Notes: generated by a model not told the origin, from the sequence alone. DNA of 64,000 nt from Firmicutes bacterium ADurb.Bin146 (GCA_002070475.1 MWDI01000021.1:1-64000), one strand, 5' to 3'. Shown: positions 1 to 64,000, counted from the stretch's first letter. Program-made: numbers and translations.

Positions 1-35
1 ACATAACGCAACATAAATATGTTAAAAACTTGACA

Positions 36-63
36 AAAAAAACAGCCTTTAAAGGCCTTGTTT
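36..63 (-). terminator. Hairpin with T-tract on the minus strand
   Basis: The 12-nt palindrome GCCTTTAAAGGC (45-56) is extended by AAACA/TGTTT arms with a two-base bulge. On the minus strand it is followed by a run of eight T. It fits a leftward intrinsic terminator, but no leftward gene lies to its right before cassette 1, so what it terminates is unclear. It may insulate cassette 1. Confidence 0.4.
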
Positions 64-141
64 ATGGGATAAATTTTAAATACCTTCATCTAGCCAACTG
101 CAAAACTATGGATTTGCACTATCAAAAGTAAGGTATTGTTG

Positions 142-170
142 TTGACAATGAGTAATTTAAAGAATAATAT
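142..170 (+). promoter_or_regulatory. Sigma-A promoter of cassette 1
   Basis: TTGACA (142-147), a 17-nt spacer and TAATAT (165-170) give a near-consensus housekeeping promoter 33 nt before the first gene. A GGTGGAGG ribosome site follows at about 187-194. No operator palindrome is obvious, so expression may be strong and mostly unregulated at this site. Confidence 0.8.
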
Positions 171-202
171 AAACATATAATATTAGGTGGAGGAAATATA
201 GC

Positions 203-559
203 ATGAAAAAGACGAATAAACTTGTCTTATGCATTCTAATTATTGCATTAATAACAATATCATCAATTACTGCATATACTGCGATGTGTTCACACGGACA
301 GGAATACTGGGATATAGTAGAGACAAAGACATATCAGTATATTGATCCTGGTATTTGTTATGAAACAACACATTGGGATATTGAATGCAAGTTATGCGGG
401 GAAATATGGGCTTTTGAATCATATAGAATGACTTCACATAACTGGATATGCGAGGATTTTGGGCATATACCAGGTGAGACTTTACACAGATATAAAAATA
501 CATGCACTCAGTGTGGTTATTCAATAATAACTGATGAATTCTGCTCGTTATTACATTAG
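203..559 (+). CDS. Small secreted Cys/His-rich protein, cassette 1 copy A
   Basis: This 118-residue protein has an N-terminal signal or anchor segment (residues 5-27) and a short mature part with CSH, CKLCG and CTQCG motifs plus spaced histidines. Two CxxC knuckles suggest a small extracellular zinc-ribbon-like fold; metal binding is inferred. It is clearly paralogous to the protein at 1629-1982: both end with C..CGYSI, an acidic stretch, FC and a terminal LH/TH. It is the first gene after the promoter, with the anchored ectodomain protein 59 nt downstream. I recognise no named family. A secreted peptide, bacteriocin-like product or transporter cargo are all possible; none is shown by the sequence. 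Confidence 0.7.
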   Translation: MKKTNKLVLCILIIALITISSITAYTAMCSHGQEYWDIVETKTYQYIDPGICYETTHWDIECKLCGEIWAFESYRMTSHNWICEDFGHIPGETLHRYKNTCTQCGYSIITDEFCSLLH

Positions 560-618
560 TTAATACTCTGATTAGTGATTAATAAAATTAATTTACAAAA
601 GAAAAGGAGGAAAATATT

Positions 619-1464
619 ATGGAAAAAGACAAAAAAGTAAAGAAGAATTTATGGATTTTAATAATATGCATCATTGTAGTTGTATTAGTAGCAACAGCAT
701 TAATTGTATTCCGTGATGAGCTGTTCAAACAGAAAAAAAGCAATAATAACCTCATAGTAATAGAAAGGATTGATGGACAGGATTCATTAAGGATGCCCCA
801 ACAGTACTTGGACAAAATCCTCATGGATAAATCGTTTTATATAGATGAGAATGCAAGTATCAGCATGTCATCTGTTGAATTTGAGATAGGAGAAGAAGGT
901 ATTAAATGGGGGATGGATCAAGGTGGTCTGGTAAATACAGCAGACAAAGATGCTATAGAAATCTTGGGTGGTATAAAATACTGTAAAGGTATATCAGATA
1001 TGAATGTTATAGTTACTGAGAAGAAGAACAGTAGTGTAGAGTTTTATGAAGGATATTCAGCTGAGATGTTTATGAATAATAGAGAAGACTATGTTATCAT
1101 ACCTTCATCCATGAGTAAATTCATAAATGAAAACCTTGCACCTGAAGAAAAGAGAATGATCTTACGTCATTCTGCTGCTTCCGGCTACTTGGGTTTCTGT
1201 ACGATAATAGGAGAGTATACAACAAAGGATGAATATGACACAATATATGTATCTTATTCGAGCATGGCAAGTCTTATAAAAGCAACAAACAATGATATGT
1301 CTGAATATGTAGATACTTTAGAAATTAAATTAAATGAAGGTAAAGATTATACTAAACTGATAGAGTATCTCAGCACATATTTCGCAGATGCAAATTCTCT
1401 TGAGAAATATGAAGGAAAGACTAATAGGTTTGATGACCCATATATGTATCAGTTTGTGCATTAA
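619..1464 (+). CDS. Membrane-anchored ectodomain protein (MacB-PCD-like), single domain
   Basis: The protein has 281 residues: a short Lys-rich cytoplasmic start, one transmembrane helix (about 11-32) and an extracellular domain. The pattern VEFYEGYSAEMF, then VIIPSSMSK, then IIGEYTTKDEYDTIYVSY matches the order of motifs in the extracellular (MacB_PCD) part of the FtsX-type permeases here, for example ITYYENYDESAF and VIGTYTNGDKDIYCPW in the permease remnant at 56399-57235. It therefore looks like a detached permease ectodomain on one helix, with no FtsX helices. It has a GGAGG ribosome site and sits between the two small Cys/His genes. A role as adaptor, sensor or decoy for the transporter is inference. 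Confidence 0.7.
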   Translation: MEKDKKVKKNLWILIICIIVVVLVATALIVFRDELFKQKKSNNNLIVIERIDGQDSLRMPQQYLDKILMDKSFYIDENASISMSSVEFEIGEEGIKWGMDQGGLVNTADKDAIEILGGIKYCKGISDMNVIVTEKKNSSVEFYEGYSAEMFMNNREDYVIIPSSMSKFINENLAPEEKRMILRHSAASGYLGFCTIIGEYTTKDEYDTIYVSYSSMASLIKATNNDMSEYVDTLEIKLNEGKDYTKLIEYLSTYFADANSLEKYEGKTNRFDDPYMYQFVH

Positions 1465-1628
1465 TGAAATAGTATTTCTTTATAACGCTATTACTTATAA
1501 GGATTATATGGGTTATCTGACTGATTGAGTTTCATAGTAAATTGATTCTATGCTGTTGAACTCCCGAATCGATTAATCTTATGCTTAGTGATATTGAACT
1601 AATATATATAATAGTGGAGGTTAAACAC

Positions 1629-1982
1629 ATGAAAAAGCAACAAAGAATTTGTCTATGCACAATAATCATTGCGATTGTTTTGGGGTTGGCAAGTATTGCA
1701 TATGCTGCATGTTCACATGACTCGTATTATTGGGATATAAATTTAACAGAAACATATGCTTATAATTGTTACGAATTTTGCTCTAAAACAACTTACCAAG
1801 AGTATGAATGCAAGATATGCGGGGAAATGTGGACAACTGAGGGAACTTCTATGGTTCCGCATGCTTGGTACCGTATAGATTTAGGGCATATACCAAGCTT
1901 ACCCCTGCATAAATTTAGAACTGTATGCTTACAATGTGGATATTCGATAGATACTGAAGAGTTTTGCCCGTTAACACATTAA
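1629..1982 (+). CDS. Small secreted Cys/His-rich protein, cassette 1 copy B
   Basis: The protein has 117 residues from the ATG at 1629, chosen over an upstream ATG at 1581 because GTGGAGG lies 8 nt before it and a signal peptide (MKKQQRIC..., cleavage probably near AYA-AC) then starts at residue 1. The mature part has CSH, CKICG, a central H-x-W, and CLQCGYS followed by FCPL. It is a paralog of the 203-559 product with the same cysteine spacing. It is followed 55 nt later by the second ectodomain protein, so the pair repeats the preceding two-gene unit. Function is unknown; zinc binding is plausible. Confidence 0.7.
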   Translation: MKKQQRICLCTIIIAIVLGLASIAYAACSHDSYYWDINLTETYAYNCYEFCSKTTYQEYECKICGEMWTTEGTSMVPHAWYRIDLGHIPSLPLHKFRTVCLQCGYSIDTEEFCPLTH

Positions 1983-2037
1983 TATTAATTTTCGGTATGT
2001 CAGTTTTTCTTAATCCTAAAGAAAAGGAGTTTATTAA

Positions 2038-3768
2038 ATGGAGGACAATAAAGAAGTAAGTAAAAAAAACATATGGATTATAGCTGCAGCCGGTATTGCT
2101 GTAATCGCAATTATTGCAGCTGTATTGATATTCAATGACAGCCTGTTCAAACAGAAAGAAACCGTTAAAAACGATATAGTAATAAAAAGAATTGACGGTG
2201 GCGATTCCTTAAAAATGCCATACAGGTACGCAAACATATTTTTTACAAAAAGTTCGTTTTTAGCAAAAGAAGAGATATTGAACTTAATAATATCTACTGC
2301 AAGTTTTGATATCGTTGAAGCGGGCATATCGTGGGGAGGAGCTGAGAATGTTCTTGTAAATATGGGAGACAAAAACGTCATGGACGACCTGGGAGGTATA
2401 AAGTACTGCAAAGGTATAACCGATGTAAGCACTATAATGACGGATAAAAGAAGAAGCAGCGTAGTTTTTTACGAGGGGTATTCTGAAGAGCAGTTTAATG
2501 ACAGCAAAGGGTATGTAATAATACCTTCATCAATGAGCAAGTATATTAACAAAGAGCTTCCTGCTGATGAAAAATTACTTTCATTGAGAAGCCCCAGCTA
2601 TTTCAATATGTACACGATAATAGGAGAGTATACCACTAAAGACGAATATGACACGATATATGTTTCGTATACAGGGTTTGAAAGACTGTTTGCTGCAGAC
2701 AGCATTTATATTTCTGAATATGTTGAAACTTGTGAGATGGATATAAATGAGGAAAAAGATCTTACGAATTTAATGGAGTTTCTTGAAAAGTATTTTGCCG
2801 ATGCAAATAAGGTTGATGAATATGAAGGCAGGCTGAATGGATTTGATGAACCATATAGGTATGAATTTATACATTCCATAAGCGTAAACCTGAAACCGTC
2901 AGAAATGCCGTCTGAGACAATGGCGGAGCCGTCTCCGGACCAGAGCGGGCAGCCGGCAATAATGAATGAAAACAATATCCTGACAATTTCAAGGATTGAC
3001 GGCGGTACCGATCTTAATATGTCTTATGTATATGCTGATATGCTGATAAATCATTATAAGGAATATTCACAGTACATAGACGATATAGTCATCAGTACAG
3101 GCCTAAAGGGAGTTGATATGGATTCAGTACCCATATTTACAAATGTTGAACCATATGGAATGGATATCGTGTGGTCTGTCACAAGAGAAGAAATTAAAGA
3201 TTGGCAACTGTTTGCAGATATCATGTTCCATCAGTCCGTTACCGGCACAAGCGAGATAATAAGTAATAAAAGCGATTGTGAGATTAAATTCTATGGGGAC
3301 TATACCGAAATGGATCTTACCATGCCAAGGGAGGAAGACTGTAAGAACATGATAAAAGGGTATGCCATAGTACCGACAACATGCAATGATGCGTTTGTAG
3401 GATACAATGAAGGAGAATCAGGGCTGACGGTTACTTATTCCTCAAGGGAAAGAGATGAAAAAAGTAATGTTCCTTTAATAATGCCTATATTTAAAGTTAT
3501 TGGTGAATATGTGACTACAGACAGGTATGACACGGTTTATTTAACATATAAAGGGTATAATGAAAAGTATATAATCGAAGAGTTTAAGAGTGAGTATATT
3601 GAATCAATCGTTATAGAGACGAAAAAAGATATTGATATTAGGCCGTTCTTGGAATATATTGAATCGCTTTTCGCACCTGCTGATAATGCTGGGGAATATG
3701 CAGATAAGAATAATATACTAGATATACCGTATGAATTCTGCTATACTATGACAAAAGAAATGGAATGA
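2038..3768 (+). CDS. Membrane-anchored protein with two MacB-PCD-like ectodomains
   Basis: The protein has 576 residues with one N-terminal helix (about 11-32) and two copies of the same extracellular domain (about 45-280 and 315-576) joined by a Ser/Pro-rich linker. Both copies start with an I-x-RIDGG motif and contain a GEY-T-T-x-(D)-YDT-(I/V)-Y motif. The first copy is closely similar to the 281-residue protein at 619-1464, so this gene arose by duplication plus internal duplication. It precedes the permease genes by 73 nt and probably shares their transcript. An extracellular accessory role next to the permeases is inferred; no enzymatic motif is seen. Confidence 0.7.
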   Translation: MEDNKEVSKKNIWIIAAAGIAVIAIIAAVLIFNDSLFKQKETVKNDIVIKRIDGGDSLKMPYRYANIFFTKSSFLAKEEILNLIISTASFDIVEAGISWGGAENVLVNMGDKNVMDDLGGIKYCKGITDVSTIMTDKRRSSVVFYEGYSEEQFNDSKGYVIIPSSMSKYINKELPADEKLLSLRSPSYFNMYTIIGEYTTKDEYDTIYVSYTGFERLFAADSIYISEYVETCEMDINEEKDLTNLMEFLEKYFADANKVDEYEGRLNGFDEPYRYEFIHSISVNLKPSEMPSETMAEPSPDQSGQPAIMNENNILTISRIDGGTDLNMSYVYADMLINHYKEYSQYIDDIVISTGLKGVDMDSVPIFTNVEPYGMDIVWSVTREEIKDWQLFADIMFHQSVTGTSEIISNKSDCEIKFYGDYTEMDLTMPREEDCKNMIKGYAIVPTTCNDAFVGYNEGESGLTVTYSSRERDEKSNVPLIMPIFKVIGEYVTTDRYDTVYLTYKGYNEKYIIEEFKSEYIESIVIETKKDIDIRPFLEYIESLFAPADNAGEYADKNNILDIPYEFCYTMTKEME

Positions 3769-3841
3769 ACCCGTTAGATATTATTCATGCATCCGGCCAG
3801 AAGCATAAATTGGCTTAATAGGCATTATTATAAGGAGATTT

Positions 3842-5794
3842 ATGGAGTACTCATTAAAATCGTTTTACAGAACGCCTGCAAGAAGCATTATATATATAAT
3901 ATTACTAGCACTGACTGCTACATCTTTGTGTACGAGTATAGCTATGTGGCGATATTCAGTTGAAAGCATCAAGCAAGTGAAAGACACCTTTACCACTATA
4001 GGGGTACTGTCCGAGTTGGAATTCATGGAACAGAGTTATGTAAAATCAGATCCGCCTTTATATGACTATTCCATGCTTGCTGAAGTTAAAAATAAAGCTA
4101 TGGAATCAGAATATGCTGTAGCTGCTGATATTCGTGAATATGTAATGGGGTATAACGAGAATATTTATGCAGATGTTAAGCAAGGTAGTGAAGTTGAGAC
4201 ATATCCTTATTGTTGGTCTATTGTTACAGGGATATGCGAAAGTATAGAATTTCAAAATTCTCTCAATTACAAAGCGGTTTTAAGAATAGACTACAGCGAC
4301 CTCAACATATTACCTGGTTATATTAACCGATTTGAAGATCCTCAGCTAATAGATATACTTGGCACATATATAACAGAGGATAATAAAAGTCCGTTCAAGG
4401 TCGGTGAAAAGTATATGGTATATGTAATGTGCAACTCATATTACATACATGACGGATATATTAATGCCCGTATCGACAGATTGGTGGACGATTATTATAA
4501 ATACGAAGAGATTGTAAAATATGATTCTACTACAATGAAAGAAGAATTCGGAGAGTTTGGTGAGAATAAAGTCTTTTATAAACTTAATAATCCATCTTTG
4601 TATATGGTGCAGAAGATTGATACAACAGCTTATGATTTTATTGAAAATGAAAAAGGCTTATGGGCAGATAGGGTTGAAAGATGCAAGATAACACAGCATT
4701 CAGCCGAACTAATTCTGACAAACCGGATAAACAGTATTTACATGTTCAATACAAATGAGGCATACATTGTTGAAGGAAGGAATATTACAGACGAGGAGTA
4801 TACAAATGGAGCAAATGTATGTGTTGTCAGCAGTTCCTTTGCAACGAATAATAAACTGAGAATAGGGGATAAACTGACACTCAAAGTATATGAAAATGAT
4901 TACAAAATCATGTCTAGTACACTAAAAAGAACAGACGCTGAAGCGGGTGTATGGAGGTCGCTTGAAGGAAAAGATAAATTGGATGTCTGGTTGTCAAAAG
5001 GATTTGATCCTGATAAAGGATTTTTTACAGAAGTTGAATATGAGATTGTAGGAGCATATGCCATAGAGAATAGAGCGGACAGAAATGAATTTACTTTTAC
5101 CAATAATGCGGTTTTTGTTCCTCAGAAATCAATTGATGGAGATTTTAATACACAACCTACTGTACATACAATATCAAGATATACAGATGAGCTTATAAGG
5201 ACTGAACTATTAAGGACCAGCATACCAGGTTCATTTTCTGTCATTATTAAAAACGGATATACAGATGCTTTTGAGAAAGAAATGGAAGAAGCAGGATATG
5301 GAGGGATTTTCTACTATTTTGACCAGGGATATACAAAAGTAAGCAAGATTCTTGATGAATATAACGATATTTCGATGCTTATCGCACTTATATCAATACT
5401 AGTATGGGTAACAGTAGTTGTTGTATTCATAACAACATATGTATCAAGAAGCAGACGGGATGTCGCCATAATGCGTTCTTTAGGGACATCAAAATCGAAA
5501 ACATATATATCTCAGTTATTTACAATAATATTGATTGCATTGATTGCTGCCATAATATGCTCAATATCAGGAACTGTGGTATATAATAAAATTACTGATG
5601 TAGCATTTTCGGATATAGCTAAGGACAGCAATGCTGTTGATGGTTTGGTGAGTATAATAGACAAAGCTAGAAATACAGTCATAACAGCAGCAATAATCCA
5701 ATTCTTCTTAACAGTCATATCCTTTGCAGTAATATTACTTTTACAGGTTAAACAGAATGTCATATTACTGATGAAGAAGGCAAAAAAACAATGA
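3842..5794 (+). CDS. FtsX/MacB-type ABC permease, large subunit
   Basis: The protein has 650 residues. One helix near 13-35 is followed by a long extracellular region (about 36-505) and three C-terminal helices (about 511-535, 557-580, 615-640). This is the MacB/FtsX arrangement; the motif SRRDVAIMRSLGTSKS before the second of the last three helices is typical of FtsX. It overlaps the next permease by 4 nt and probably forms a heterodimer with it, powered by the ATPase at 7001. MacB-type transporters move peptides, lipoproteins or antibiotics across or out of the outer membrane leaflet, or transmit force rather than substrate. The 57232-58671 remnant is a paralog (shared FEKEME-GYGG-YYYDQGY block). 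Confidence 0.85.
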   Translation: MEYSLKSFYRTPARSIIYIILLALTATSLCTSIAMWRYSVESIKQVKDTFTTIGVLSELEFMEQSYVKSDPPLYDYSMLAEVKNKAMESEYAVAADIREYVMGYNENIYADVKQGSEVETYPYCWSIVTGICESIEFQNSLNYKAVLRIDYSDLNILPGYINRFEDPQLIDILGTYITEDNKSPFKVGEKYMVYVMCNSYYIHDGYINARIDRLVDDYYKYEEIVKYDSTTMKEEFGEFGENKVFYKLNNPSLYMVQKIDTTAYDFIENEKGLWADRVERCKITQHSAELILTNRINSIYMFNTNEAYIVEGRNITDEEYTNGANVCVVSSSFATNNKLRIGDKLTLKVYENDYKIMSSTLKRTDAEAGVWRSLEGKDKLDVWLSKGFDPDKGFFTEVEYEIVGAYAIENRADRNEFTFTNNAVFVPQKSIDGDFNTQPTVHTISRYTDELIRTELLRTSIPGSFSVIIKNGYTDAFEKEMEEAGYGGIFYYFDQGYTKVSKILDEYNDISMLIALISILVWVTVVVVFITTYVSRSRRDVAIMRSLGTSKSKTYISQLFTIILIALIAAIICSISGTVVYNKITDVAFSDIAKDSNAVDGLVSIIDKARNTVITAAIIQFFLTVISFAVILLLQVKQNVILLMKKAKKQ

Positions 5795-6990
5795 TTAATA
5801 TGCTTAGGAAAATCACACACAGCATATCATACACATTCACAATCCTTTTTAGAAAACCAATAAAAAGCCTTGCTGTCATATTATCAATTACAGCTTTTAC
5901 TGTGCTCATCTGCCTTATGGAGTTTACGATACAGAAACAGGAGGATCTGCTTTCTGACATGTATGAGCAGTTTAAAATTAATCTAGTTATAATGGATAAA
6001 TCCGCTTCATACAGCGAGGATCTTAGTATGAATAAGAAATATGCTTCTCTATTCATGGATAAGGAAAATGTCCTATTTGAAAATTTGAGTAACTTAAAAA
6101 TCCGTAGTAAAGGAGAAGAAGAAATAACAGTTACAGATGAATATGGTGACTATATAACCTCTTTGAATGTAATCGGCCTTACATATCTTCCCGACACATC
6201 AGAGTTTGATGTGACAACCGAAATGGGAATTGATTATGACAATTCAATGTTAATGAGCGGCAGGAATGTATGCATAGTGCCAAACAGGATAAGCAGCATA
6301 GGCAGCTATGTATATATAAAATCAGAGAAAGTTGAAGAGCTTGTCGAATATCTTGTAATAGGAACATACGAACAGGAAGATATCATCTTCTTTTGTCCCT
6401 ATCTAAATTACAGTGAATTACTAGCTTCTTCCAGTAATAACATATACAGTATAGAAAGTGATATTTCTAATACAAAAGCAATAAATGATATAGAAATATT
6501 TTTGCTCAAGTATTTCATTGAGCCTTCAATAGCCGGAGTCACACCTGTTGGGACTAATGAGCTTGGATTGCAATATGCTTTCTCTTTCGTAATACCAAAA
6601 GGTAATCTTGAGGAAGCGATAGATCCGATAAAGGCAGATATAAAAAAGCTACAGATATTAGAGCCATTTGTTTTTGTTTTTTCGATTGCAATCGGATTTA
6701 TTATAAGCATGTTGTCAATAAAGAACAGGAAAGCAGAGTTTGCGGTAATGAGAAGCATTGGAGCTTCTGGCAAATATGTTTTCTATATTAGCTTTATTGA
6801 ACAGGCTGTATTATGTATTATAGGCGCTTCAATAGGTGCTTTAATCAGCTGGCTTTCATATAGCCAGTTAAGTGATCAGCAACTAAATAAGATAATGATA
6901 TTTGTCGCCTGTTATCTTTTAGGTACAATAATAGAGGCAATTAGCATAGCAAGTTTAAAAGTCATGAGAATAATGAAAGCAAGCGAATAA
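5791..6990 (+). CDS. FtsX/MacB-type ABC permease, small subunit
   Basis: The protein has 399 residues: a helix near 20-42, an extracellular domain to about 285, and three C-terminal helices. FtsX signatures are NRKAEFAVMRSIGASGK and the long hydrophobic end. The ectodomain has the VIGTYEQEDIIFFCPY block that is shared with the detached ectodomain proteins upstream. It overlaps the large subunit (4 nt) and is followed after 10 nt by the ATPase, which indicates a single operon. The frameshifted gene at 56004-57235 is its paralog. Confidence 0.85.
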   Translation: MINMLRKITHSISYTFTILFRKPIKSLAVILSITAFTVLICLMEFTIQKQEDLLSDMYEQFKINLVIMDKSASYSEDLSMNKKYASLFMDKENVLFENLSNLKIRSKGEEEITVTDEYGDYITSLNVIGLTYLPDTSEFDVTTEMGIDYDNSMLMSGRNVCIVPNRISSIGSYVYIKSEKVEELVEYLVIGTYEQEDIIFFCPYLNYSELLASSSNNIYSIESDISNTKAINDIEIFLLKYFIEPSIAGVTPVGTNELGLQYAFSFVIPKGNLEEAIDPIKADIKKLQILEPFVFVFSIAIGFIISMLSIKNRKAEFAVMRSIGASGKYVFYISFIEQAVLCIIGASIGALISWLSYSQLSDQQLNKIMIFVACYLLGTIIEAISIASLKVMRIMKASE

Positions 6991-7000
6991 GGAGATCAAA

Positions 7001-7675
7001 ATGGCAGATATGGCTATACTTCAATTGGACAAGGTTAGTTATGAATACAGAAATAAACATCAGACTGTTAAAGCAGTCAATGAATTTTCATATGAATTCA
7101 ATCAGGGACTATTTTATGCTATAACAGGAAAATCCGGTTCAGGGAAGACCACTTTATTATCCTTGATGGTTGGACTGGATGTTCCTACAGAAGGTGTTAT
7201 TAAATATGAGGGAAAAAACCTAAAAGATATGAATATGGATAAATACAGAAGAGAATATGTTTCATTGATATATCAGGATTTCAATCTGTTCCCCTTGCTT
7301 ACTGCTCTTGAGAATGTAATGTATCCGCTAAAACTGAAAGGCCAGAAAACAAGCGAAGGCAAGCTTCTAGCTATGGATAAACTTAAGATGGTCGGACTTG
7401 ATGAGTCCTATTATAAAAGATACCCTTCCATGTTATCAGGAGGCGAGCAGCAAAGGGTGGCAATAGCTCGTGCTTTAGTAACGGGCTCTTCAATACTGTT
7501 AGCAGATGAACCGACAGGTAATCTTGACACAGAAAATGGTAATAATATAGTCTCTATCTTAAAAGATCTTGCACATAACGATAAATTCTGCGTAATAGTC
7601 GTAACACATGACCTTGAGATAGCTTCTGTTGCTGATAAAACACTAAGTTTAAGGGATGGTAAGCTTATACTATAA
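7001..7675 (+). CDS. MacB/LolD-type ABC transporter ATPase
   Basis: The 224-residue ATPase has Walker A GKSGSGKT (43-50), Q-loop YQDFNLFPLL, signature LSGGEQ (145-150), Walker B ILLADE (165-170) and the H-loop VVTHD (His203). Sequence and length match the MacB/LolD/FtsE group that drives FtsX-type permeases. A GGAGAT ribosome site precedes the ATG, and the gene ends cassette 1. It stops 4 nt before the end of the opposing glycosidase gene, with no terminator in between. A second ATPase of the same type at 55309-55995 is about as similar as a recent duplicate or transferred paralog. Confidence 0.93.
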   Translation: MADMAILQLDKVSYEYRNKHQTVKAVNEFSYEFNQGLFYAITGKSGSGKTTLLSLMVGLDVPTEGVIKYEGKNLKDMNMDKYRREYVSLIYQDFNLFPLLTALENVMYPLKLKGQKTSEGKLLAMDKLKMVGLDESYYKRYPSMLSGGEQQRVAIARALVTGSSILLADEPTGNLDTENGNNIVSILKDLAHNDKFCVIVVTHDLEIASVADKTLSLRDGKLIL

Positions 7676-7679
7676 TACC

Positions 7680-9737
7680 TTATTGCCCTCTTCTTAGCAC
7701 AGTCTTTGTTTCAGTATCAAACAGTATAGTCTCTCCTGCATTGAAATGCAGGGTGACTTCAGTATCTTTGAACCTGATGGTTCTGTCTCCTTCATTTTCT
7801 GCATGTACTAAAAGAAGACCGGAACCTTCAAGAACTGCATCATTGCAATCATCATAGATATGTACATCGCTTCTTTCAAATACATATCTGAATGCTTCCG
7901 GTGTTGTAAAAGGTATTGTTGAGAAATATACAACACAACCGTTTATTGTTTTATAGGATAATGCCGGGATGTTATTTATGTATCCTAATACTTCACCATC
8001 TTTAGGTACAAACAGCTTATTCAATCTGCTCTCTTCATCACTGTTATCAACTGAATAGGAAAAACCTTCACACTGTACATTTATCTGCGGCATCGGTGCA
8101 ATAACATCCAAATCAAAACCTGATACTTCCTCACAGAAAGATATATCATTTCTTTTGGTATCAGTATATCCTGGAGCAAAGAACCATACTACTGAGCGAC
8201 CTTTTTTGTGTGCTTTTTTTGATATTTGTTCTTTTTGTGTTTGTGTTAGAGCAAATGTATTCATGAATACTATACATTTGTATTTATCAAGGTTAGCTTT
8301 TTCAAAGTCACTAAGATATATTGTGTCGATCGATGCTCCAGAGCGCAAAGCCATCGGGTAGGATATGTTTATGCAGGATTTGTCTGTAATAGGGTCCTGT
8401 TTCTCTGTAAGGGCTGTATGTTTTTGGACTTTGGTATCAAACACTAAAAGCACATCAGCATTCTTTATATATGCCTTTTCATAGTACTTGTTGAATATCT
8501 TCTGCAATTCTTTTATCTCATTAAGGTAATACGGGTCATTCCACCATCCTGACGTGTTATATGGTCCGAAGTCATAGTACCAGAATCCCATTCCGGATAT
8601 AAAGGAGGTAAGGGCGTTTCTTCTTAATATCTGTAAGGACTCGTATTCAGGATATACCTTCATTCCTCCAAGAAGTGTTCCCAAATGGGTTGGGTGGTCC
8701 ACCTCATCAAGTAAAAGTTTGTTATTCAACCTTGCTGACTCCAAAAGCCCTCTGCTGACTCCGGCTCCGCCTATATTCCTTAGATTTCTGTTATATGCCT
8801 GAGGAGCGGATATATAGTCTATATATGGACAGTTGAGTATCATCTCTTCAGATAGATGCCCGCCTGTTCCTGCTCTTCCAAATAAGGATACATAATACCC
8901 ATAGAATACACCGGTTATAATCTCTCTTTTCCATGTATCTTTTACAAGCTTGCAGAAGTGAATCATTGATTCAACAACCGCTTCATGCTGGCAGGTAAGA
9001 TAATCAATAATGTTCGAATCCTTTGCAGGGTCAAAGAATATGCCGTCTTTCGGATTATATCTTTCATCCATTCCAGGAATTGTAGCATCTGGGTCATTTT
9101 TAAACTTCCTGTATCTTCTTAACATAGGTTCTGATATGTCAGGGTCGTTACCTACAAAAGCCCAGTAATGGTTTTCCCCATACAGACCGCTAGCTATATG
9201 TATACCTCCAAGATGAACAGATAAAGGTGATTCATACAGTTCATTTAAGAATCTTTTTATCATTATGGACATGTCATTTATCCATTTTTCAGAAGCGAAG
9301 CTGGGTCTTGGAACAGGTTTCTGATCATAATGCAGATAGCTTTGTATCTTATTCATATCTGGTTCGGGATAAACTTCAGTATTTGCATATCTTACCCATT
9401 CGCTTTCATTATCAGCATACCACCACTTTGGAGGATTGGTATGCAGTCTAAAGAATACGACAGCATCAGGCTTTATATCTATTATTCCCTGAATCTGCTT
9501 CAAAGCTATAGATATATCTAAGGAACCGTCCTTCAACCACATGTCTTCAAAAGAGATATCCAACTGATAAAGCGAAACACCTGCAGATGCAAATCTTTTT
9601 ATGGAAAATACAGTACTTTCCTCATAGCTTAATCTGCCCCCTGGCCAGTCAGTAAGCGCATAAATTATTGGAGGGACTGGTTTGTTGTCTATAAATATGG
9701 TTGGTCTGTTATTGTAGTTCTGTATTCTAGCGTTCAT
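7680..9737 (-). CDS. GH42-like glycoside hydrolase (beta-galactosidase fold)
   Basis: The protein has 685 residues and no signal peptide, so it should be cytoplasmic. The first 400 or so residues look like a TIM barrel: NPPKWWYADNESEWVRY near the start is GH42-like, with candidate acid/base Glu188 in LYGENHYW and nucleophile Glu345 in LLLDEVDHP. The following segment (about 425-600: ADVLLVFDTK, CIVFMNTF, RSVVWFFAPGY) resembles the Rossmann-like trimerisation domain of GH42, with a small beta domain at the end. Substrate is probably a beta-galactoside or related oligosaccharide; the exact linkage cannot be read from sequence. It is transcribed alone, convergent with cassette 1. Confidence 0.75.
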   Translation of the reverse strand: MNARIQNYNNRPTIFIDNKPVPPIIYALTDWPGGRLSYEESTVFSIKRFASAGVSLYQLDISFEDMWLKDGSLDISIALKQIQGIIDIKPDAVVFFRLHTNPPKWWYADNESEWVRYANTEVYPEPDMNKIQSYLHYDQKPVPRPSFASEKWINDMSIMIKRFLNELYESPLSVHLGGIHIASGLYGENHYWAFVGNDPDISEPMLRRYRKFKNDPDATIPGMDERYNPKDGIFFDPAKDSNIIDYLTCQHEAVVESMIHFCKLVKDTWKREIITGVFYGYYVSLFGRAGTGGHLSEEMILNCPYIDYISAPQAYNRNLRNIGGAGVSRGLLESARLNNKLLLDEVDHPTHLGTLLGGMKVYPEYESLQILRRNALTSFISGMGFWYYDFGPYNTSGWWNDPYYLNEIKELQKIFNKYYEKAYIKNADVLLVFDTKVQKHTALTEKQDPITDKSCINISYPMALRSGASIDTIYLSDFEKANLDKYKCIVFMNTFALTQTQKEQISKKAHKKGRSVVWFFAPGYTDTKRNDISFCEEVSGFDLDVIAPMPQINVQCEGFSYSVDNSDEESRLNKLFVPKDGEVLGYINNIPALSYKTINGCVVYFSTIPFTTPEAFRYVFERSDVHIYDDCNDAVLEGSGLLLVHAENEGDRTIRFKDTEVTLHFNAGETILFDTETKTVLRRGQ

Positions 9738-9796
9738 ATATAAACTCCTTACTGCATATATGTATACTATACCATATTAGTCCCAATAATCATTTG

Positions 9797-10529
9797 TAAC
9801 TTTCTTTTATCAATATTATTAGAATGATTAAATTTTATCAGGAATTTCCGGGTATCGAAAAAGTGGCGACACTGTCGCAACAATTAACACAGTCACATTT
9901 TGTAGTGTTATTGCGAAGAGGCTTTGAAGCGTGACTTTTATGCAGCTATTTGTAAAACTGAAAACTGGAGTGTGCGCATTCTTCGTGAATGAAAGAATTC
10001 AATGCTTTATGAGCGTACTGCTATATCAAAAAAACCGGAAGTTACTATAAAAAATGATGTTATGCAATTAATAGAGCAGGATAAAATGTCTTTGGATTTG
10101 TTCTATAGAGACCCGTATGTTTTGAATTTTATAGGATTGAAAGACACTTATAGTGAAAAGGATTTGGAAAATGCTATCCTCTCAGAATTGGAGAAATTCA
10201 TTCTGGAAATGGGTTCAGAATTTGCGTTTATGGCACGTCAGAAGCATTTTATTCTAGATGGAAAAGATTATTTCATGGATCTGCTCTTTTATCATAGAAC
10301 GCTTCGCAGACTTGTTCTAGTAGAACTAAAACTTGGTGAATTTAAACCAGAACACAAAGGGCAAGTAGAGTTATATCTATGTTGGTTAAAGATGTATGAG
10401 AAAAATGTGGATGAAGATGATCCAGTTGCACATATTTTATGTACAGAGAAGTCACAAATGACTGTGGGGCTCATGGAGTTAGAACAGGGTAGCATTAAGA
10501 TATTTGCTCGCGGGAAGACTTCTTCTTAA
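9797..10529 (+). pseudogene. DUF1016/YhcG-type PD-(D/E)XK nuclease, broken
   Basis: The readable part 10002-10529 (175 residues) is the C-terminal nuclease domain of the YhcG/DUF1016 family (YERTAISKKPE, DPYVLNFIGL, FMDLLFYHR, LVLVELKLGEFKPEHKGQ). The upstream bases still encode the preceding family segment in other frames. From about 9824 they read MIKFYQEFPGIEKVATLSQQ and HFVVLL, then a frameshift near 9912 leads to EEALKRDFYAAICKTENWSV, and a TGA at 9990-9992 interrupts the join to MLYERTA. About the first 95 residues are missing altogether. The family is linked to toxin-antitoxin and restriction islands. The internal ATG at 10002 has no good ribosome site, so I call a pseudogene. Confidence 0.85.
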
Positions 10530-10570
10530 ATCCTACAGTAAATTGACTCTATCCGGAATTTGGTATAAGG

Positions 10571-10599
10571 TTGACAACTTTTATTTAATATGATATAAA
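10571..10599 (+). promoter_or_regulatory. Sigma-A promoter of cassette 2
   Basis: TTGACA (10571-10576), a 17-nt spacer ending in TGA, and TATAAA (10594-10599) form a near-consensus promoter with an extended -10. It lies 32 nt before the small secreted protein gene. The mRNA leader would be about 25 nt with a TTGGAG ribosome site. Confidence 0.85.
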
Positions 10600-10631
10600 T
10601 TAAGTGAATAAATTAAATTTGGAGTCCAACT

Positions 10632-11048
10632 ATGAAAAAATCTGTTTTCAGCAAACGTCTAATTATTTTAGTAGTCTGTATTATTTGCTTAATTTTACCA
10701 TCTTCTATTTATGCTTCTGAGGAGTATAACTCTGATTTTGAAGAAGGCGTATGGTTAGGACATAATTATGTTGCACATTTATATGGCAACCATAAATGGG
10801 CATATGCTTCTCTAGGATATTACAATTATTCAGACTTAGATATTACACTTGAAACAACATGTGGATCAGCATATTTATGGTTAATATATGATATTCAATA
10901 TACTTATTCAAGTGTTGATGATGCTCGTTTCTGTAGTCATACATGGTATTTTGATAATTTTCTAGCACTATGGCATAATGCATATTTTCAAGTTAATAGT
11001 AATTACTTTATGAGGTCATTAGGTGTTTTTGTATATGATTTCCAATAA
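10632..11048 (+). CDS. Small secreted protein, first gene of cassette 2
   Basis: The protein has 138 residues with a clear signal peptide (basic MKKSVFSKR, hydrophobic 10-25, likely cleavage after IYA-S). The mature part of about 110 residues is rich in Tyr, Trp, Asn and aromatic pairs, with two cysteines (CGS and CSH), and predicted mostly beta. I recognise no family. It is the promoter-proximal gene of a lipoprotein and ABC-2 transporter operon, the position a secreted effector, bacteriocin (a lactococcin-972-like arrangement comes to mind) or transporter cargo would hold. That reading is inference and the sequence does not match the bacteriocin convincingly. Confidence 0.65.
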   Translation: MKKSVFSKRLIILVVCIICLILPSSIYASEEYNSDFEEGVWLGHNYVAHLYGNHKWAYASLGYYNYSDLDITLETTCGSAYLWLIYDIQYTYSSVDDARFCSHTWYFDNFLALWHNAYFQVNSNYFMRSLGVFVYDFQ

Positions 11049-11054
11049 CATTTA

Positions 11055-11075
11055 GGTAATAAGTAATTTATTATC
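11055..11075 (+). other. Weak hairpin after the small secreted gene
   Basis: An 8-bp AT-rich stem (GGTAATAA / TTATTATC, one G-U pair) with a 5-nt loop begins 7 nt after the stop codon. It lacks a T-tract. It might stabilise the upstream message end or partly attenuate transcription, so that the small protein is made in excess of the transporter. Confidence 0.3.
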
Positions 11076-11113
11076 GAGATATCAATATATACTTGATTAA
11101 ATAAAGGAATTAT

Positions 11114-12244
11114 ATGAAAAAGATATTTGCATTACTATTTATATTATCATTATTATTAGTAAGTTGCAGTAACACTCCTGCTACTGATTCAGAACACGCA
11201 AACAGCATAAATAATACAATTGATTATAACGATTATATAATATCAGAAGGAATATTTACCTGGACCAAAGCAGGAATTTATACAGTTTCTGATCAGAAAA
11301 TTTATCACCTGAATGAAAATAATGAATGGAATATACTATGTTTAGATCCATCATGTGAGCATAATAGTCCTACCTGCAGTGCGTTTTTAGAACCGCCGAC
11401 TGTTATTTTCTCATATGATAATTATCTGTACTATTTCAATAATTCAAATGGCGTATATAATTTATGCAGAATGTCTCAAACAGGTCGAGACAGAGTTGTA
11501 ATAAAAAAATTGGATATACCCTCAGTTTCAGCATCAAGCCAGACTAGCACGTTTCATATTTCATCAAATATTCTCATAATATCATGTAAAACATATGAAG
11601 CCGACAACACTCAAACAACAATATATATGACAACGCTTGACCCAGATACACAGATTGATACAATTTGCTCAGGAGATGTTAGTCTGTATAAGCTGACACG
11701 TAACTGGCTGTTTTTTGTTGAGAATAGTAATAATTTAGCAACGCTTTATGCATATAATACTGAAACGCAAGTTAAATATGCAATATTCGATAATTTCACA
11801 GAGATAATGCCATTTTTAGCTAGTGTCTATTTAACAGAGGATTTCAAAGTCTCTTGGGTTTTAATGAATGACGGCTTTTATCAGATGGATTTAGTTACAG
11901 GAGAAAAGCAATTGCTGAAATCAGCTGATAATGAGATTCTTTCAGGTGGAGGCTGTTACGATGAAAAGTATGTATATATAGTAAATACAAATCCATATCT
12001 TGATAAAATTTCTGGAATTGAAGACGAAGAAAAAGGTCTATATATTTATGACCATGATGGGAATTATGTAGATTATCTGTCCACAAAAGATCTAAGAGGT
12101 TATATTAGTTATGCTTTTGCTACCGAAGACTATGTGTTTTTCGTGAATATACTCGACAAGCCGATGCTTGCCAATTACTGTATAGACAAAAAGCACATAG
12201 GTACAGGGGATTTAAAGTGGATAAAAATAAACAAGGGAAGATAA
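11114..12244 (+). CDS. Lipoprotein with beta-propeller-like repeats and Cys/His motif, A
   Basis: The protein has 376 residues with a lipoprotein signal (LLLVSC, lipid on Cys18). The exported part has repeating strands (YDNYLYYFNN, DRVVIKKL, YIYDHDGNYVDYL) like Firmicute six- to eight-bladed propeller lipoproteins. Near residue 76 is the motif LCLDPSCEHNSPTCSAF, with three Cys and one His in a spacing kept in two other lipoproteins here; metal binding is possible. It is 6 nt before a paralog (12251) and in the transporter operon. It could bind a ligand for the permease; no catalytic motif is seen. Confidence 0.7.
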   Translation: MKKIFALLFILSLLLVSCSNTPATDSEHANSINNTIDYNDYIISEGIFTWTKAGIYTVSDQKIYHLNENNEWNILCLDPSCEHNSPTCSAFLEPPTVIFSYDNYLYYFNNSNGVYNLCRMSQTGRDRVVIKKLDIPSVSASSQTSTFHISSNILIISCKTYEADNTQTTIYMTTLDPDTQIDTICSGDVSLYKLTRNWLFFVENSNNLATLYAYNTETQVKYAIFDNFTEIMPFLASVYLTEDFKVSWVLMNDGFYQMDLVTGEKQLLKSADNEILSGGGCYDEKYVYIVNTNPYLDKISGIEDEEKGLYIYDHDGNYVDYLSTKDLRGYISYAFATEDYVFFVNILDKPMLANYCIDKKHIGTGDLKWIKINKGR

Positions 12245-12250
12245 TACATT

Positions 12251-13396
12251 ATGCAGATAACTAAAAAAATAATAATATTATCAGTAATGCTTGTTTTATT
12301 ACTAACAAGCTGTAACAGAAACAATTATTCACCGGAACCTTCGTACAATGACACAGGAATAAATTACAATGATTTTATGCCTATTACTGGTACATATGCA
12401 CTGACAGAACAAGGAGCTTACACTGTTGTAGAAAATAGAGTCTATTATTTGAATGATGAAAATAAATGGAATTTATTGTGTTTTGATCCAGCATGTAAGC
12501 ATAAAAGCTCAGCTTGCAGCGCATATATCAGCAGAGTCTCTGAGATATTTACTTACGATAACTATATTTACTATTTTTCAGGTTATAAAGACAATGCAAT
12601 TACATTGAGCAGAATGAATCTTATGGGAAAAGAAAGGGAAGATGTTAAAAAGATCATAATAGAGAATTCCACAAGCAGTGCAAATTATGCATATACGATA
12701 AAAGCAAATAATCTGATGATAAGGTTCAGATCCATTGACAGAGAAAAGGATTATGTTTCAACTACTCTGTACACTACTGATTTGGATAAGAGCACTGATG
12801 TAAAAGTAGTTGCTACTGGTGATGTTGATGAGTTTATAATGACAAAGTACTGGTTATTTTATACAGAAAAGTTGAATGGTATTTACTCGTTGAAAGGATA
12901 TAGCTTTGAAACCGGTGAATATATTACTATATTTTCAGATTTTACAGAACCAAGCAAATATATATCGACTATTTACACGCCTGATCCCGATACTTTCTAT
13001 TGGTTCCAAGCTGATAAAGGGTTCATGAAGATGAACAAGGAAGATATGAATCATGTAGTGATAAAGAAAACTGATCCTTCTTATGAGAGAGGGGGAGCAA
13101 CATATGGCAGTGAATATATCTACATATTTAACTATGTCAGCATTACTGACAAAAATCTGGGCATACCTGAAGAGAAAAGAGGACTGTTTATTTACAATCA
13201 TCAAGGTGAAATAATTGATTTTATCGGTATAACATCCTTAGGAGTTGATATTACAGGATATACATTTGAAACAGATGATAAAGTATATTTCAGGGAGATA
13301 TCAGGTAGTTCGACTCCCAATTTGTATTGCATCTCTAAAGAAGATATAGGATCAGGGAATCTAGTATGGTCATTGGTAGAAATGGATATTGATTAG
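12251..13396 (+). CDS. Lipoprotein with beta-propeller-like repeats and Cys/His motif, B
   Basis: The 381-residue paralog of the preceding protein has a signal ending LLLTSC (Cys18) and the motif LCFDPACKHKSSACSAY near residue 75. The blade-like strands match along the length, for example YIYIFNY and GLFIYNHQGE against YVYIVNT and GLYIYDHDGN. The two genes are a tandem duplication. It precedes the permease by 17 nt. Its role is unknown; an envelope ligand-binding or sensing partner of the transporter is the simplest inference. Confidence 0.7.
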   Translation: MQITKKIIILSVMLVLLLTSCNRNNYSPEPSYNDTGINYNDFMPITGTYALTEQGAYTVVENRVYYLNDENKWNLLCFDPACKHKSSACSAYISRVSEIFTYDNYIYYFSGYKDNAITLSRMNLMGKEREDVKKIIIENSTSSANYAYTIKANNLMIRFRSIDREKDYVSTTLYTTDLDKSTDVKVVATGDVDEFIMTKYWLFYTEKLNGIYSLKGYSFETGEYITIFSDFTEPSKYISTIYTPDPDTFYWFQADKGFMKMNKEDMNHVVIKKTDPSYERGGATYGSEYIYIFNYVSITDKNLGIPEEKRGLFIYNHQGEIIDFIGITSLGVDITGYTFETDDKVYFREISGSSTPNLYCISKEDIGSGNLVWSLVEMDID

Positions 13397-13413
13397 GAAC
13401 TACTGGAGTAAAT

Positions 13414-15720
13414 ATGCAGGAATTAAAGAGAGTATATAGAAATCCATTTTGGTATATAGCATTTGTTGTACTTGCAGTCATAAATATTGTTTTGTATCTT
13501 ATAGTGCAAAAAGATAATATATTCTGCTCCTTTAATGAATATTCCAGTATAGATACATCCTGGCAGGATAAGATATCTGACAGGAACACAGATGAAGCAA
13601 TCTCTCTATTGGAAGATGAGAAAAGCATGCTAATGAGCCTTTCACGCGTATTAGTACAGATTGAAGCTGACGACTTAGAAGCAGTTGATGCATATGTGTT
13701 GGAAAATCCTGAATTAGCAGGATATATATCAGATTTGAGACAAGGAAAGGACCTGCTTTTAGAAGCTCGTGTCCATTACATAGACGATTACATTGCTAAT
13801 CTGAAGCATATTGAAACATATCCTGGTTATCTTAGCGGGATAAAAATACAAGCTGAGTTAATGAAAAAAATGCTTTCAGAAGAAAATTCATCCTCTTTTG
13901 AATTGAAAAACATTGATAAAACAGTTCTGGACTTTGCCAATATGGAAGGTTATTCATATAAATCAGGTAATAATAACTTGATTTCATCTGTTGTAAATAA
14001 TGATGTTTCAGCAGTCTTTATGGTCTTAATGATGCTGGTAACTGTCCTTCTGTTTTTTGACGAAAGAAGAATGAATCTGAATATGCTTGTCGTATCGACT
14101 CCGGCAGGCAGAAGCAAGCTTTTCTTTAGAAGGGCAGGAATAATAGTATTTTCAGCGATACTGATTACTTCAGTTTTCTACATATCACTGATATTATCTT
14201 CCTTTTCTATATATGGCTATTCAGCTGATTTGTCACGGTTAGTTCAATCAATACCACAGTTTATGTATTTTCCTATGCCTATAAGTCTAGGTAAATTTCT
14301 TTTACTGTTTGGCATATATAGAGCTTTAGGCCTTGTTCTTTCAGGCATGCTGTTCTGGGTGGTTTTCACATGGATAAGAAACCGCTCGCTTTCATATGTT
14401 TTATTGTCGTTTGTATTTTTAACAGAATATATTTTGTTTATAACATTAAATAAGAATTATGCGTCAGGCTGGCTGTCCAGTATAAATATTTTTACGATGA
14501 TTTCAGCCAAGCCGGTATTTAGCCGTTATGTTAACCTTTCCATATTCGGCAATCTTGTTATTGAATGGAAGGCAGTTCTGTATGCAATGGTTTTCCTAAT
14601 ACTTCTGTTAAGTGCATTATGCCTTATAGGTCATGTTAAATTAAAATATGTACCACGGTCATCGGAAATACCAATATTATCTAAAATGAGAGTGCGATTT
14701 ATAGGGCTTAAGCATGTAGAACTAAAAAAGATGTTTATATACTGCGGAGGGATAATAATTGTTGCAGTACTATTCTTTACAGCGTGGAAATATATAAAAT
14801 TACCACAGATTAGTAATACGGTAGTAGAAGAGTTCGTTGAAGTTTATTCTACTAAATACTCCGGACCAGTAAGTCAAGATACGCTTGATTTACTGAAAAA
14901 TGACCAAAAAAGTGCAGCAGAAAAATATGAAGTAAACAGAGAACTAGCTCTATATGATAAAACTGCAGCGTACGAACTTGAGTATGCGTACGCAAGAGTA
15001 AAAGCCTTGGAAATAGTAATCGAAAGAGCAGAAAAGATATATGAGACTGGTAATGATAATAGTTATCTCATGGGTACCAATGCATACGTGAATGTTTTTG
15101 GGATAACATCAAAATCATGGAGACTAGAAGTAATGGCTTTGGCAATGTTTTTCCTTATTCTGCTTGTAAGCCATGAAATATCATATGATAAGAAATCAGA
15201 TATGCGTACTTTTCTACAGACTCTACCAAGAGGGAGAAGTATTATAACAGTAAAAATATTGCTTAGCATCCTGATTGCATTCATAGTGTGGTCAGCAGTT
15301 ACTGGCAGGGAGATATATCTTGTTTATGAAAGATGGAACGGTTTCCAGGGATTAATTAGCAGCGGATTAAGCCTTGCCTTCTGGGAAGAGGGTATGAAAG
15401 ATATTCCTGTTATTATCTATATATCGGTTCTTTATCTGACACGGCTTATATCATTCATAAGCGTTGCAATGATTGTTTTGTATATATCATCTGTATGTGA
15501 TTCATATATTACGAGCATATCAGCATCATTGGGCGTTCTCTTACTGCCTGCATTGATAGAAAGTCTTCCTGATATGGGATTTATAGGGTATGTTTCATAT
15601 ACGACTCAGATAGCGAATACAGGTATATTACCGGATATTGTGAAAATAATTGTATTTGCAGCAACAGGGATATCAGCTGCTTTTGGAACAAAAAGACAGT
15701 GGGGGAGGTATAAAGCGTGA
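13414..15720 (+). CDS. ABC-2 type permease, fused two-half form, cassette 2
   Basis: The protein has 768 residues, about twice the usual ABC-2 permease. Two halves each begin with a single helix and a long soluble segment (about 15-33 and 455-475), then five or so helices (residues 200-410 and 575-760). Motifs such as FDERRMNLNMLV and ISYDKKSDMRTFLQTLPRGRS, which follow the first long loops of each half, match the ABC-2 coupling region. It shares its GTGA stop/start overlap with the ATPase. It is paralogous in layout to the 778-residue permease at 24944. Substrate unknown; this subfamily often accompanies secreted peptides or envelope proteins. Confidence 0.8.
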   Translation: MQELKRVYRNPFWYIAFVVLAVINIVLYLIVQKDNIFCSFNEYSSIDTSWQDKISDRNTDEAISLLEDEKSMLMSLSRVLVQIEADDLEAVDAYVLENPELAGYISDLRQGKDLLLEARVHYIDDYIANLKHIETYPGYLSGIKIQAELMKKMLSEENSSSFELKNIDKTVLDFANMEGYSYKSGNNNLISSVVNNDVSAVFMVLMMLVTVLLFFDERRMNLNMLVVSTPAGRSKLFFRRAGIIVFSAILITSVFYISLILSSFSIYGYSADLSRLVQSIPQFMYFPMPISLGKFLLLFGIYRALGLVLSGMLFWVVFTWIRNRSLSYVLLSFVFLTEYILFITLNKNYASGWLSSINIFTMISAKPVFSRYVNLSIFGNLVIEWKAVLYAMVFLILLLSALCLIGHVKLKYVPRSSEIPILSKMRVRFIGLKHVELKKMFIYCGGIIIVAVLFFTAWKYIKLPQISNTVVEEFVEVYSTKYSGPVSQDTLDLLKNDQKSAAEKYEVNRELALYDKTAAYELEYAYARVKALEIVIERAEKIYETGNDNSYLMGTNAYVNVFGITSKSWRLEVMALAMFFLILLVSHEISYDKKSDMRTFLQTLPRGRSIITVKILLSILIAFIVWSAVTGREIYLVYERWNGFQGLISSGLSLAFWEEGMKDIPVIIYISVLYLTRLISFISVAMIVLYISSVCDSYITSISASLGVLLLPALIESLPDMGFIGYVSYTTQIANTGILPDIVKIIVFAATGISAAFGTKRQWGRYKA

Positions 15721-16577
15721 AGCTTGAGTTAAGATCATTGAGCAAAAATTACGGGAATATCCAGGCATTGGATAATTTCAGTTATACATTCGAGAAGGGA
15801 GTATATGGCATTGTAGGCCCTAATGGAGCAGGTAAAAGCACGCTTATGGGACTTATCACTGATTCATTGAAACGTCAGACCGGTTCAGTCTTATGGAATA
15901 ATACCGATATATTAAAATGCGGGATAGAGTATCGCCGTCTGTTAGGTTATATGGTTCAGGAACAGGGATTGTACGAATCAATGACCGCAAAAGAGTTTCT
16001 TGATTATATTGCTATGTTAAAGGAGATACCTAAGAAAGATGCTAAAACCCAGATAGAAGACCTTTTAGATGTTATGCATCTTACATCAAACGCTAACAGA
16101 AAGCTTAAAGGTTTCTCACATGGTATGCGGCAAAGGGTGTTGCTCATACAGGCTCTGCTTGGTTCGCCGAAGGTTATAATCCTTGATGAGCCGACGTCAG
16201 GGGTAGATCCTATGGAAAGGATAGCCATAAGAAACTACATATCAAAAATAGCACAGGATAGTATCGTTCTGTTAGCTACGCATGCAATATCAGATATAGA
16301 GTGTATAGCAAACCAGGTTCTGCTTCTGAATAAGGGACATCTTATCATATCAGATACGCCGGAGACCCTTATAAAATCCATACAAGGCAAAGTAGGTGAG
16401 AAATACTGCACAATTAATGAGATTGCTGATATTCAAAAGGAATATGGAGTATGTAATATTTATCAAAGACATGATGGTATAGTTTTAAGGTTAGTCAGTG
16501 ATGATTTACCAGCTGATTTTAAGAAGATAAAAAGTCCATTAGGTCTTGAAGATGTATATCTTTACTATATAAAATAA
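15717..16577 (+). CDS. CcmA/ABC-2 type ATPase, cassette 2
   Basis: The protein has 286 residues from a GTG start that overlaps the permease stop (GTGA), with GGGGGAGG just before it. Walker A GPNGAGKS is at 34-41, the signature is the divergent FSHGMRQ (133-139, rather than LSGGQ), and Walker B is VIILDE (153-158). The C-terminal tail after residue 215 is the regulatory part common in this ABC-2 group. It is the last gene of cassette 2. Confidence 0.9.
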   Translation: MKLELRSLSKNYGNIQALDNFSYTFEKGVYGIVGPNGAGKSTLMGLITDSLKRQTGSVLWNNTDILKCGIEYRRLLGYMVQEQGLYESMTAKEFLDYIAMLKEIPKKDAKTQIEDLLDVMHLTSNANRKLKGFSHGMRQRVLLIQALLGSPKVIILDEPTSGVDPMERIAIRNYISKIAQDSIVLLATHAISDIECIANQVLLLNKGHLIISDTPETLIKSIQGKVGEKYCTINEIADIQKEYGVCNIYQRHDGIVLRLVSDDLPADFKKIKSPLGLEDVYLYYIK

Positions 16578-16582
16578 GGTCT

Positions 16583-16630
16583 TTAGTGAACTATTCCTCT
16601 TTTTCTGTTGTAATTTCCATATAGGTGGGT
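16583..16630. repeat. 48-bp direct repeat, left copy
   Basis: It matches 19385-19432 at 43 of 48 positions without gaps, reading from TTAGTGAACTATTCCTC to TATAGGTGGGT. The left copy sits just after the cassette 2 ATPase gene and no gene begins directly after it. Together the copies bracket the glycosidase-like and LRR-lipoprotein pair. Confidence 0.85.
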
Positions 16631-16713
16631 ATAACGTAGGCATATGTGAGTTAAGAGAGAGATAAATATATTTTATGTACTTTTTGTGTGGCTAGAGCAA
16701 AATACTGATCAAT

Positions 16714-16742
16714 TTGACATAGTTATTCGTTAATGATAAAAT
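16714..16742 (+). promoter_or_regulatory. Sigma-A promoter of the 16792 gene
   Basis: TTGACA (16714-16719), a 17-nt spacer ending in TGA and TAAAAT (16737-16742) give a strong extended -10 promoter, 49 nt before the start codon. It is inside the repeat-bracketed segment, so that segment carries its own promoter. Confidence 0.8.
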
Positions 16743-16791
16743 CAATTTACAATTTTTCATACTTTATTATATTGAAAGAGAGGGTTAACTT

Positions 16792-17622
16792 ATGCCATCA
16801 TTTACTAGCAACACCTATACAATTAATTCAAAAACAATATATTATAAAGCGATTTTAACAAATCATGATGATATCATTGTAGCTGATATCGGAGATTACG
16901 ATGATTGTTATACAGCTGCAAGTGGTAGCTTATATGGAATTAATGGAACTTTTTTTTACTTGGGAACACCACCTCAAGCAGCTCAAAATGACGGATACTC
17001 AACCGGAGATGTCTATAGGATCGCAATATATGATACTCAATCTGAAAGGGATTACGGATTAATTAACAGACAAACAGCATCTAGTTATGGGAATTGTGGT
17101 ACTTATGTAAAACTTATCAATACGCTTCCTTCTGGTAGATTTGTTTTTTCTGATTCATTTACTGACTTTACAAATTATCAGTACATTGGTGAATCAATAA
17201 CAAGAAGTAATGTTAGATATGCAATTGGAGGTATTAATCTATACTTAAATAAAACATATCAGAATGATGAAGCTTATTATTCAGAAACAGATGTTGATGC
17301 TGAAGATGATAATGTAACCAAATCATCAGTTCATAGGAGTGCAATCGTTTACTTAGGTGGAGAGACTAATGATACTTTATTATTGACAGTTTTCAGTGGC
17401 AATAACGATTTGTGTCAAAATGTTAATGGATTGAATTTATTTGAGTTAAGAACAATGATTTTAGATTTATGGGGACCGAATTTATATTATGGAATAGCAC
17501 TTGGCGGAGGAGGATCAACTCAAATTGTATACAAAGAAAATAATCAGAGAAAAACTGTTCGGACAGCAGATGCATATGGAAATACAAGAAAAGTCCGTAC
17601 CATGGTATGCACATCGTGGTAA
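16792..17622 (+). CDS. Phosphodiester glycosidase (NAGPA)-like protein
   Basis: The protein has 276 residues and no signal peptide. The sequence GINGTFFYLG, R-x-AIVYLGG with LLLTVFSG, and GIALGGGGSTQIVYKENN followed by a terminal basic R-x-VRT stretch follow the core motifs of the NAGPA/phosphodiester-glycosidase domain, where the final strand is usually xxDGGGSTxM. Here the Asp is replaced by Gly (ALGGGGS), so activity may be altered. The family hydrolyses sugar-1-phosphodiesters and acts on wall glycans in some bacteria. A GAGAGGG ribosome site lies before the ATG. The gene overlaps the next lipoprotein gene and lies inside the direct-repeat bracket. Confidence 0.6.
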   Translation: MPSFTSNTYTINSKTIYYKAILTNHDDIIVADIGDYDDCYTAASGSLYGINGTFFYLGTPPQAAQNDGYSTGDVYRIAIYDTQSERDYGLINRQTASSYGNCGTYVKLINTLPSGRFVFSDSFTDFTNYQYIGESITRSNVRYAIGGINLYLNKTYQNDEAYYSETDVDAEDDNVTKSSVHRSAIVYLGGETNDTLLLTVFSGNNDLCQNVNGLNLFELRTMILDLWGPNLYYGIALGGGGSTQIVYKENNQRKTVRTADAYGNTRKVRTMVCTSW

Positions 17623-19381
17623 GTCAATTATCTTACTTTTAATGATTCTATGTTTAGTGTTGATTTGTGGATGCTCTAATAAAAATTCAAATACCCCTAT
17701 TGCTTCAGAAAAAGGTGTTTATGGTGATTTTTTATATGTAATTGAAGATTCGTCTATAACCATAACAGGATACACAGGCCATAATGAAACAGTATCAATA
17801 CCTTCAGATATTGACGGTTATCCTGTAAAAGCAATAGATAATGAGGTTTTTAAGGAAAGGACTGAAGTAGTAAATATCATCATACCTGATTCAGTAACTC
17901 ATATAGGATATGATGCCTTTAAAGGGACAAAATGGTATGACGAGCTTGATGATGAATATGTAATTGTCGGAGATGGAGTATTAATAAAGTATAACGGATT
18001 GGAAAAAGGTATATTAATACCTACATCAGTTAGAAATATATCCACATGCGCTTTTAAGGAAAGAGAAGATATTTTGACAGTAGAATTGCATAAAGGTATA
18101 ACTGTCATCCCTGACTATTGTTTCTATAACTGCTCGAAATTAACTGGTGTTTATACAACAGAACAGATTGAATTTATTGGAGAAAGTTCTTTTGAGGGGA
18201 CATATATATATGAATTTATTATACCTGAAGCTGTTAATGAGGTCTCAAGAAAAGCTTTCTATAACTGCGTAAACTTAAACAGAGTGGTCCTACATAATGG
18301 CATAGTAAAGATATCTGATCATGCTTTCGGTCAGTGCAGTTCACTGGATGAAGTTAATGTAAAAGGATACCAGAATGCACAGATGGATTATCAATATGGC
18401 TTAAAAGGTTCAATAGTATTGCCGCGAAGTATTAAAAGTATAGGGGAGAATGTATTTGAAGGTTGCAGCAGTATTAAAAATTTATCAACGATTCATATTA
18501 AAGAAGGAATAAAAAGCATTGAAAAAGAAGGATTCAAATATATCGAAAGGCCAGGTTATGTATATATTCCCCAGTCAGTGACTCATATAGATGAAGGAAT
18601 GTTTAATGATTATCCGGATATAGCCTTAATGGTTTATGAGGATTCATATGCCAAAGAGTATGCAAAGAATAACAGCTATAGTTATTACATACGCCCATCT
18701 GATTTTACTGACAGCCTGTTTGAGAAAATATTGAGAACAGGATTTAATGCTTTGGGTTGGGAGTTTACATATGAGAATATGTTAAAGGTTGAAAGTATAA
18801 TTATCTATCCCTATTTTGCTTTATCTGACGATATAAAAAATGCTTACTACAATGTTGCAATAAACAGCGATAACTTCATTGCATATGTTGAAAATGATGG
18901 AGTGACAAAGATTGAATCACTAAATGATTTGAAATATTTCAATAATCTTACTTCATTGGAGATACGCTCTTATACGGGCATAAGCGATCTTGGTTTTATC
19001 TTGTCATGTCCCTTACTAAGCACGCTTTCTATAAATAATTCGAAAATTTCGGATATAGGTTTAGTTACGCAGTTAAAAGCGCTAAAAGTATTGAGTCTGG
19101 ATAATAACCCTATAAAGGACTTTACTCCTATTCAGCAACTAACGGATTTGGAATTTCTTTCACTTGAAGGAAATGGTATAAAGAATCTTGTATTCTTATC
19201 AGATCTTACCAAGCTTGAATTCTTAAGTTTAAAGCACAATGAAATTGAAGATGTGTCACCTTTATCAGTCTTGCATAATCTTAAATATCTGTATCTTGAT
19301 GATAACAATATATATGATATTTCTTCTTTAAAAGACCTTATAACGACAAAAATCACTATAACTGATAATCCTGTTGATTAA
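17570..19381 (+). CDS. LRR lipoprotein with BspA-like and internalin-like repeats
   Basis: The protein has about 604 residues. I start at the ATG at 17570 (17576 is equally possible); an in-frame TTG at 17501 is less likely. Before a long hydrophobic stretch with lipobox LICGC there is only a short basic segment. Residues 55-360 hold BspA-type LRR_5 repeats (VVNIIIPDSVTHIGYDAF, VVLHNGIVKISDHAF). Residues 455-600 hold internalin-type 22-residue LRRs (LKVLSLDNNPIKDFTPIQQL, LEFLSLKHNEIEDVSPLSVL). Fusing both repeat types in one chain is uncommon. The role is probably surface binding to host or glycan ligands. The 5' end overlaps the upstream gene by 53 nt. Confidence 0.75.
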   Translation: MHMEIQEKSVPWYAHRGKSIILLLMILCLVLICGCSNKNSNTPIASEKGVYGDFLYVIEDSSITITGYTGHNETVSIPSDIDGYPVKAIDNEVFKERTEVVNIIIPDSVTHIGYDAFKGTKWYDELDDEYVIVGDGVLIKYNGLEKGILIPTSVRNISTCAFKEREDILTVELHKGITVIPDYCFYNCSKLTGVYTTEQIEFIGESSFEGTYIYEFIIPEAVNEVSRKAFYNCVNLNRVVLHNGIVKISDHAFGQCSSLDEVNVKGYQNAQMDYQYGLKGSIVLPRSIKSIGENVFEGCSSIKNLSTIHIKEGIKSIEKEGFKYIERPGYVYIPQSVTHIDEGMFNDYPDIALMVYEDSYAKEYAKNNSYSYYIRPSDFTDSLFEKILRTGFNALGWEFTYENMLKVESIIIYPYFALSDDIKNAYYNVAINSDNFIAYVENDGVTKIESLNDLKYFNNLTSLEIRSYTGISDLGFILSCPLLSTLSINNSKISDIGLVTQLKALKVLSLDNNPIKDFTPIQQLTDLEFLSLEGNGIKNLVFLSDLTKLEFLSLKHNEIEDVSPLSVLHNLKYLYLDDNNIYDISSLKDLITTKITITDNPVD

Positions 19382-19384
19382 CTC

Positions 19385-19432
19385 TTAGTGAACTATTCCT
19401 CATTTTCTGTTACAATTTCGGTATAGGTGGGT
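19385..19432. repeat. 48-bp direct repeat, right copy, with promoter and ribosome site
   Basis: It matches 16583-16630 (43 of 48). This copy ends in TATAGGTGGGT and the MFS start codon follows 2 nt later, so its 3' part is the ribosome site. It also contains TGTTACAAT, an extended -10-like element, with a weak -35 (GTGAAC) 17 nt upstream. The right copy may be the original promoter of the MFS gene. Confidence 0.85.
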
Positions 19433-19434
19433 TT

Positions 19435-20634
19435 ATGGAACATAGGAAGATATCATTAGGTTTGAATATTAAGTATGGAGTGATGCAGGCTCTTTACTGG
19501 ATGGGTTTTGTAGCAACATACAATTATGCTGCGTATTATCTTTCAGACAAGGGATTTAACAGTTCGGATATAGGGCTTATACTTGCATTTGCAAATATAT
19601 TTGCAGCACTTTTACAGCCACCTATAGCAGCATATGCTGACAAAGCATCCAAATCAAAATTAAAAAGCATAATATGGATATTATCCTCAGCAAATCTTTT
19701 ATTAACTGTCTTAATACTGACTGTTAAAGGATACCCGTATCTTACAGCGATATTCCTGATGCTCATAATATCCTTTATACTTACTCTTCATTCCTTTATT
19801 AATTCCTTTGCAATGGAATATGCAAACAAGGGAATACAGTTAAATTTCACAATATCAAGAGCAATAGGTTCTTTAGGTGCTGCTCTTTCTTCTTTAGGTA
19901 TAGGATTTATAGCTTCAAGATTCGGACCTGAAGCGGTTCCTCTAACATATCTTGTTATGTTTATTCTCATTGTGATTGTCGTAATATCATTTAAACCAGC
20001 AGATAAGTTTGGAACTTTAGCTGATGTGGAAAAGCCTGCATATACACCACCTACAGGCGCTTTTAGGTTTTTGTGGAAGTATAAGAAGTTTGCAGGACTC
20101 TTGCTTGGCGCAACCTTTATATTTACCAGCTACAATATGGTTATAAACTTCATGATAAATATAGTGGAAAGATTAGGTTACGGGACATCTGAAATGGGAA
20201 CAGCTTTGGCAATAGCGGGATTTTTGGAAGTACCCGGTATGGCTCTATATATAATATTGGTAAAGAAAAGAAAATGCAGTACCCTGCTAAAGTTATCTTC
20301 TGTATTCTTTACAGTAAAAACATTAGGTGTACTTTTATCAGGAAATATTTATCATGTGTATGCTGCACACATAACCCAGCTATTATCTTTTGCCATATTT
20401 GTACCAGCTTCTGTTTACTATATAAACAACCTGATGCCCGATAACGATAAGATAAAAGGGCAGGCATATATGACCACAACTATTACATTAGGCGGAGTTT
20501 TGGGTAGCCTGTTAGGAGGAACATTGATAGATGCTTTATCAGTACCTTCCATGTTGTTAATTGCTACAGTAATATCTGCTTTAGGAACTTTGCTTATGAT
20601 TTTATTCACGGAAAAGGAAAAAGTAATCTGCTAG
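19435..20634 (+). CDS. MFS transporter (MFS_1-like, sugar-type)
   Basis: The protein has 399 residues and 12 predicted helices (first near 15-37, last near 375-393). The N-terminal half has GFNSSDIGLILAFANIFA, and the A-DK-S loop follows the second helix as in LacY/NupG-like porters. It lies 12 nt upstream of a GH2 glycosidase, so uptake of an oligosaccharide that the enzyme cuts is a reasonable inference. The start ATG is preceded by AGGTGGG from the direct-repeat copy. Confidence 0.8.
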   Translation: MEHRKISLGLNIKYGVMQALYWMGFVATYNYAAYYLSDKGFNSSDIGLILAFANIFAALLQPPIAAYADKASKSKLKSIIWILSSANLLLTVLILTVKGYPYLTAIFLMLIISFILTLHSFINSFAMEYANKGIQLNFTISRAIGSLGAALSSLGIGFIASRFGPEAVPLTYLVMFILIVIVVISFKPADKFGTLADVEKPAYTPPTGAFRFLWKYKKFAGLLLGATFIFTSYNMVINFMINIVERLGYGTSEMGTALAIAGFLEVPGMALYIILVKKRKCSTLLKLSSVFFTVKTLGVLLSGNIYHVYAAHITQLLSFAIFVPASVYYINNLMPDNDKIKGQAYMTTTITLGGVLGSLLGGTLIDALSVPSMLLIATVISALGTLLMILFTEKEKVIC

Positions 20635-20646
20635 AGGAGGCTTTAT

Positions 20647-23046
20647 ATGATAATTTATTTAAATGACGACTGGCGTTTCTATTCATCAATGGATTCAAAA
20701 GAATATGAAACAGTCAGACTGCCGCACAGTAATGTTGTTATGCCTTTTAATTGTTTTGATGAATCAGTTTATCAGAAGGTATCAAAGTATGAAAAGAGTA
20801 TTTATGCTGATGATTTATGGAAAGACAAAACAGTATTGATTACTTTTTTTGCTGTAGCTCATCAGGCTAAGGTATATATAAATGACAGGCTTGTACATAT
20901 CAATAACTGCGGTTATACAGCTTTTACACTGGACATATCCGAATATCTTGAATTTGAAAAGGACAACAGAATAACAGTTATTGCTGATGCAAAAGAGACA
21001 TTAAACCAGCCTCCTTTCGGTAATGTTATAGACTATATGACCTATGGTGGCATATACAGGGAAGTATATATTGAAGTCAAGGAAAAGACGCACATTAATG
21101 ACGTATTTATTATTGGAAAAGCACAAGGAAATGACGGTTTATCTGAGTTTACAGCAGAGATTGAAATTGTTGGGAACATACCTGAAAGTGAATATGAAAT
21201 CGACTTTTCGATCTATTCTATTAAAGACAATACAAGGATATTCGAAGAGACATATATGTTTAAGGGAAAACATATAAAAATAACTGAAAAGATAAAAGCC
21301 GAAAACTGGGATATCGATAATCCTAACCTTTATCGAATTACAGCAAAGTTGTACCATGATGAGAACTATTTAGATGAATACAGTGACAGGTTCGGATTTA
21401 GAAATGCAGTGTTTAAGAGTGACGGGTTTTATCTTAATGGGAATAAAGTTAAGATAATAGGGCTTAACAGGCACCAGTCTTATCCATATACAGGGTATGC
21501 GATGCCTAAAAGAGTACAGATAAATGATGCGGATATATTAAAAAACGAACTGAACGTAAATGCGGTCAGGACATCACATTATCCGCAGAGCAAGCACTTT
21601 ATAGACAGGTGTGATGAAATAGGGTTGTTGGTATTTACCGAGATACCAGGATGGCAGCATATAGGGAATGAGGAATGGAAAAAAGTTGCTATTGAAAACA
21701 CCAGAAACATGGTGAAGCAGTACAGAAACCATCCAAGCATAATACTCTGGGGTGTCAGGATAAATGAATCTGCAGATGATGATGAGTTTTATACCAAAAC
21801 AAATATGGCAGCAAAAGAAGAAGATCCGAACAGACAGACCGGCGGTGTAAGATGCATCAAAAAAAGCAGCCTTTTGGAGGATGTCTATACATACAATGAT
21901 TTTACCCATAACGGTAAAAAGCATGTAATAGCTAAAAAGAAAGATGTGACGGATAAGGATGTCCCATACCTCATAACAGAATATAACGGGCATATGTATT
22001 CAACAAAGATGTTTGATGACGAGTCACACAGGACAGAGCATGCACTTCGTCATGCAAGAGTTGTAAATGCTGTAATGGGGGATAATAGTGTTGCAGGATG
22101 TTTCGGGTGGTGCATGAACGACTACAATACTCATAAAGATTTTGGAAGCGGAGACAGGATATGTTATCACGGGGTAATGGATATGTTCAGAAATCCAAAG
22201 GATGCCGCATATGTCTATTCTTCACAGACTGATAAATATCCAGTGCTTCATGTAGCGACTTCCTTGTCAAAAGGTGATTATCCGATGGCTATGACAAAAA
22301 GCATATGGGCATTTACAAACTGTGATTATGTCAAAATGAGTATTAATGGAAGACATATAAAAGACTTCTATCCTGGCAGGAAGAGATTTACAGACTTAAC
22401 ACATCCTCCTATAGAAATAGATGATTTCACAGGTGATATATTAACCAAGGATCTTAAATTCAGTGAGTATTCATCAAAAGTTATTAAGAAGCTCTTATCA
22501 TATATATTTGTAAACGGGCCGGAACATCTACCGATAAGATACATGCTTATGATGGCGACAGTACTACTAAGAGAAAAGCTTACAATCAATAAACTGACAC
22601 AAATAATCACATCACATGTAGCAGGCTGGGGAGATAATGTGAAACGATATGTGTTTGAAGGTGTCAAAGACGGAAAAACAGTTGTAACGCAGATAAAAGA
22701 GCCATTAAAACAGATGAAATTGATCCTCTCAACAGACACAGCAGTATTAAAAGAAGAAGAGACATATGATGTAGCATCGGTAAGGATAAGAGCAGTAGAC
22801 CAGAATATGAACCTTTTAAACTACTGTAATGAACCTTTAAGAATAGTTACAGAAGGTCCGATTAAAGTTATCGGTCCGGATAACATATCACTAAAGGGCG
22901 GATGTGCGGGCGTATATGTTAGAACTGATAAAAGGTGTGGGAGAGCAGTCTTAAGAGTAATAGGCAGTGAAACATCAACAGAAACAAAGTTTCTGTCAGA
23001 AATAGAGTTTCTTGTAAGCTGCAAGAAAGAACGGCAGATTGACTAG
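20647..23046 (+). CDS. GH2 family glycosidase (beta-galactosidase/glucuronidase-like)
   Basis: The protein has 799 residues and no signal. It has the GH2 order: jelly-roll sugar-binding domain (about 1-155, ending TYGGIYREVYIEV), Ig-like domain, TIM barrel from about 265 (GLNRHQSYPYTGYAMPKRVQ, RTSHYPQSKHF) and a C-terminal DUF4982-like part. The acid/base Glu374 is in GVRINES and the nucleophile Glu445 in LITEYNGHM, in the expected spacing. It has a GAGGAGG ribosome site and pairs with the MFS gene. Beta-galactoside or beta-glucuronide specificity cannot be told from sequence. Confidence 0.9.
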   Translation: MIIYLNDDWRFYSSMDSKEYETVRLPHSNVVMPFNCFDESVYQKVSKYEKSIYADDLWKDKTVLITFFAVAHQAKVYINDRLVHINNCGYTAFTLDISEYLEFEKDNRITVIADAKETLNQPPFGNVIDYMTYGGIYREVYIEVKEKTHINDVFIIGKAQGNDGLSEFTAEIEIVGNIPESEYEIDFSIYSIKDNTRIFEETYMFKGKHIKITEKIKAENWDIDNPNLYRITAKLYHDENYLDEYSDRFGFRNAVFKSDGFYLNGNKVKIIGLNRHQSYPYTGYAMPKRVQINDADILKNELNVNAVRTSHYPQSKHFIDRCDEIGLLVFTEIPGWQHIGNEEWKKVAIENTRNMVKQYRNHPSIILWGVRINESADDDEFYTKTNMAAKEEDPNRQTGGVRCIKKSSLLEDVYTYNDFTHNGKKHVIAKKKDVTDKDVPYLITEYNGHMYSTKMFDDESHRTEHALRHARVVNAVMGDNSVAGCFGWCMNDYNTHKDFGSGDRICYHGVMDMFRNPKDAAYVYSSQTDKYPVLHVATSLSKGDYPMAMTKSIWAFTNCDYVKMSINGRHIKDFYPGRKRFTDLTHPPIEIDDFTGDILTKDLKFSEYSSKVIKKLLSYIFVNGPEHLPIRYMLMMATVLLREKLTINKLTQIITSHVAGWGDNVKRYVFEGVKDGKTVVTQIKEPLKQMKLILSTDTAVLKEEETYDVASVRIRAVDQNMNLLNYCNEPLRIVTEGPIKVIGPDNISLKGGCAGVYVRTDKRCGRAVLRVIGSETSTETKFLSEIEFLVSCKKERQID

Positions 23047-23070
23047 ATGTTTCTGATGACAATCTGACTA

Positions 23071-24750
23071 TCAATTGTTAATAATAAATTGAATGTCAGA
23101 AAAGACAATATTATTGTCAACCCAAGTTAACTTATCTTCATAATAACCAACAGACATATTAATTCCTATGGCAGCTGACACGTGTACTATTACTTGATTC
23201 ATATCTGAATCAAGATCATAGGCAATAAGAGAAGCATAACCCAAAAAATCAAAGTATGTTATATTTTCATTGTAATCAAAAGTATAAGTGTATTTGTTAC
23301 TCATGTCGTCATTAATATAAAAGTCAAGTTTAGCTTTGTTGTCTTCGATATATACTCTTGAATCAACATAACTTCGCAAGAGCTGTCCTACATCCCGGTT
23401 CGTAAGAGTAACCATTTCTTCCATGCTAGAGCTATTTATTATATGAAGATCTGTATCAATTGCTCCTGTCCCCCCGCCTATAAATATTGATATTACAATT
23501 TCATTTAATCCATCATCATTGACATCTATAAGCTTTATGTCAATACCTAGCTCATATTTATTTATCTCGTCAAAGTAGTTAGGCATAGTCCAATCAGTGT
23601 ATAGACCAATCTTATCGGTATATTGTAATGCGAATATATCCGGTCCGCCGTTTTCTGTAATATATGAAACTGGGTCATGCAGAAGAGATAAAGTAATACT
23701 GTTGTCTTCTGACATACTGATTATCTCTTTTACAGATACAGTATCGAAATTGTCCTTGTTAAGCTCCACTTTCCTTGTATAATGGCAGGTATTCACTTTA
23801 TATTCCTTACCCTCTTGAGCTATTGTGTATTTATCTGTCCCGTATGTTACTTCGACTATGTTCTCCAATCCTAAATCAGAAAGAGTAACCTCTTTTTCGT
23901 TCTTGATATCAATAAAGCACACACTTTGAGTTAGTTCATCTACTGCGGTTTTCTCCAAAAAGTTCAAAACAATTTCATCATTTCCATTCTCATTTACATC
24001 CAATACATTAAAATACAGTCCTCCAAATTCAAAGTGCTTTCTATCTAGTATCCTTATTATCTTGTTGGGTTCATAAACTTTGATATAAATGTCACTGTAA
24101 TTATTGTTGCTGTCCTTTTTCAATGCACATATTTCAATACCTTCTCTTTTGTTTATAACTGTTTTCTTATCAAATATATCAGGGTCAATCTTGGATTTAA
24201 TAACTGTCTGTAAGTTATATGATGTCTCATCAATAACCATATTCTCTTCTGATGACTGATGTTGGATGGAAACATTAAGGTCTTCAGGATTCAGCAGTGT
24301 AAAGCTATACTGGTCAAAGAACAGCATATTCTCTTTGATTTCGTCTGATGCTATCTTCTCATAATATGTAACGGAAAATATATCTCTATCTTCATACAAT
24401 GACAGATTAAATAGTCTTGAGTCTTCTCTTTCCATTTCTTTATCGGCAAATATTCTTACCTCATCAAAAATCCATTCCTTGTCTTTATACACAAACTTGA
24501 TTTCAGTATAGTTGTCGAGATTGTCTTTGCTTTTCCCATATACTTTGATATTATTCGATTCGGTTTGCAAATACTCATTGGAAGACTCTATTTCCCCTAT
24601 AAGTATGTAATCTGATACATCATCAACAGGAGGAGTGCTTACGACACTACTTTCTTCTGGCAGCTCCTTATTATTGCAGGCTGTGAAAATTAATATGAAT
24701 ATAAGAATAATTGCTAAAAATACTGTGGTTTTAACAGATGATTTTTTCAT
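23071..24750 (-). CDS. Lipoprotein with VCBS/FG-GAP-like repeats, end of cassette 3
   Basis: The protein has 559 residues with a lipoprotein signal (LIFTAC). Calcium-loop-like motifs LDVNENGNDEIVLNF and IDVNDDGLNEIVISIF, and YDLDSDMNQVIVHV near the end, recall FG-GAP/VCBS repeat propeller proteins. No catalytic site is seen. It is 193 nt downstream of the cassette 3 permease on the same strand, so it may or may not be co-transcribed. It is convergent with the GH2 gene. Confidence 0.65.
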   Translation of the reverse strand: MKKSSVKTTVFLAIILIFILIFTACNNKELPEESSVVSTPPVDDVSDYILIGEIESSNEYLQTESNNIKVYGKSKDNLDNYTEIKFVYKDKEWIFDEVRIFADKEMEREDSRLFNLSLYEDRDIFSVTYYEKIASDEIKENMLFFDQYSFTLLNPEDLNVSIQHQSSEENMVIDETSYNLQTVIKSKIDPDIFDKKTVINKREGIEICALKKDSNNNYSDIYIKVYEPNKIIRILDRKHFEFGGLYFNVLDVNENGNDEIVLNFLEKTAVDELTQSVCFIDIKNEKEVTLSDLGLENIVEVTYGTDKYTIAQEGKEYKVNTCHYTRKVELNKDNFDTVSVKEIISMSEDNSITLSLLHDPVSYITENGGPDIFALQYTDKIGLYTDWTMPNYFDEINKYELGIDIKLIDVNDDGLNEIVISIFIGGGTGAIDTDLHIINSSSMEEMVTLTNRDVGQLLRSYVDSRVYIEDNKAKLDFYINDDMSNKYTYTFDYNENITYFDFLGYASLIAYDLDSDMNQVIVHVSAAIGINMSVGYYEDKLTWVDNNIVFSDIQFIINN

Positions 24751-24943
24751 AAGTTACCTTCTTTCATATATCCTATCCTTCTCATACATACCATTAATCT
24801 TACATGAAATTAGTTATGCAAGCTCGAAAAATCAAAAAACTCTTGATTACTTATTCTCTTAGTAATAAGAAAAATATTACTTCAGAAGATGAATCTTCCA
24901 TTTAATTATATCTTATAGTCTAGAGTATTAAAAATTCAATAAA

Positions 24944-27280
24944 CTAATAAGTTTTCTTATTAAAGCAAAATCGAAGTTTTTCTTTATTGAACTTAAAATA
25001 TAATACTATAAAAACTAGTATACACACAATAATAATAATTAATCCCTGCATTAATAATGCATCATCATATGATATCAGCTTATTGCCATATAAGAATACA
25101 TTCATAAATAAATCAGATAATATATTGACCCCTGAAAAAGATAAGAATGCTGGAACAACAAAAATAAACAATGATATAGATGCAGTTACTACAGTCTCCC
25201 CTGTCATATGAGAAATAAGATTGATAAATGTTGCTATCATAAGTACCCCTATAAACTTAGATAGAAATAAACAGATAAAATACTCCAAAATAGATATATT
25301 CAATGGTATATTTGCAAAATCCGTTATGCATGCCATTGGAGCATTTAGACAGTTAAATCCGCTTTCTTTCATGAATTTGTGAATATAAGGAATATATACT
25401 GCTCCTAATACAGTTAAAGAAATAATAAGCGTGATTATTTGTTTATACCAAAATGTTCTTTTTCTGCCATAAACAGTATATGTTATTACATCATATGTAT
25501 TGTTTTTTATCTCATTAGCAAAAATATCTGACATACAAAGCACTATAAGAATTGATACATATAATGCGGTAAGTCTTGTGGTGCTTCCGTCGGTGAAGAA
25601 TTCCTTATATCCTTTTTCATAAATAAAAGAAATATTCTGCTTAATGTTCAGATCATCTGTTGATTCATAAATATTATGAAGCCTTTTATCGTGTGCAATT
25701 ATGGACATTATGACTTCAATCTGGTCAGCATATGAGTCATAAATATCCTCTCTTTGCATTTTTCGGACATCAAGAAGATTTTCTTCCAAAAACTCGGATT
25801 TGGAACTAGATATCGGACCTTCAAGAACATCTATATACTTCATATGTATAAATTCCTTTTTTGTCAACATCTCAATAGGTTCAAGAGGTCTTACCGTTAC
25901 AATCTGGAATATGAAAAAAATAAGAAGTATAATTAATGCTGGATTAATTATCAGGCTTTTATATACTTCATACTTAAAGATTCCCGCTTTTGGTATTATT
26001 TTTACCTTTTTAAAGCGAAAGACACCAGATTTTGAATATATTTTTGCTTTTTGCTTTTCAAAAATATTTATGCATATATAAAAAACTGATGCAGTGCCAA
26101 ATAAAACAGTGATATAAAACAGAGGATATAAAGATACCGGATAATTAAGCAGATTTATATTCAAATAATCACTTACTATCTTACTTGTATTTAAAAAATA
26201 GTATGCGTTTATATATTTAAAGACATTGAAAAATGATATTGATGAAATTACTCTATTTAATATAAAGGATATTCCCATAAACCCCAAAAAAACAGATATG
26301 CCAATAAGAGAATCATGAACAGAAACGAAAATCAACATTATTACAGATGCAATGAATATCATAGCAAGAACCGTAAGCAGCATATGCAATATTAAATATA
26401 GACTAACACTGATTCCAAAAATAGATGATTTTAATCCGTAAACTGATTGGATTGGCATTGATATATCACCAAAACCATATATGAACAGACTTATGATATA
26501 TGATGATAATACAGTTACTATTACACATACGGACACAAGGCAAACCATACTTATCATTTTAGAGGACATAAGAAATTTTCTTCCTCTTTTCATTGTCTTA
26601 AGAAGCTCAATATTGTTGTTATCTCTGTCTCTTACAAATATCTGTATGCAAATAAATATGCTTGAAACACACAAAAGCATGGGAGTAATGCTGTTGCCAG
26701 TTGCACATATAACTCCATTTGAACTGTTAAAACGGATATCTGAAACATTAAGGTTATTATAGTCATCAGCAGTTTTTGTTGCATTTCTGATAGTAAAAGG
26801 AGTATCACTGAATAAAGGTGACTGATTCAGCTGAGAAGCACGGTTGTTTATAGACTTCATGTATTCATCATATGAATATACGCTTTCAACCTCCATGAGT
26901 TTGTGTCTGAATATACTTAAATCCTTATGTATAATACCTGTATAACTATCATAATTACCTTGATTATATCTACTCAGCAGTTCTATAATGTTGTAATCAG
27001 GATATTGCTTTTCTAATGAATTAATACTGCTTTGTTGGTTCATATAGGCAATGGTATGAATTATGATATGTTCATTGAGATAGGTAACCGCTTGTAATTC
27101 GTCCATGCTCATAAGTTTATAATCAATTTTTCTTATACTGCTAATATCCGCATCAAATTCGAAATTAATTCTTTCTTGAATATATAGTGTCAACATATTT
27201 ATGATTACAAGACAAACCAGAAATATTACTGTAGTCTTATTAAAAAAAGTTTTTCTTAATTCATAACTTATCAGATTCAC
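24944..27280 (-). CDS. ABC-2 type permease, fused two-half form, cassette 3
   Basis: The protein has 778 residues from a GTG start overlapping the ATPase stop (GTGA). It has the same two-half design as the 768-residue permease of cassette 2: a first helix (about 17-34) with a long outer loop, five helices (about 200-390), then a second first-helix (about 460-478) and a final set of helices ending near 770. The juxtamembrane motifs RDRDNNNIELLKTMKRGRK and FANEIKNNTYDVITYTVYGRK match the ABC-2 coupling position. Substrate unknown. It works with the 301-residue ATPase. Confidence 0.8.
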   Translation of the reverse strand: MNLISYELRKTFFNKTTVIFLVCLVIINMLTLYIQERINFEFDADISSIRKIDYKLMSMDELQAVTYLNEHIIIHTIAYMNQQSSINSLEKQYPDYNIIELLSRYNQGNYDSYTGIIHKDLSIFRHKLMEVESVYSYDEYMKSINNRASQLNQSPLFSDTPFTIRNATKTADDYNNLNVSDIRFNSSNGVICATGNSITPMLLCVSSIFICIQIFVRDRDNNNIELLKTMKRGRKFLMSSKMISMVCLVSVCVIVTVLSSYIISLFIYGFGDISMPIQSVYGLKSSIFGISVSLYLILHMLLTVLAMIFIASVIMLIFVSVHDSLIGISVFLGFMGISFILNRVISSISFFNVFKYINAYYFLNTSKIVSDYLNINLLNYPVSLYPLFYITVLFGTASVFYICINIFEKQKAKIYSKSGVFRFKKVKIIPKAGIFKYEVYKSLIINPALIILLIFFIFQIVTVRPLEPIEMLTKKEFIHMKYIDVLEGPISSSKSEFLEENLLDVRKMQREDIYDSYADQIEVIMSIIAHDKRLHNIYESTDDLNIKQNISFIYEKGYKEFFTDGSTTRLTALYVSILIVLCMSDIFANEIKNNTYDVITYTVYGRKRTFWYKQIITLIISLTVLGAVYIPYIHKFMKESGFNCLNAPMACITDFANIPLNISILEYFICLFLSKFIGVLMIATFINLISHMTGETVVTASISLFIFVVPAFLSFSGVNILSDLFMNVFLYGNKLISYDDALLMQGLIIIIVCILVFIVLYFKFNKEKLRFCFNKKTY

Positions 27281-28182
27281 TTAACAAACTCCGTTTCCCT
27301 TTCTTCATCAAATACGGATAGGTATACATCCTCAACAGATGCTCTTATTCTCTTGTAATCATATCCACACATATCTCTTTGTTCGTTTTGATTTTCATTG
27401 AGTAAAATACGTACAATAATACTGTCTGTACTTTTATGGATATTGCAGACTTCATACTGCGATAATATTTTATCAAGATTCTCTTCGTCAGTCTCTATTT
27501 CAAAAACTTTATTCTCAAGCGATTTACACAATCTGTCTGGCGTATCGTGGTATATAAGTCTGCCTTTCTGGATAAGCATGATTTCTTTAGCAATATATTC
27601 AACATCGGATACAACATGCGTAGCTATTATTACAATTCTGTTAAGTGCGAAACCTGATATGAGATTTCTTATCCGAATCCTCTCTTTTGGGTCCAGTCCG
27701 GCGGTTGGTTCATCCAATATAATCAATTTCGGATTACCTATCAATGCCTGTGCAAGCATCAGCCTTTGTTTCATGCCACCCGATAATGCTCCAATACGCC
27801 TGTTCGCTACATCAAGAAGATTAACAGCTTTCAAAACATATAATACTTGCTGATGAATCTCATTTTTACCCAGTGCTTTCAGAGAGCCGATGTATGAAAG
27901 ATATTGTGTAGCAGTAAATGAAGGATATATGCCATGATGTTGCGGCATATATCCTAAAAAAGATCTGAATGAGACTCCTAGTTCCTTTATGTCTTTTCCA
28001 TTGAACAGAATCTCGCCTGAATCGCTATTAATACTATCTGTTATTATTCTTATAAGAGTGGTCTTGCCTGAGCCATTTGGACCTAAAAGCCCATATACTC
28101 CATCCGTTAGAGTGGCAGAAAAATTGTCAAGCGCTTTGATTGAACCATACTGTTTGCTAATTCCATTGATTTTTAATTCCAT
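27277..28182 (-). CDS. CcmA/ABC-2 type ATPase, cassette 3
   Basis: The protein has 301 residues with Walker A GPNGSGKT (34-41), Q-loop YMPQHHG, signature ALSGGMKQR (about 133-141) and Walker B LIILDEP followed by a TAGLDPKER D-loop. It is a clear paralog of the cassette 2 ATPase, which has the less standard FSHGMRQ signature. In cassette 3 the ATPase comes before the permease; in cassette 2 it comes after. The overlap is the same GTGA. Confidence 0.92.
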   Translation of the reverse strand: MELKINGISKQYGSIKALDNFSATLTDGVYGLLGPNGSGKTTLIRIITDSINSDSGEILFNGKDIKELGVSFRSFLGYMPQHHGIYPSFTATQYLSYIGSLKALGKNEIHQQVLYVLKAVNLLDVANRRIGALSGGMKQRLMLAQALIGNPKLIILDEPTAGLDPKERIRIRNLISGFALNRIVIIATHVVSDVEYIAKEIMLIQKGRLIYHDTPDRLCKSLENKVFEIETDEENLDKILSQYEVCNIHKSTDSIIVRILLNENQNEQRDMCGYDYKRIRASVEDVYLSVFDEERETEFVK

Positions 28183-28193
28183 ATCACAATTAC

Positions 28194-29390
28194 CTATTTC
28201 AAACTGATTCTTAAATCAACATATTTAGATGATTTCGCTATAAAATCATCAATTCTCATATACCTATACTCAGCTTGCATGCCTGGAAAAGTAATAAAAA
28301 TCATATGCTCGCCATCTGGACTAATAAAATATGACATGAATCTTGTTTCGACACCGCTGTAGGCCATATCAACTCCATATAGCTGTTTGTCTTTTGAATT
28401 ATATATATAATTCTGCCAATTGTTTGCCGATGCGGTATCTTCATAAACCGAATTAATGAAGTAATAATCTCCAACAACAGAAAATAATGTAGCATTCCCT
28501 TTTATATGCAATTCTGACAGCACTATCTCATGTTTGTGATCAATAAGATTCAATTTAACAACATCAACAGACTCTTCATTCTGGTTTTTGTTCAGGTAAT
28601 AACCAGATTCGTTATAAAAAACAACATATGCATATTCATTAGTTGCATACTTCGGTATAGAAATGCTTTCAAGCGGCGAGAAAGTCTGTAAATCAACACA
28701 TTTAATCTCGTGTGTTTCTGTTTCATTATCATGGTAGATATAATAAAGTATGTTATTGTTTGCATGGTACATAATATTGTAATCAATTTTTTTTATTGGA
28801 TTTTTATATACAACATCAAGTGTTTCCAAATCAATAATCCATGTGGATAAAATGTTGCTAAATGCAACACCTAATAAATTTTCATCAGTTTCTTTGTAAG
28901 CCATTTCGACCCCAGTAAAAATAAGAAGGTTATTATATATAAGATATCCATTTAGTATTGTTTCAGCACTTATTACACCGATAATTTTTCTATTCTCTCC
29001 ATTTGCATCAGCTCTATATACTATCATACTATTAGCCGAGTTATCTTCTGTAATCATATATAAGTGGTTTTCTGACATAAATGCAGCTAATATTTTATAC
29101 CCTTTTGGAGATACAGCCGGACATTTCGGATCAGGATTAGTTACAGCATTGAATTTTTCATGCTCGCATTCTGGATGACTGCAAAAAACTGTTGCTTCGC
29201 CTGAAGTATAATCATAATAAACAAGCAAATCATCCCTGTATGATATGAGGCCGTTGTAGCCGAGAGCGACATCTACTCCACCATATAAGCTGTCATTAGA
29301 TTTTATTATTCTGTTGTCACATCCAGATATTAATCCGACTGATAATGCAAACACAATACACATGATTAATTTTTTTTTAAATTCACTCAT
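28194..29390 (-). CDS. Lipoprotein with beta-propeller-like repeats and Cys/His motif, C
   Basis: The protein has 398 residues with signal LISGC (Cys24). It shares with the cassette 2 lipoproteins a propeller-like layout and a Cys/His motif near residue 71 (CSHPECEHEKF..., then a Cys-Pro pair), here with a longer loop before the last Cys. It is 11 nt upstream of the ATPase and 9 nt downstream of the SBP-like lipoprotein. It may be a ligand-binding partner of the transporter. Confidence 0.7.
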   Translation of the reverse strand: MSEFKKKLIMCIVFALSVGLISGCDNRIIKSNDSLYGGVDVALGYNGLISYRDDLLVYYDYTSGEATVFCSHPECEHEKFNAVTNPDPKCPAVSPKGYKILAAFMSENHLYMITEDNSANSMIVYRADANGENRKIIGVISAETILNGYLIYNNLLIFTGVEMAYKETDENLLGVAFSNILSTWIIDLETLDVVYKNPIKKIDYNIMYHANNNILYYIYHDNETETHEIKCVDLQTFSPLESISIPKYATNEYAYVVFYNESGYYLNKNQNEESVDVVKLNLIDHKHEIVLSELHIKGNATLFSVVGDYYFINSVYEDTASANNWQNYIYNSKDKQLYGVDMAYSGVETRFMSYFISPDGEHMIFITFPGMQAEYRYMRIDDFIAKSSKYVDLRISLK

Positions 29391-29399
29391 TTCATTTCC

Positions 29400-31151
29400 T
29401 TATTCTGGTTTTATAAATTCATCTTTACAGTGTTCTTTCAACTGCCCATCAATCTCCTCAATCAGCTTATCATATCCAAGTGACTCAAGTTGCAGAACTA
29501 TTTCACTCATCCTTTTGTCAATATCTGCTGGGTTACTGCTCCAAAGCGCATCAGCTTCCTTGCATAATTTGTCTATATTTAAAAAATCATATTCCATTCC
29601 TTCAAGATTCGGCTCAAAAGCATAATCTGGAGGAATGTATAAATCATTAACAATCTCAGATATGTCCTGTCTGCTTGAACTAACGGGTTTATTTGGATAT
29701 ATTAAGTAATTACATACCAATGACATTCTGTTAGCTAATCCTTGCCGGTTTATCTTATTATCTACTAATGTATAATCCTCACCATAGTACATCAGGTTAG
29801 TAAGAACAGGATCAGTGTATAAGAGTGACAAAAAATCATATGCATAACCAGCATTTTTTGACCATGAAGCTACTCCGATCAGGTTTATTTTGCTATCTTT
29901 CAAAACATATTTGCTTATTTCTACAGGAATGTATCCTGCATCACTCCATGATGATGATAAATCATTATATGAAATGAATGAAAGGAATTGTTTTGGCTTG
30001 TCATTATTAGGTGAAGATGAAACCGAATATGAAAAAGAATTTAACACTTCTTTATATTCGCTGCCATTAAAATAATTTTTATCCACCCATTTTGCTAAAA
30101 GATTATTCAGGTTAATATAATCAGCATCAGTAAACCTGTTAATTGCAATTGGATTATTGTTGTTGTCATATCTGTAAGCCAGAAACTGATTCTTTTCATT
30201 AATATGTATGCCTATAATATTATGATATCCATTTGGAGTTATTCTGTTTTGAATCAGCATTAAATCTGTTTCGGATATTTCATCTGAGTAATCCGTAAAA
30301 AGCTTATCACAAAGAATATCTATATTATTTATTGTGTTTAAATTCGAAACATCAATGCTATATTTCTCAATAATATCATTTCTTAAGTGAAAAGTCTGGC
30401 ATAATGCAAGACCATTATTATACAGTCCGTATATACCATTATATTCGGAAAAGAGCTTCCAGTATTCACAAGGCAATGAATTATACAATCTTGTATCATC
30501 CTTGCTTAATATATAATCTGAAATATCTAATAAAAGACCATCTCTAATGGCTTCATCGCTTGGATTATCTAAGGCGACACCACTTGTTTTTTCTTCTACT
30601 CCATTTTTGTAATTAACAACTGTATATTTAGTTTGAGTACCTGTAGATATTATATCTACTTGCTTGCCTTCTTCTTTCATTTCTCGGATTAAGTCATAAA
30701 AATATGTCCATACATTTTTTGCCTTAAAAACCGATTTCGCAAATTCATCATCCCCAAGAGACTGATAGTCTTCCAGTATCCGGTCGATGATACACATTTC
30801 ATTCAATGGTTTGATAACATACTCCGATCCTTTTGAAACCAAATAATCATTATATGCTACAAGAAGGTTATTATTTATAGCATATTCATATGGCCTTCTG
30901 TCATTTTCGTTATACTTCAGTTGTTCAATATAGTGATTAATTTCATAAACATCACTATATGCCCACACAAGTACATTCTTATTCGGCCACATAGCCTCAT
31001 AATCTAAGTTGCCATCATTATCAAGAGTGATTGTTCTTTCTGGCAATGCAGATGTAATAGGTTCTTGTGTTATGGTTGTAACAGGTCCGGAACAAGAATT
31101 CATTAGAGATAAAACTAATAAGAGTAGTATAATTTTAAATAATTTCTTCAT
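29400..31151 (-). CDS. Lipoprotein resembling an extracellular solute-binding protein
   Basis: The protein has 583 residues with lipobox LMNSC (Cys20). The later part (EYWKLFSEYNGIYGLYNNG, YDFLSLLYTDPVLTNLMYYG) is like family-1 solute-binding proteins such as the lipoprotein LipO group: short alternating alpha/beta blocks and a DPVL-type conserved helix. No importer permease of the matching type is next to it, so a role in the ABC-2 cassette (as a receptor or accessory) is inferred from context only. It follows the small secreted gene by 124 nt. Confidence 0.6.
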   Translation of the reverse strand: MKKLFKIILLLLVLSLMNSCSGPVTTITQEPITSALPERTITLDNDGNLDYEAMWPNKNVLVWAYSDVYEINHYIEQLKYNENDRRPYEYAINNNLLVAYNDYLVSKGSEYVIKPLNEMCIIDRILEDYQSLGDDEFAKSVFKAKNVWTYFYDLIREMKEEGKQVDIISTGTQTKYTVVNYKNGVEEKTSGVALDNPSDEAIRDGLLLDISDYILSKDDTRLYNSLPCEYWKLFSEYNGIYGLYNNGLALCQTFHLRNDIIEKYSIDVSNLNTINNIDILCDKLFTDYSDEISETDLMLIQNRITPNGYHNIIGIHINEKNQFLAYRYDNNNNPIAINRFTDADYINLNNLLAKWVDKNYFNGSEYKEVLNSFSYSVSSSPNNDKPKQFLSFISYNDLSSSWSDAGYIPVEISKYVLKDSKINLIGVASWSKNAGYAYDFLSLLYTDPVLTNLMYYGEDYTLVDNKINRQGLANRMSLVCNYLIYPNKPVSSSRQDISEIVNDLYIPPDYAFEPNLEGMEYDFLNIDKLCKEADALWSSNPADIDKRMSEIVLQLESLGYDKLIEEIDGQLKEHCKDEFIKPE

Positions 31152-31226
31152 CTCTGTAGTCTTTCATAATTATTAAAATTCAATTAATTAATAAATTATC
31201 TATTAATGCGCATATTACTCATCAAT

Positions 31227-31240
31227 AGTATTGCAATACT
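31227..31240 (-). other. Palindrome between small secreted gene and lipoprotein
   Basis: The 14-nt perfect palindrome AGTATTGCAATACT lies in the gap after the cassette 3 small secreted gene; TCAAT/ATTGA arms may extend it with a small bulge. There is no T-tract. As in cassette 2 it could be an mRNA-end stabiliser or partial terminator; a protein operator is also possible. Confidence 0.35.
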
Positions 31241-31275
31241 GAATTGAATTTAGACAAAATAAATACTTATTAAAA

Positions 31276-31671
31276 CTAATATGCATTTAAATCTTGAAAT
31301 GCCTCATTTCCATTTATATAACCTCTATGATTACTATGCGAAGAATAACATGTATACCCTTGTGACGCGTAACCATTTATTCCAACATATGTTATATAAT
31401 CTTCATATGCACCTATATAACTATAGTGCAAGATTCCTGATTGGTCTAAAACATAAACGCCTAATGACACTCTGGCATATACATTCGTTACTGGAGGTAG
31501 CGGATCTAAATATGTATTTGCATTTGCTTCTGTTGAAGATACGCTAACTGACCCGCCCCAATATCCAGAACCCAAAGGTGCGCTAAAAGAATTGCTGCCA
31601 GCAAAAACTGACAATACTGTAAATAGCATAAGAAAAACAAGTATAACAGAAAACCATTCCCTTTTTTTCAT
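31276..31671 (-). CDS. Small secreted protein, first gene of cassette 3
   Basis: The protein has 131 residues with a signal peptide (MKKREW..., hydrophobic 7-24, cleavage near VFA-G). The mature part is Gly/Ser/Tyr-rich with GSGYWGGSVSVSS at its start, one Cys and YSSHSNHRGYINGNEAF near the end, likely all-beta. No homology to the other two header proteins is obvious. It has an AGGAGG site and a consensus promoter. Family unknown; a bacteriocin-like or signalling role is only suggested by place and secretion. Confidence 0.65.
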   Translation of the reverse strand: MKKREWFSVILVFLMLFTVLSVFAGSNSFSAPLGSGYWGGSVSVSSTEANANTYLDPLPPVTNVYARVSLGVYVLDQSGILHYSYIGAYEDYITYVGINGYASQGYTCYSSHSNHRGYINGNEAFQDLNAY

Positions 31672-31705
31672 AATGAAACCTCCTGTTTAGTATATTAATA
31701 AAAAA

Positions 31706-31734
31706 ATTATATTATACAATTAAAATAATGTCAA
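31706..31734 (-). promoter_or_regulatory. Consensus sigma-A promoter of cassette 3
   Basis: On the minus strand TTGACA (31734-31729), a 17-nt spacer and TATAAT (31711-31706) match consensus at every position. The start codon is 35 nt downstream of the -10. This is the third cassette to have a promoter of this strength directly before its small secreted protein. Confidence 0.9.
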
Positions 31735-32169
31735 ATGATAGAGTACTTGGATAGTGTAAACTTGTTTGGGGATTGATAAAATAAAAGAGTAATTTCATTT
31801 GAATCTCTCCAGGTTCAGATTATCTACTAAATAGCAGAAAGGACTTCTCTCATGGATATTGTAACACAAAGACAAGCAGAATTAGCAAATATTTTTCCCA
31901 AATCTCTTTACACTAAGTTCGACATATTCAATGTGAAGGATACATACTGGCAAGGAGGCACCAAGAATATTAATTTCCTTTTTGGAAGGTATATGTAACA
32001 GGAAAAATTGCAGTGCATCAATGATAGGGGAGCATCTAAGCACTATTATTCCTTATTCTGCTGTTTGTCCTTATATTATTTCTATTTTTTACTTAATAAA
32101 TTATTTTCAAAACTCTTTAAACTCATAATAAGGGTTTTAATTCCCAATTAAAACAGAGGATAAATTGAT
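31735..32169. other. Mostly non-coding stretch between cassette 3 and the DUF4143 gene
   Basis: About 435 nt with an extended -10-like TGATAAAAT (31774-31782, plus strand), a 48-codon reading frame (31852-31998), and near the right end a 9-bp hairpin (32134-32154, GTTTTAATT with loop CCC) just past the stop of the leftward DUF4143 gene. The hairpin lacks a T-tract on that strand. Short fragments of possible coding remain after 31998, but I could not assign them. Confidence 0.5.
31852..31998 (+). CDS. Small 48-residue protein or gene remnant
   Basis: The ATG follows AAAGGA by 8 nt, a good ribosome site, and the frame stops at 31996-31998. The product begins MDIVTQRQAELANIF and ends FLFGRYM. 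It might be a genuine small protein or the 5' remnant of a mobile-element gene; I see no full gene after it. No family is recognised. Confidence 0.3.
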   Translation: MDIVTQRQAELANIFPKSLYTKFDIFNVKDTYWQGGTKNINFLFGRYM

Positions 32170-33420
32170 TTATAAGTATCCTGCCGGTATTGATCGTACA
32201 TTTTTATCTATCAGCATGAGTCCTTGATAAAGATTAATAACTGCTCCATCACCTACCTGCATATCGTCAGCTTTTATAGCTTCTAAAACGCGGAAAGTCT
32301 GAGCCAGTCTTCTTTCAGGTTTAGCAGTCATTTTAATTTCTACAGGATAAATGGTTCTACCTTCTTCAATAATAAGGTCTATTTCCTTTTGATCTGCATC
32401 TCTGTAGAAATATAAATTGTGTAATGATTTTCCAGCATTCAAATATGATTTTATAACTTCTGAAATCACAAATGTTTCGAAAAACTGGCCAGCTTTTGCG
32501 CCATGCTTTATAGTATCCGGTGTAACCCATCTGGTCAGCCAAGCCATTAATCCTGTATCCATAAAATATACTTTCGGTGTCTTTATCATACGTTTCAGAT
32601 GGTTATTGTAATATGGATATAACAGGAATATGATGCCGGAAGTTACCAGTATCTGAATCCACCTTTTTACTGTAGTTGAAGAAATACCAAGATCCTTTGA
32701 TATACTTTCGTAATTTAATAACTCGCCACTTCGTGCAGCAACGGACGCCATGAAACGGACAAAATCCATCTTATCATCAATGTTTGATATCTGGTTAACA
32801 TCACGTTCAATATATGTTAAGACATAGCTGGAATAAAAGGTTTCCCAGTCATCATTCGAAGCAACAAGCTTTGGCATATACCCTCTATGCATTATTGACC
32901 AAATATCTGTTAACTCAACACTTTCCTTATTACGGGAGTAAAGATATTCCTCAGTAGGAATAAAAGGTTTTGAGTATGATATATTACTACGTTCACGATA
33001 AGATATGCCTTGAAGCGGTAATATAGCTAATCTTCCAGCTAAAGACTCGCTTACATTCTGCATAAGACCATATGCCTGTGAACCTGACAAGAGAAACAGA
33101 CACTCCTGTGACTTGTTATTCTGTAGAGCAGAAAATCTCATTTCATCTATTTTGATTTTTAAATAAGAAAACAGTTCTGGAATGTATTGTATTTCATCCA
33201 AGATTAGTTTTGAGGAATGATTCATAAGAAATAACCCTGGATCCTTTTTCGCCTGCTCCAGATGAATAGGATTATCAAAGGTTATATACTCGTAATCTTT
33301 TGCTACCATTTGCAATAATGAAGATTTTCCTATTTGTCTAGGACCTGTTATAAGAACTGCAGGGAAGGTATCTATTGTTGTTTTTAGATAATCTGTTATC
33401 GTTCTATTAATCCAGTTCAT
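32170..33420 (-). CDS. DUF4143-type AAA ATPase
   Basis: The protein has 416 residues with Walker A GPRQIGKSS (26-34), Walker B LILDE (72-76), then the winged-helix and DUF4143 part (VYFMDTGLMAWLTRW; IDLIIEEGRTIYPVEIK near 355, a PD-(D/E)XK-like pattern). Such ATPases are widespread, usually solitary, and of unclear function; some look toxin-antitoxin- or defence-linked. It has an AGGAGG site and its own promoter under a large palindrome. Confidence 0.85.
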   Translation of the reverse strand: MNWINRTITDYLKTTIDTFPAVLITGPRQIGKSSLLQMVAKDYEYITFDNPIHLEQAKKDPGLFLMNHSSKLILDEIQYIPELFSYLKIKIDEMRFSALQNNKSQECLFLLSGSQAYGLMQNVSESLAGRLAILPLQGISYRERSNISYSKPFIPTEEYLYSRNKESVELTDIWSIMHRGYMPKLVASNDDWETFYSSYVLTYIERDVNQISNIDDKMDFVRFMASVAARSGELLNYESISKDLGISSTTVKRWIQILVTSGIIFLLYPYYNNHLKRMIKTPKVYFMDTGLMAWLTRWVTPDTIKHGAKAGQFFETFVISEVIKSYLNAGKSLHNLYFYRDADQKEIDLIIEEGRTIYPVEIKMTAKPERRLAQTFRVLEAIKADDMQVGDGAVINLYQGLMLIDKNVRSIPAGYL

Positions 33421-33444
33421 GAAAACCTCCTGTGCTGTATGAAC

Positions 33445-33473
33445 ATTTTATCATACTATTTCGTATAATACAA
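33445..33473 (-). promoter_or_regulatory. Promoter of the DUF4143 gene
   Basis: On the minus strand TTGTAT (33473-33468), a 17-nt spacer ending in TGA and TAAAAT (33450-33445), an extended -10 promoter 24 nt before the start. The -35 lies inside the palindrome at 33462-33494. Confidence 0.7.
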
Positions 33474-33494
33474 CATGTCATGTTGGATTATACG
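33462..33494. promoter_or_regulatory. 33-bp palindrome over the -35 (candidate operator)
   Basis: Arms of 16 nt (CGTATAATACAACATG and its near complement) flank one central base; 15 of 16 positions pair. The site covers the -35 of the DUF4143 promoter, so binding of a dimeric repressor would block transcription. It could equally fold as a hairpin in a rightward transcript. The CGTATAAT half-site does not recur in an obvious form in the rest of the window. Confidence 0.7.
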
Positions 33495-33578
33495 TAGTTT
33501 TAAATATTAATTACTTTTCTTCGTTATATATATCTCTTCTTTCTTAACCATGTTGTTATCCTCTATCGGCATATAAGA

Positions 33579-33587
33579 TGATATAAT
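33579..33587 (+). promoter_or_regulatory. Extended -10 promoter of the URO-D-like operon
   Basis: TG (33579-33580), one base and TATAAT (33582-33587), with no good -35, 26 nt before the start codon. An AAAGGAG ribosome site lies between. Confidence 0.55.
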
Positions 33588-33613
33588 CTTCTTAATATTC
33601 AAAAGGAGTCATC

Positions 33614-34684
33614 ATGATAGATATATCTTCATATAAGCTCAGTAATAAACAATTAAAGAGATACGAAAAGCTGGATGATGAATACAAGCAAATGTATACA
33701 GATCCTAAGAACTGTATACCGAAATTCATTATGCCAGTAAAAGGGACTTTTAATCCCACATGGGAAGAGATGCTTTCTGATAAGGAGATAATGCTTAAAC
33801 ATCATCTTTATAGCAACTTAGCTCATTTGGAAGTAGAGGATGATTGTGTTTTGAGTGCAAGGGTGGATTTTGGTACCTGCGTGGTAGCTAACGCATTCGG
33901 ATGTGAGGTATTCTATCCTGTAAATAATCTGCCCTGTGCAAAAGACCATGTAGTTAAAACAAAAGAACAGATATATTCATTGAAAGTTCCTGATATTGAA
34001 TCAGCACCATATAGGAAGGTAAGGGAGTGGACGGAATATTTCGTTAAGAATTTGCCAGATGGTTGTCATATGATGATGGCGGATATTCAGGGACCGTTTA
34101 ATAATGCGCATCTTGTAAGAGGGACAGATATCTTTTTCGATATGTATGATGATATTGATGCTTTCTATAAACTTATGGATGTCGTCACGGATGCAACGAT
34201 TGAATATGCCAAAGCCCAGCGGGAGTGGATTAAAACAGAAGCAGGATGGCAGTATGACTGGTCAGCCTTATGGAAAGGGAATGCCAGAATATCCAACTGT
34301 TCGTTACATATGATAGGAAGAGACCTATATATTGACCATGTAATGAAATATGATATGAAACTTATTGAAAAGATGAACGGAGCCAGAATGCATTACTGCG
34401 GTACAGCAAAGAATGTAATAGAAGAGATGGCAAAAATACCTCATATTACAGGTATTGATTATGACAGTCTTTTGCATGATATAGAGGAAACTATGGAAAA
34501 TGTGCCTGATGATCTAACTATTTTACAGTCTTTATCCTTGTCATCAGATATGGCTAAAAAAATACTTTCATCCAAAACCTGGCCTTACAAAAAAAGAAAT
34601 GTCATATTTTTGCTAAGAGGTCCCATGACAGTAGAAGAAGGGAAAGATTTATACAGAAGATTCAGGAAAATTGCGGAGAATTAA
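33614..34684 (+). CDS. Uroporphyrinogen decarboxylase (URO-D)-fold protein
   Basis: The protein has 356 residues with a URO-D/cobalamin methyltransferase TIM-barrel layout: MMMADIQGPFNNAHL, DIDAFYKLMDVV, and MHYCGTAKNVIEEM near 257, whose His-x-Cys resembles the zinc-ligand region of the MtaA/MtbA branch. It lacks a neighbouring corrinoid protein or haem gene, so haem synthesis is unlikely. It forms an operon with the unknown 580-residue protein and a Gfo/Idh/MocA dehydrogenase, where a carbohydrate-linked role is suggested by context. Start ATG follows AAAGGAGTCATC. Confidence 0.75.
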   Translation: MIDISSYKLSNKQLKRYEKLDDEYKQMYTDPKNCIPKFIMPVKGTFNPTWEEMLSDKEIMLKHHLYSNLAHLEVEDDCVLSARVDFGTCVVANAFGCEVFYPVNNLPCAKDHVVKTKEQIYSLKVPDIESAPYRKVREWTEYFVKNLPDGCHMMMADIQGPFNNAHLVRGTDIFFDMYDDIDAFYKLMDVVTDATIEYAKAQREWIKTEAGWQYDWSALWKGNARISNCSLHMIGRDLYIDHVMKYDMKLIEKMNGARMHYCGTAKNVIEEMAKIPHITGIDYDSLLHDIEETMENVPDDLTILQSLSLSSDMAKKILSSKTWPYKKRNVIFLLRGPMTVEEGKDLYRRFRKIAEN

Positions 34685-34687
34685 TTA

Positions 34688-36430
34688 GTGAAGCAAAAGT
34701 ATCTAGAGTTAATGAAGACAGCCATTGACTCATACAGTTATGAGCATTTAGAAGAACTGTATAAGCAAAATCTGGAAAACGGGATTAAAGAGCACGGAAT
34801 ATCCAGAATAACATCCGTTCTTGGCATACTCATTTCAAAAGGCAAGAAACAGGAATACTACAGTCTGTGGATAAAGCTTATGGATATGTGCTGTAACCAG
34901 CTTCCAAATATAAGAGATGGAAATGATTTTGCTGTAAGGGAGATTATGTCCTGCATTATTGAAACAAAAGGTATTGTCCCTAAAGAAAAGACTGATGAAT
35001 GGCTTTCAAGTATTAAGAAAATAGATTATAGAAAAAACTATGGGGTATATGCAAAGTCTGTTGATGATATGGCTCATAATATTGCTGTATACAATATGGC
35101 AGGGGAATACTTAAGACAGATTAATGGAATGTGTGATACTGAAGACTACTTTAATATCCAGATACAATGCCAGTTAAAAATGTTTGATAACAACGGTATG
35201 TATATGGACCCGGGATGTCCTATGTTATATGACCTTGCAACACGAGTGCAGTTTAGTCTGTTATTATTCTATGGTTATAACGGTAAATACAAAGAGCAAT
35301 TGGATGAAAACCTTAAAAAAGGTGCAAAGATGAGCCTCATGATGCAGTCAACCTGTTTTGAGATACCATATGGCGGAAGGTCGAACCAGATGGTATTCAA
35401 TGAAGCATATCAGTGTGCATGTTTTGAATATGAAGCTGCAAGGTACAAAAAAGAAGGAAATCTGGAACTTGCCGGACAGTTTAAACAGGCTGCCAGATTG
35501 TCATATGAAGCTATACTCAGGATGGTTGTTACTAAACCTGCCAAGCATGTAAAGAATGGATATAGCTGGAACTCATTATTCGGGTGCGAGTGGTATGCAT
35601 ACTATGATAAATACATGATAACAATGGGTTCATTTGCCTATTTGGCATATATTTTCTGTGATGAAACGGTTGAAGAAAGAACATGTCCTGCTCAAAAAGG
35701 AGGTTATGCTGTAAATACAAGTGATGCTTTTCACAGGATATTCGCTAATGCATGCAATTATTCAATCCAGATAGACACAAAAGCAGACAAAGGATATGAT
35801 GCGACAGGTTTAGGAAGGATACATAAAAGAGATATCGCTCCTGAAACAGCTCTATCCTGTCCATTTCCGAAATCCCCTAAATACATTACACAGGATATTT
35901 TAATAACAAAGATGCCCGACAGGGAAGAAATAAGGGTATACGAGAAGGAAAATCCTGGATTTCTATCCATAACACCAATGATTATAGGAAAAAATGGTGA
36001 CTGTATACGATTATGTGACTTTTATGAGAATATTAAATCGAAACTGGATATATTGGACCAGAAGGATGATATTGTAGAATTCGAGGTTACATACAGAAGC
36101 GGAAGTTTCACAGGTTTCACATATATTAAGGAGAGATATATTATGGATGAAGAGGGTATTCATGTCTGTTTTACATGCGATGCTGATGAATCATATACTT
36201 TAGGTTATGAGGTTCCTGTTATTAGGACAGATGGCAACGCTGTGTCTGAAACAAGTTTCACGGATAAGATGATAACATGCAGATACAAGGGTCATGAATA
36301 TATTATTGAAGCTGAAAGCTGTGATATTAAAATGAATGGTGAATATGCCAACAGAAACGGAATTTATGAAAAAGCAATATTAGCAGGAAAAGACAATAAG
36401 CCTTTCAATATTAATTTTAAGATAAAGTAA
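34688..36430 (+). CDS. Unknown protein, likely alpha/alpha-barrel carbohydrate enzyme
   Basis: The protein has 580 residues from a GTG start 3 nt after the URO-D-like stop. The first 340 residues are helix-rich with CFEIPYGGRSNQMVFNEAYQ near 220 and a following CACFEYEAARY, much as in the (alpha/alpha) toroid domain of heparinase-like lyases and related glycosidases. From about 350 a beta-rich domain follows (IRLCDFYENI, VEFEVTYRSGSFTGFTYI). This two-domain layout is common in polysaccharide lyases and GH families, but I cannot name the family. Start and frame are firm because it sits tightly between two genes. Confidence 0.55.
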   Translation: MKQKYLELMKTAIDSYSYEHLEELYKQNLENGIKEHGISRITSVLGILISKGKKQEYYSLWIKLMDMCCNQLPNIRDGNDFAVREIMSCIIETKGIVPKEKTDEWLSSIKKIDYRKNYGVYAKSVDDMAHNIAVYNMAGEYLRQINGMCDTEDYFNIQIQCQLKMFDNNGMYMDPGCPMLYDLATRVQFSLLLFYGYNGKYKEQLDENLKKGAKMSLMMQSTCFEIPYGGRSNQMVFNEAYQCACFEYEAARYKKEGNLELAGQFKQAARLSYEAILRMVVTKPAKHVKNGYSWNSLFGCEWYAYYDKYMITMGSFAYLAYIFCDETVEERTCPAQKGGYAVNTSDAFHRIFANACNYSIQIDTKADKGYDATGLGRIHKRDIAPETALSCPFPKSPKYITQDILITKMPDREEIRVYEKENPGFLSITPMIIGKNGDCIRLCDFYENIKSKLDILDQKDDIVEFEVTYRSGSFTGFTYIKERYIMDEEGIHVCFTCDADESYTLGYEVPVIRTDGNAVSETSFTDKMITCRYKGHEYIIEAESCDIKMNGEYANRNGIYEKAILAGKDNKPFNINFKIK

Positions 36431-36441
36431 CGGAGGATATC

Positions 36442-37539
36442 ATGGATAAAAAATTAAGAATCGGCATTATCGGTACAGGTGGAATATCTCAGGTGCATAT
36501 AAAGGCATATCAGAGCTTTAATGATGTTGAAATAGTTGCAGGCGCGGATATCATCCCTGGTAAGGCTAGAAAAGTTTTAGACAAATTCGGACTTACGGAA
36601 GCGAAGGATTTTGACAATCATCAAGACTTGTGCAATATGAAGGGAATTGATGCTGTTTCAATTTGTACATATAATTCACAGCATGCAGTATGCGCAATAG
36701 ACGCATTAAATGCAGGACTTCATGTCCTTCTGGAAAAACCTATGTGTGTTACCATGGATGAAGCCTATGAAATGATTAAAGCTGAGAAAAAGAGCGGGAA
36801 GATATTATCCATAGGATTTCAACCAAGATATAACCCCAACTGTAAAAAGATAAAACAGATCGTATCATCAGGAACATTGGGGAAAGTCTATTATGTACAG
36901 ACTGGAGGTTCCAGAAGAAGAGGCATACCAGGAAGCACTTTTATTGATAAAGACAAAGCTGCTTTTGGCGCTATAGGCGATCTTGGTTGTTATTCGATAG
37001 ATTTGGCAATGAATTCAATAGGACACCCGAAACCTCTTACAGTATCTGCATATACTTCTGATTATTTTGGAAAAAACCCTAAGTACTATCCTGAAAGCGA
37101 AAGATTCAGTGTTGATGATTTTTCCGTAGCATTAATAAGATTTGAAAATGACATAGTAATGGATTACCGTATGGCATGGGCAATGCATATGGACAAATGC
37201 TCTGATTTCATAATCTTGGGTACAGACGCAGGGCTTAAGGTAACCACGCCTGACAAACCTCCTCTATGGGGTTCTATTATTGATGGTAACTTTGGGCATA
37301 TTTATCTTATGCATGATGTATGCAACGAGCCTGTTACAACTGAAATTTCACTACCAAGAGAACAGGTAAACCAGTTTGATGCCAAGATCAGGGATTTTGT
37401 TGATGCAATAAAAGAAAACAGGCCTGCTCCAATTCCTACAAAGGAAATTATATATAACCAGGCAATTATAGATGCCATGATACGATCAGCAAAAGAAAGA
37501 AGAGAGATAAAAATAGATATACCTTCTAATATTTTCTAG
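36442..37539 (+). CDS. Gfo/Idh/MocA family oxidoreductase
   Basis: The protein has 365 residues with a Rossmann NAD(P) site IGIIGTGGISQVH (5-17), the EKPM motif (VLLEKPMCV near 97), and the C-terminal beta-sheet domain (GDLGCYSIDLAMN near 185, the usual GGG/H region). The family oxidises sugars, inositols or aminosugars. It ends the URO-D-like/unknown operon and overlaps the opposing permease gene by 4 nt. Exact substrate unknown. Confidence 0.88.
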   Translation: MDKKLRIGIIGTGGISQVHIKAYQSFNDVEIVAGADIIPGKARKVLDKFGLTEAKDFDNHQDLCNMKGIDAVSICTYNSQHAVCAIDALNAGLHVLLEKPMCVTMDEAYEMIKAEKKSGKILSIGFQPRYNPNCKKIKQIVSSGTLGKVYYVQTGGSRRRGIPGSTFIDKDKAAFGAIGDLGCYSIDLAMNSIGHPKPLTVSAYTSDYFGKNPKYYPESERFSVDDFSVALIRFENDIVMDYRMAWAMHMDKCSDFIILGTDAGLKVTTPDKPPLWGSIIDGNFGHIYLMHDVCNEPVTTEISLPREQVNQFDAKIRDFVDAIKENRPAPIPTKEIIYNQAIIDAMIRSAKERREIKIDIPSNIF

Positions 37540-38741
37540 ATTTCTCTATTATCACTATTATCACATTTTATAGTTGGACTGACCGGACCTTTCCTTTTAA
37601 AGAGAGGTCTTTTCGGTTTTTTTGGTTTCTTCTTGCCATCTTTTTCTTTGCTTATATCACAAGGATCATTCTTAAATATACAGATAGCATCAGCCTTGTT
37701 GAGGCTTATAACAAGAGCAACAGTAATAGGAACTGCAAATAATCCTACAAGCCCAAAGAGCCTTAGTCCTATTATCATAGATATGAGAGCGACTAGAGGA
37801 TGCATTCCGACTCTATCGCCAATAATTTTGGGTTCAACTATATTTCTTACTACGATTATGACAATATACAGTACTAACAGACCTAAACCTTTTTGGATGT
37901 TACCTTGAAGGAAAGAAATTATTGTCCACGGGAATAATATCATTCCAGTCCCCACGACAGGAAGAAGATCAAACAGTGCTATAAGCAAAGCTACAAGAAA
38001 AGCTTTTTCTATCCCTATTATCCACAATCCTAAAGCAAGCTGTGCATAAGAAAGCACGAATATAATTGCATATGCTTTGATATATTTTCCTATCGTACCA
38101 CCAAGATGTATCTTTATATTCTCATACAGCACAGAATTCTTTTCTGACAACTGTCTTACTAAAGATTTCTGTAAAATTTCGAAATCAGCGGTTATGAAAT
38201 ATGTAGCTATAACAGTAATTAGGATATCAAGAAGGGTACGAGGCAATGAAGATGCATAAGATGTAATAGCGGATAATGCTTTTGATGAGAAAGTGGCAAG
38301 AAAAGTACCCAAATCAGATACAAGACTATTATAGGCATTCTGTACAGGATCTAGAAGATCAGGGTCAAGTTTCGATATCCAGTCATTTATATTATCATAT
38401 ACACTGTTTAGTGCAGGAATTATTTCACGATAAAATGTCTGCGGAAGCTTAAGGATTAGATCCTTTAATGAATATCCTATCTGGATTATAAGTATCACTA
38501 TACCTGTGCCGATTATGCCATAAAAAAGTATTACCATTATTAATGCACCGATTTTTCGGTTTAGCTTAAGTTTTTCATGCAAAAACCTGACTACTGGCTT
38601 CAATATTATACTTATAACAAGGGCGATTATAAAAGGCATCAGAAGATTCACTGCATATTTAAGAAGCACATAGAATAAAGCAAGGATAATAACTATGAAT
38701 AAAGTATTTATTATGAATTTCTTTTTCTTGTCAGCTTCCAT
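37536..38741 (-). CDS. AI-2E/UPF0118 family transporter
   Basis: The protein has 401 residues and eight predicted helices. KPVVRFLHEKLKLNRKIGA after the first helices and LPVVGTGMILFPWTI plus VRNIVEPKIIGDRVGMHPL near 255-320 are typical of the UPF0118 (AI-2E) family, which includes small-molecule and Na/H-type exporters. The C-terminal tail is Lys/Pro-rich. It overlaps the CorC-like gene upstream by 11 nt. Confidence 0.88.
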   Translation of the reverse strand: MEADKKKKFIINTLFIVIILALFYVLLKYAVNLLMPFIIALVISIILKPVVRFLHEKLKLNRKIGALIMVILFYGIIGTGIVILIIQIGYSLKDLILKLPQTFYREIIPALNSVYDNINDWISKLDPDLLDPVQNAYNSLVSDLGTFLATFSSKALSAITSYASSLPRTLLDILITVIATYFITADFEILQKSLVRQLSEKNSVLYENIKIHLGGTIGKYIKAYAIIFVLSYAQLALGLWIIGIEKAFLVALLIALFDLLPVVGTGMILFPWTIISFLQGNIQKGLGLLVLYIVIIVVRNIVEPKIIGDRVGMHPLVALISMIIGLRLFGLVGLFAVPITVALVISLNKADAICIFKNDPCDISKEKDGKKKPKKPKRPLFKRKGPVSPTIKCDNSDNREI

Positions 38742-40065
38742 CTGAACCTCCTGCCATTTTTCTCACATAAGCCCATGCCACCCTATGGTCAGCTATCTCC
38801 TCAACTCTGATGGAAAGTCCGTATGCCTCAACTGTTAATTTTGAACCATCCTTTGGTATTGTATTCAAAGCATTGAAAATCAATCCTCCTAGAGTATCAA
38901 ATTCCACATCATCAGGTATGTCTATCTCCAGTTTTTCCTCAATAAGATCAATTTCAGTACCACCTGCAATACGCCATAGGTTGTTTTCCAGCCGGGTGAT
39001 TTCTTGTTCCTCAGAGATATCGTATTCGTCGTATATATCTCCAACTATGGATTCTAAAAGATCCTCCATGGTTACTATCCCGCTTAATGATCCGAATTCA
39101 TCGACAACGACAGCTAATGCAGAGTTGCTTGCCTGCATATCACGAAAAAGTGCATCGCACAAAATAGTCTCTGGTACGAAGTATGCAGGTCTTAATATTG
39201 AACGAATCTCCACATAACCTTCTTTTCTAAGTCTTATAAGGTAATCTTTAACATTTAGTATCCCTATGACATTATCAATATTTCCGTCATATACAGGAAT
39301 CCTGGAATATGATCCGTCTTCTATGGTCTTTAAAGCTATTTCCTGCGTATCATTGACATCAATCATTACTAGATCTACTCTATGTGTCATTATATCTTTA
39401 GCATAAATGTTATTAAACTCAAATATATTTTCAATCATGGTTTTTTCCATATTGTTTATAGCTCCTTTTTCCTCACCTACATCAACCATGAATTTAATTT
39501 CTTCCTCAGTAACTTCATCTTCATCTGATTCTTCACTTTGCTTTATTAACTTTAATATACCGTTAGTAGAAGCGGAAAGAAGCCAGACAAGAGGTTTCGT
39601 AACTTTCGTGAAGAATAAAAGAAACTTTGTATTACGCTTTGCAATAGCGAACGCCTTTTTTTGAGCTACTCTTTTCGGTACCAGCTCTCCAAATACCAGT
39701 GTGAAATATGATAATACAAGAGTGATTATAACGACTGCAATAGTGTTCAGTGCGTTAGGAGATATTGCAGTAAACTTTAAGTCCGATACAAGCCAGTTTA
39801 CTATCCGGTCTGAAAATGTATCTGCCGCAAATGCCGAAGCGAGAAAACCAGCGAAGGTAATGCCAATCTGGATGGTGGACAAAAAACCGGCCGGCTCATC
39901 TACAAGTTTAATCATTCTTATAGCATCCTTATCGCCATCTTCCGTCATCTTTCTAAGTTTGTTCGAGTTAAGTGATATCACTGCCATTTCTGTTGATGCG
40001 AAGAATGCATTTATGGAGATAAGCAGTATCTGCAAGATTATGGGGCCCAGTACAGGGTCTTTCAA
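38731..40065 (-). CDS. HlyC/CorC family protein (CNNM-CBS-CorC_HlyC)
   Basis: The protein has 444 residues with the CNNM/DUF21 membrane domain (about 5-200: NAFFASTEMAVISLN), two CBS domains (about 215-340: FNNIYAKDIMTHRVDLVMID) and a C-terminal CorC_HlyC domain (about 350-435). The family is linked to magnesium and cation homeostasis. It shares the transcript with the AI-2E permease and is divergent from the ROK operon. Confidence 0.9.
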   Translation of the reverse strand: MKDPVLGPIILQILLISINAFFASTEMAVISLNSNKLRKMTEDGDKDAIRMIKLVDEPAGFLSTIQIGITFAGFLASAFAADTFSDRIVNWLVSDLKFTAISPNALNTIAVVIITLVLSYFTLVFGELVPKRVAQKKAFAIAKRNTKFLLFFTKVTKPLVWLLSASTNGILKLIKQSEESDEDEVTEEEIKFMVDVGEEKGAINNMEKTMIENIFEFNNIYAKDIMTHRVDLVMIDVNDTQEIALKTIEDGSYSRIPVYDGNIDNVIGILNVKDYLIRLRKEGYVEIRSILRPAYFVPETILCDALFRDMQASNSALAVVVDEFGSLSGIVTMEDLLESIVGDIYDEYDISEEQEITRLENNLWRIAGGTEIDLIEEKLEIDIPDDVEFDTLGGLIFNALNTIPKDGSKLTVEAYGLSIRVEEIADHRVAWAYVRKMAGGSDGS

Positions 40066-40149
40066 AATAGCCTCCTTGAATGAAATATGGTATATGACAA
40101 ATGTTTCTTGCTATTTGCAAATTTTTTACAAAAATTTCATTCATTTAAT

Positions 40150-40155
40150 ATTATA
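40150..40155 (-). promoter_or_regulatory. Extended -10 of the CorC-like operon
   Basis: On the minus strand TGATATAAT places a consensus -10 at 40155-40150, 84 nt before the start codon. There is no good -35. The 85-nt AT-rich leader shows no riboswitch I can recognise, although magnesium control would be natural for this family. Confidence 0.55.
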
Positions 40156-40222
40156 TCAAAAAAATATATAGAATTAAAAATATATAATGAATATATATAT
40201 TGATTCATATAGGCTATATAAA

Positions 40223-40231
40223 TGATATAAT
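40223..40231 (+). promoter_or_regulatory. Extended -10 of the ROK sugar operon
   Basis: TG (40223-40224), one base, TATAAT (40226-40231). The -35 is poor (TTGATT is 20 nt away). The start codon is 33 nt downstream, after a CGGAGG ribosome site. Confidence 0.6.
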
Positions 40232-40264
40232 AAAAATGGAACATTCATATTACGGAGGTTCATC

Positions 40265-41254
40265 ATGTATATAGCTGGTATAGATATAGGCGGTACAAAA
40301 TGCGCTGCGGTATTGGGAAAGTGTGTGGACAACAATATTATCCAGATAGATGTGGTAGACAAGATTTCTTTCAAGACACAGTCTTGTAATGGGCCTTCTG
40401 CTGTAATTGACAGGCTAATACTCGGTCTTGAGGATATACTGGCAAAGAACTTTTTAATAAGCAACGATATATCCTGCATAGGTATAAGCTGTGGTGGTCC
40501 TTTAAACAGTGCAAAAGGGTTAATCTTATCTCCCCCCAACCTTATAGGCTGGGACAACATACCTATTACTGAAATTTTTGAAAAACACTTTAATGTAAAA
40601 TCTGTGCTACAGAATGATGCAAATGCTGGAGCTCTTGCAGAATGGTTCTGGGGAGCTGGTTTCGGATATAAAAATTTCATATTCTGTACATTCGGAACAG
40701 GTTTTGGTGCGGGGCTCATACTTAATAACAGGCTCTATACAGGAACAAACGACATGGCAGGAGAGATAGGTCATGTAAGGCTTACTGATTACGGACCTGT
40801 AGGTTATGGAAAAATGGGATCTGTAGAAGGATTTTGCTCAGGTGGAGGAATCGCGCAACTTGCAAAATCCATGGTAAGAGAAGAAATGCAGTTAGGTAAC
40901 AAGGTATCTTTCTGTGTAACAGAACAAGAAATAGAACTTTTGGATGCTCTGTCTGTTGCAAAAGCTGCAGGAAAAGGAGATAATCTTGCAAAAGCTATAT
41001 ATGCAAGGTCAGGTGAAATGCTTGGAAGAGCATTGGCTATACTCATTGACATATTAAATCCCGATGCAATAGCCATAGGAAGCATATTTACTAAGGACAG
41101 GAATCTTTTGTGGCCTCATGCAAAAAGAATTTTAAGCAAAGAAAGCCTATCTATTTCTTCACAGGCATGCGATATACTGCCTTCTTCTTTAGGAGATTCA
41201 ATAGGAGATTATGAGGCACTGGCAGTAGCAGCTGAATATATTGCAAATAATTAA
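40265..41254 (+). CDS. ROK family sugar kinase
   Basis: The protein has 329 residues with the phosphate-binding GIDIGGTKCAAV (5-16), a C-terminal adenosine region (NPDAIAIGSI) and the ROK EIGH motif (EIGHVRLTDYGPVG near 170). The usual zinc site CxCGxxGCxE is replaced by GYGKMGSVEGFCSGGG, leaving a single Cys. It starts an operon with SIS, KDPG aldolase and PfkB kinase genes. A glucose, N-acetylmannosamine or similar sugar is likely; which one is unclear. Confidence 0.8.
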   Translation: MYIAGIDIGGTKCAAVLGKCVDNNIIQIDVVDKISFKTQSCNGPSAVIDRLILGLEDILAKNFLISNDISCIGISCGGPLNSAKGLILSPPNLIGWDNIPITEIFEKHFNVKSVLQNDANAGALAEWFWGAGFGYKNFIFCTFGTGFGAGLILNNRLYTGTNDMAGEIGHVRLTDYGPVGYGKMGSVEGFCSGGGIAQLAKSMVREEMQLGNKVSFCVTEQEIELLDALSVAKAAGKGDNLAKAIYARSGEMLGRALAILIDILNPDAIAIGSIFTKDRNLLWPHAKRILSKESLSISSQACDILPSSLGDSIGDYEALAVAAEYIANN

Positions 41255-41271
41255 GATAAGGGGCACATAAT

Positions 41272-41892
41272 ATGAAAAGGGAATCACTGGAAATCTTTGA
41301 AGAAATGCTAAAATCACATCCATCACTGTTAAGGTGCAAGTCGGATATAATGAGAGCATACGAAATAATGGAAGAGACATATAAATACGGTAAAATTCTT
41401 CTTATCTGTGGAAATGGTGGTTCTTCATCTGATGCTGAGCATATAGTAGGGGAGCTTATGAAGAGTTTTAAGAAGAAAAGACGGGTGGAATCCAATCCGA
41501 TGTTAGATGAAACAATAAGTGCAAATTTATCAGAAGGGTTGCCTGCAATATGCCTTTCCAGTCACACCTCTTTAATAACTGCAATTGGAAATGATTCATC
41601 ATATGAGATGATATATGCTCAGCAGGCTTATGCATACAGAAAACTTGCGGGAGCTATATTGTGTCTTAGCACGTCTGGTAATGCAAGAAATGTAAATAAT
41701 GCCGCTATTACAGCAAGAGCATGTAGGATACCAGTCATAGGCATGACAGGAGAGCTTGGTGGGTATCTTAACTCTTTAGCGGATGTCTGCATAAAAGTGC
41801 CTGAATCTGAAACATACAAGGTTCAAGAGCTTCATCTTCCAGTATATCACTGTTTATGCGCTATGCTCGAATGTGAATTTTTTGAAAATTAA
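41272..41892 (+). CDS. SIS-domain phosphosugar isomerase (GmhA-like)
   Basis: The protein has 206 residues in the SIS fold: ILLICGNGGSSSDAEHIVGE near 43, CLSTSGNARNV near 127 and IGMTGELGG. This is the GmhA/phosphoheptose isomerase pattern, with Glu and His of DAEH present. Gram-positive relatives often act on sedoheptulose 7-phosphate or other phosphosugars. It is 17 nt after the ROK gene and probably acts in the same sugar pathway. Confidence 0.8.
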   Translation: MKRESLEIFEEMLKSHPSLLRCKSDIMRAYEIMEETYKYGKILLICGNGGSSSDAEHIVGELMKSFKKKRRVESNPMLDETISANLSEGLPAICLSSHTSLITAIGNDSSYEMIYAQQAYAYRKLAGAILCLSTSGNARNVNNAAITARACRIPVIGMTGELGGYLNSLADVCIKVPESETYKVQELHLPVYHCLCAMLECEFFEN

Positions 41893-41954
41893 GTTATAAT
41901 AGACAAGATAGATAGCGGGTTTGTATAAACCGTTTATGAAAGGATATGATTTTT

Positions 41955-42608
41955 ATGAGAAAAGAACAGGTAATTGAAAATGTAATGAAAAGCGGGCTCA
42001 TAGTTGTGGTTAGAGCACAAAGTGCAGAAGAGGCATACAGGATAACTGATGCATGTCTAGAAGGCGGAGTCAAGCTGATTGAGATAACATTCACTGTAAA
42101 AGGAGCTCATCATGTAATAGAAGAGCTGTCAAAGAAATATGACGAAAGAGACCTTATACTTGGAGCGGGAACAGTAATGGATGAGCAAACTGCAAGAACA
42201 GCCATACTTTCCGGAGCGCAGTATATAATTGCACCTCATCTTGATCTGCCAACTGTGACAATGTGCCACCGTTACAGAGTCGTCGCTATGCCTGGATGCA
42301 TGACACCAAGAGAGATTGCAATGGCTACAGAAGCTGGAGTGGATATAGTAAAAATATTTCCTGGAGAAGTCTTAGGAACTCAATTCATTAAAGCAGTAAA
42401 AGGGCCAATGCCTTATCTAAACCTAGTTGTTAACGGTGGAGTAGATGAGAATAATGCTAAAGATTGGATAAAAGCAGGAGCTTGCGGAGTTGGAGTAGGC
42501 GGTAATATAACCAAATATGCAAAGATAGGTGAGTATAAAAAAATAACAGCAACGGCTAAACAGATATTAGACAGCATAAGAGAAGCCAAGGAGGAATTGA
42601 ATGGGTAA
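41955..42608 (+). CDS. eda: KDPG/KHG aldolase
   Basis: The protein has 217 residues. I prefer the ATG at 41955 because AAAGGA lies 10 nt before it, while the upstream ATG at 41946 is too close to that site. The Schiff-base Lys133 lies in DIVKIFPG and the IEITF Glu near residue 43 is conserved. The enzyme splits 2-keto-3-deoxy-6-phosphogluconate (or the related 4-hydroxy-2-oxoglutarate) into pyruvate and glyceraldehyde-3-phosphate. It overlaps the next kinase gene by 8 nt, giving the last two steps of the Entner-Doudoroff path. Confidence 0.88.
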
Positions 42609-43629
42609 GGTAGTCACTTTTGGAGAAATAATGCTGAGGTTGAAATCTCCATATGGAGAAAGATTGATGCAATCAGATAAGTTAGAAGCGACTTTTGGCG
42701 GAGGTGAAGCTAATGTAGCTGTTTCATGTGCAAACTTCGGCATGGACTCTTCATATGTTACAGTACTGCCAGATAATGACATAGCAAAAGCATGCGTAAG
42801 GCAACTAAGGGGATTCGGAGTCAGTGTAGACGATATATATTTCAGAAATGGTCGAATGGGCATATATTTTCTTGAACCTGGAGCAGTGCAGAGACCATCA
42901 AAAGTAATTTATGACAGAGAATACTCTGCTATATCCTTAACAAAACCTGGAGATATCGACTGGAAAAGAGTATTTGATAAAGCTTCATGGTTTCACATAA
43001 CTGGTATTACTCCTGCACTCACACAAAATAGCGCTCTTGTAACTTTGGAAGCTGTTACTGCTGCAAAGCAGGCTGGACTTACAGTATCCATAGATCTCAA
43101 CTATAGAGGTAATTTGTGGAAATACGGCAAAAGAGCAGCAGAAATAATGCCGAGTATAGTAAAGTATGTTGATGTTTGTATAGCAAATGAAGAAGACGTG
43201 CAAAAAGCTTTGGATATACACAATGATGCTGATGTTACAAAAGGCGAACTCGACGAAAGTAAGTATAAAGATTTGTCAGACAAAGTTTTAAAGACATATC
43301 CGAATATAAAATTAATAGCAATCACATTACGTGAGAGCAGGAATGCAGATATAAACGGATGGGGAGCTTGTATTAACGACAGAAAAGAATTTTATATAAG
43401 CCGTAAATATGAGATTACTGATATTGTAGACAGGGTAGGCGGAGGAGATTCATTTGCTGCTGGTATGATATATGGGCTTAATACATATAGCGAGAATAAA
43501 GATGCTTTAGAGTTTGCAGTAGCTGCAAGCTGCTTAAAACATACCATATATGGCGATTTTTCCCGATTTACAGTACCTGAAGTCGAAAAACTCATGAAGG
43601 GAGACGGCTCGGGAAGGGTGCAAAGATGA
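42601..43629 (+). CDS. PfkB family sugar kinase (2-keto-3-deoxygluconate kinase-like)
   Basis: The protein has 342 residues with the PfkB motif 1 [18 protein letters not shown] near 30 and motif 2 [16 protein letters not shown] with catalytic Asp283. Next to a KDPG aldolase it most likely phosphorylates 2-keto-3-deoxygluconate from hexuronates or aldonates. Start is an ATG after GAGGAATTG that overlaps the aldolase end, and its stop overlaps the phosphomutase start (ATGA). Confidence 0.88.
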
Positions 43630-45311
43630 CATATCTTGATAAGTATAATGAATGGTTGGTGAAAGCAGATACAGACACTGCTAAGGAACTGGAAGCTCTT
43701 ACAGGAAATGAAAAGGAAATAGAGGACAGATTCTATAAGACTCTGGATTTCGGAACTGCAGGCTTAAGAGGTGTAATGGGCGCAGGTACCAACCGGATGA
43801 ACAAATATGTTATCGGACAAGCAACACAAGCACTTGCTCAGTATGTTATTGAACAAGGCATGGAAAAAAGAGGCGCAGTAATTGCATATGACTGCAGGAT
43901 AAAATCAGATGAGTATGCAAAACAGTGTGCATCAGTTTTGGCTGCAAATGGTATAAAGGTATATATATATGAAAGCCTAAGACCTACTCCGCAGCTATCT
44001 TATTCAATAAGGAAACTAAATGCGGCAACAGGTATAAATGTGACAGCAAGCCATAATCCTAAACAGTACAATGGATATAAAGTTTACTGGCAGGAAGGAT
44101 CCCAGATACTTGATGATATAGCGGATAGTATCGCTAAAAACATTTCGAATATAGATCCTTTTAATGATGTTAAAACAATTGATTTTAATGAAGCTTTGAA
44201 AACTGGACATATAATAATGATTGGCAAGGAAATGGATGATTTGTTCATTAAAGAAATATTATCCTTAACCTTAAATGACGATATAGATAAGGATATAAGT
44301 ATTGTATATACACCACTGTATGGGACAGGCCTTGTTCCTGTAACCAGAATTTTAAAGGAAAGAGGTTTTCATAATATTACAATAGTGGAAGAACAGAAAA
44401 ATCCTGATGGCACTTTCCCTACAACACCATATCCCAATCCGGAAAATGTAAAAGTTTTCGATATACCTAAAGAGTATGGAAAAAGAACAGATGCGGACAT
44501 GATAATAGCAACAGATCCGGATTGCGATAGGATAGCAATGATGATAAAGGATGACAATCAGGAATATGTCTTTTGTACTGGTAATCAGACAGGAGCCCTG
44601 CTTGCTGAATATATGTTGTCCCAGCGTAAAGTTAAAAACATGTACTCAAATAAAGATGCAGTTATACAGTCTATAGTAAGTGGGTCGATTGTTCCAAGAA
44701 TAGCAAAACATTATGGTACTAATTTCTTCGAGACTTTAACAGGATTCAAGTATATATGCGGTCTTGCAAATGAGTTTGAAAAGACTGATGAATATAGATA
44801 TGTATTCGGATATGAGGAAAGCATAGGTTACTGTTTAGAAACATTTACCAGAGATAAAGACGGGGTAAGTGCTGCTATGATGATGTGTGAGATGGCTGGA
44901 TATTATAAAAAGCAAGGAATAACCCTTTATAAGGCTCTAAATAATATATATGAAAAATATGGATATATGTCGGAAAATCAAATATCCATAGAATATCCAG
45001 GTATCAAAGGTGAAAAAGTTAAAAAAGCCGTAATGTCCAAATGGAGAAAGAAACCTCTTGTTAAAATAAGCAATATCAATTGTTCAGTATGTAAGGACTA
45101 TATAAACGGGCTCGATGAGCTTCCTGCACAAGATGCCCTCAAGTATGAGTTTGAAGATGGCTCCTGGTATGCGCTGAGGCCTTCAGGTACGGAGCCTAAA
45201 CTTAAGGTATATATAAACGCCATGGGTCATTCTGAAAAAGAAGCGGATGACTTAATGAAAACATTTACAAATGATATAAATGAATATCTTTTAAAATGTG
45301 AAAGCAAATAA
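43626..45311 (+). CDS. Phosphoglucomutase/phosphomannomutase
   Basis: The protein has 561 residues with the phosphoserine loop TASHNP (Ser142), metal-binding DPDCDRI near 299 and sugar-specificity/phosphate loops (GYEESIG near 397, [10 protein letters not shown] near 520). This is the PgcA/PGM2-type alpha-D-phosphohexomutase. It ends the operon and faces the 4-alpha-glucanotransferase gene, a fitting partner in maltodextrin use. Confidence 0.9.
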
Positions 45312-45313
45312 CT

Positions 45314-46777
45314 TTATCTAGCGCATAGATTTGTCATGTCTGATATCTTACATGTCAGACTATCAGTAAGCATATTTTTTGTAATCCTATAAGTCCAGTT
45401 TCCGAATGCTATAGAAGGGAAGTTTATACGGCTTTGTGAATCCTGACTTAACCAGTCCTGAATAGGTATAATAGCGGTATCTGCAACAGATTTCATAGTT
45501 TCCAAAATTAAGTCATGTACATTAATGCGTGATCTGTTTAAGTATTTCTTCGCAAATTCCTTGTTTTTAATATCTAACTTTCCGAACCATCCTTTTGTTG
45601 TGTCATTATCATGTGTAGCAGTATAAGCTACAAGATTCTTCTTGTAATGCATTGGCAGATTGTCATTAGAAGGTTCTCCAGAAAAACCAAATTGCAGTAC
45701 TTTCATGCCCGGATAACCTGTTTTTTCCAGAAGTCTTCTTACATTATCTGTTAATACGCCAAGATCCTCTGCTATTATACCCATGCTATTCCTTGATTGG
45801 TTAATAGCATCTATCAATTTCATACCGGGTCCCTGAAAATATGTTCCTAAAGCTGCTGTAGAAGCATCAGAAGGAATGGAAAAATATCTTTCCACCCCAA
45901 TAAAATGATCAATACGCACATAATTATACAAACTTGATGCCATACCTATTCTCTGTTTCCACCAGTAAAAATTATCCTTCTCCATAGCTTCCCAATCATA
46001 AAGAGGATTACCCCAAAGCTGTCCTGTTGCAGAGAATGCATCAGGAGGGACTCCTGCGACTGATGTGAGATTCCTGTTTTCATCGGTCTGAAAAAGATAA
46101 TGTCTAGACCACACATCAGAACTGTCTGATGAAACATATATCGGTATATCTCCTATTATTAATATGCCTTTTCCATTTGCATATTTTTTCAGTTCACTCC
46201 ATTGAGTAAAGAACTCATACTGAAGGAACTTATGAAACATAATTCTTCTTGACAAGAGTGCTCCATATTCAACCAGTGCTTTATCATATATTAGCCTTAT
46301 ATCATCTGGCCATAACTGCCATTTATCTCCATTGAAGTGCTCTTTCAAAGCCATGAATATAGCATAATCATTTATCCAATATACATTTTCTTGGCAATAG
46401 GCCTTGAACTTTATATTATTTACATCAAACCTGTTAAATGCTTTTTCTAAAATAGCATTCCTCTTTTGATACATTAAACCATAATCAACTTTATCCTCTT
46501 TTTCAAACCATATCTCATCTTGATATTCTTCTTTATACAACAGGCCTTTGTCTTCCAATATATCCAAATCTATAAGGTAGCTATTGCATGCGAAGCTGCA
46601 GAAGGACTGATATGGTGAATCCCCGTAACCAGTAGGACCTAAAGGAAGAATCTGCCAATACCTCTGTTTAGCAGAAACTAAAAAATCTACAAACTCATAT
46701 GCTGCTTTTCCAATGGTTCCGATACCATATGGTGAAGGAAGGCTGAAAATTGGTAGTAGTATTCCAGATGCTCTCAT
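45314..46777 (-). CDS. malQ: 4-alpha-glucanotransferase (amylomaltase, GH77)
   Basis: The protein has 487 residues. SPYGIGTIG at the start, QILPLGPTGYGDSPYQSF, nucleophile Asp290 in VRIDHF, acid/base Glu337 in IIAEDLG and the THDNDTTKG motif are all GH77. It transfers maltosyl units between alpha-1,4-glucans. It lies 19 nt downstream of the methyltransferase gene on the same strand and may be read through from the helicase operon, although their functions do not match. Confidence 0.95.
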   Translation of the reverse strand: MRASGILLPIFSLPSPYGIGTIGKAAYEFVDFLVSAKQRYWQILPLGPTGYGDSPYQSFCSFACNSYLIDLDILEDKGLLYKEEYQDEIWFEKEDKVDYGLMYQKRNAILEKAFNRFDVNNIKFKAYCQENVYWINDYAIFMALKEHFNGDKWQLWPDDIRLIYDKALVEYGALLSRRIMFHKFLQYEFFTQWSELKKYANGKGILIIGDIPIYVSSDSSDVWSRHYLFQTDENRNLTSVAGVPPDAFSATGQLWGNPLYDWEAMEKDNFYWWKQRIGMASSLYNYVRIDHFIGVERYFSIPSDASTAALGTYFQGPGMKLIDAINQSRNSMGIIAEDLGVLTDNVRRLLEKTGYPGMKVLQFGFSGEPSNDNLPMHYKKNLVAYTATHDNDTTKGWFGKLDIKNKEFAKKYLNRSRINVHDLILETMKSVADTAIIPIQDWLSQDSQSRINFPSIAFGNWTYRITKNMLTDSLTCKISDMTNLCAR

Positions 46778-46796
46778 GTCAAACTCCTTAAACAGA

Positions 46797-47369
46797 TTAT
46801 TTACATAGAATAATGTTTAACCATTTGGTTTCCCTATTAAATAAATCATCGGTTATCACATATTCAATCATATCAAATCCCGTGTTAATAATAAACTCTT
46901 TTATAGTTTTTTCAGTAAGAAAAATATAGTATTTACCATCAATTTCACCTGTAAAGTCACCGTACTTAAAAGAGCAATACATGTATCCGTTTTGTTTCAA
47001 AGCTTTATAACATTTTTTAAAAACCGTATTTAATTCCTGCTTTTTTATATGTAGCAAAGAAGCACATGCCCAAATAGCATCAAAATCATTTTTATACATC
47101 ATATCTTGAACACTTTGAAAATAAACATTTAAAAGTCCAATGCTTTTTGCATGTTCGATAAATTCATTTACTACATCAATAGAAGTTACGGAATAGTTTT
47201 TACTGAAATATATTGAATCTCTTCCTGATCCAAATCCAATATCAAGTATTGAATCTCCAGGTTTAAGATACTTTAAAAAGAGCTTATAATGACTTGTCAT
47301 ATCAATATTCTGTGTTTTTCTTATATACTCAGAAGCATTTTCTTTATAATACTGAACCGTATCCATCAT
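46797..47369 (-). CDS. Class I SAM-dependent methyltransferase
   Basis: The protein has 190 residues with the SAM-binding glycine loop ILDIGFGSGRDSIYF near 41 and acidic loop SIDVVNEF, followed by the WACASLLHI post-II motif. Closest in feel to TehB/UbiE-type small methyltransferases; no DNA methylase NPPY/DPPY motif is present. It overlaps the helicase gene by 4 nt and has an AGGAGG site. Target unknown. Confidence 0.8.
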   Translation of the reverse strand: MMDTVQYYKENASEYIRKTQNIDMTSHYKLFLKYLKPGDSILDIGFGSGRDSIYFSKNYSVTSIDVVNEFIEHAKSIGLLNVYFQSVQDMMYKNDFDAIWACASLLHIKKQELNTVFKKCYKALKQNGYMYCSFKYGDFTGEIDGKYYIFLTEKTIKEFIINTGFDMIEYVITDDLFNRETKWLNIILCK

Positions 47370-49858
47370 AATCCTCCTAATTTCTCATAATAGGTTTCAA
47401 GGAATTGCTTCAGTTTAATTATAATATCATTTTTTATGTCGTCTGTCAGTTTTTCCCAAAGGAGAGGATTAAATGCTATTAGATTAAGATCTTTACTATA
47501 ATATATAAACCGCTTACGCTCAAATTTCTCGAAAGGGTTTTCAAGCATATTTCTTTTTATTCTTTTATAGTCGTTAAGGTAGTCTTTTGTATAAGGACAG
47601 GTTTTCCTGTCAACAGGAATATCCCTTTCTATTCTGTTCAGATAGAAACTTCTATATTTATCAACTAAATTATCAATTTTTATCTCACCCTCTAAGTCAG
47701 CTAGGGCAAATGCATTTAAGAGGAATGTCAGTTTATAAGAAAAGGTCAATTGATTGTCATCAATAAACTTTATAAAGTCATCAAGAATTGTCAATTCATT
47801 ATGAATACTTATATCCTTATCAATTCTAATCTTCTCAATATCCTCAGGCGAAAAATATGGGACATTTCTTCTACCTACAGTAAGATACAGACTGGCATAA
47901 TTTGAATTATCAGTTGCCCATCTAGCCAATGTTGCTGTTCCTACATATAATTCGCGAGCTGCCTGTTCAAGTGATAAGTAATCTGAATATTTATCTTCAA
48001 AAGTTAAAATATCAATTTCCCTTAAAGCGATTTCAGTTTCTACCAATCCAGGTATACATAGAGGATTGGTGGTTTTTGTAATAACATCCATGAAGCCTCC
48101 GTATATAGGTATTTTAAATAATGCATTTACACTCCAAGGAGTTAATTTTCCTGTATAACTGTCTACTACATCGATAACAAACAAGCATTCCTTCCCAGGT
48201 TTACTACGCAATCCTCTCCCTAGCTGTTGCATATATAATACTTTTGATAGAGTAGGTCGCGCCATAACCACAACTTCTGTTTGAGGACTATCCCATCCTT
48301 CACTAATAATCTGACAGCTAACTAAAAACTGTATCTCTTTATTTCTGTATGAATTGAAATATTCATCGTTCCGACTATTTCCTCCGTAGACTCCTCTTGC
48401 GGATATCCCACAATCAATCAGTAATTTCTCTAGTTTCTTAACATGGTCTTTATTGACGCAAAAAATCAAACCTTGCTTATAGAATCCTGGTTGAGGTGAG
48501 AAATACTTTTTTACAGTCTGTGCAATTAATTGATTACGTGAATCGATGATTAAAGTTTTTTCGAGATCAGAGTAGTTATAGTCCTTACCGTTATATCTTA
48601 CATTCGATAAATCAATATTAGATATTAATCTGAACATTCGGATATTTGAGACTATCTTTTTTTCTATAGCTTCCCTCAAGGATAAGCCGGTTTCGTATTC
48701 ACCGAATATTTCCTCAAGTTTCTTATTATCCAGCCTTTCAGGTGTTGCAGTCAAGCCGACAAGGAAATTAGGATTAAAATACTGGATTGTCTTTTTACAG
48801 TTAGCAGCCTGTGCATGATGAGCTTCATCAAATACTATGTAGTCATAATTCTCTTTGCTAACAGAATTTCTCAAAAGAAATGCTGCATTATATGTTAGGA
48901 CATCAATCTCCATGTTTCTTAAAGGTTTTATTCTTTCAAGCCAATCTTCCTTAATCTTAATTGAAGGTACCAAAATCAAGACATTTCTCACTTTATTGTT
49001 TATACTTAAATGCTCTAAATCACTAATAATAATTTGTGATTTTCCGCTAGCTGTTGGCAGAACTACAAGAGCGGATTTAATATTATCTCTTCTTAAGGTA
49101 TCGAAATTTTTAAGAATATTTTTTTGGAAGTCATATAAAGCATATTTACGATTGTTCTTAATAAAAGAGCCTGGTATAAAATCATATTTTTCACCAAGAT
49201 AATTTTTTAATCTATCAGCTAGTTGGTCTTTGAACACAATATTATTTGTGGAAAATCTGAATACTTTAAAGTCCATGGAGCTTAATATATTCTGTCTGTA
49301 TAGCTGCTTTCTATATTTCAAATTACCAAGTATACATGGATGATGATATGTTACTCCATTTTCTTCAATGGCATAACTGCCTGTCTTGGTTTCCAGTACA
49401 TAATCGACAAATATATTCTTTTTATCTGCAACTGAAATTGAGTACTCTTTAGCAAGATAGGAGATAGCATCATTTCCATAGACTGAAGTAAATATTTCCT
49501 CAAATTTTGCTTCCAAAGGAGTATTATCAATGTGTTGTTTATCGAAATTTCCACCCGAATCCGATATTTCTATTGAACTGAGATCAATATTTAGCCAAAA
49601 GGTAATATCTTCTAACAGTGTTTTAATGCTATCAGTATGATTAAACCGATAGAGTCTATTATACTTACGCATCAAGTCATTCTGCACATCGCAATATTTT
49701 GAATAATCAAAAATATTATCCGTACCATCTATGTTACATATATCATCGTCAATAATGATACAGATATCGTTATATTCGAATACTAGGGAAATATGATTGT
49801 AATCATAGGAATGTTTTTTTATGAACTTGAAACCTTTGGATAACAAGGTGTTTATCAT
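47366..49858 (-). CDS. SF2 helicase with N-terminal nuclease-like domain
   Basis: The protein has 830 residues. Residues 115-205 look like a DUF559/Vsr-type endonuclease fold: VDYVLETK (Asp152), SYAIEENGVTYHH (Glu165/166), then K-x-RK and KVFRFS. The helicase core follows with Q-like ALYDFQKNI (240-248), Walker A LPTASGKS (267-274), DEAH (344-347), GLTATPERLD, and motifs V/VI (SEGWDSPQTE, QQLGRGLR). After residue 625 a MerR-like helix-turn-helix (AARELYVGTATLARW) precedes a helical tail. The gene is between a MazG-like gene (1 nt away) and a methyltransferase gene. A defence or repair role is plausible; type III restriction-like helicases are the alternative. Confidence 0.78.
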   Translation of the reverse strand: MINTLLSKGFKFIKKHSYDYNHISLVFEYNDICIIIDDDICNIDGTDNIFDYSKYCDVQNDLMRKYNRLYRFNHTDSIKTLLEDITFWLNIDLSSIEISDSGGNFDKQHIDNTPLEAKFEEIFTSVYGNDAISYLAKEYSISVADKKNIFVDYVLETKTGSYAIEENGVTYHHPCILGNLKYRKQLYRQNILSSMDFKVFRFSTNNIVFKDQLADRLKNYLGEKYDFIPGSFIKNNRKYALYDFQKNILKNFDTLRRDNIKSALVVLPTASGKSQIIISDLEHLSINNKVRNVLILVPSIKIKEDWLERIKPLRNMEIDVLTYNAAFLLRNSVSKENYDYIVFDEAHHAQAANCKKTIQYFNPNFLVGLTATPERLDNKKLEEIFGEYETGLSLREAIEKKIVSNIRMFRLISNIDLSNVRYNGKDYNYSDLEKTLIIDSRNQLIAQTVKKYFSPQPGFYKQGLIFCVNKDHVKKLEKLLIDCGISARGVYGGNSRNDEYFNSYRNKEIQFLVSCQIISEGWDSPQTEVVVMARPTLSKVLYMQQLGRGLRSKPGKECLFVIDVVDSYTGKLTPWSVNALFKIPIYGGFMDVITKTTNPLCIPGLVETEIALREIDILTFEDKYSDYLSLEQAARELYVGTATLARWATDNSNYASLYLTVGRRNVPYFSPEDIEKIRIDKDISIHNELTILDDFIKFIDDNQLTFSYKLTFLLNAFALADLEGEIKIDNLVDKYRSFYLNRIERDIPVDRKTCPYTKDYLNDYKRIKRNMLENPFEKFERKRFIYYSKDLNLIAFNPLLWEKLTDDIKNDIIIKLKQFLETYYEKLGGL

Positions 49859-49859
49859 T

Positions 49860-50180
49860 TTACTTTCCGTCTTCTACCCACTCAAGTAGCAGCTTTTTTT
49901 CAAATGCTCCGTTCTTTTTCACTTTATTTTCTCTTATTTCGTCCACTTCACGAAAAGATAAGTTTTTGCATTTTAAAATAGAGTTGAAAACCTCTAATAT
50001 ATCTCCAAGTTCAGAAATTTCATCTGACTCATAAAATTCATTTGTTTCTTCTATTAGTTTCTTTTTTAGTTCTTCATAATATTCAGAATTATTTAAAACT
50101 CTAGTAGAACACTGACTGTTATTATTCTTTATAATTTCAGGAATATTGTCTCGGACAAGCTTATTGTATGTTATCTTCAC
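49860..50180 (-). CDS. MazG-like / PRA-PH-type NTP pyrophosphohydrolase
   Basis: The protein has 106 residues from a GTG start after AAAGGAGC. The YNKLVRDNIPEII opening and the EETNEF and ELGDILEV acid motifs are those of all-alpha NTP pyrophosphohydrolases (PRA-PH/MazG relatives), which hydrolyse nucleoside triphosphates to monophosphates. There is no histidine operon nearby, so a house-cleaning or nucleotide-depleting job is more likely. It is the first gene of the helicase operon. Confidence 0.85.
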   Translation of the reverse strand: MKITYNKLVRDNIPEIIKNNNSQCSTRVLNNSEYYEELKKKLIEETNEFYESDEISELGDILEVFNSILKCKNLSFREVDEIRENKVKKNGAFEKKLLLEWVEDGK

Positions 50181-50543
50181 GATATGCTCCTTTAATAGAG
50201 ATATAAATAGTATAGCATATATCCATTATCTGCCCGAAAAAAAGGTATAAAAAAATCAGTAAGTTATTCTAATAACATATTATTAACAACAGATTTTTGG
50301 TGAAATCACAAATTGTGACTTCACTAAGTTTTATCAATCATTTTCTAATACACAATACCTGTTACTTAGTTTTATAACTAGCTAAATAAAAAAATCAGTA
50401 TTGTATCAAAATATACTGATTTGTCTGTGGTGTGATATTGATTGTGCTGGTATTATCTAGACAGATGCCCCTTCGTGTATTTCATTGATCAATTCCCCTA
50501 CTTTTATTTTCCTAAAACCACACATGAAGCTCAGGCATCTTTC
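50181..50543. other. Intergenic region with inverted repeat
   Basis: The 363 nt hold no gene I support. Between 50300 and 50324 is an inverted repeat (GTGAA/TTCAC arms around TCACAA-A-TTGTGA). At 50209-50214 there is an AGTATA that gives a TATACT -10 for the MazG operon, with no good -35. The M42/MurA terminator lies at 50392-50422. The region also has a GATTTTT/AAAAATC-like repeat of the word AAAATCAGTA at 50252 and 50391. Confidence 0.5.
50392..50422 (-). terminator. Intrinsic terminator of the MurA-M42 operon
   Basis: Stem AAATCAGTAT/ATACTGATTT (10 bp), an 11-nt loop, and on the minus strand a TTTTTTATTT tract. It lies 122 nt past the M42 stop codon. Confidence 0.8.
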
Positions 50544-51599
50544 TTAATATTTAAGGTCTGCAGGCATTTTGCGAAGTACAGCTTTTCCAAGTTCGACTGC
50601 ATTAATGAAATCTTCATATGCACAGTAACCGTAATGTGTATGGGCATATCTTACAGGGATACCAATTACTATTGTAGGTATTGCCCCTGCAACAAGATGG
50701 ATCTTGCCTCCATCGGTTCCGCCTCCAGCTCTTACAGCATCCTGGAACTGGATATTATGCTCTTTAGCAATATTTCTTACAAATGCCAGAAATCTTGGAT
50801 TAGTAATCATGCTTCCATCTCTGTGACGTAACTGAGGTCCCTTCTTGAGGGCTGCCTGAGTCTCATACTGGTTTGTAAATGTGTCATCAGCAGGTGTGCC
50901 TTCATATACTATAGCTATATCAGGATTAACAGTCTTTACAGTAACTTCAGCTCCTCTGAGTCCGACTTCCTCCTGTGTAGATATGGTACCTATAAGGTCT
51001 ACATTAAGCTCTTCATTTGCTAAATCTTCCATTGTAGCTATTACAGCGGCTGCACCTATTCTGTCATCAAATGCTTTTGCGCACATTATTCTATTGTTGT
51101 TAATAGTGAAATCAACATCTGGAACAATAGGAGCTGCCACATCAATACCGAAATCGTTAATAACTTCTTCTCTTGAGGTCGCGCCTACATCAATAAGCAT
51201 GTTTTCTATTTTTGGAGGAGCATCCTTTTGTGCAGCAGTCAGGAAGTGAGGAGGAACAGAAGCGACAATGCCTTTAATATAGATTCCATCACGATTTCTT
51301 ATCCTTACTTTTTGCGCTGCAACATTGGCATCCTGCCATCCGCCGATTGGTATAAATTTCAACAAACCGTTGCCGGTTATGAACTGTACCATAAAGCCTA
51401 CTTCATCAGAGTGCCCGTCTATCATAATAACTGGTCTGTTCTTTGTGTTTTGTTTCTTATTCATGAAGACATTGTTCATTGTGTCAACTGTAATGTCTTC
51501 AGATTTTGCATAACTCTTTATTACATCAACTACTTCATCTTCAAAACCTGATATGCCATTGGCATTGGTCAGGTCTCTAATCATATCTATGTATTTCAT
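50544..51599 (-). CDS. M42 family aminopeptidase (glutamyl/endoglucanase type)
   Basis: The protein has 351 residues with M42 metal residues His63 and Asp65 in DGHSDEVGF, Asp178 in KAFDDRIG and Glu210/211 in STQEEVGLRG. Family members are dinuclear-metal aminopeptidases forming dodecameric cytosolic shells, which trim peptides. It is 2 nt after MurA. Confidence 0.93.
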   Translation of the reverse strand: MKYIDMIRDLTNANGISGFEDEVVDVIKSYAKSEDITVDTMNNVFMNKKQNTKNRPVIMIDGHSDEVGFMVQFITGNGLLKFIPIGGWQDANVAAQKVRIRNRDGIYIKGIVASVPPHFLTAAQKDAPPKIENMLIDVGATSREEVINDFGIDVAAPIVPDVDFTINNNRIMCAKAFDDRIGAAAVIATMEDLANEELNVDLIGTISTQEEVGLRGAEVTVKTVNPDIAIVYEGTPADDTFTNQYETQAALKKGPQLRHRDGSMITNPRFLAFVRNIAKEHNIQFQDAVRAGGGTDGGKIHLVAGAIPTIVIGIPVRYAHTHYGYCAYEDFINAVELGKAVLRKMPADLKY

Positions 51600-51601
51600 T
51601 T

Positions 51602-52870
51602 TTATTTACCTCTTTCTATAACAGCTTTTAAAGATTTGAGTTTTTCTATAAAATCCTCGTAACCTCTGTCAAGATATTCAAGATTGTGTATAGTAGTTTG
51701 ACCTTCTGCCATAAGTCCTGCTATTACCATTGCTGCTGCGGCACGAAGATCTGTAGGCGAAACAGGGGCACCAATTAGTTTTGGTACTCCTTTAATTATT
51801 GCGGACTCGCCACTTAATTGTATATTTGCCCCAAGTTTATGAAGCTGTTCAACATACTGGAATCTTGTCGGAAATACTCCCTCTGTTATTCTGCTCTCTC
51901 CATCTGCTATAGATAACAAAGTCGCAAACTGGGGATGCAGATCAGTCGGGAATCCTGGATAGGGCATCGTCTTTATATTTGTGCTCTTTACTCTTTTAAT
52001 ATTCGCTTTGACTGTAATGGAATCATCCATTGTTTCAATAATTACGCCCATTTCAGTAAGCTTTGTTGAAAGTGAATCCATGTGCTCAGGAGTGACATTA
52101 TGTAAAGTGATAGTGCCTCTAGTTGCTGCAGCGGCTATCATTAAAGTTCCTGCTTCAATCATATCTGGACAAACTGAATAAGATTTTCCGCCTAATAATT
52201 CTTTTACCCCTTTTATACGGATGGTATTAGTTCCTGCTCCTTTAATATCAGCACCCATAATATTCAAAAAGTTAGCTACATCAACAACATGAGGCTCTCT
52301 ATTAGCATTTTCAATTGTCGTAGTGCCTTCAGCTAGTGTTGCTGCGAGTATTGAATTTATAGTAGCACCAACAGAATAATTATCGAAATAAATGTTGTTA
52401 CCTACAAGCTTACGTGCTTTGGCTGTAATATATCCGCCGGTTGTCTCTACTGTACATCCAAGAGTCTCAAATGCATAAATATGCTGGTCAATCGGTCTGG
52501 GTGCAAAATTACATCCGCCTGGGAAAACAACCTTTGCTTGCCTGAATCTTCCCAAAAGTGAACCTACAAAATAATAGGAACCTCTTAATGTACTCAAATC
52601 TATGTTGTCACAAACATAAGACTTTATGTCAGTCGTGTCTATTTGCACGGTTTTTTCTGCAGTCCAGTTAACAGTTGCGCCAATTTGTGAAAGCGTATCA
52701 AGAAGAACCTGTATATCGGTTATCTTTGGTATATTTTCCAGTGTGACTTTACCTTTAATCATAGCTGAAGCGCATATTATTGCAACAGCCGCGTTCTTTG
52801 AACCACCTACAACTACATTGCCTTCCAGTCTTTTGCCGCCTCTGACAATAATTCTATCTTCTGTACTCAA
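51602..52870 (-). CDS. murA: UDP-N-acetylglucosamine 1-carboxyvinyltransferase
   Basis: The protein has 422 residues starting at a TTG after TTGGAG, chosen because MSTEDRIIVRGGKRLEG aligns with the usual MurA opening. Lys25 (GGSKNAAV), the catalytic Cys120 in PGGCNFAPRP, and the domain-swap motifs (RDAAAMVIAG-like in DLRAAAAMVIAG near 385) are present. It catalyses the first committed step of peptidoglycan synthesis and is the fosfomycin target; the Cys predicts sensitivity. Promoter TTGAAT-17-TATCAT (minus strand, 52931-52903) fits. Confidence 0.95.
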   Translation of the reverse strand: MSTEDRIIVRGGKRLEGNVVVGGSKNAAVAIICASAMIKGKVTLENIPKITDIQVLLDTLSQIGATVNWTAEKTVQIDTTDIKSYVCDNIDLSTLRGSYYFVGSLLGRFRQAKVVFPGGCNFAPRPIDQHIYAFETLGCTVETTGGYITAKARKLVGNNIYFDNYSVGATINSILAATLAEGTTTIENANREPHVVDVANFLNIMGADIKGAGTNTIRIKGVKELLGGKSYSVCPDMIEAGTLMIAAAATRGTITLHNVTPEHMDSLSTKLTEMGVIIETMDDSITVKANIKRVKSTNIKTMPYPGFPTDLHPQFATLLSIADGESRITEGVFPTRFQYVEQLHKLGANIQLSGESAIIKGVPKLIGAPVSPTDLRAAAAMVIAGLMAEGQTTIHNLEYLDRGYEDFIEKLKSLKAVIERGK

Positions 52871-52902
52871 TTAAGTGTCTCCAATCATACTTCAATATTA
52901 AT

Positions 52903-52931
52903 ATGATACATATTTTTATCAAAATATTCAA
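52903..52931 (-). promoter_or_regulatory. Promoter of murA
   Basis: On the minus strand TTGAAT (52931-52926), 17 nt, TATCAT (52908-52903); 33 nt to the TTG start. Confidence 0.55.
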
Positions 52932-53037
52932 TCCTTTTATAATTTTCAGTCCGTTCATAACATTTTCACCTTTTCATCACATTCAGGGATTACTATAGAC
53001 ATACCACAAACCTAAAAAGGCCCCCGCTTTTTTAGAC

Positions 53038-53074
53038 AAAAGACTGTTTATCTACCCCAAACAGTCTTTTTTTT
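53038..53074 (+). terminator. Strong intrinsic terminator without an obvious upstream gene
   Basis: A 12-bp perfect stem (53038-53049 with 53059-53070) with a 9-nt loop ends in a run of T to 53074 on the plus strand. On the minus strand the T-tract is only partial. No rightward gene lies before it in the intergenic gap from murA, so it may end a short RNA or insulate the divergent genes. Confidence 0.8.
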
Positions 53075-53204
53075 AAATAAAAACACAAATAAGCAAAAAA
53101 ATAATTAAGTTCACATTCGTTTCACATAATATTAATATTGAGTTCACAATACCCAGTTATTATGTATACATTAACCACTACCCCCTAGAGATTAATTTCC
53201 CCCT

Positions 53205-53230
53205 AAAGAGATTGCGAAAGCAGTCTCTTT
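53205..53230 (+). other. Hairpin with GAAA tetraloop before the PI-PLC gene
   Basis: An 11-bp stem (53205-53215 with 53220-53230, one G-U pair) closes a GAAA tetraloop; the following bases are pyrimidine-rich but not a T-tract. It lies 106 nt upstream of the lipoprotein start. A second terminator or a leader structure are both possible. Confidence 0.5.
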
Positions 53231-53335
53231 CTCTGTGTGTTGTATTATATATATTGCTATAAAAAATATTTATATAAGTATATAATAATGCTGTAAATAT
53301 TGAAACAGATATTGTGCCAGGGGAGGGATGAATTT

Positions 53336-54331
53336 TTGAAAAAGCTGCTAACAGTATTTTTAATAGTTATTATGCTTATAACAATGAGTAGCTGCCAAGG
53401 AGTATTGATTAATCAAGATATCCCATTCTATTCGGAATGGATGAGCTATATAGAAGATGATATTTTAGTAAAAGAAATTGTTATTCCTGGAAGTCATGAT
53501 GCAGGGACCATTGGGATGATATATGCAGCTAAAACGCAGAGTCTACCTATATATAAACAGCTTATAGATGGTGTAAGATATTTTGATATAAGAGTGGAGA
53601 AGAAGAAAAATGCTGAGCTTGTCATATACCATAGCATTGCAAAAGGCCAGACATTTACTCGGGTAGTTGATGATATATTAGAATTCATGAATAATAATAC
53701 AACAGAATTTGTCATACTGGACTTCCAGCATTTTAAGAATGAATCAATGGATGATGTGGCGGCTGTTATCGAGACAAGGTTATCAGAGTATCTGATAAAT
53801 AATGAGACTGATTTAACAGATCTGGATTTTATAGATAGCATGTCTTTAGAATCAGCAAGAGGAAAGATATTAATATGCTGGGGTAGTGATGTATGTGCTG
53901 ACAGGGCATGGGCTTTCAGAAGAAACAATGACAGCGGGACATTAGAAGACACAGTGATGGAATCATATTATGATTCAGCCTATCATAAACTTGATAGTGC
54001 TGATTTTATATCAAATGCATATCCCGACTATTATGAAAGATACATTAAAAAGGATAAAGGTCTTTTCGTCCTTCAGGGACAGCTGACGGCAAAATGGGTA
54101 TTAGGCTCGCCTTTAGACAGAGAAATCGAACACAGGGATAATATGAACAACTTTGTGAGAAACTTAAAAGATAAGGAAGAATGGCTTTCTTATACCAATA
54201 TTATAATGAGGGATTTTGTAAATGTAGGATGGGAAAAGATTGATGCAGTACTCGAACTAAATGAGTATAAAGGGAATATAAAAGAGGGGATGGATTTTCT
54301 GTCTAATCTTGAATCATTAAAAAGCGACTGA
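53336..54331 (+). CDS. PI-PLC X-domain lipoprotein
   Basis: The protein has 331 residues from the TTG at 53336, chosen because GGGGAGGG lies 8 nt before it and a lipoprotein signal (lipobox MSSC, Cys20) then starts at once; an in-frame TTG at 53300 has no good site. The two catalytic histidines of bacterial PI-PLC are present: His54 in VIPGSHDAGTIG and His99 in IYHS, with DGVRYFDIRVE between. It probably cleaves phosphatidylinositol or related lipids outside the cell; substrate unknown. Confidence 0.85.
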   Translation: MKKLLTVFLIVIMLITMSSCQGVLINQDIPFYSEWMSYIEDDILVKEIVIPGSHDAGTIGMIYAAKTQSLPIYKQLIDGVRYFDIRVEKKKNAELVIYHSIAKGQTFTRVVDDILEFMNNNTTEFVILDFQHFKNESMDDVAAVIETRLSEYLINNETDLTDLDFIDSMSLESARGKILICWGSDVCADRAWAFRRNNDSGTLEDTVMESYYDSAYHKLDSADFISNAYPDYYERYIKKDKGLFVLQGQLTAKWVLGSPLDREIEHRDNMNNFVRNLKDKEEWLSYTNIIMRDFVNVGWEKIDAVLELNEYKGNIKEGMDFLSNLESLKSD

Positions 54332-54382
54332 CCGGACAATCGCCCGGCCAGTCTATATAGTTAACATACGATTCATCGTATG
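54326..54382. terminator. Two hairpins between convergent genes
   Basis: The first (54326-54353, GACTG-A-CCGG paired with CCGG-C-CAGTC, one mismatch) overlaps the PI-PLC stop codon; the second (54365-54382, CATACGA-TTCA-TCGTATG, 7 perfect bp) is 10 nt before the ECF gene end. Neither has a T-tract, so intrinsic termination is uncertain, but both fit ends of convergent messages. Confidence 0.4.
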
Positions 54383-54391
54383 GTGACCAAG

Positions 54392-55168
54392 CTATTCAGC
54401 TTCACTATCCTTTGGTACTTCAACCGGTTTGTTCTTTTTGTAAACCAGTTTCATAAGTGCTTCCACTACCACAGAGCCGATTATTACGGCGGCTACTGTT
54501 TCAGGTATTCCGTTTGCTACGCCTATTCCGACTAAAAAGTCTTTTGCCATTGAAGGCTCAACACCCAGTTTGGCAACCCACTCGCTTCCATAAAACACTC
54601 CTATCATAGTAAGCACCAAGACGGTATTTGTCAATGTCGCTACAGCTGCAGATATTGCTACTGCGAAATTTTTGGATTCATAATTTAAAATCGTATAGAC
54701 CTCTGCTCCAAAGACTACTAACAATAGGAAGATATTGAATATAGCATAAAAGATATTTCCCGCCTGGAAATTGGATATCGACTGGTTCAGAAGATAATAT
54801 GCTATTGCAAAAAGCATCAAAGTGAGAAGTGTCACTGAAAGGGGTTTCTTCATCTTCTTGAATAATGCGAAAACCAGATATGCTACAAGGCCTACAAGTA
54901 TTCTAGGCACTACTGATACTAAAGGATTTAGGAATACATATGATGTAACAGTAGGGAATAAAAGCGCGTTTAAAATACTGGATAAACCAAAAATCAAGCC
55001 TACTATCGCTCCTACCAAAGGTCCTTCTAAAATTGCTGCTACTATTACAGGAATGTGTATGATTGTTGCTTTTGTCGGTCCGATGGGTATATACCCTATC
55101 GGCGTTAAAGCCATTACTATGCATAATGCACCCATTATGCCCGCTATCGCGATTTTACGTGTCTTCAT
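54392..55168 (-). CDS. ECF transporter S component
   Basis: The protein has 258 residues, six or so helices, and the opening MKTRKIAIAGIMGALCIVMA with GYIPIGPTKATIIHIPVI, typical of ECF S components that bind a vitamin or other micronutrient. The C-terminal segment GIPETVAAVIIGS has the small-residue helix of this family. The A and T genes are not in the window. Its transcript leader is about 45 nt, too short for a riboswitch. Ligand unknown. Confidence 0.85.
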   Translation of the reverse strand: MKTRKIAIAGIMGALCIVMALTPIGYIPIGPTKATIIHIPVIVAAILEGPLVGAIVGLIFGLSSILNALLFPTVTSYVFLNPLVSVVPRILVGLVAYLVFALFKKMKKPLSVTLLTLMLFAIAYYLLNQSISNFQAGNIFYAIFNIFLLLVVFGAEVYTILNYESKNFAVAISAAVATLTNTVLVLTMIGVFYGSEWVAKLGVEPSMAKDFLVGIGVANGIPETVAAVIIGSVVVEALMKLVYKKNKPVEVPKDSEAE

Positions 55169-55219
55169 ATTAAATTACCTCCGCTTCAGTTCCCATAAGG
55201 GATACCTATCTTGGTGCGA

Positions 55220-55248
55220 ATTATATAACAGGATAAGCGCATATGCAA
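55220..55248 (-). promoter_or_regulatory. Promoter of the ECF S-component gene
   Basis: On the minus strand TTGCAT (55248-55243), 17 nt, TATAAT (55225-55220), 52 nt before the start. Confidence 0.8.
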
Positions 55249-55308
55249 TAAAAAGTATAAAGAAAACACGCTCATACCATAGTATACCAATAATAATGTA
55301 AGATATAT

Positions 55309-55995
55309 TTATCCGATAACCAGTTTCCCGTCCCTCATGCTTAAGACCTCGTCAGCATCAGCCGATATCCCGAGATCATGAGTAACCACTATGACACAGT
55401 AACCCTCATCATGTGCAAGGGTCTTCAATATCCCTATGATGTTCTTACCGTTCTCGGTATCAAGGTTCCCTGTCGGCTCATCAGCCAGTATTATCTGAGC
55501 TCCTGACGCCAGTGCTCTTGCTATTGCGACCCTCTGCTGCTCTCCGCCGGAAAGCATGGAAGGGAATCTTTTATAGAACTTTTCATCCATTCCTACCGCA
55601 TTTATCTTTTTAGTAGCTGTCTGCCATGCCTGTTTCTCATTCATTCCCTTGAGCTGCAAAGGGTACATGACGTTCTCAATCACTGTAAGTAGAGGGAACA
55701 GGTTGAAGTCCTGGTATATTACTGATACATCCTCTCTTCTATACCTGTCACGGTCCATCTCCTTAGTGGACTTGCCCATGTATGAGACGCTGCCTTCTTT
55801 AGGAACATCCAGCCCGGCAAGCAGGGAAAGGAGGGTAGTCTTGCCTGAGCCAGACTTGCCTACTATGGCATAGAACCTTCCTTTTTGGAACTCATAACTT
55901 ACCCCGTTGACCGCTTTTACTGTCTGGTACTTGTTGCTGTATTCGTATACTGTGTTATCAAGTTCAAGTATTCTCTGTTCTGTTTCCATTTTCAT
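55309..55995 (-). CDS. MacB/LolD-type ABC ATPase, paralog
   Basis: The 228-residue ATPase is a close paralog of the cassette 1 ATPase: GKSGSGKT, IYQDFNLFPLL, MLSGGEQQRVAIARAL and LADEPTGNLDTENG are the same. All ATPase motifs are intact. The partner permease genes upstream on this strand are broken (56004-57235 and 57232-58671), so it may be an orphan or be borrowed by another FtsX pair. By eye its codons are richer in G+C than the cassette 1 copy, hinting at a different history. Confidence 0.9.
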   Translation of the reverse strand: MKMETEQRILELDNTVYEYSNKYQTVKAVNGVSYEFQKGRFYAIVGKSGSGKTTLLSLLAGLDVPKEGSVSYMGKSTKEMDRDRYRREDVSVIYQDFNLFPLLTVIENVMYPLQLKGMNEKQAWQTATKKINAVGMDEKFYKRFPSMLSGGEQQRVAIARALASGAQIILADEPTGNLDTENGKNIIGILKTLAHDEGYCVIVVTHDLGISADADEVLSMRDGKLVIG

Positions 55996-56003
55996 ATTCC
56001 TTT

Positions 56004-57235
56004 CTATTCGTTTGATTTCATTATTTTCATTACGTTAATTCTGGTTATGTTGATTACCGCTACTGTCGCGCCTGCAAGATAGCATGCGATAAATATGAGT
56101 ATGTCTTTGGCAATGAAAAGAGCTCCTGTACCGTGTATTAGGAAATATATGCCTATACCTATCAGTGTGCCGATTACCCCGAACAGAGACTGTTCGAAGA
56201 AAGCTTCTGTAAAGACCAGTCCCTTTGAGGTGCCCAGGCTTCTCATATTGGCAAACTCCGGCTTCCTGTTCCTTATGAAAAGCATACAGGCTATGAAGCC
56301 TATAACTGCTGACAGGATGAATATGATAGGTTTTACTTTTTCAAGCATGCTTATATTCTTTCTTAACGGAGTTATAGTCTGTACAAGCTGATTATCCATT
56401 AAAGTAAGAGCATATTTATCGTAGTATCCTTATCATTACCCATATAGCCCGTCGGTACAAATATTTTCGATGCTTTTTCCTTAAATTCATCAATCTTCAA
56501 GTTGTCAGTTATCGTAAATTTAAGGCCTTCACTGTATAAATCACCTGTAAAACCTATTTTAAGGGTTTCTACAATGACTGGCCATGGGCAGTATATATCT
56601 TTATCACCATTAGTATATGTACCGATTACTTTGAGTTTTATCGGTACTTTTACCATTTCCCTGCTTACAAGTTCGATATATGCATACAGGGTTATGTAAC
56701 CGTCTTTATCTATTCTTGGAGTACCTGTTGATTTACCCTCTGCTAATTTTGCAGATACAAGACAAATGTCTGAATCGCTCAAAAAAGCTGATTCATCATA
56801 ATTCTCATAGTATGTGATTTCTGCCTTGTTGACAGGAAGAAGGCTGACATCTGCTTTTGTCCTGCTTATACCTATCAGATTAGGTAAAGCCTCTCCATCG
56901 GGTGGAGTGTAATTTTCACTAGGGAGGTAGTACACCGATCTTTTCAGGCATAAATCTTTTATGTAGGAGCTATATTCACCAATAGTTTCACTAAACATCT
57001 TTATATACTTTGAATAGACTTTTGCTTCAGTGCCGTCCTTCATAGTCAGAAATCCTTCTACATCAATTGTTTCATATGCTTCATTCATCCTTGTATACTG
57101 TTTTTCCAGTGAGAATGATATCTCACTGATAAGAATAGTGAATGATGCAGCAACAAGGATAAGTATAAGGCTCTTTATAGCATCTCTTGTCATTCTTTTT
57201 AATGCATAACTTATGACAAATACAAACTTTCTCAT
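56004..57235 (-). pseudogene. FtsX/MacB-type permease, small subunit, frameshifted
   Basis: Two frames cover one permease. 57235-56399 (278 residues) has the first helix and the ectodomain (VIGTYTNGDKDIYCPW), ending in INMLLL then TAA. 56399-56004 (131 residues) starts at an ATG overlapping that stop (TAATG) and has the three FtsX helices (NRKPEFANMRSLGTSKG). In the +2 frame the segment reads ALTLMDNQLVQTI, continuous with the intact 399-residue paralog at 5791, so a one-base lesion is the simplest view. A split two-subunit gene with translational coupling is the alternative. Confidence 0.75.
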
Positions 57236-58671
57236 TTCTTTTTCCTCCCTTTTATCCTGCCTGCTCCCTTCAGTAGGGCGAGCGGCTCCATCATGGAATA
57301 CCTCTTAGCCATTACAGCTGAAGCGGAAGACAGGAATATAAGCTGTATACCTCCTATCATAAGCACGGACTGAGGCGATTTCTTCAAATCAAAGCTCTCG
57401 ATGAGTGAGGAGTCATATTTTCCGGATATGGACTGGTCTGTCTTAAAGCTGCTGAACTCCAGGTTCACATTATCCTCCCTGGCTTCCTCATATATCTTTC
57501 CCACTATGCCATCATACATGAAATACCCGGCGATCCCGCCTGCAAGGCTGGATATGATTATCACGCACATAAGCATTACAAGCATATGTACGAATATATG
57601 GCTTCTTTTTGTCCCGAGAGACATCATTATCCCCGCGGTCTTCCTGCTCCTTGAAGCCATGATTATGAAGAAAGCTGACAGCACTACCGCCCATACGGCA
57701 ACAGACACATACATCAAAAGGCTGGTGCTCTCCTTAAGGGAGTCCAGTATGGGTGATATCAAAGAATACCCCTGGTCATAGTAATAGAACATGCCGCCGT
57801 ATCCTAATGATTCCATCTCTTTTTCGAAAGCCTCAATATGGCCGGGCTTGATGACGTACGAGTGGGTGTTGGATATGCTTTGATACTGGCCAGAAGCAGC
57901 AGGTATAATCTCGCCTGTCTCCTCAATGATTTTCCTACTAATTCTGAACTCTGGAAGCTCAAACGTTATGGATCCTTCTATAGACCCTTGCGGTGCGAAT
58001 GCATTGTTAGGTGTGAAGAAGAACTCGTTTTCGTCCCATATGTTCTCAGCCTTGTATATGCCTATGACCTCAAAAGTACTCTCTTCAATGAATCCGCATC
58101 CGTCACCATATGGGGCATGCCGCCATATTTGTTCACTATCTGTCTTCAGCATAATATATCCGTTGGACCAGAAACTAAAATTCATCTTATCTTCGACCTT
58201 TATGCCGCTGTCTCTTGCGGTCTCTGCGCTGATGATGCATACCTTAGCCCCATCGGAATATTCCTGTTCCGTGAATGTTCGGCCTTCTGTAATGTATGCA
58301 AGGCCCTGGTTGAATAAAAGGATGCTGTCAAGGTTCCCTGTGAAGTTCATCTTGAGGGAGCTCAGGGTTATCTGGCACTGCTCTATCAATCTTTCCCATT
58401 TCTCTCCTTTTTCAGAAGAAAGAAAATCCTCAAGTGTTCCATCCAGTTTCGCATATGATATATATGCGTCATCTTTGTATGCTTTTATATTGCAGTCCTC
58501 GATATTGTATTCCTTTATTTCTACTGTACCAAATGGGCGTCCTTTAATGATAATGCTGCTATCAGTCCCCAGAATCTCGTGCATATATGGTTCGAATTTA
58601 ATCAATTCATAATATTCATAGTCTGAATTAATATCTTCCTTTGGTAGCAGACCCTCGAGCCAGAAACCCAC
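57232..58671 (-). pseudogene. FtsX/MacB-type permease, large subunit, 5'-truncated
   Basis: The readable 479 residues match residues about 165-650 of the intact large permease at 3842 (VERCKITQHS against IEQCQITLSS; FEKEMESLGYGGMFYYYDQGY; three C-terminal helices). The first helix and about 165 residues are missing, the apparent GTG start (58671) has no ribosome site, and an in-frame stop (TAA) comes 12-14 nt upstream. The sequence beyond 58671 does not code for the missing part. This is a truncated remnant, with its break point near 58670. Confidence 0.8.
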
Positions 58672-58958
58672 AGGCTTATGTTGTTAACAGGAACATGAAA
58701 GAATTTATCAGCAAGAACTTGTATTCTCAAGCAATGAACAGAACTATAAGAGAATATGGTCAGATAAGAGAAATAGAAGATCCTATTAAAATATATATTT
58801 TAATGAAGAATATACTTTTTTATCTTATCCTGTAATACATGGAGAAGATCAAGTAGTATATTATAATATTGCCTTTAATAGTAAAAATGAGATATCCAGC
58901 TTATTTACTACTCTTTTCCTTATTAAGTTAAATACAATCATCTGAATGAATTAAGCAT
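58672..58958. other. Non-coding stretch next to the truncated permease
   Basis: The 287 nt hold no gene I support. Plus-strand frames around 58641-58835 could code about 60 residues (RNPQAYVVNRNMKEF...) but have no ribosome site and no family; they may be a fragment left by the rearrangement that cut the permease. The stretch is very AT-rich toward 58850-58950. Confidence 0.4.
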
Positions 58959-60050
58959 TTATGCTTTGAGCATGGCATCTACATTCTCAACAGGAACATC
59001 CGGCTGTACATTATGTGATGCTGCTAATACATAGCCTCCATTGTGGCTTAGTATGCCGGATACCCTGCGTACTTCCTCTTTAACCTGTTCTTTTGTTGCT
59101 TTGGATAAGAGGTTCTGCTCGTCAATACCTCCCCAGAAAACAATTTTATCACCATATTCAGCTTTAAGCTTTTCCGGTTCCATATCTTTTGTCCCTGGCT
59201 GTATAGGATTCAATATATCTACTCCCATGTCGATAATAGTATCCATAAGCTTGTAAACCGAACCGCATGAATGATGGAAGAATAAGGTGTTACATATTGA
59301 TTTTACCTGGCTTATTCTTTTTTTATACCATGGAGCTATCATTTCTTCAAACATATCAGGTGAAAGGAACGGGCCGTTCTGCATCCCGAAATCATCCCCG
59401 CTGGTTGTAAGATGTATATATTTACCCAGACTTCCATAATACAGTTCGTTTATATCTGTAACATATTTATGATAATTGGAAAAGAACCATTCAGCTGTTT
59501 CCGGTTCTGCAGCAACTCTGTATAGAAAATCATCAAAACCGAACATCCAGCAGCCTAACTCGAAGTACCCGTATACAGGATGCTCAGCAACAACGACATA
59601 GTCCGTATCATAATACAGCCTTTTGGCTTTCTCGGTCTGTTCTTTAAGTAGGGCCATATCTATATCTTTTGCATCCGGCCATGGAAATGCCTTAATTTCC
59701 TCAAAAGTTGCATCCTTTAATGGGTTATTCACTATCTCCCAGTACATACCGAATAACTGCCATTTTATACCCCAGCAGTTTGTATATACTCCTTTAGATC
59801 TTTTTGAGTTATCAGTAAGCTTTGTTGTCGGTTTGAATAAAGCTCCAGCTCTTCGAAAATCAATGTCATAATACTGCATTATCTTTTCTTCAGCATCGGA
59901 AAGATCCATTGCATCCATACCATGGTATTTTACAAAGCTCTTTAGGAATTCTTCATGATATGAGGTCAATGAAGTGCCATTTAAATCCAGTGGCGGCCTG
60001 TCAGTTTGTATATGTTTAATTGTCTTATCAAATCTAGTCCTGTAATCCAT
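58959..60050 (-). CDS. Uroporphyrinogen decarboxylase-fold protein
   Basis: The protein has 363 residues. DYRTRFDKTIKHIQTDRPPLD is the usual opening of URO-D-family proteins, and FFHHSCGSVYKLMDTIIDMG near 245 has the His/Cys pair that binds zinc in MtaA/MtbA-like methyltransferases; IQPGTKDMEPEKLK follows as in the family. There is no haem or corrinoid gene near. A TATAAT at 60063-60058 lies only 7 nt before the ATG and there is no ribosome site, so the mRNA may be leaderless. It is divergent from the flavoprotein operon. Confidence 0.85.
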   Translation of the reverse strand: MDYRTRFDKTIKHIQTDRPPLDLNGTSLTSYHEEFLKSFVKYHGMDAMDLSDAEEKIMQYYDIDFRRAGALFKPTTKLTDNSKRSKGVYTNCWGIKWQLFGMYWEIVNNPLKDATFEEIKAFPWPDAKDIDMALLKEQTEKAKRLYYDTDYVVVAEHPVYGYFELGCWMFGFDDFLYRVAAEPETAEWFFSNYHKYVTDINELYYGSLGKYIHLTTSGDDFGMQNGPFLSPDMFEEMIAPWYKKRISQVKSICNTLFFHHSCGSVYKLMDTIIDMGVDILNPIQPGTKDMEPEKLKAEYGDKIVFWGGIDEQNLLSKATKEQVKEEVRRVSGILSHNGGYVLAASHNVQPDVPVENVDAMLKA

Positions 60051-60180
60051 GTATAAGATTATACACTGTATTTTTATGTTGGGTAATATAATCTATAAAT
60101 CTTTGCATTTTAAAGTGCTTTGCATAACACTAAATTTTACTTTTTATGCATACAAACCAGGTATTATATACCGATTCAAC

Positions 60181-60209
60181 TTGAAATAATTGTCATATGA
60201 ACATATAAT
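60181..60209 (+). promoter_or_regulatory. Promoter of the flavoprotein operon
   Basis: TTGAAA (60181-60186), 17 nt, TATAAT (60204-60209). The start is a TTG about 98 nt downstream after GAAGGGGG. The leader between holds no riboswitch I recognise. Confidence 0.7.
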
Positions 60210-60306
60210 ACAGGTAAGCAGTTAAATTCTATACATAATATTAATATGGTTGACGCTATAACTATTGGTTAAACAAATACCATAAAAAGAAGGGGGTTGA
60301 CACATT

Positions 60307-61842
60307 TTGAGTGAACGAACATACGATGTCGTTGTTATCGGTGCAGGAAATGGCGGTCTGGCAGCTGCAGCGACTACAGCGCAAAAAGGAATGAAGACGC
60401 TGCTTATAGAGCAGCACAGTCTGCCTGGCGGGTTTGCGAGCAGCTTTGTACGAGGCAGGTTTGAATTCGAACCTTCACTACATGAATTATGTGATGTCGG
60501 TAAAGAAGGTGAGTGGGGCGGATGCGGGACATTTTTTAAAGACCTTGGCCTGGATATCGAATGGGTTCCAGTACCCGAAGCATACAGGATGGTCATAACA
60601 GGAAAGGATGAGAAACTTGATGTCACCATGCCTTTCGGTGTAAAGGAATACATCGACAAGATGGAACACTATGTTCCTAAAAGCAGAGAATTTATAACAA
60701 AGTTTTTTGATCTTTGTCAGGAAGTGCTTGAAGCGATAGGATATCTCGGAGCATCAAAAGGCAATCCAGATAAAAAGATACTGACAAGCAAGTATGCCAA
60801 CTTTTTGAAAACAGCCTCATACAGTGTGGACCAGGTGGAAAAAGCACTTAAGATTCCCCAAAAAGCCCGTGACATACTGAATGCATACTGGTGTTATCTT
60901 GGAACTGATACTGCGCATCTGGGATTTACGGTTTATGCTGCTATGCTTATTAAGTATTTATTAGTCGGAGCATATATCCCCAAGATGCGTTCTCATGAGA
61001 TTTCACTGGCATTTGAAAAAGCTATACGTGATTTCGGAGGAGAAATAGCTTACAGCACAAAAGTAGAAAAGATACTGGTCGAAAACGAATCAGTTATTGG
61101 AGTAACCACTGACAAAGGTGAAAAAATCAACACTAAGCATGTTATCTGTAATGCACCAAGACATGTCGCATACGGTCATATGGTCGAAGGTGCGGATGAT
61201 GTAAAAGCAAAAGCAAACAGGGAATTCAATGCAAGAAAAGTTGGCGGTAAAGGATATGTAGCATATTTCGGACTGAATAAGACAGTACAGGAATTAGGAA
61301 TCAGTGATTACAGCTATTTCATTTATCCGACAACTGATAACAAGAAATTATACAACAGCATGTTTAAACGAGGGGATAATCCTGTTCAGGCTATAGTATT
61401 TCTTAATAATGCGATACCTGACTGTTCACCTCCGGGCACAAGCATAATATCCGTTACGACGCTATATAAGGATAACGCATGGGATGATGTTGATGAGGTA
61501 AAATATGTTAAAGCAAAGAACGACATCGCTAAAAACATAGTAAGGGATGTTGAAGCAGCGCTTAACATCAAGATTTCCGATGCGATTGAGGAATTCTGTG
61601 TGGCATCACCTCAGACATTTGCCAGATATACAGGAGCCTATGACGGTGGCATATACGGATATGAATCCGAAACATGGGATTCACTGCTCCCTCGTCTTCT
61701 GATGATGAAAGAGGATTTGTATATAAAGGGGCTCAGGTTCGTAGGAGGATATGGATTCAGATGCCATGGATACAGTTCAGGATATATGTCTGGAAATACA
61801 AAAGGATTATTAACGTATAAAGACAGTTTGGAGGATAAGTGA
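60307..61842 (+). CDS. CrtI/RetSat-like FAD-dependent oxidoreductase, 1
   Basis: The protein has 511 residues from a TTG start. The FAD site VVVIGAGNGGLAAA (10-23), LPGGFASSF, and a C-terminal GGYGFRCHGYSSGYMSG FAD loop fit the phytoene dehydrogenase/retinol saturase group, which remove or add hydrogen at conjugated double bonds. No signal peptide. It overlaps the reductase gene by 4 nt. The paralog at 63054 shares FVRGRFEFEPSLHE. Substrate is unknown; a polyene, lipid or steroid double bond is likely. Confidence 0.8.
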   Translation: MSERTYDVVVIGAGNGGLAAAATTAQKGMKTLLIEQHSLPGGFASSFVRGRFEFEPSLHELCDVGKEGEWGGCGTFFKDLGLDIEWVPVPEAYRMVITGKDEKLDVTMPFGVKEYIDKMEHYVPKSREFITKFFDLCQEVLEAIGYLGASKGNPDKKILTSKYANFLKTASYSVDQVEKALKIPQKARDILNAYWCYLGTDTAHLGFTVYAAMLIKYLLVGAYIPKMRSHEISLAFEKAIRDFGGEIAYSTKVEKILVENESVIGVTTDKGEKINTKHVICNAPRHVAYGHMVEGADDVKAKANREFNARKVGGKGYVAYFGLNKTVQELGISDYSYFIYPTTDNKKLYNSMFKRGDNPVQAIVFLNNAIPDCSPPGTSIISVTTLYKDNAWDDVDEVKYVKAKNDIAKNIVRDVEAALNIKISDAIEEFCVASPQTFARYTGAYDGGIYGYESETWDSLLPRLLMMKEDLYIKGLRFVGGYGFRCHGYSSGYMSGNTKGLLTYKDSLEDK

Positions 61843-63041
61843 CAATGGATAAGAAATTAAATGTAAAGATAAAACCAATAGGGCTTTTGGATCTTCTGGC
61901 ATTTAAAAAGCTGATACCGAACAGAAAGAAGAAGTTTGAAGAAGCACCTGCTACAGAAATCAAGAAAACTCCGCCGATGAATGAACTGGCGGCAAAGCTG
62001 CATCCGAAACACCAGAAATTCATGATAACAAAGATTACCGATCTGACAGACAGTATGAGACAATTCGAGCTTGCTTCCGATTCTGCTGCATATTTCCGTG
62101 CAGGTCAGTATATAAGCGTGAAATTCGATATTGACGGACATAAGGTAACAAGGCCATATTCCATAATGAGCTCGCCGAAAGATGCATTATCCGGAGTCTA
62201 TAAGCTGGGTATAAAGAAAGCGGATGGCGGTTATGTGACTGATTACATCTTTAATAACTGGAAAGTAGGTAAAGTTATTGAGACATCCGGTCCGGAAGGC
62301 AATTTCTATTACGAGGATATGCGCGATGCTAAAACAGTTATTGGTATTGCAGGCGGCTGCGGAATCACACCTTTCTTTTCTATGGCTCAAGCAATAAGGG
62401 ACGGTATAGAGGATTTTAACCTTTATCTCATATATGGATGCAAGACCTTAAACGAAAGCGCTCTTAAAAAGGAGCTTGATCAGATAGCCGCGACTGACAG
62501 CAGGGTAAGGCTCATCTGTGTTTTAAGTAATGAAGAAAAAGAAGGTTATGAGTCAGGATTCATTACAGCTGATATTATTAAGAAATATGCAGGCAATGAG
62601 CCGTACTCAGTATTCATGTGTGGTCCGCAGGTCATGTATGACTTTGTAGGCAAGGAGATAGCAAAACTCGGGCTGGCAAAGAAGTACGTCAGACGTGAGC
62701 TTTACGGTCAGATTAATAATATTGAGAAGTATCCGGGATTCCCCAAAGACAAAGTCGGGAAGAAATATAAACTTACTTTACACATCGGAAATAACACGAT
62801 TACAACAGAAGCTTTATCATCAGAAAGCGTGCTGGTTGCTGTGGAGCGGGCTAAAGCTGAAGCTCCGTCGCTTTGCAGGACAGGTGAATGCGGATGTTGC
62901 AGAAGTCGTCTCATATCAGGTGATGTATTTATAGTTCCTGATACTGATGGACGCCGTATGGCAGACAAGAAATTCGGATATATCCATATCTGCAGTTCCT
63001 TCCCTCTTTCAGACCTGGAAGTAGAAATACCGGTCGTGTAA
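61839..63041 (+). CDS. Ferredoxin-NAD(P)H-reductase-type electron-transfer protein with 2Fe-2S
   Basis: The protein has 400 residues in three parts: an FAD-binding barrel with RPYSIMSSP (about 105-113), an NAD domain with GIAGGCGITPF and the MCGPQVMYDF motif, and a C-terminal plant-type [2Fe-2S] domain with CRTGECGCC near 350 (Cys-x4-Cys-x2-Cys) and the final Cys in IHICSSFP. It should pass electrons from NAD(P)H through FAD to the iron-sulfur cluster. The flanking flavoproteins are likely acceptors. Start ATG overlaps the first flavoprotein stop. Confidence 0.9.
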   Translation: MTMDKKLNVKIKPIGLLDLLAFKKLIPNRKKKFEEAPATEIKKTPPMNELAAKLHPKHQKFMITKITDLTDSMRQFELASDSAAYFRAGQYISVKFDIDGHKVTRPYSIMSSPKDALSGVYKLGIKKADGGYVTDYIFNNWKVGKVIETSGPEGNFYYEDMRDAKTVIGIAGGCGITPFFSMAQAIRDGIEDFNLYLIYGCKTLNESALKKELDQIAATDSRVRLICVLSNEEKEGYESGFITADIIKKYAGNEPYSVFMCGPQVMYDFVGKEIAKLGLAKKYVRRELYGQINNIEKYPGFPKDKVGKKYKLTLHIGNNTITTEALSSESVLVAVERAKAEAPSLCRTGECGCCRSRLISGDVFIVPDTDGRRMADKKFGYIHICSSFPLSDLEVEIPVV

Positions 63042-63053
63042 AGGAAGGATAAA

Positions 63054-64000
63054 ATGAGTGGATATAAATTTAGCAGGGAATATGACGTTATTGTTATAGG
63101 GGCTGGTAATGGAGGTCTTACAGCTGGAGCAGTCTGTGCCAAGAAAGGATTAAAGACTCTTGTATTGGAACAGCACAATCTTCCTGGAGGAGTAGCTACC
63201 AGCTTTGTACGCGGACGGTTTGAATTTGAGCCTTCGTTGCATGAGATTTCCGATTTCGGACCAGAAGATAATGCAGGTGCTGTACGCAACCTTCTGGAGA
63301 ACACGCTGGAACTGGGTGCCCAATGGATAAGGGTCCCCGAAGCTTACAGGCTTATTATTCCCAAAGAAAAGAACGGGCGTCTGGATGTCTGTATGCCCTT
63401 TGGAGTAGAAGCATATATTGATAAGATTGAAAGCGAAGATCCAGGCTGCAGGCCTTATGTGGAAGACTTTATAGCTCTTTGCAAGGAAGTGGTTGAGGCA
63501 TTTGCATATATGGCCGCATCTAAAGGAAATGTTGACAGGAAATATATGCAGTCTAATTTTGGTAACTTTCTGCGTACCGCATCATATTCGCTTCAGAGCG
63601 TTTTTGATGCTGTCAAGGTGCCATACAAATCTCAGAAAATCATATCAGCATACTGGTGCTATTTAGGATTGGATGTGGACAAGCTGAACTTCCCGACATA
63701 TGCCGCCATGTTCTATAAGTACCTTTCCAAGGGGGCATATATACCAAGATTCCGCTCACATGGATTCACGGTAGCTCTTGATAAGAAGATACGTGATTTT
63801 GGAGGGACTATAGAGTACAGAACAAAGGTAGTAAACATACTGGTCGAGCATAACCAGGTTATTGGCGTAAAGACGGAATATGGCGAATATATAAAAACCA
63901 GCAACATTATCGCTAATACCAATGCCCACAATGTATATGGAAAACTTGTAAATAAACCTGATGTTCCTGAAATGGCTATAAAAGCATGCAACAGCAGGGA
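63054..64000 (+). CDS. CrtI/RetSat-like FAD-dependent oxidoreductase, 2 (partial)
   Basis: The gene starts at an ATG after AAGGAAGG, 12 nt past the reductase stop, and runs off the right edge without a stop (315 codons seen). VIVIGAGNGGLTAGA, LPGGVATSFVRGRFEFEPSLHE and AYWCYLGLDVDKLNFPTY match its neighbour at 60307, so they are paralogs. The two may form a heteromer or act on different isomers of the same substrate. The C-terminal FAD loop is outside the window. Confidence 0.85.
   Translation, partial: MSGYKFSREYDVIVIGAGNGGLTAGAVCAKKGLKTLVLEQHNLPGGVATSFVRGRFEFEPSLHEISDFGPEDNAGAVRNLLENTLELGAQWIRVPEAYRLIIPKEKNGRLDVCMPFGVEAYIDKIESEDPGCRPYVEDFIALCKEVVEAFAYMAASKGNVDRKYMQSNFGNFLRTASYSLQSVFDAVKVPYKSQKIISAYWCYLGLDVDKLNFPTYAAMFYKYLSKGAYIPRFRSHGFTVALDKKIRDFGGTIEYRTKVVNILVEHNQVIGVKTEYGEYIKTSNIIANTNAHNVYGKLVNKPDVPEMAIKACNSR

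Follow-up and report, generated by a model that had tools for sequence, protein, structure and literature searches.

The first 7.7 kb of a 64,000-nucleotide stretch of DNA (the window; MWDI01000021.1:1-64000) from Firmicutes bacterium ADurb.Bin146, a little-known bacterium from sludge, raise the question of what proteins resembling permease ectodomains do outside a permease, next to small secreted proteins and an ABC transporter. Seven co-directional genes (s203, 619, s1629, 2038, 3842, 5791, and 7001; Table 1) occupy positions 203-7675, spaced in gene order by 59, 164, 55, and 73 bases, a 4-base overlap, and 10 bases, with a ribosome-binding site preceding each early gene. The start of s1629 was placed at 1629, where such a site precedes it; a longer in-frame ORF would begin with the ATG at 1581. 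Base 1 of the window is the first base of its contig (G000:C21), the cluster lying near the contig end, and the opposite strand carries the gene that comes after it (7680-9737). Promoter and terminator scans of positions 1-7900 returned nothing above chance. At 10632-16577 and at 24944-31671, the window has two more clusters that likewise combine a small secreted protein, lipoproteins, and an ABC transporter, with unrelated parts.

Table 1. Features of the 203-7675 cluster and of the second, decayed locus in the window
Feature	Coordinates	Strand	Basis or remark
s203, small secreted Cys/His protein, 118 aa	203..559	+	ORF, signal peptide, AlphaFold2 model
619, anchored single-domain protein, 281 aa	619..1464	+	one TM helix and one MacB_PCD-like ectodomain
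s1629, second small secreted Cys/His protein, 117 aa	1629..1982	+	48% identical to s203
2038, anchored double-domain protein, 576 aa	2038..3768	+	TM helix and two ectodomains
3842, permease 1, 650 aa, 4 TM, MacB_PCD/FtsX-type	3842..5794	+	large ectodomain between TM1 and TM2
5791, permease 2, 399 aa, 4 TM, FtsX core	5791..6990	+	ectodomain ~residues 47-290
7001, ABC ATPase, 224 aa	7001..7675	+	closest to LolD/FtsE/MacB-type
Second locus, decayed	55309..58671	-	related ATPase and permease remnants
Second-locus ATPase	55309-55995	-	
Second-locus permease 2, split	56004-56399 and 56399-57235	-	latter is the front half
Second-locus permease 1	57232-58671	-	N-terminal part missing

A first, sequence-only reading had described the four leading genes as a two-gene unit, a small Cys/His protein plus an anchored protein, present twice in tandem. 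We confirmed this arrangement, including all four ORFs: s203 and 619 are repeated as s1629 and 2038. The small proteins share 47.9% amino acid identity, 619 and the N-domain of 2038 about 52-53%, and at the DNA level the units share about 64% and 67% identity over aligned bases. The two-unit order is the same in G003:C16, from a second species of the genus, where a tree places the leading anchored gene with 619 and the later one with 2038. Given the DNA identity of only 64-67% and the recurrence of the order in that species, the duplication is an old one rather than a product of assembly. Within 2038, the N- and C-domains align (scores of 723, 211, and 224 versus shuffled maxima of 61-72), both are matched by the A2 HMM (i-E 7e-119 and 3.5e-36), and they are connected by a Pro/Ser/Glu-rich linker at about residues 282-308.

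As had been noted from the sequence, the anchored proteins carry one helix each, which lies at the N-terminus, and a Pfam search showed the FtsX core (PF02687) to be absent. Neither 619 nor 2038 matched a meaningful family in Pfam or NCBIfam or an HlyD/MFP-family (MacA-like adaptor) model in Pfam, and the relationship to MacB_PCD (PF12704) proposed earlier did not surface in a profile search of the two proteins, which gave no match up to an E value of 1. In profile comparisons confined to regions outside membrane helices, the anchored family matched the ectodomain of permease 2 (5791 and its relatives; hhalign probability 97.7, E 2.5e-12, 203 columns), with a score of 86.2 versus at most 20.6 for 60 column-permuted anchored profiles. 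The same profile did not match permease 1 (E 0.09, 15 columns), and kinship of the anchored proteins with that permease rather than with permease 2 was rejected on this ground. Relatives of permease 2 were also found by the anchored HMM (L069, 5e-8; L173, 9.3e-6; both in small databases), and pairwise alignment of 5791 gave z values of 5.2 with 619 and 8.3 with the N-domain of 2038. The motif likeness originally drawn to 56399-57235 was right in kind, VIGTYTNGDKDIYCPW being present, but pairwise alignment with that gene was not significant (z 1-3); the signal rests on the cluster's own permease 5791 and on the profiles rather than on 56399-57235.

Structure prediction agreed with this assignment. 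The AlphaFold2 model of 619 reached a mean pLDDT of 86.8, and the alignment behind it contained no permease. In Foldseek, six matches had E values below 0.001, all of them to MacB, YknZ, and LolE (2e-6 to 7e-4), and in VIA-align the best 30 rows were ectodomains of MacB-family ABC permeases, e.g., MacB (3ftj; Z 10.7, 191 residues, 5.4 A) and YknZ (5f9q; Z 9.6, 176 residues, 5.4 A); the ectodomains of LolC/E and YtrF were matched as well (Z up to 10.7 over all matches). The 619 model has the MacB/LolC/YknZ ectodomain fold and not one unrelated to MacB_PCD. The earlier suggestion that permease ectodomains have been separated and multiplied is thus borne out by the profiles and the 619 model, specifically for permease 2 of the same cluster, and we consider it highly probable that the anchored domains are the permease-2 ectodomain detached from its FtsX core. 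Within the search terms used, we found no reports of freestanding MacB-type ectodomains in the literature.

As judged by sequence, 3842, 5791, and 7001 are the predicted parts of a heterodimeric FtsX/MacB-type (type VII) ABC transporter. More specifically, the ectodomain lies between TM1 and TM2 in both permeases, whose helices span residues 13-31, 512-530, 562-580, and 616-634 (3842) and 27-45, 292-310, 330-348, and 368-386 (5791). The FtsX core scored 33.5 bits in 5791 (cut-off 25.5) and 23.8 bits, just below, in 3842, which was borderline for PF12704 (25.6 versus 27 bits). The ATPase 7001 scored 115.7 bits against ABC_tran, and its best NCBIfam match was LolD, below the LolD cut-off. Among defence-system families, we obtained only a weak permease match, to a Lol-like model. 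At the second, decayed locus (Table 1), no anchored or small gene was found adjoining. An intact relative of that locus (L072, on G001:C272) encodes a small protein, a 1386-aa fused permease 1, a 406-aa permease 2, and an ATPase cut by the contig end.

Both small proteins have a predicted signal peptide and two CxxC motifs; in s203 the mature part starts with CSH and continues through CKLCG...H...CTQCGYS, and all ten relatives compared conserve C62, C65, H79, C101, and C104. In the AlphaFold2 model of s203 (pLDDT 87, from an alignment of five sequences), the signal helix is the sole non-beta element, and the CxxC pairs C62/C65 and C101/C104 sit at hairpin turns (strands 51-62/68-78 and 94-101/107-113). 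On this model the protein, with its two CxxC knuckles, is probably a zinc ribbon, and we infer that it is secreted and binds metal. Matches to the Pfam families RUBY_RBDX and DZR were below threshold, and comparison with solved PDB folds gave no convincing match, the best (Z 5.0) being an unrelated methyltransferase. Weaker sequence matches to the small protein fell in stretches within Cys-rich proteins of 1600-1750 aa, and no plasmid copies of s203 or 2038 were found.

Strong matches to the small protein (E <1e-25 in G000, G001, G003, G465, and G606; 5e-6 in G108) all adjoin permease 1, and outside the genus they sit directly upstream of the same permease pair. These loci comprise those of the genus, G001:C272 (L072), one in another family (L073, G108), and two in another class of the phylum (L173 and L185, G465/G606); L073 and L173 have a common C-terminal tail, C.GNPC..PYS. 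A further candidate, L115 (G020), was rejected because no permease adjoins it. In L072, L073, L173, and L185, small protein and permeases occur without an anchored protein. Given this spread across families and a class, the conserved association is that of the small protein with the permease pair, and the ectodomains were added in the genus. On these grounds we think it likely that the small protein is the extracytoplasmic partner of the transporter. Within the genus, the anchored gene directly follows the small gene in nearly all cases, and the two were duplicated together as a block. Identity to G001 is 65-70% for small and anchored proteins, 74-84% for the permeases, and 92% for the ATPase; distances of small and anchored proteins are correlated (r 0.85; partial 0.67 given permease 1), a correlation to which shared ancestry may contribute. 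Because G002 (85% complete) encodes many anchored proteins and none of the small kind detectable at E 0.01, the anchored domains cannot need the small protein everywhere.

Our searches of 99 relatives and 291 genomes of the class located the anchored family only in the four genomes of this genus, the few extra matches elsewhere being short N-terminal stretches (E 0.001-0.004). Two settings recur: within transporter clusters the usual order is small Cys/His gene, anchored gene, permease 1, and at dispersed loci double-domain orphan genes occur singly or in arrays (four consecutive anchored genes in L037, two in L038). The neighbours of the orphans are unrelated (e.g., valS, alpha-amylase, and SpoIID), most have no adjoining transporter, and many carry a lipobox (e.g., LLSVSC) in place of a plain TM helix, i.e., are lipoproteins. 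In a domain tree rooted on permease-2 ectodomains, all anchored domains form one clade (support 100/99), within which all C-domains form a clade of their own (92% of bootstraps). Single domains of the 619 type nest within the N-domains of double proteins (87/90), and 619 therefore probably arose through loss of a C-domain. Three further singles (L042, L051, and L053) cluster with the C-domains, on a long branch. By this tree the double-domain architecture appears to predate the single 619, tentatively, in view of the rooting and the long branches. Of the earlier description of 2038 as an internally duplicated protein, the two ectodomain copies stand, but its derivation from 619 is probably to be reversed.

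Type VII ABC transporters perform mechanical work outside the membrane, typically via a function-defining partner protein (PMC12646458; PMC5985334). The 203-7675 cluster would, in our proposal, encode such a mechanotransmission machine, built from one ATPase and a pair of dissimilar 4-TM permeases, with a small Sec-secreted protein as partner or substrate. In the genus, the permease-2 ectodomain would have been copied off the FtsX core onto an anchor of its own (TM helix or lipid), internally duplicated, and multiplied, in part along with the small gene and in part at dispersed loci. The anchored domains may accordingly serve as surface-tethered binding copies that hold the ligand of the permease-2 ectodomain, here probably the small protein, alone or with a target, at the outer face of the membrane, where it would be handed to the ATP-driven permeases or kept from acting on the cell. 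Physical interaction between small and anchored proteins, with a sequestering or presenting role, is what we infer; the lipoprotein versions, the higher rate at which small and anchored proteins diverge, their unit-wise duplication, and the correlation of their distances agree with binding outside the cell, and the recurrence of the layout in the two other clusters of the window also speaks for the proposal. Taken as a whole, this explanation has in our view an even chance of being right, and the role of the anchored domains as tethered binding copies stands at, or just under, that level. That the system constitutes a partner-defined type VII branch undescribed in the literature searched, with a zinc-ribbon-like secreted partner and an ectodomain family of TM- or lipid-anchored receptors or decoys, we put slightly below even.

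The same gene arrangement could, by analogy with LanI plus LanFEG or with the proposed immunity genes of lactococcin-972-type loci, belong to a bacteriocin-like toxin (the small protein) with two-part self-immunity formed by the ABC transporter and the anchored ectodomains. Rapid duplication of the small and anchored genes as units fits this idea, as does the logic of a small secreted protein, a surface-anchored protein, and an ABC transporter seen twice more in the window, and MacB-family transporters are known to protect against SDP and AS-48 (PMC5985334). It is nevertheless unlikely, since the permeases matched no lactococcin-972 immunity family and the small protein no bacteriocin family in Pfam and NCBIfam, the Cys/His core recurs, untoxin-like, embedded in large Cys-rich proteins, and the orphan anchored genes come without a toxin gene. 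We rate still lower, as rather improbable, that the anchored domains are MacA/YknX-like adaptors or pseudo-subunits that join the permease ectodomains and lengthen or adjust the extracytoplasmic portion of the machine: homology to a permease ectodomain of the kind that dimerises in MacB-type transporters, the co-directional gene order, and the Gram-positive precedents SpMacA and YknX (PMC5985334) speak for it, but 619 and 2038 match no adaptor family, many members are lipid-anchored and distant from transporter genes, and similar transporters in L069, L072, and L073 lack anchored proteins.

The sequence-only reading had left open adaptors, sensors, or decoys, and of these the sensor has been weakened, as lipoproteins, which lack a cytoplasmic end, are common among the relatives. 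One orphan gene (L043) does follow a response regulator/histidine kinase pair at a distance of 36 bp, as might be expected of membrane sensors reporting a ligand to regulators in the manner of BceB with BceS; this, however, is the one kinase neighbour among ~10 orphan loci, and the TM-anchored forms have few cytoplasmic residues before the helix. Since lipoproteins can neither signal across the membrane nor join a permease helix bundle, tethered binding is favoured over sensing, which by this analogy we regard as very improbable. Hardly credible, finally, is a lineage-specific expansion of decaying permease copies with little or no function: the family is genus-restricted among the 291 class genomes and the second permease locus of the genome is clearly decayed, but the anchored genes have long intact frames, residues conserved over 35 anchored domains, mirror-image N and C clades, and a fold predicted with high confidence.

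Compared with known systems, tethered binding copies beside a type VII transporter would come closest to the MacB family. MacAB-TolC, LolCDE-LolA, FtsEX-EnvC/PcsB, YbbAP-TesA, YknWXYZ, and YtrEF likewise combine 4-TM permeases carrying an ectodomain between TM1 and TM2 with a LolD/FtsE-like ATPase and an extracytoplasmic partner, as proposed here, and the anchored domains share the fold of the MacB, YknZ, and LolC ectodomains. Unlike these systems, the present one has two different permeases together with a small Cys/His partner, none being so described in the literature searched, and its ectodomains also occur permease-free, single or in tandem, and TM- or lipid-anchored. In lantibiotic immunity, the lipoprotein LanI acts alongside LanFEG, an ABC-2-type exporter. 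The likeness lies in a surface-tethered binding protein beside an ABC transporter and a small secreted protein, but LanI is unrelated to permease ectodomains, and no modified peptide occurs in our cluster. Lactococcin-972-type loci (streptococcin B, scbABC) encode a Sec-secreted small beta protein, a membrane protein, and an ATPase (PMC11796350), a comparable three-part layout; our cluster differs in the CxxC knuckles of its small protein, in its two separate permeases, and in having anchored ectodomains, and membership was rejected because no bacteriocin or associated family matched up to E 1 in Pfam and NCBIfam. Lastly, Cys-rich surface proteins with CxxCG/HxW repeats (~1700 aa; e.g., L186 and L187, in Clostridia-like genomes) contain a stretch related to the small protein (E 2e-7 to 4e-6), inside long repeats, whereas here it is a stand-alone secreted protein beside a transporter.

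Type VII machines are defined by their extracytoplasmic partners, from which function is predicted (PMC12646458). The small secreted Cys/His protein, accompanying the same permease pair across two classes, offers a testable new partner, and the sequence data suggest an accessory component new to this major class of cell-envelope machinery. The detached ectodomains, added at the level of the genus, would most likely act as surface-tethered binding copies; free and multiplied, with lipid-anchored versions in existence, they would allow ectodomain binding to be studied without the membrane part.

Related transporters carry other genes in the upstream position. L069 and L070 have a different lipoprotein there instead of the small protein; we rejected it as a detached permease-1 ectodomain, as its repeats look different and its only Pfam match was a weak one to a lipid-attachment site. 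In L071, L175, and L176, an ECF sigma factor and a membrane anti-sigma-like protein are encoded upstream of the transporter.

Besides the main cluster at 203-7675, which encodes a small secreted protein, surface-anchored proteins, and an ABC transporter, the window carries another cluster with an identical layout but unrelated parts (138-aa secreted protein, for which no family was found), and a third that shares this layout on the reverse strand.

Further features of the window, with coordinates and strand
Feature	Position	Strand
Consecutive genes for secreted protein (138 aa), lipoproteins (376 and 381 aa), 12-TM permease, and ABC ATPase	10632-16577	+
Genes for secreted protein (131 aa), lipoproteins (583 and 398 aa), ABC ATPase, and 13-TM permease	24944-31671	-
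PI-PLC-X domain protein, lipoprotein-like	53300-54331	+
Transporter locus related to the main cluster, decayed in appearance	56004-58671	-

The related transporter locus looks decayed: its permease 2 is split into two separate frames, and its permease 1 lacks the N-terminal part. Intact counterparts are present in G001, a genome of the same genus (locus L072). Permease 1 of L072 is a tandem fusion (1602-5762) yielding a 1,386-aa protein, and a similar fusion in L071 (1-3926) reaches at least 1,308 aa, the gene being cut by the contig end.

In the same-genus genome G003 (contig C16, locus L047), the small-protein genes at about 744-1101 and 2174-2527 are broken by stop or frame changes, and uninterrupted counterparts exist in other genomes. 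A stretch related to the small protein also lies within Cys-rich proteins of 1,730-1,750 aa with numerous CxxCG...H repeats (L186 and L187, genome G500).

In some transporter relatives, namely L071 (6183-7453), L175, and L176, the upstream place held by the small protein in the main cluster is instead taken by an ECF sigma factor gene together with one for a membrane protein resembling anti-sigma factors (DUF4367 or zf-HC2/DUF4179).

Detached permease-2-type ectodomains are also encoded by orphan genes, most of which have no neighbouring transporter. One such gene lies in a 19-kb region of two species (L050 versus L049) that is mosaic, with ~91% overall identity and blocks of 100% identity up to 2.6 kb, one of which carries the orphan; this pattern points to either recent recombination or MAG mixing. 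At another locus (L043:7530-11998), a response regulator/histidine kinase pair is followed, after 36 bp, by an orphan double-ectodomain lipoprotein gene.
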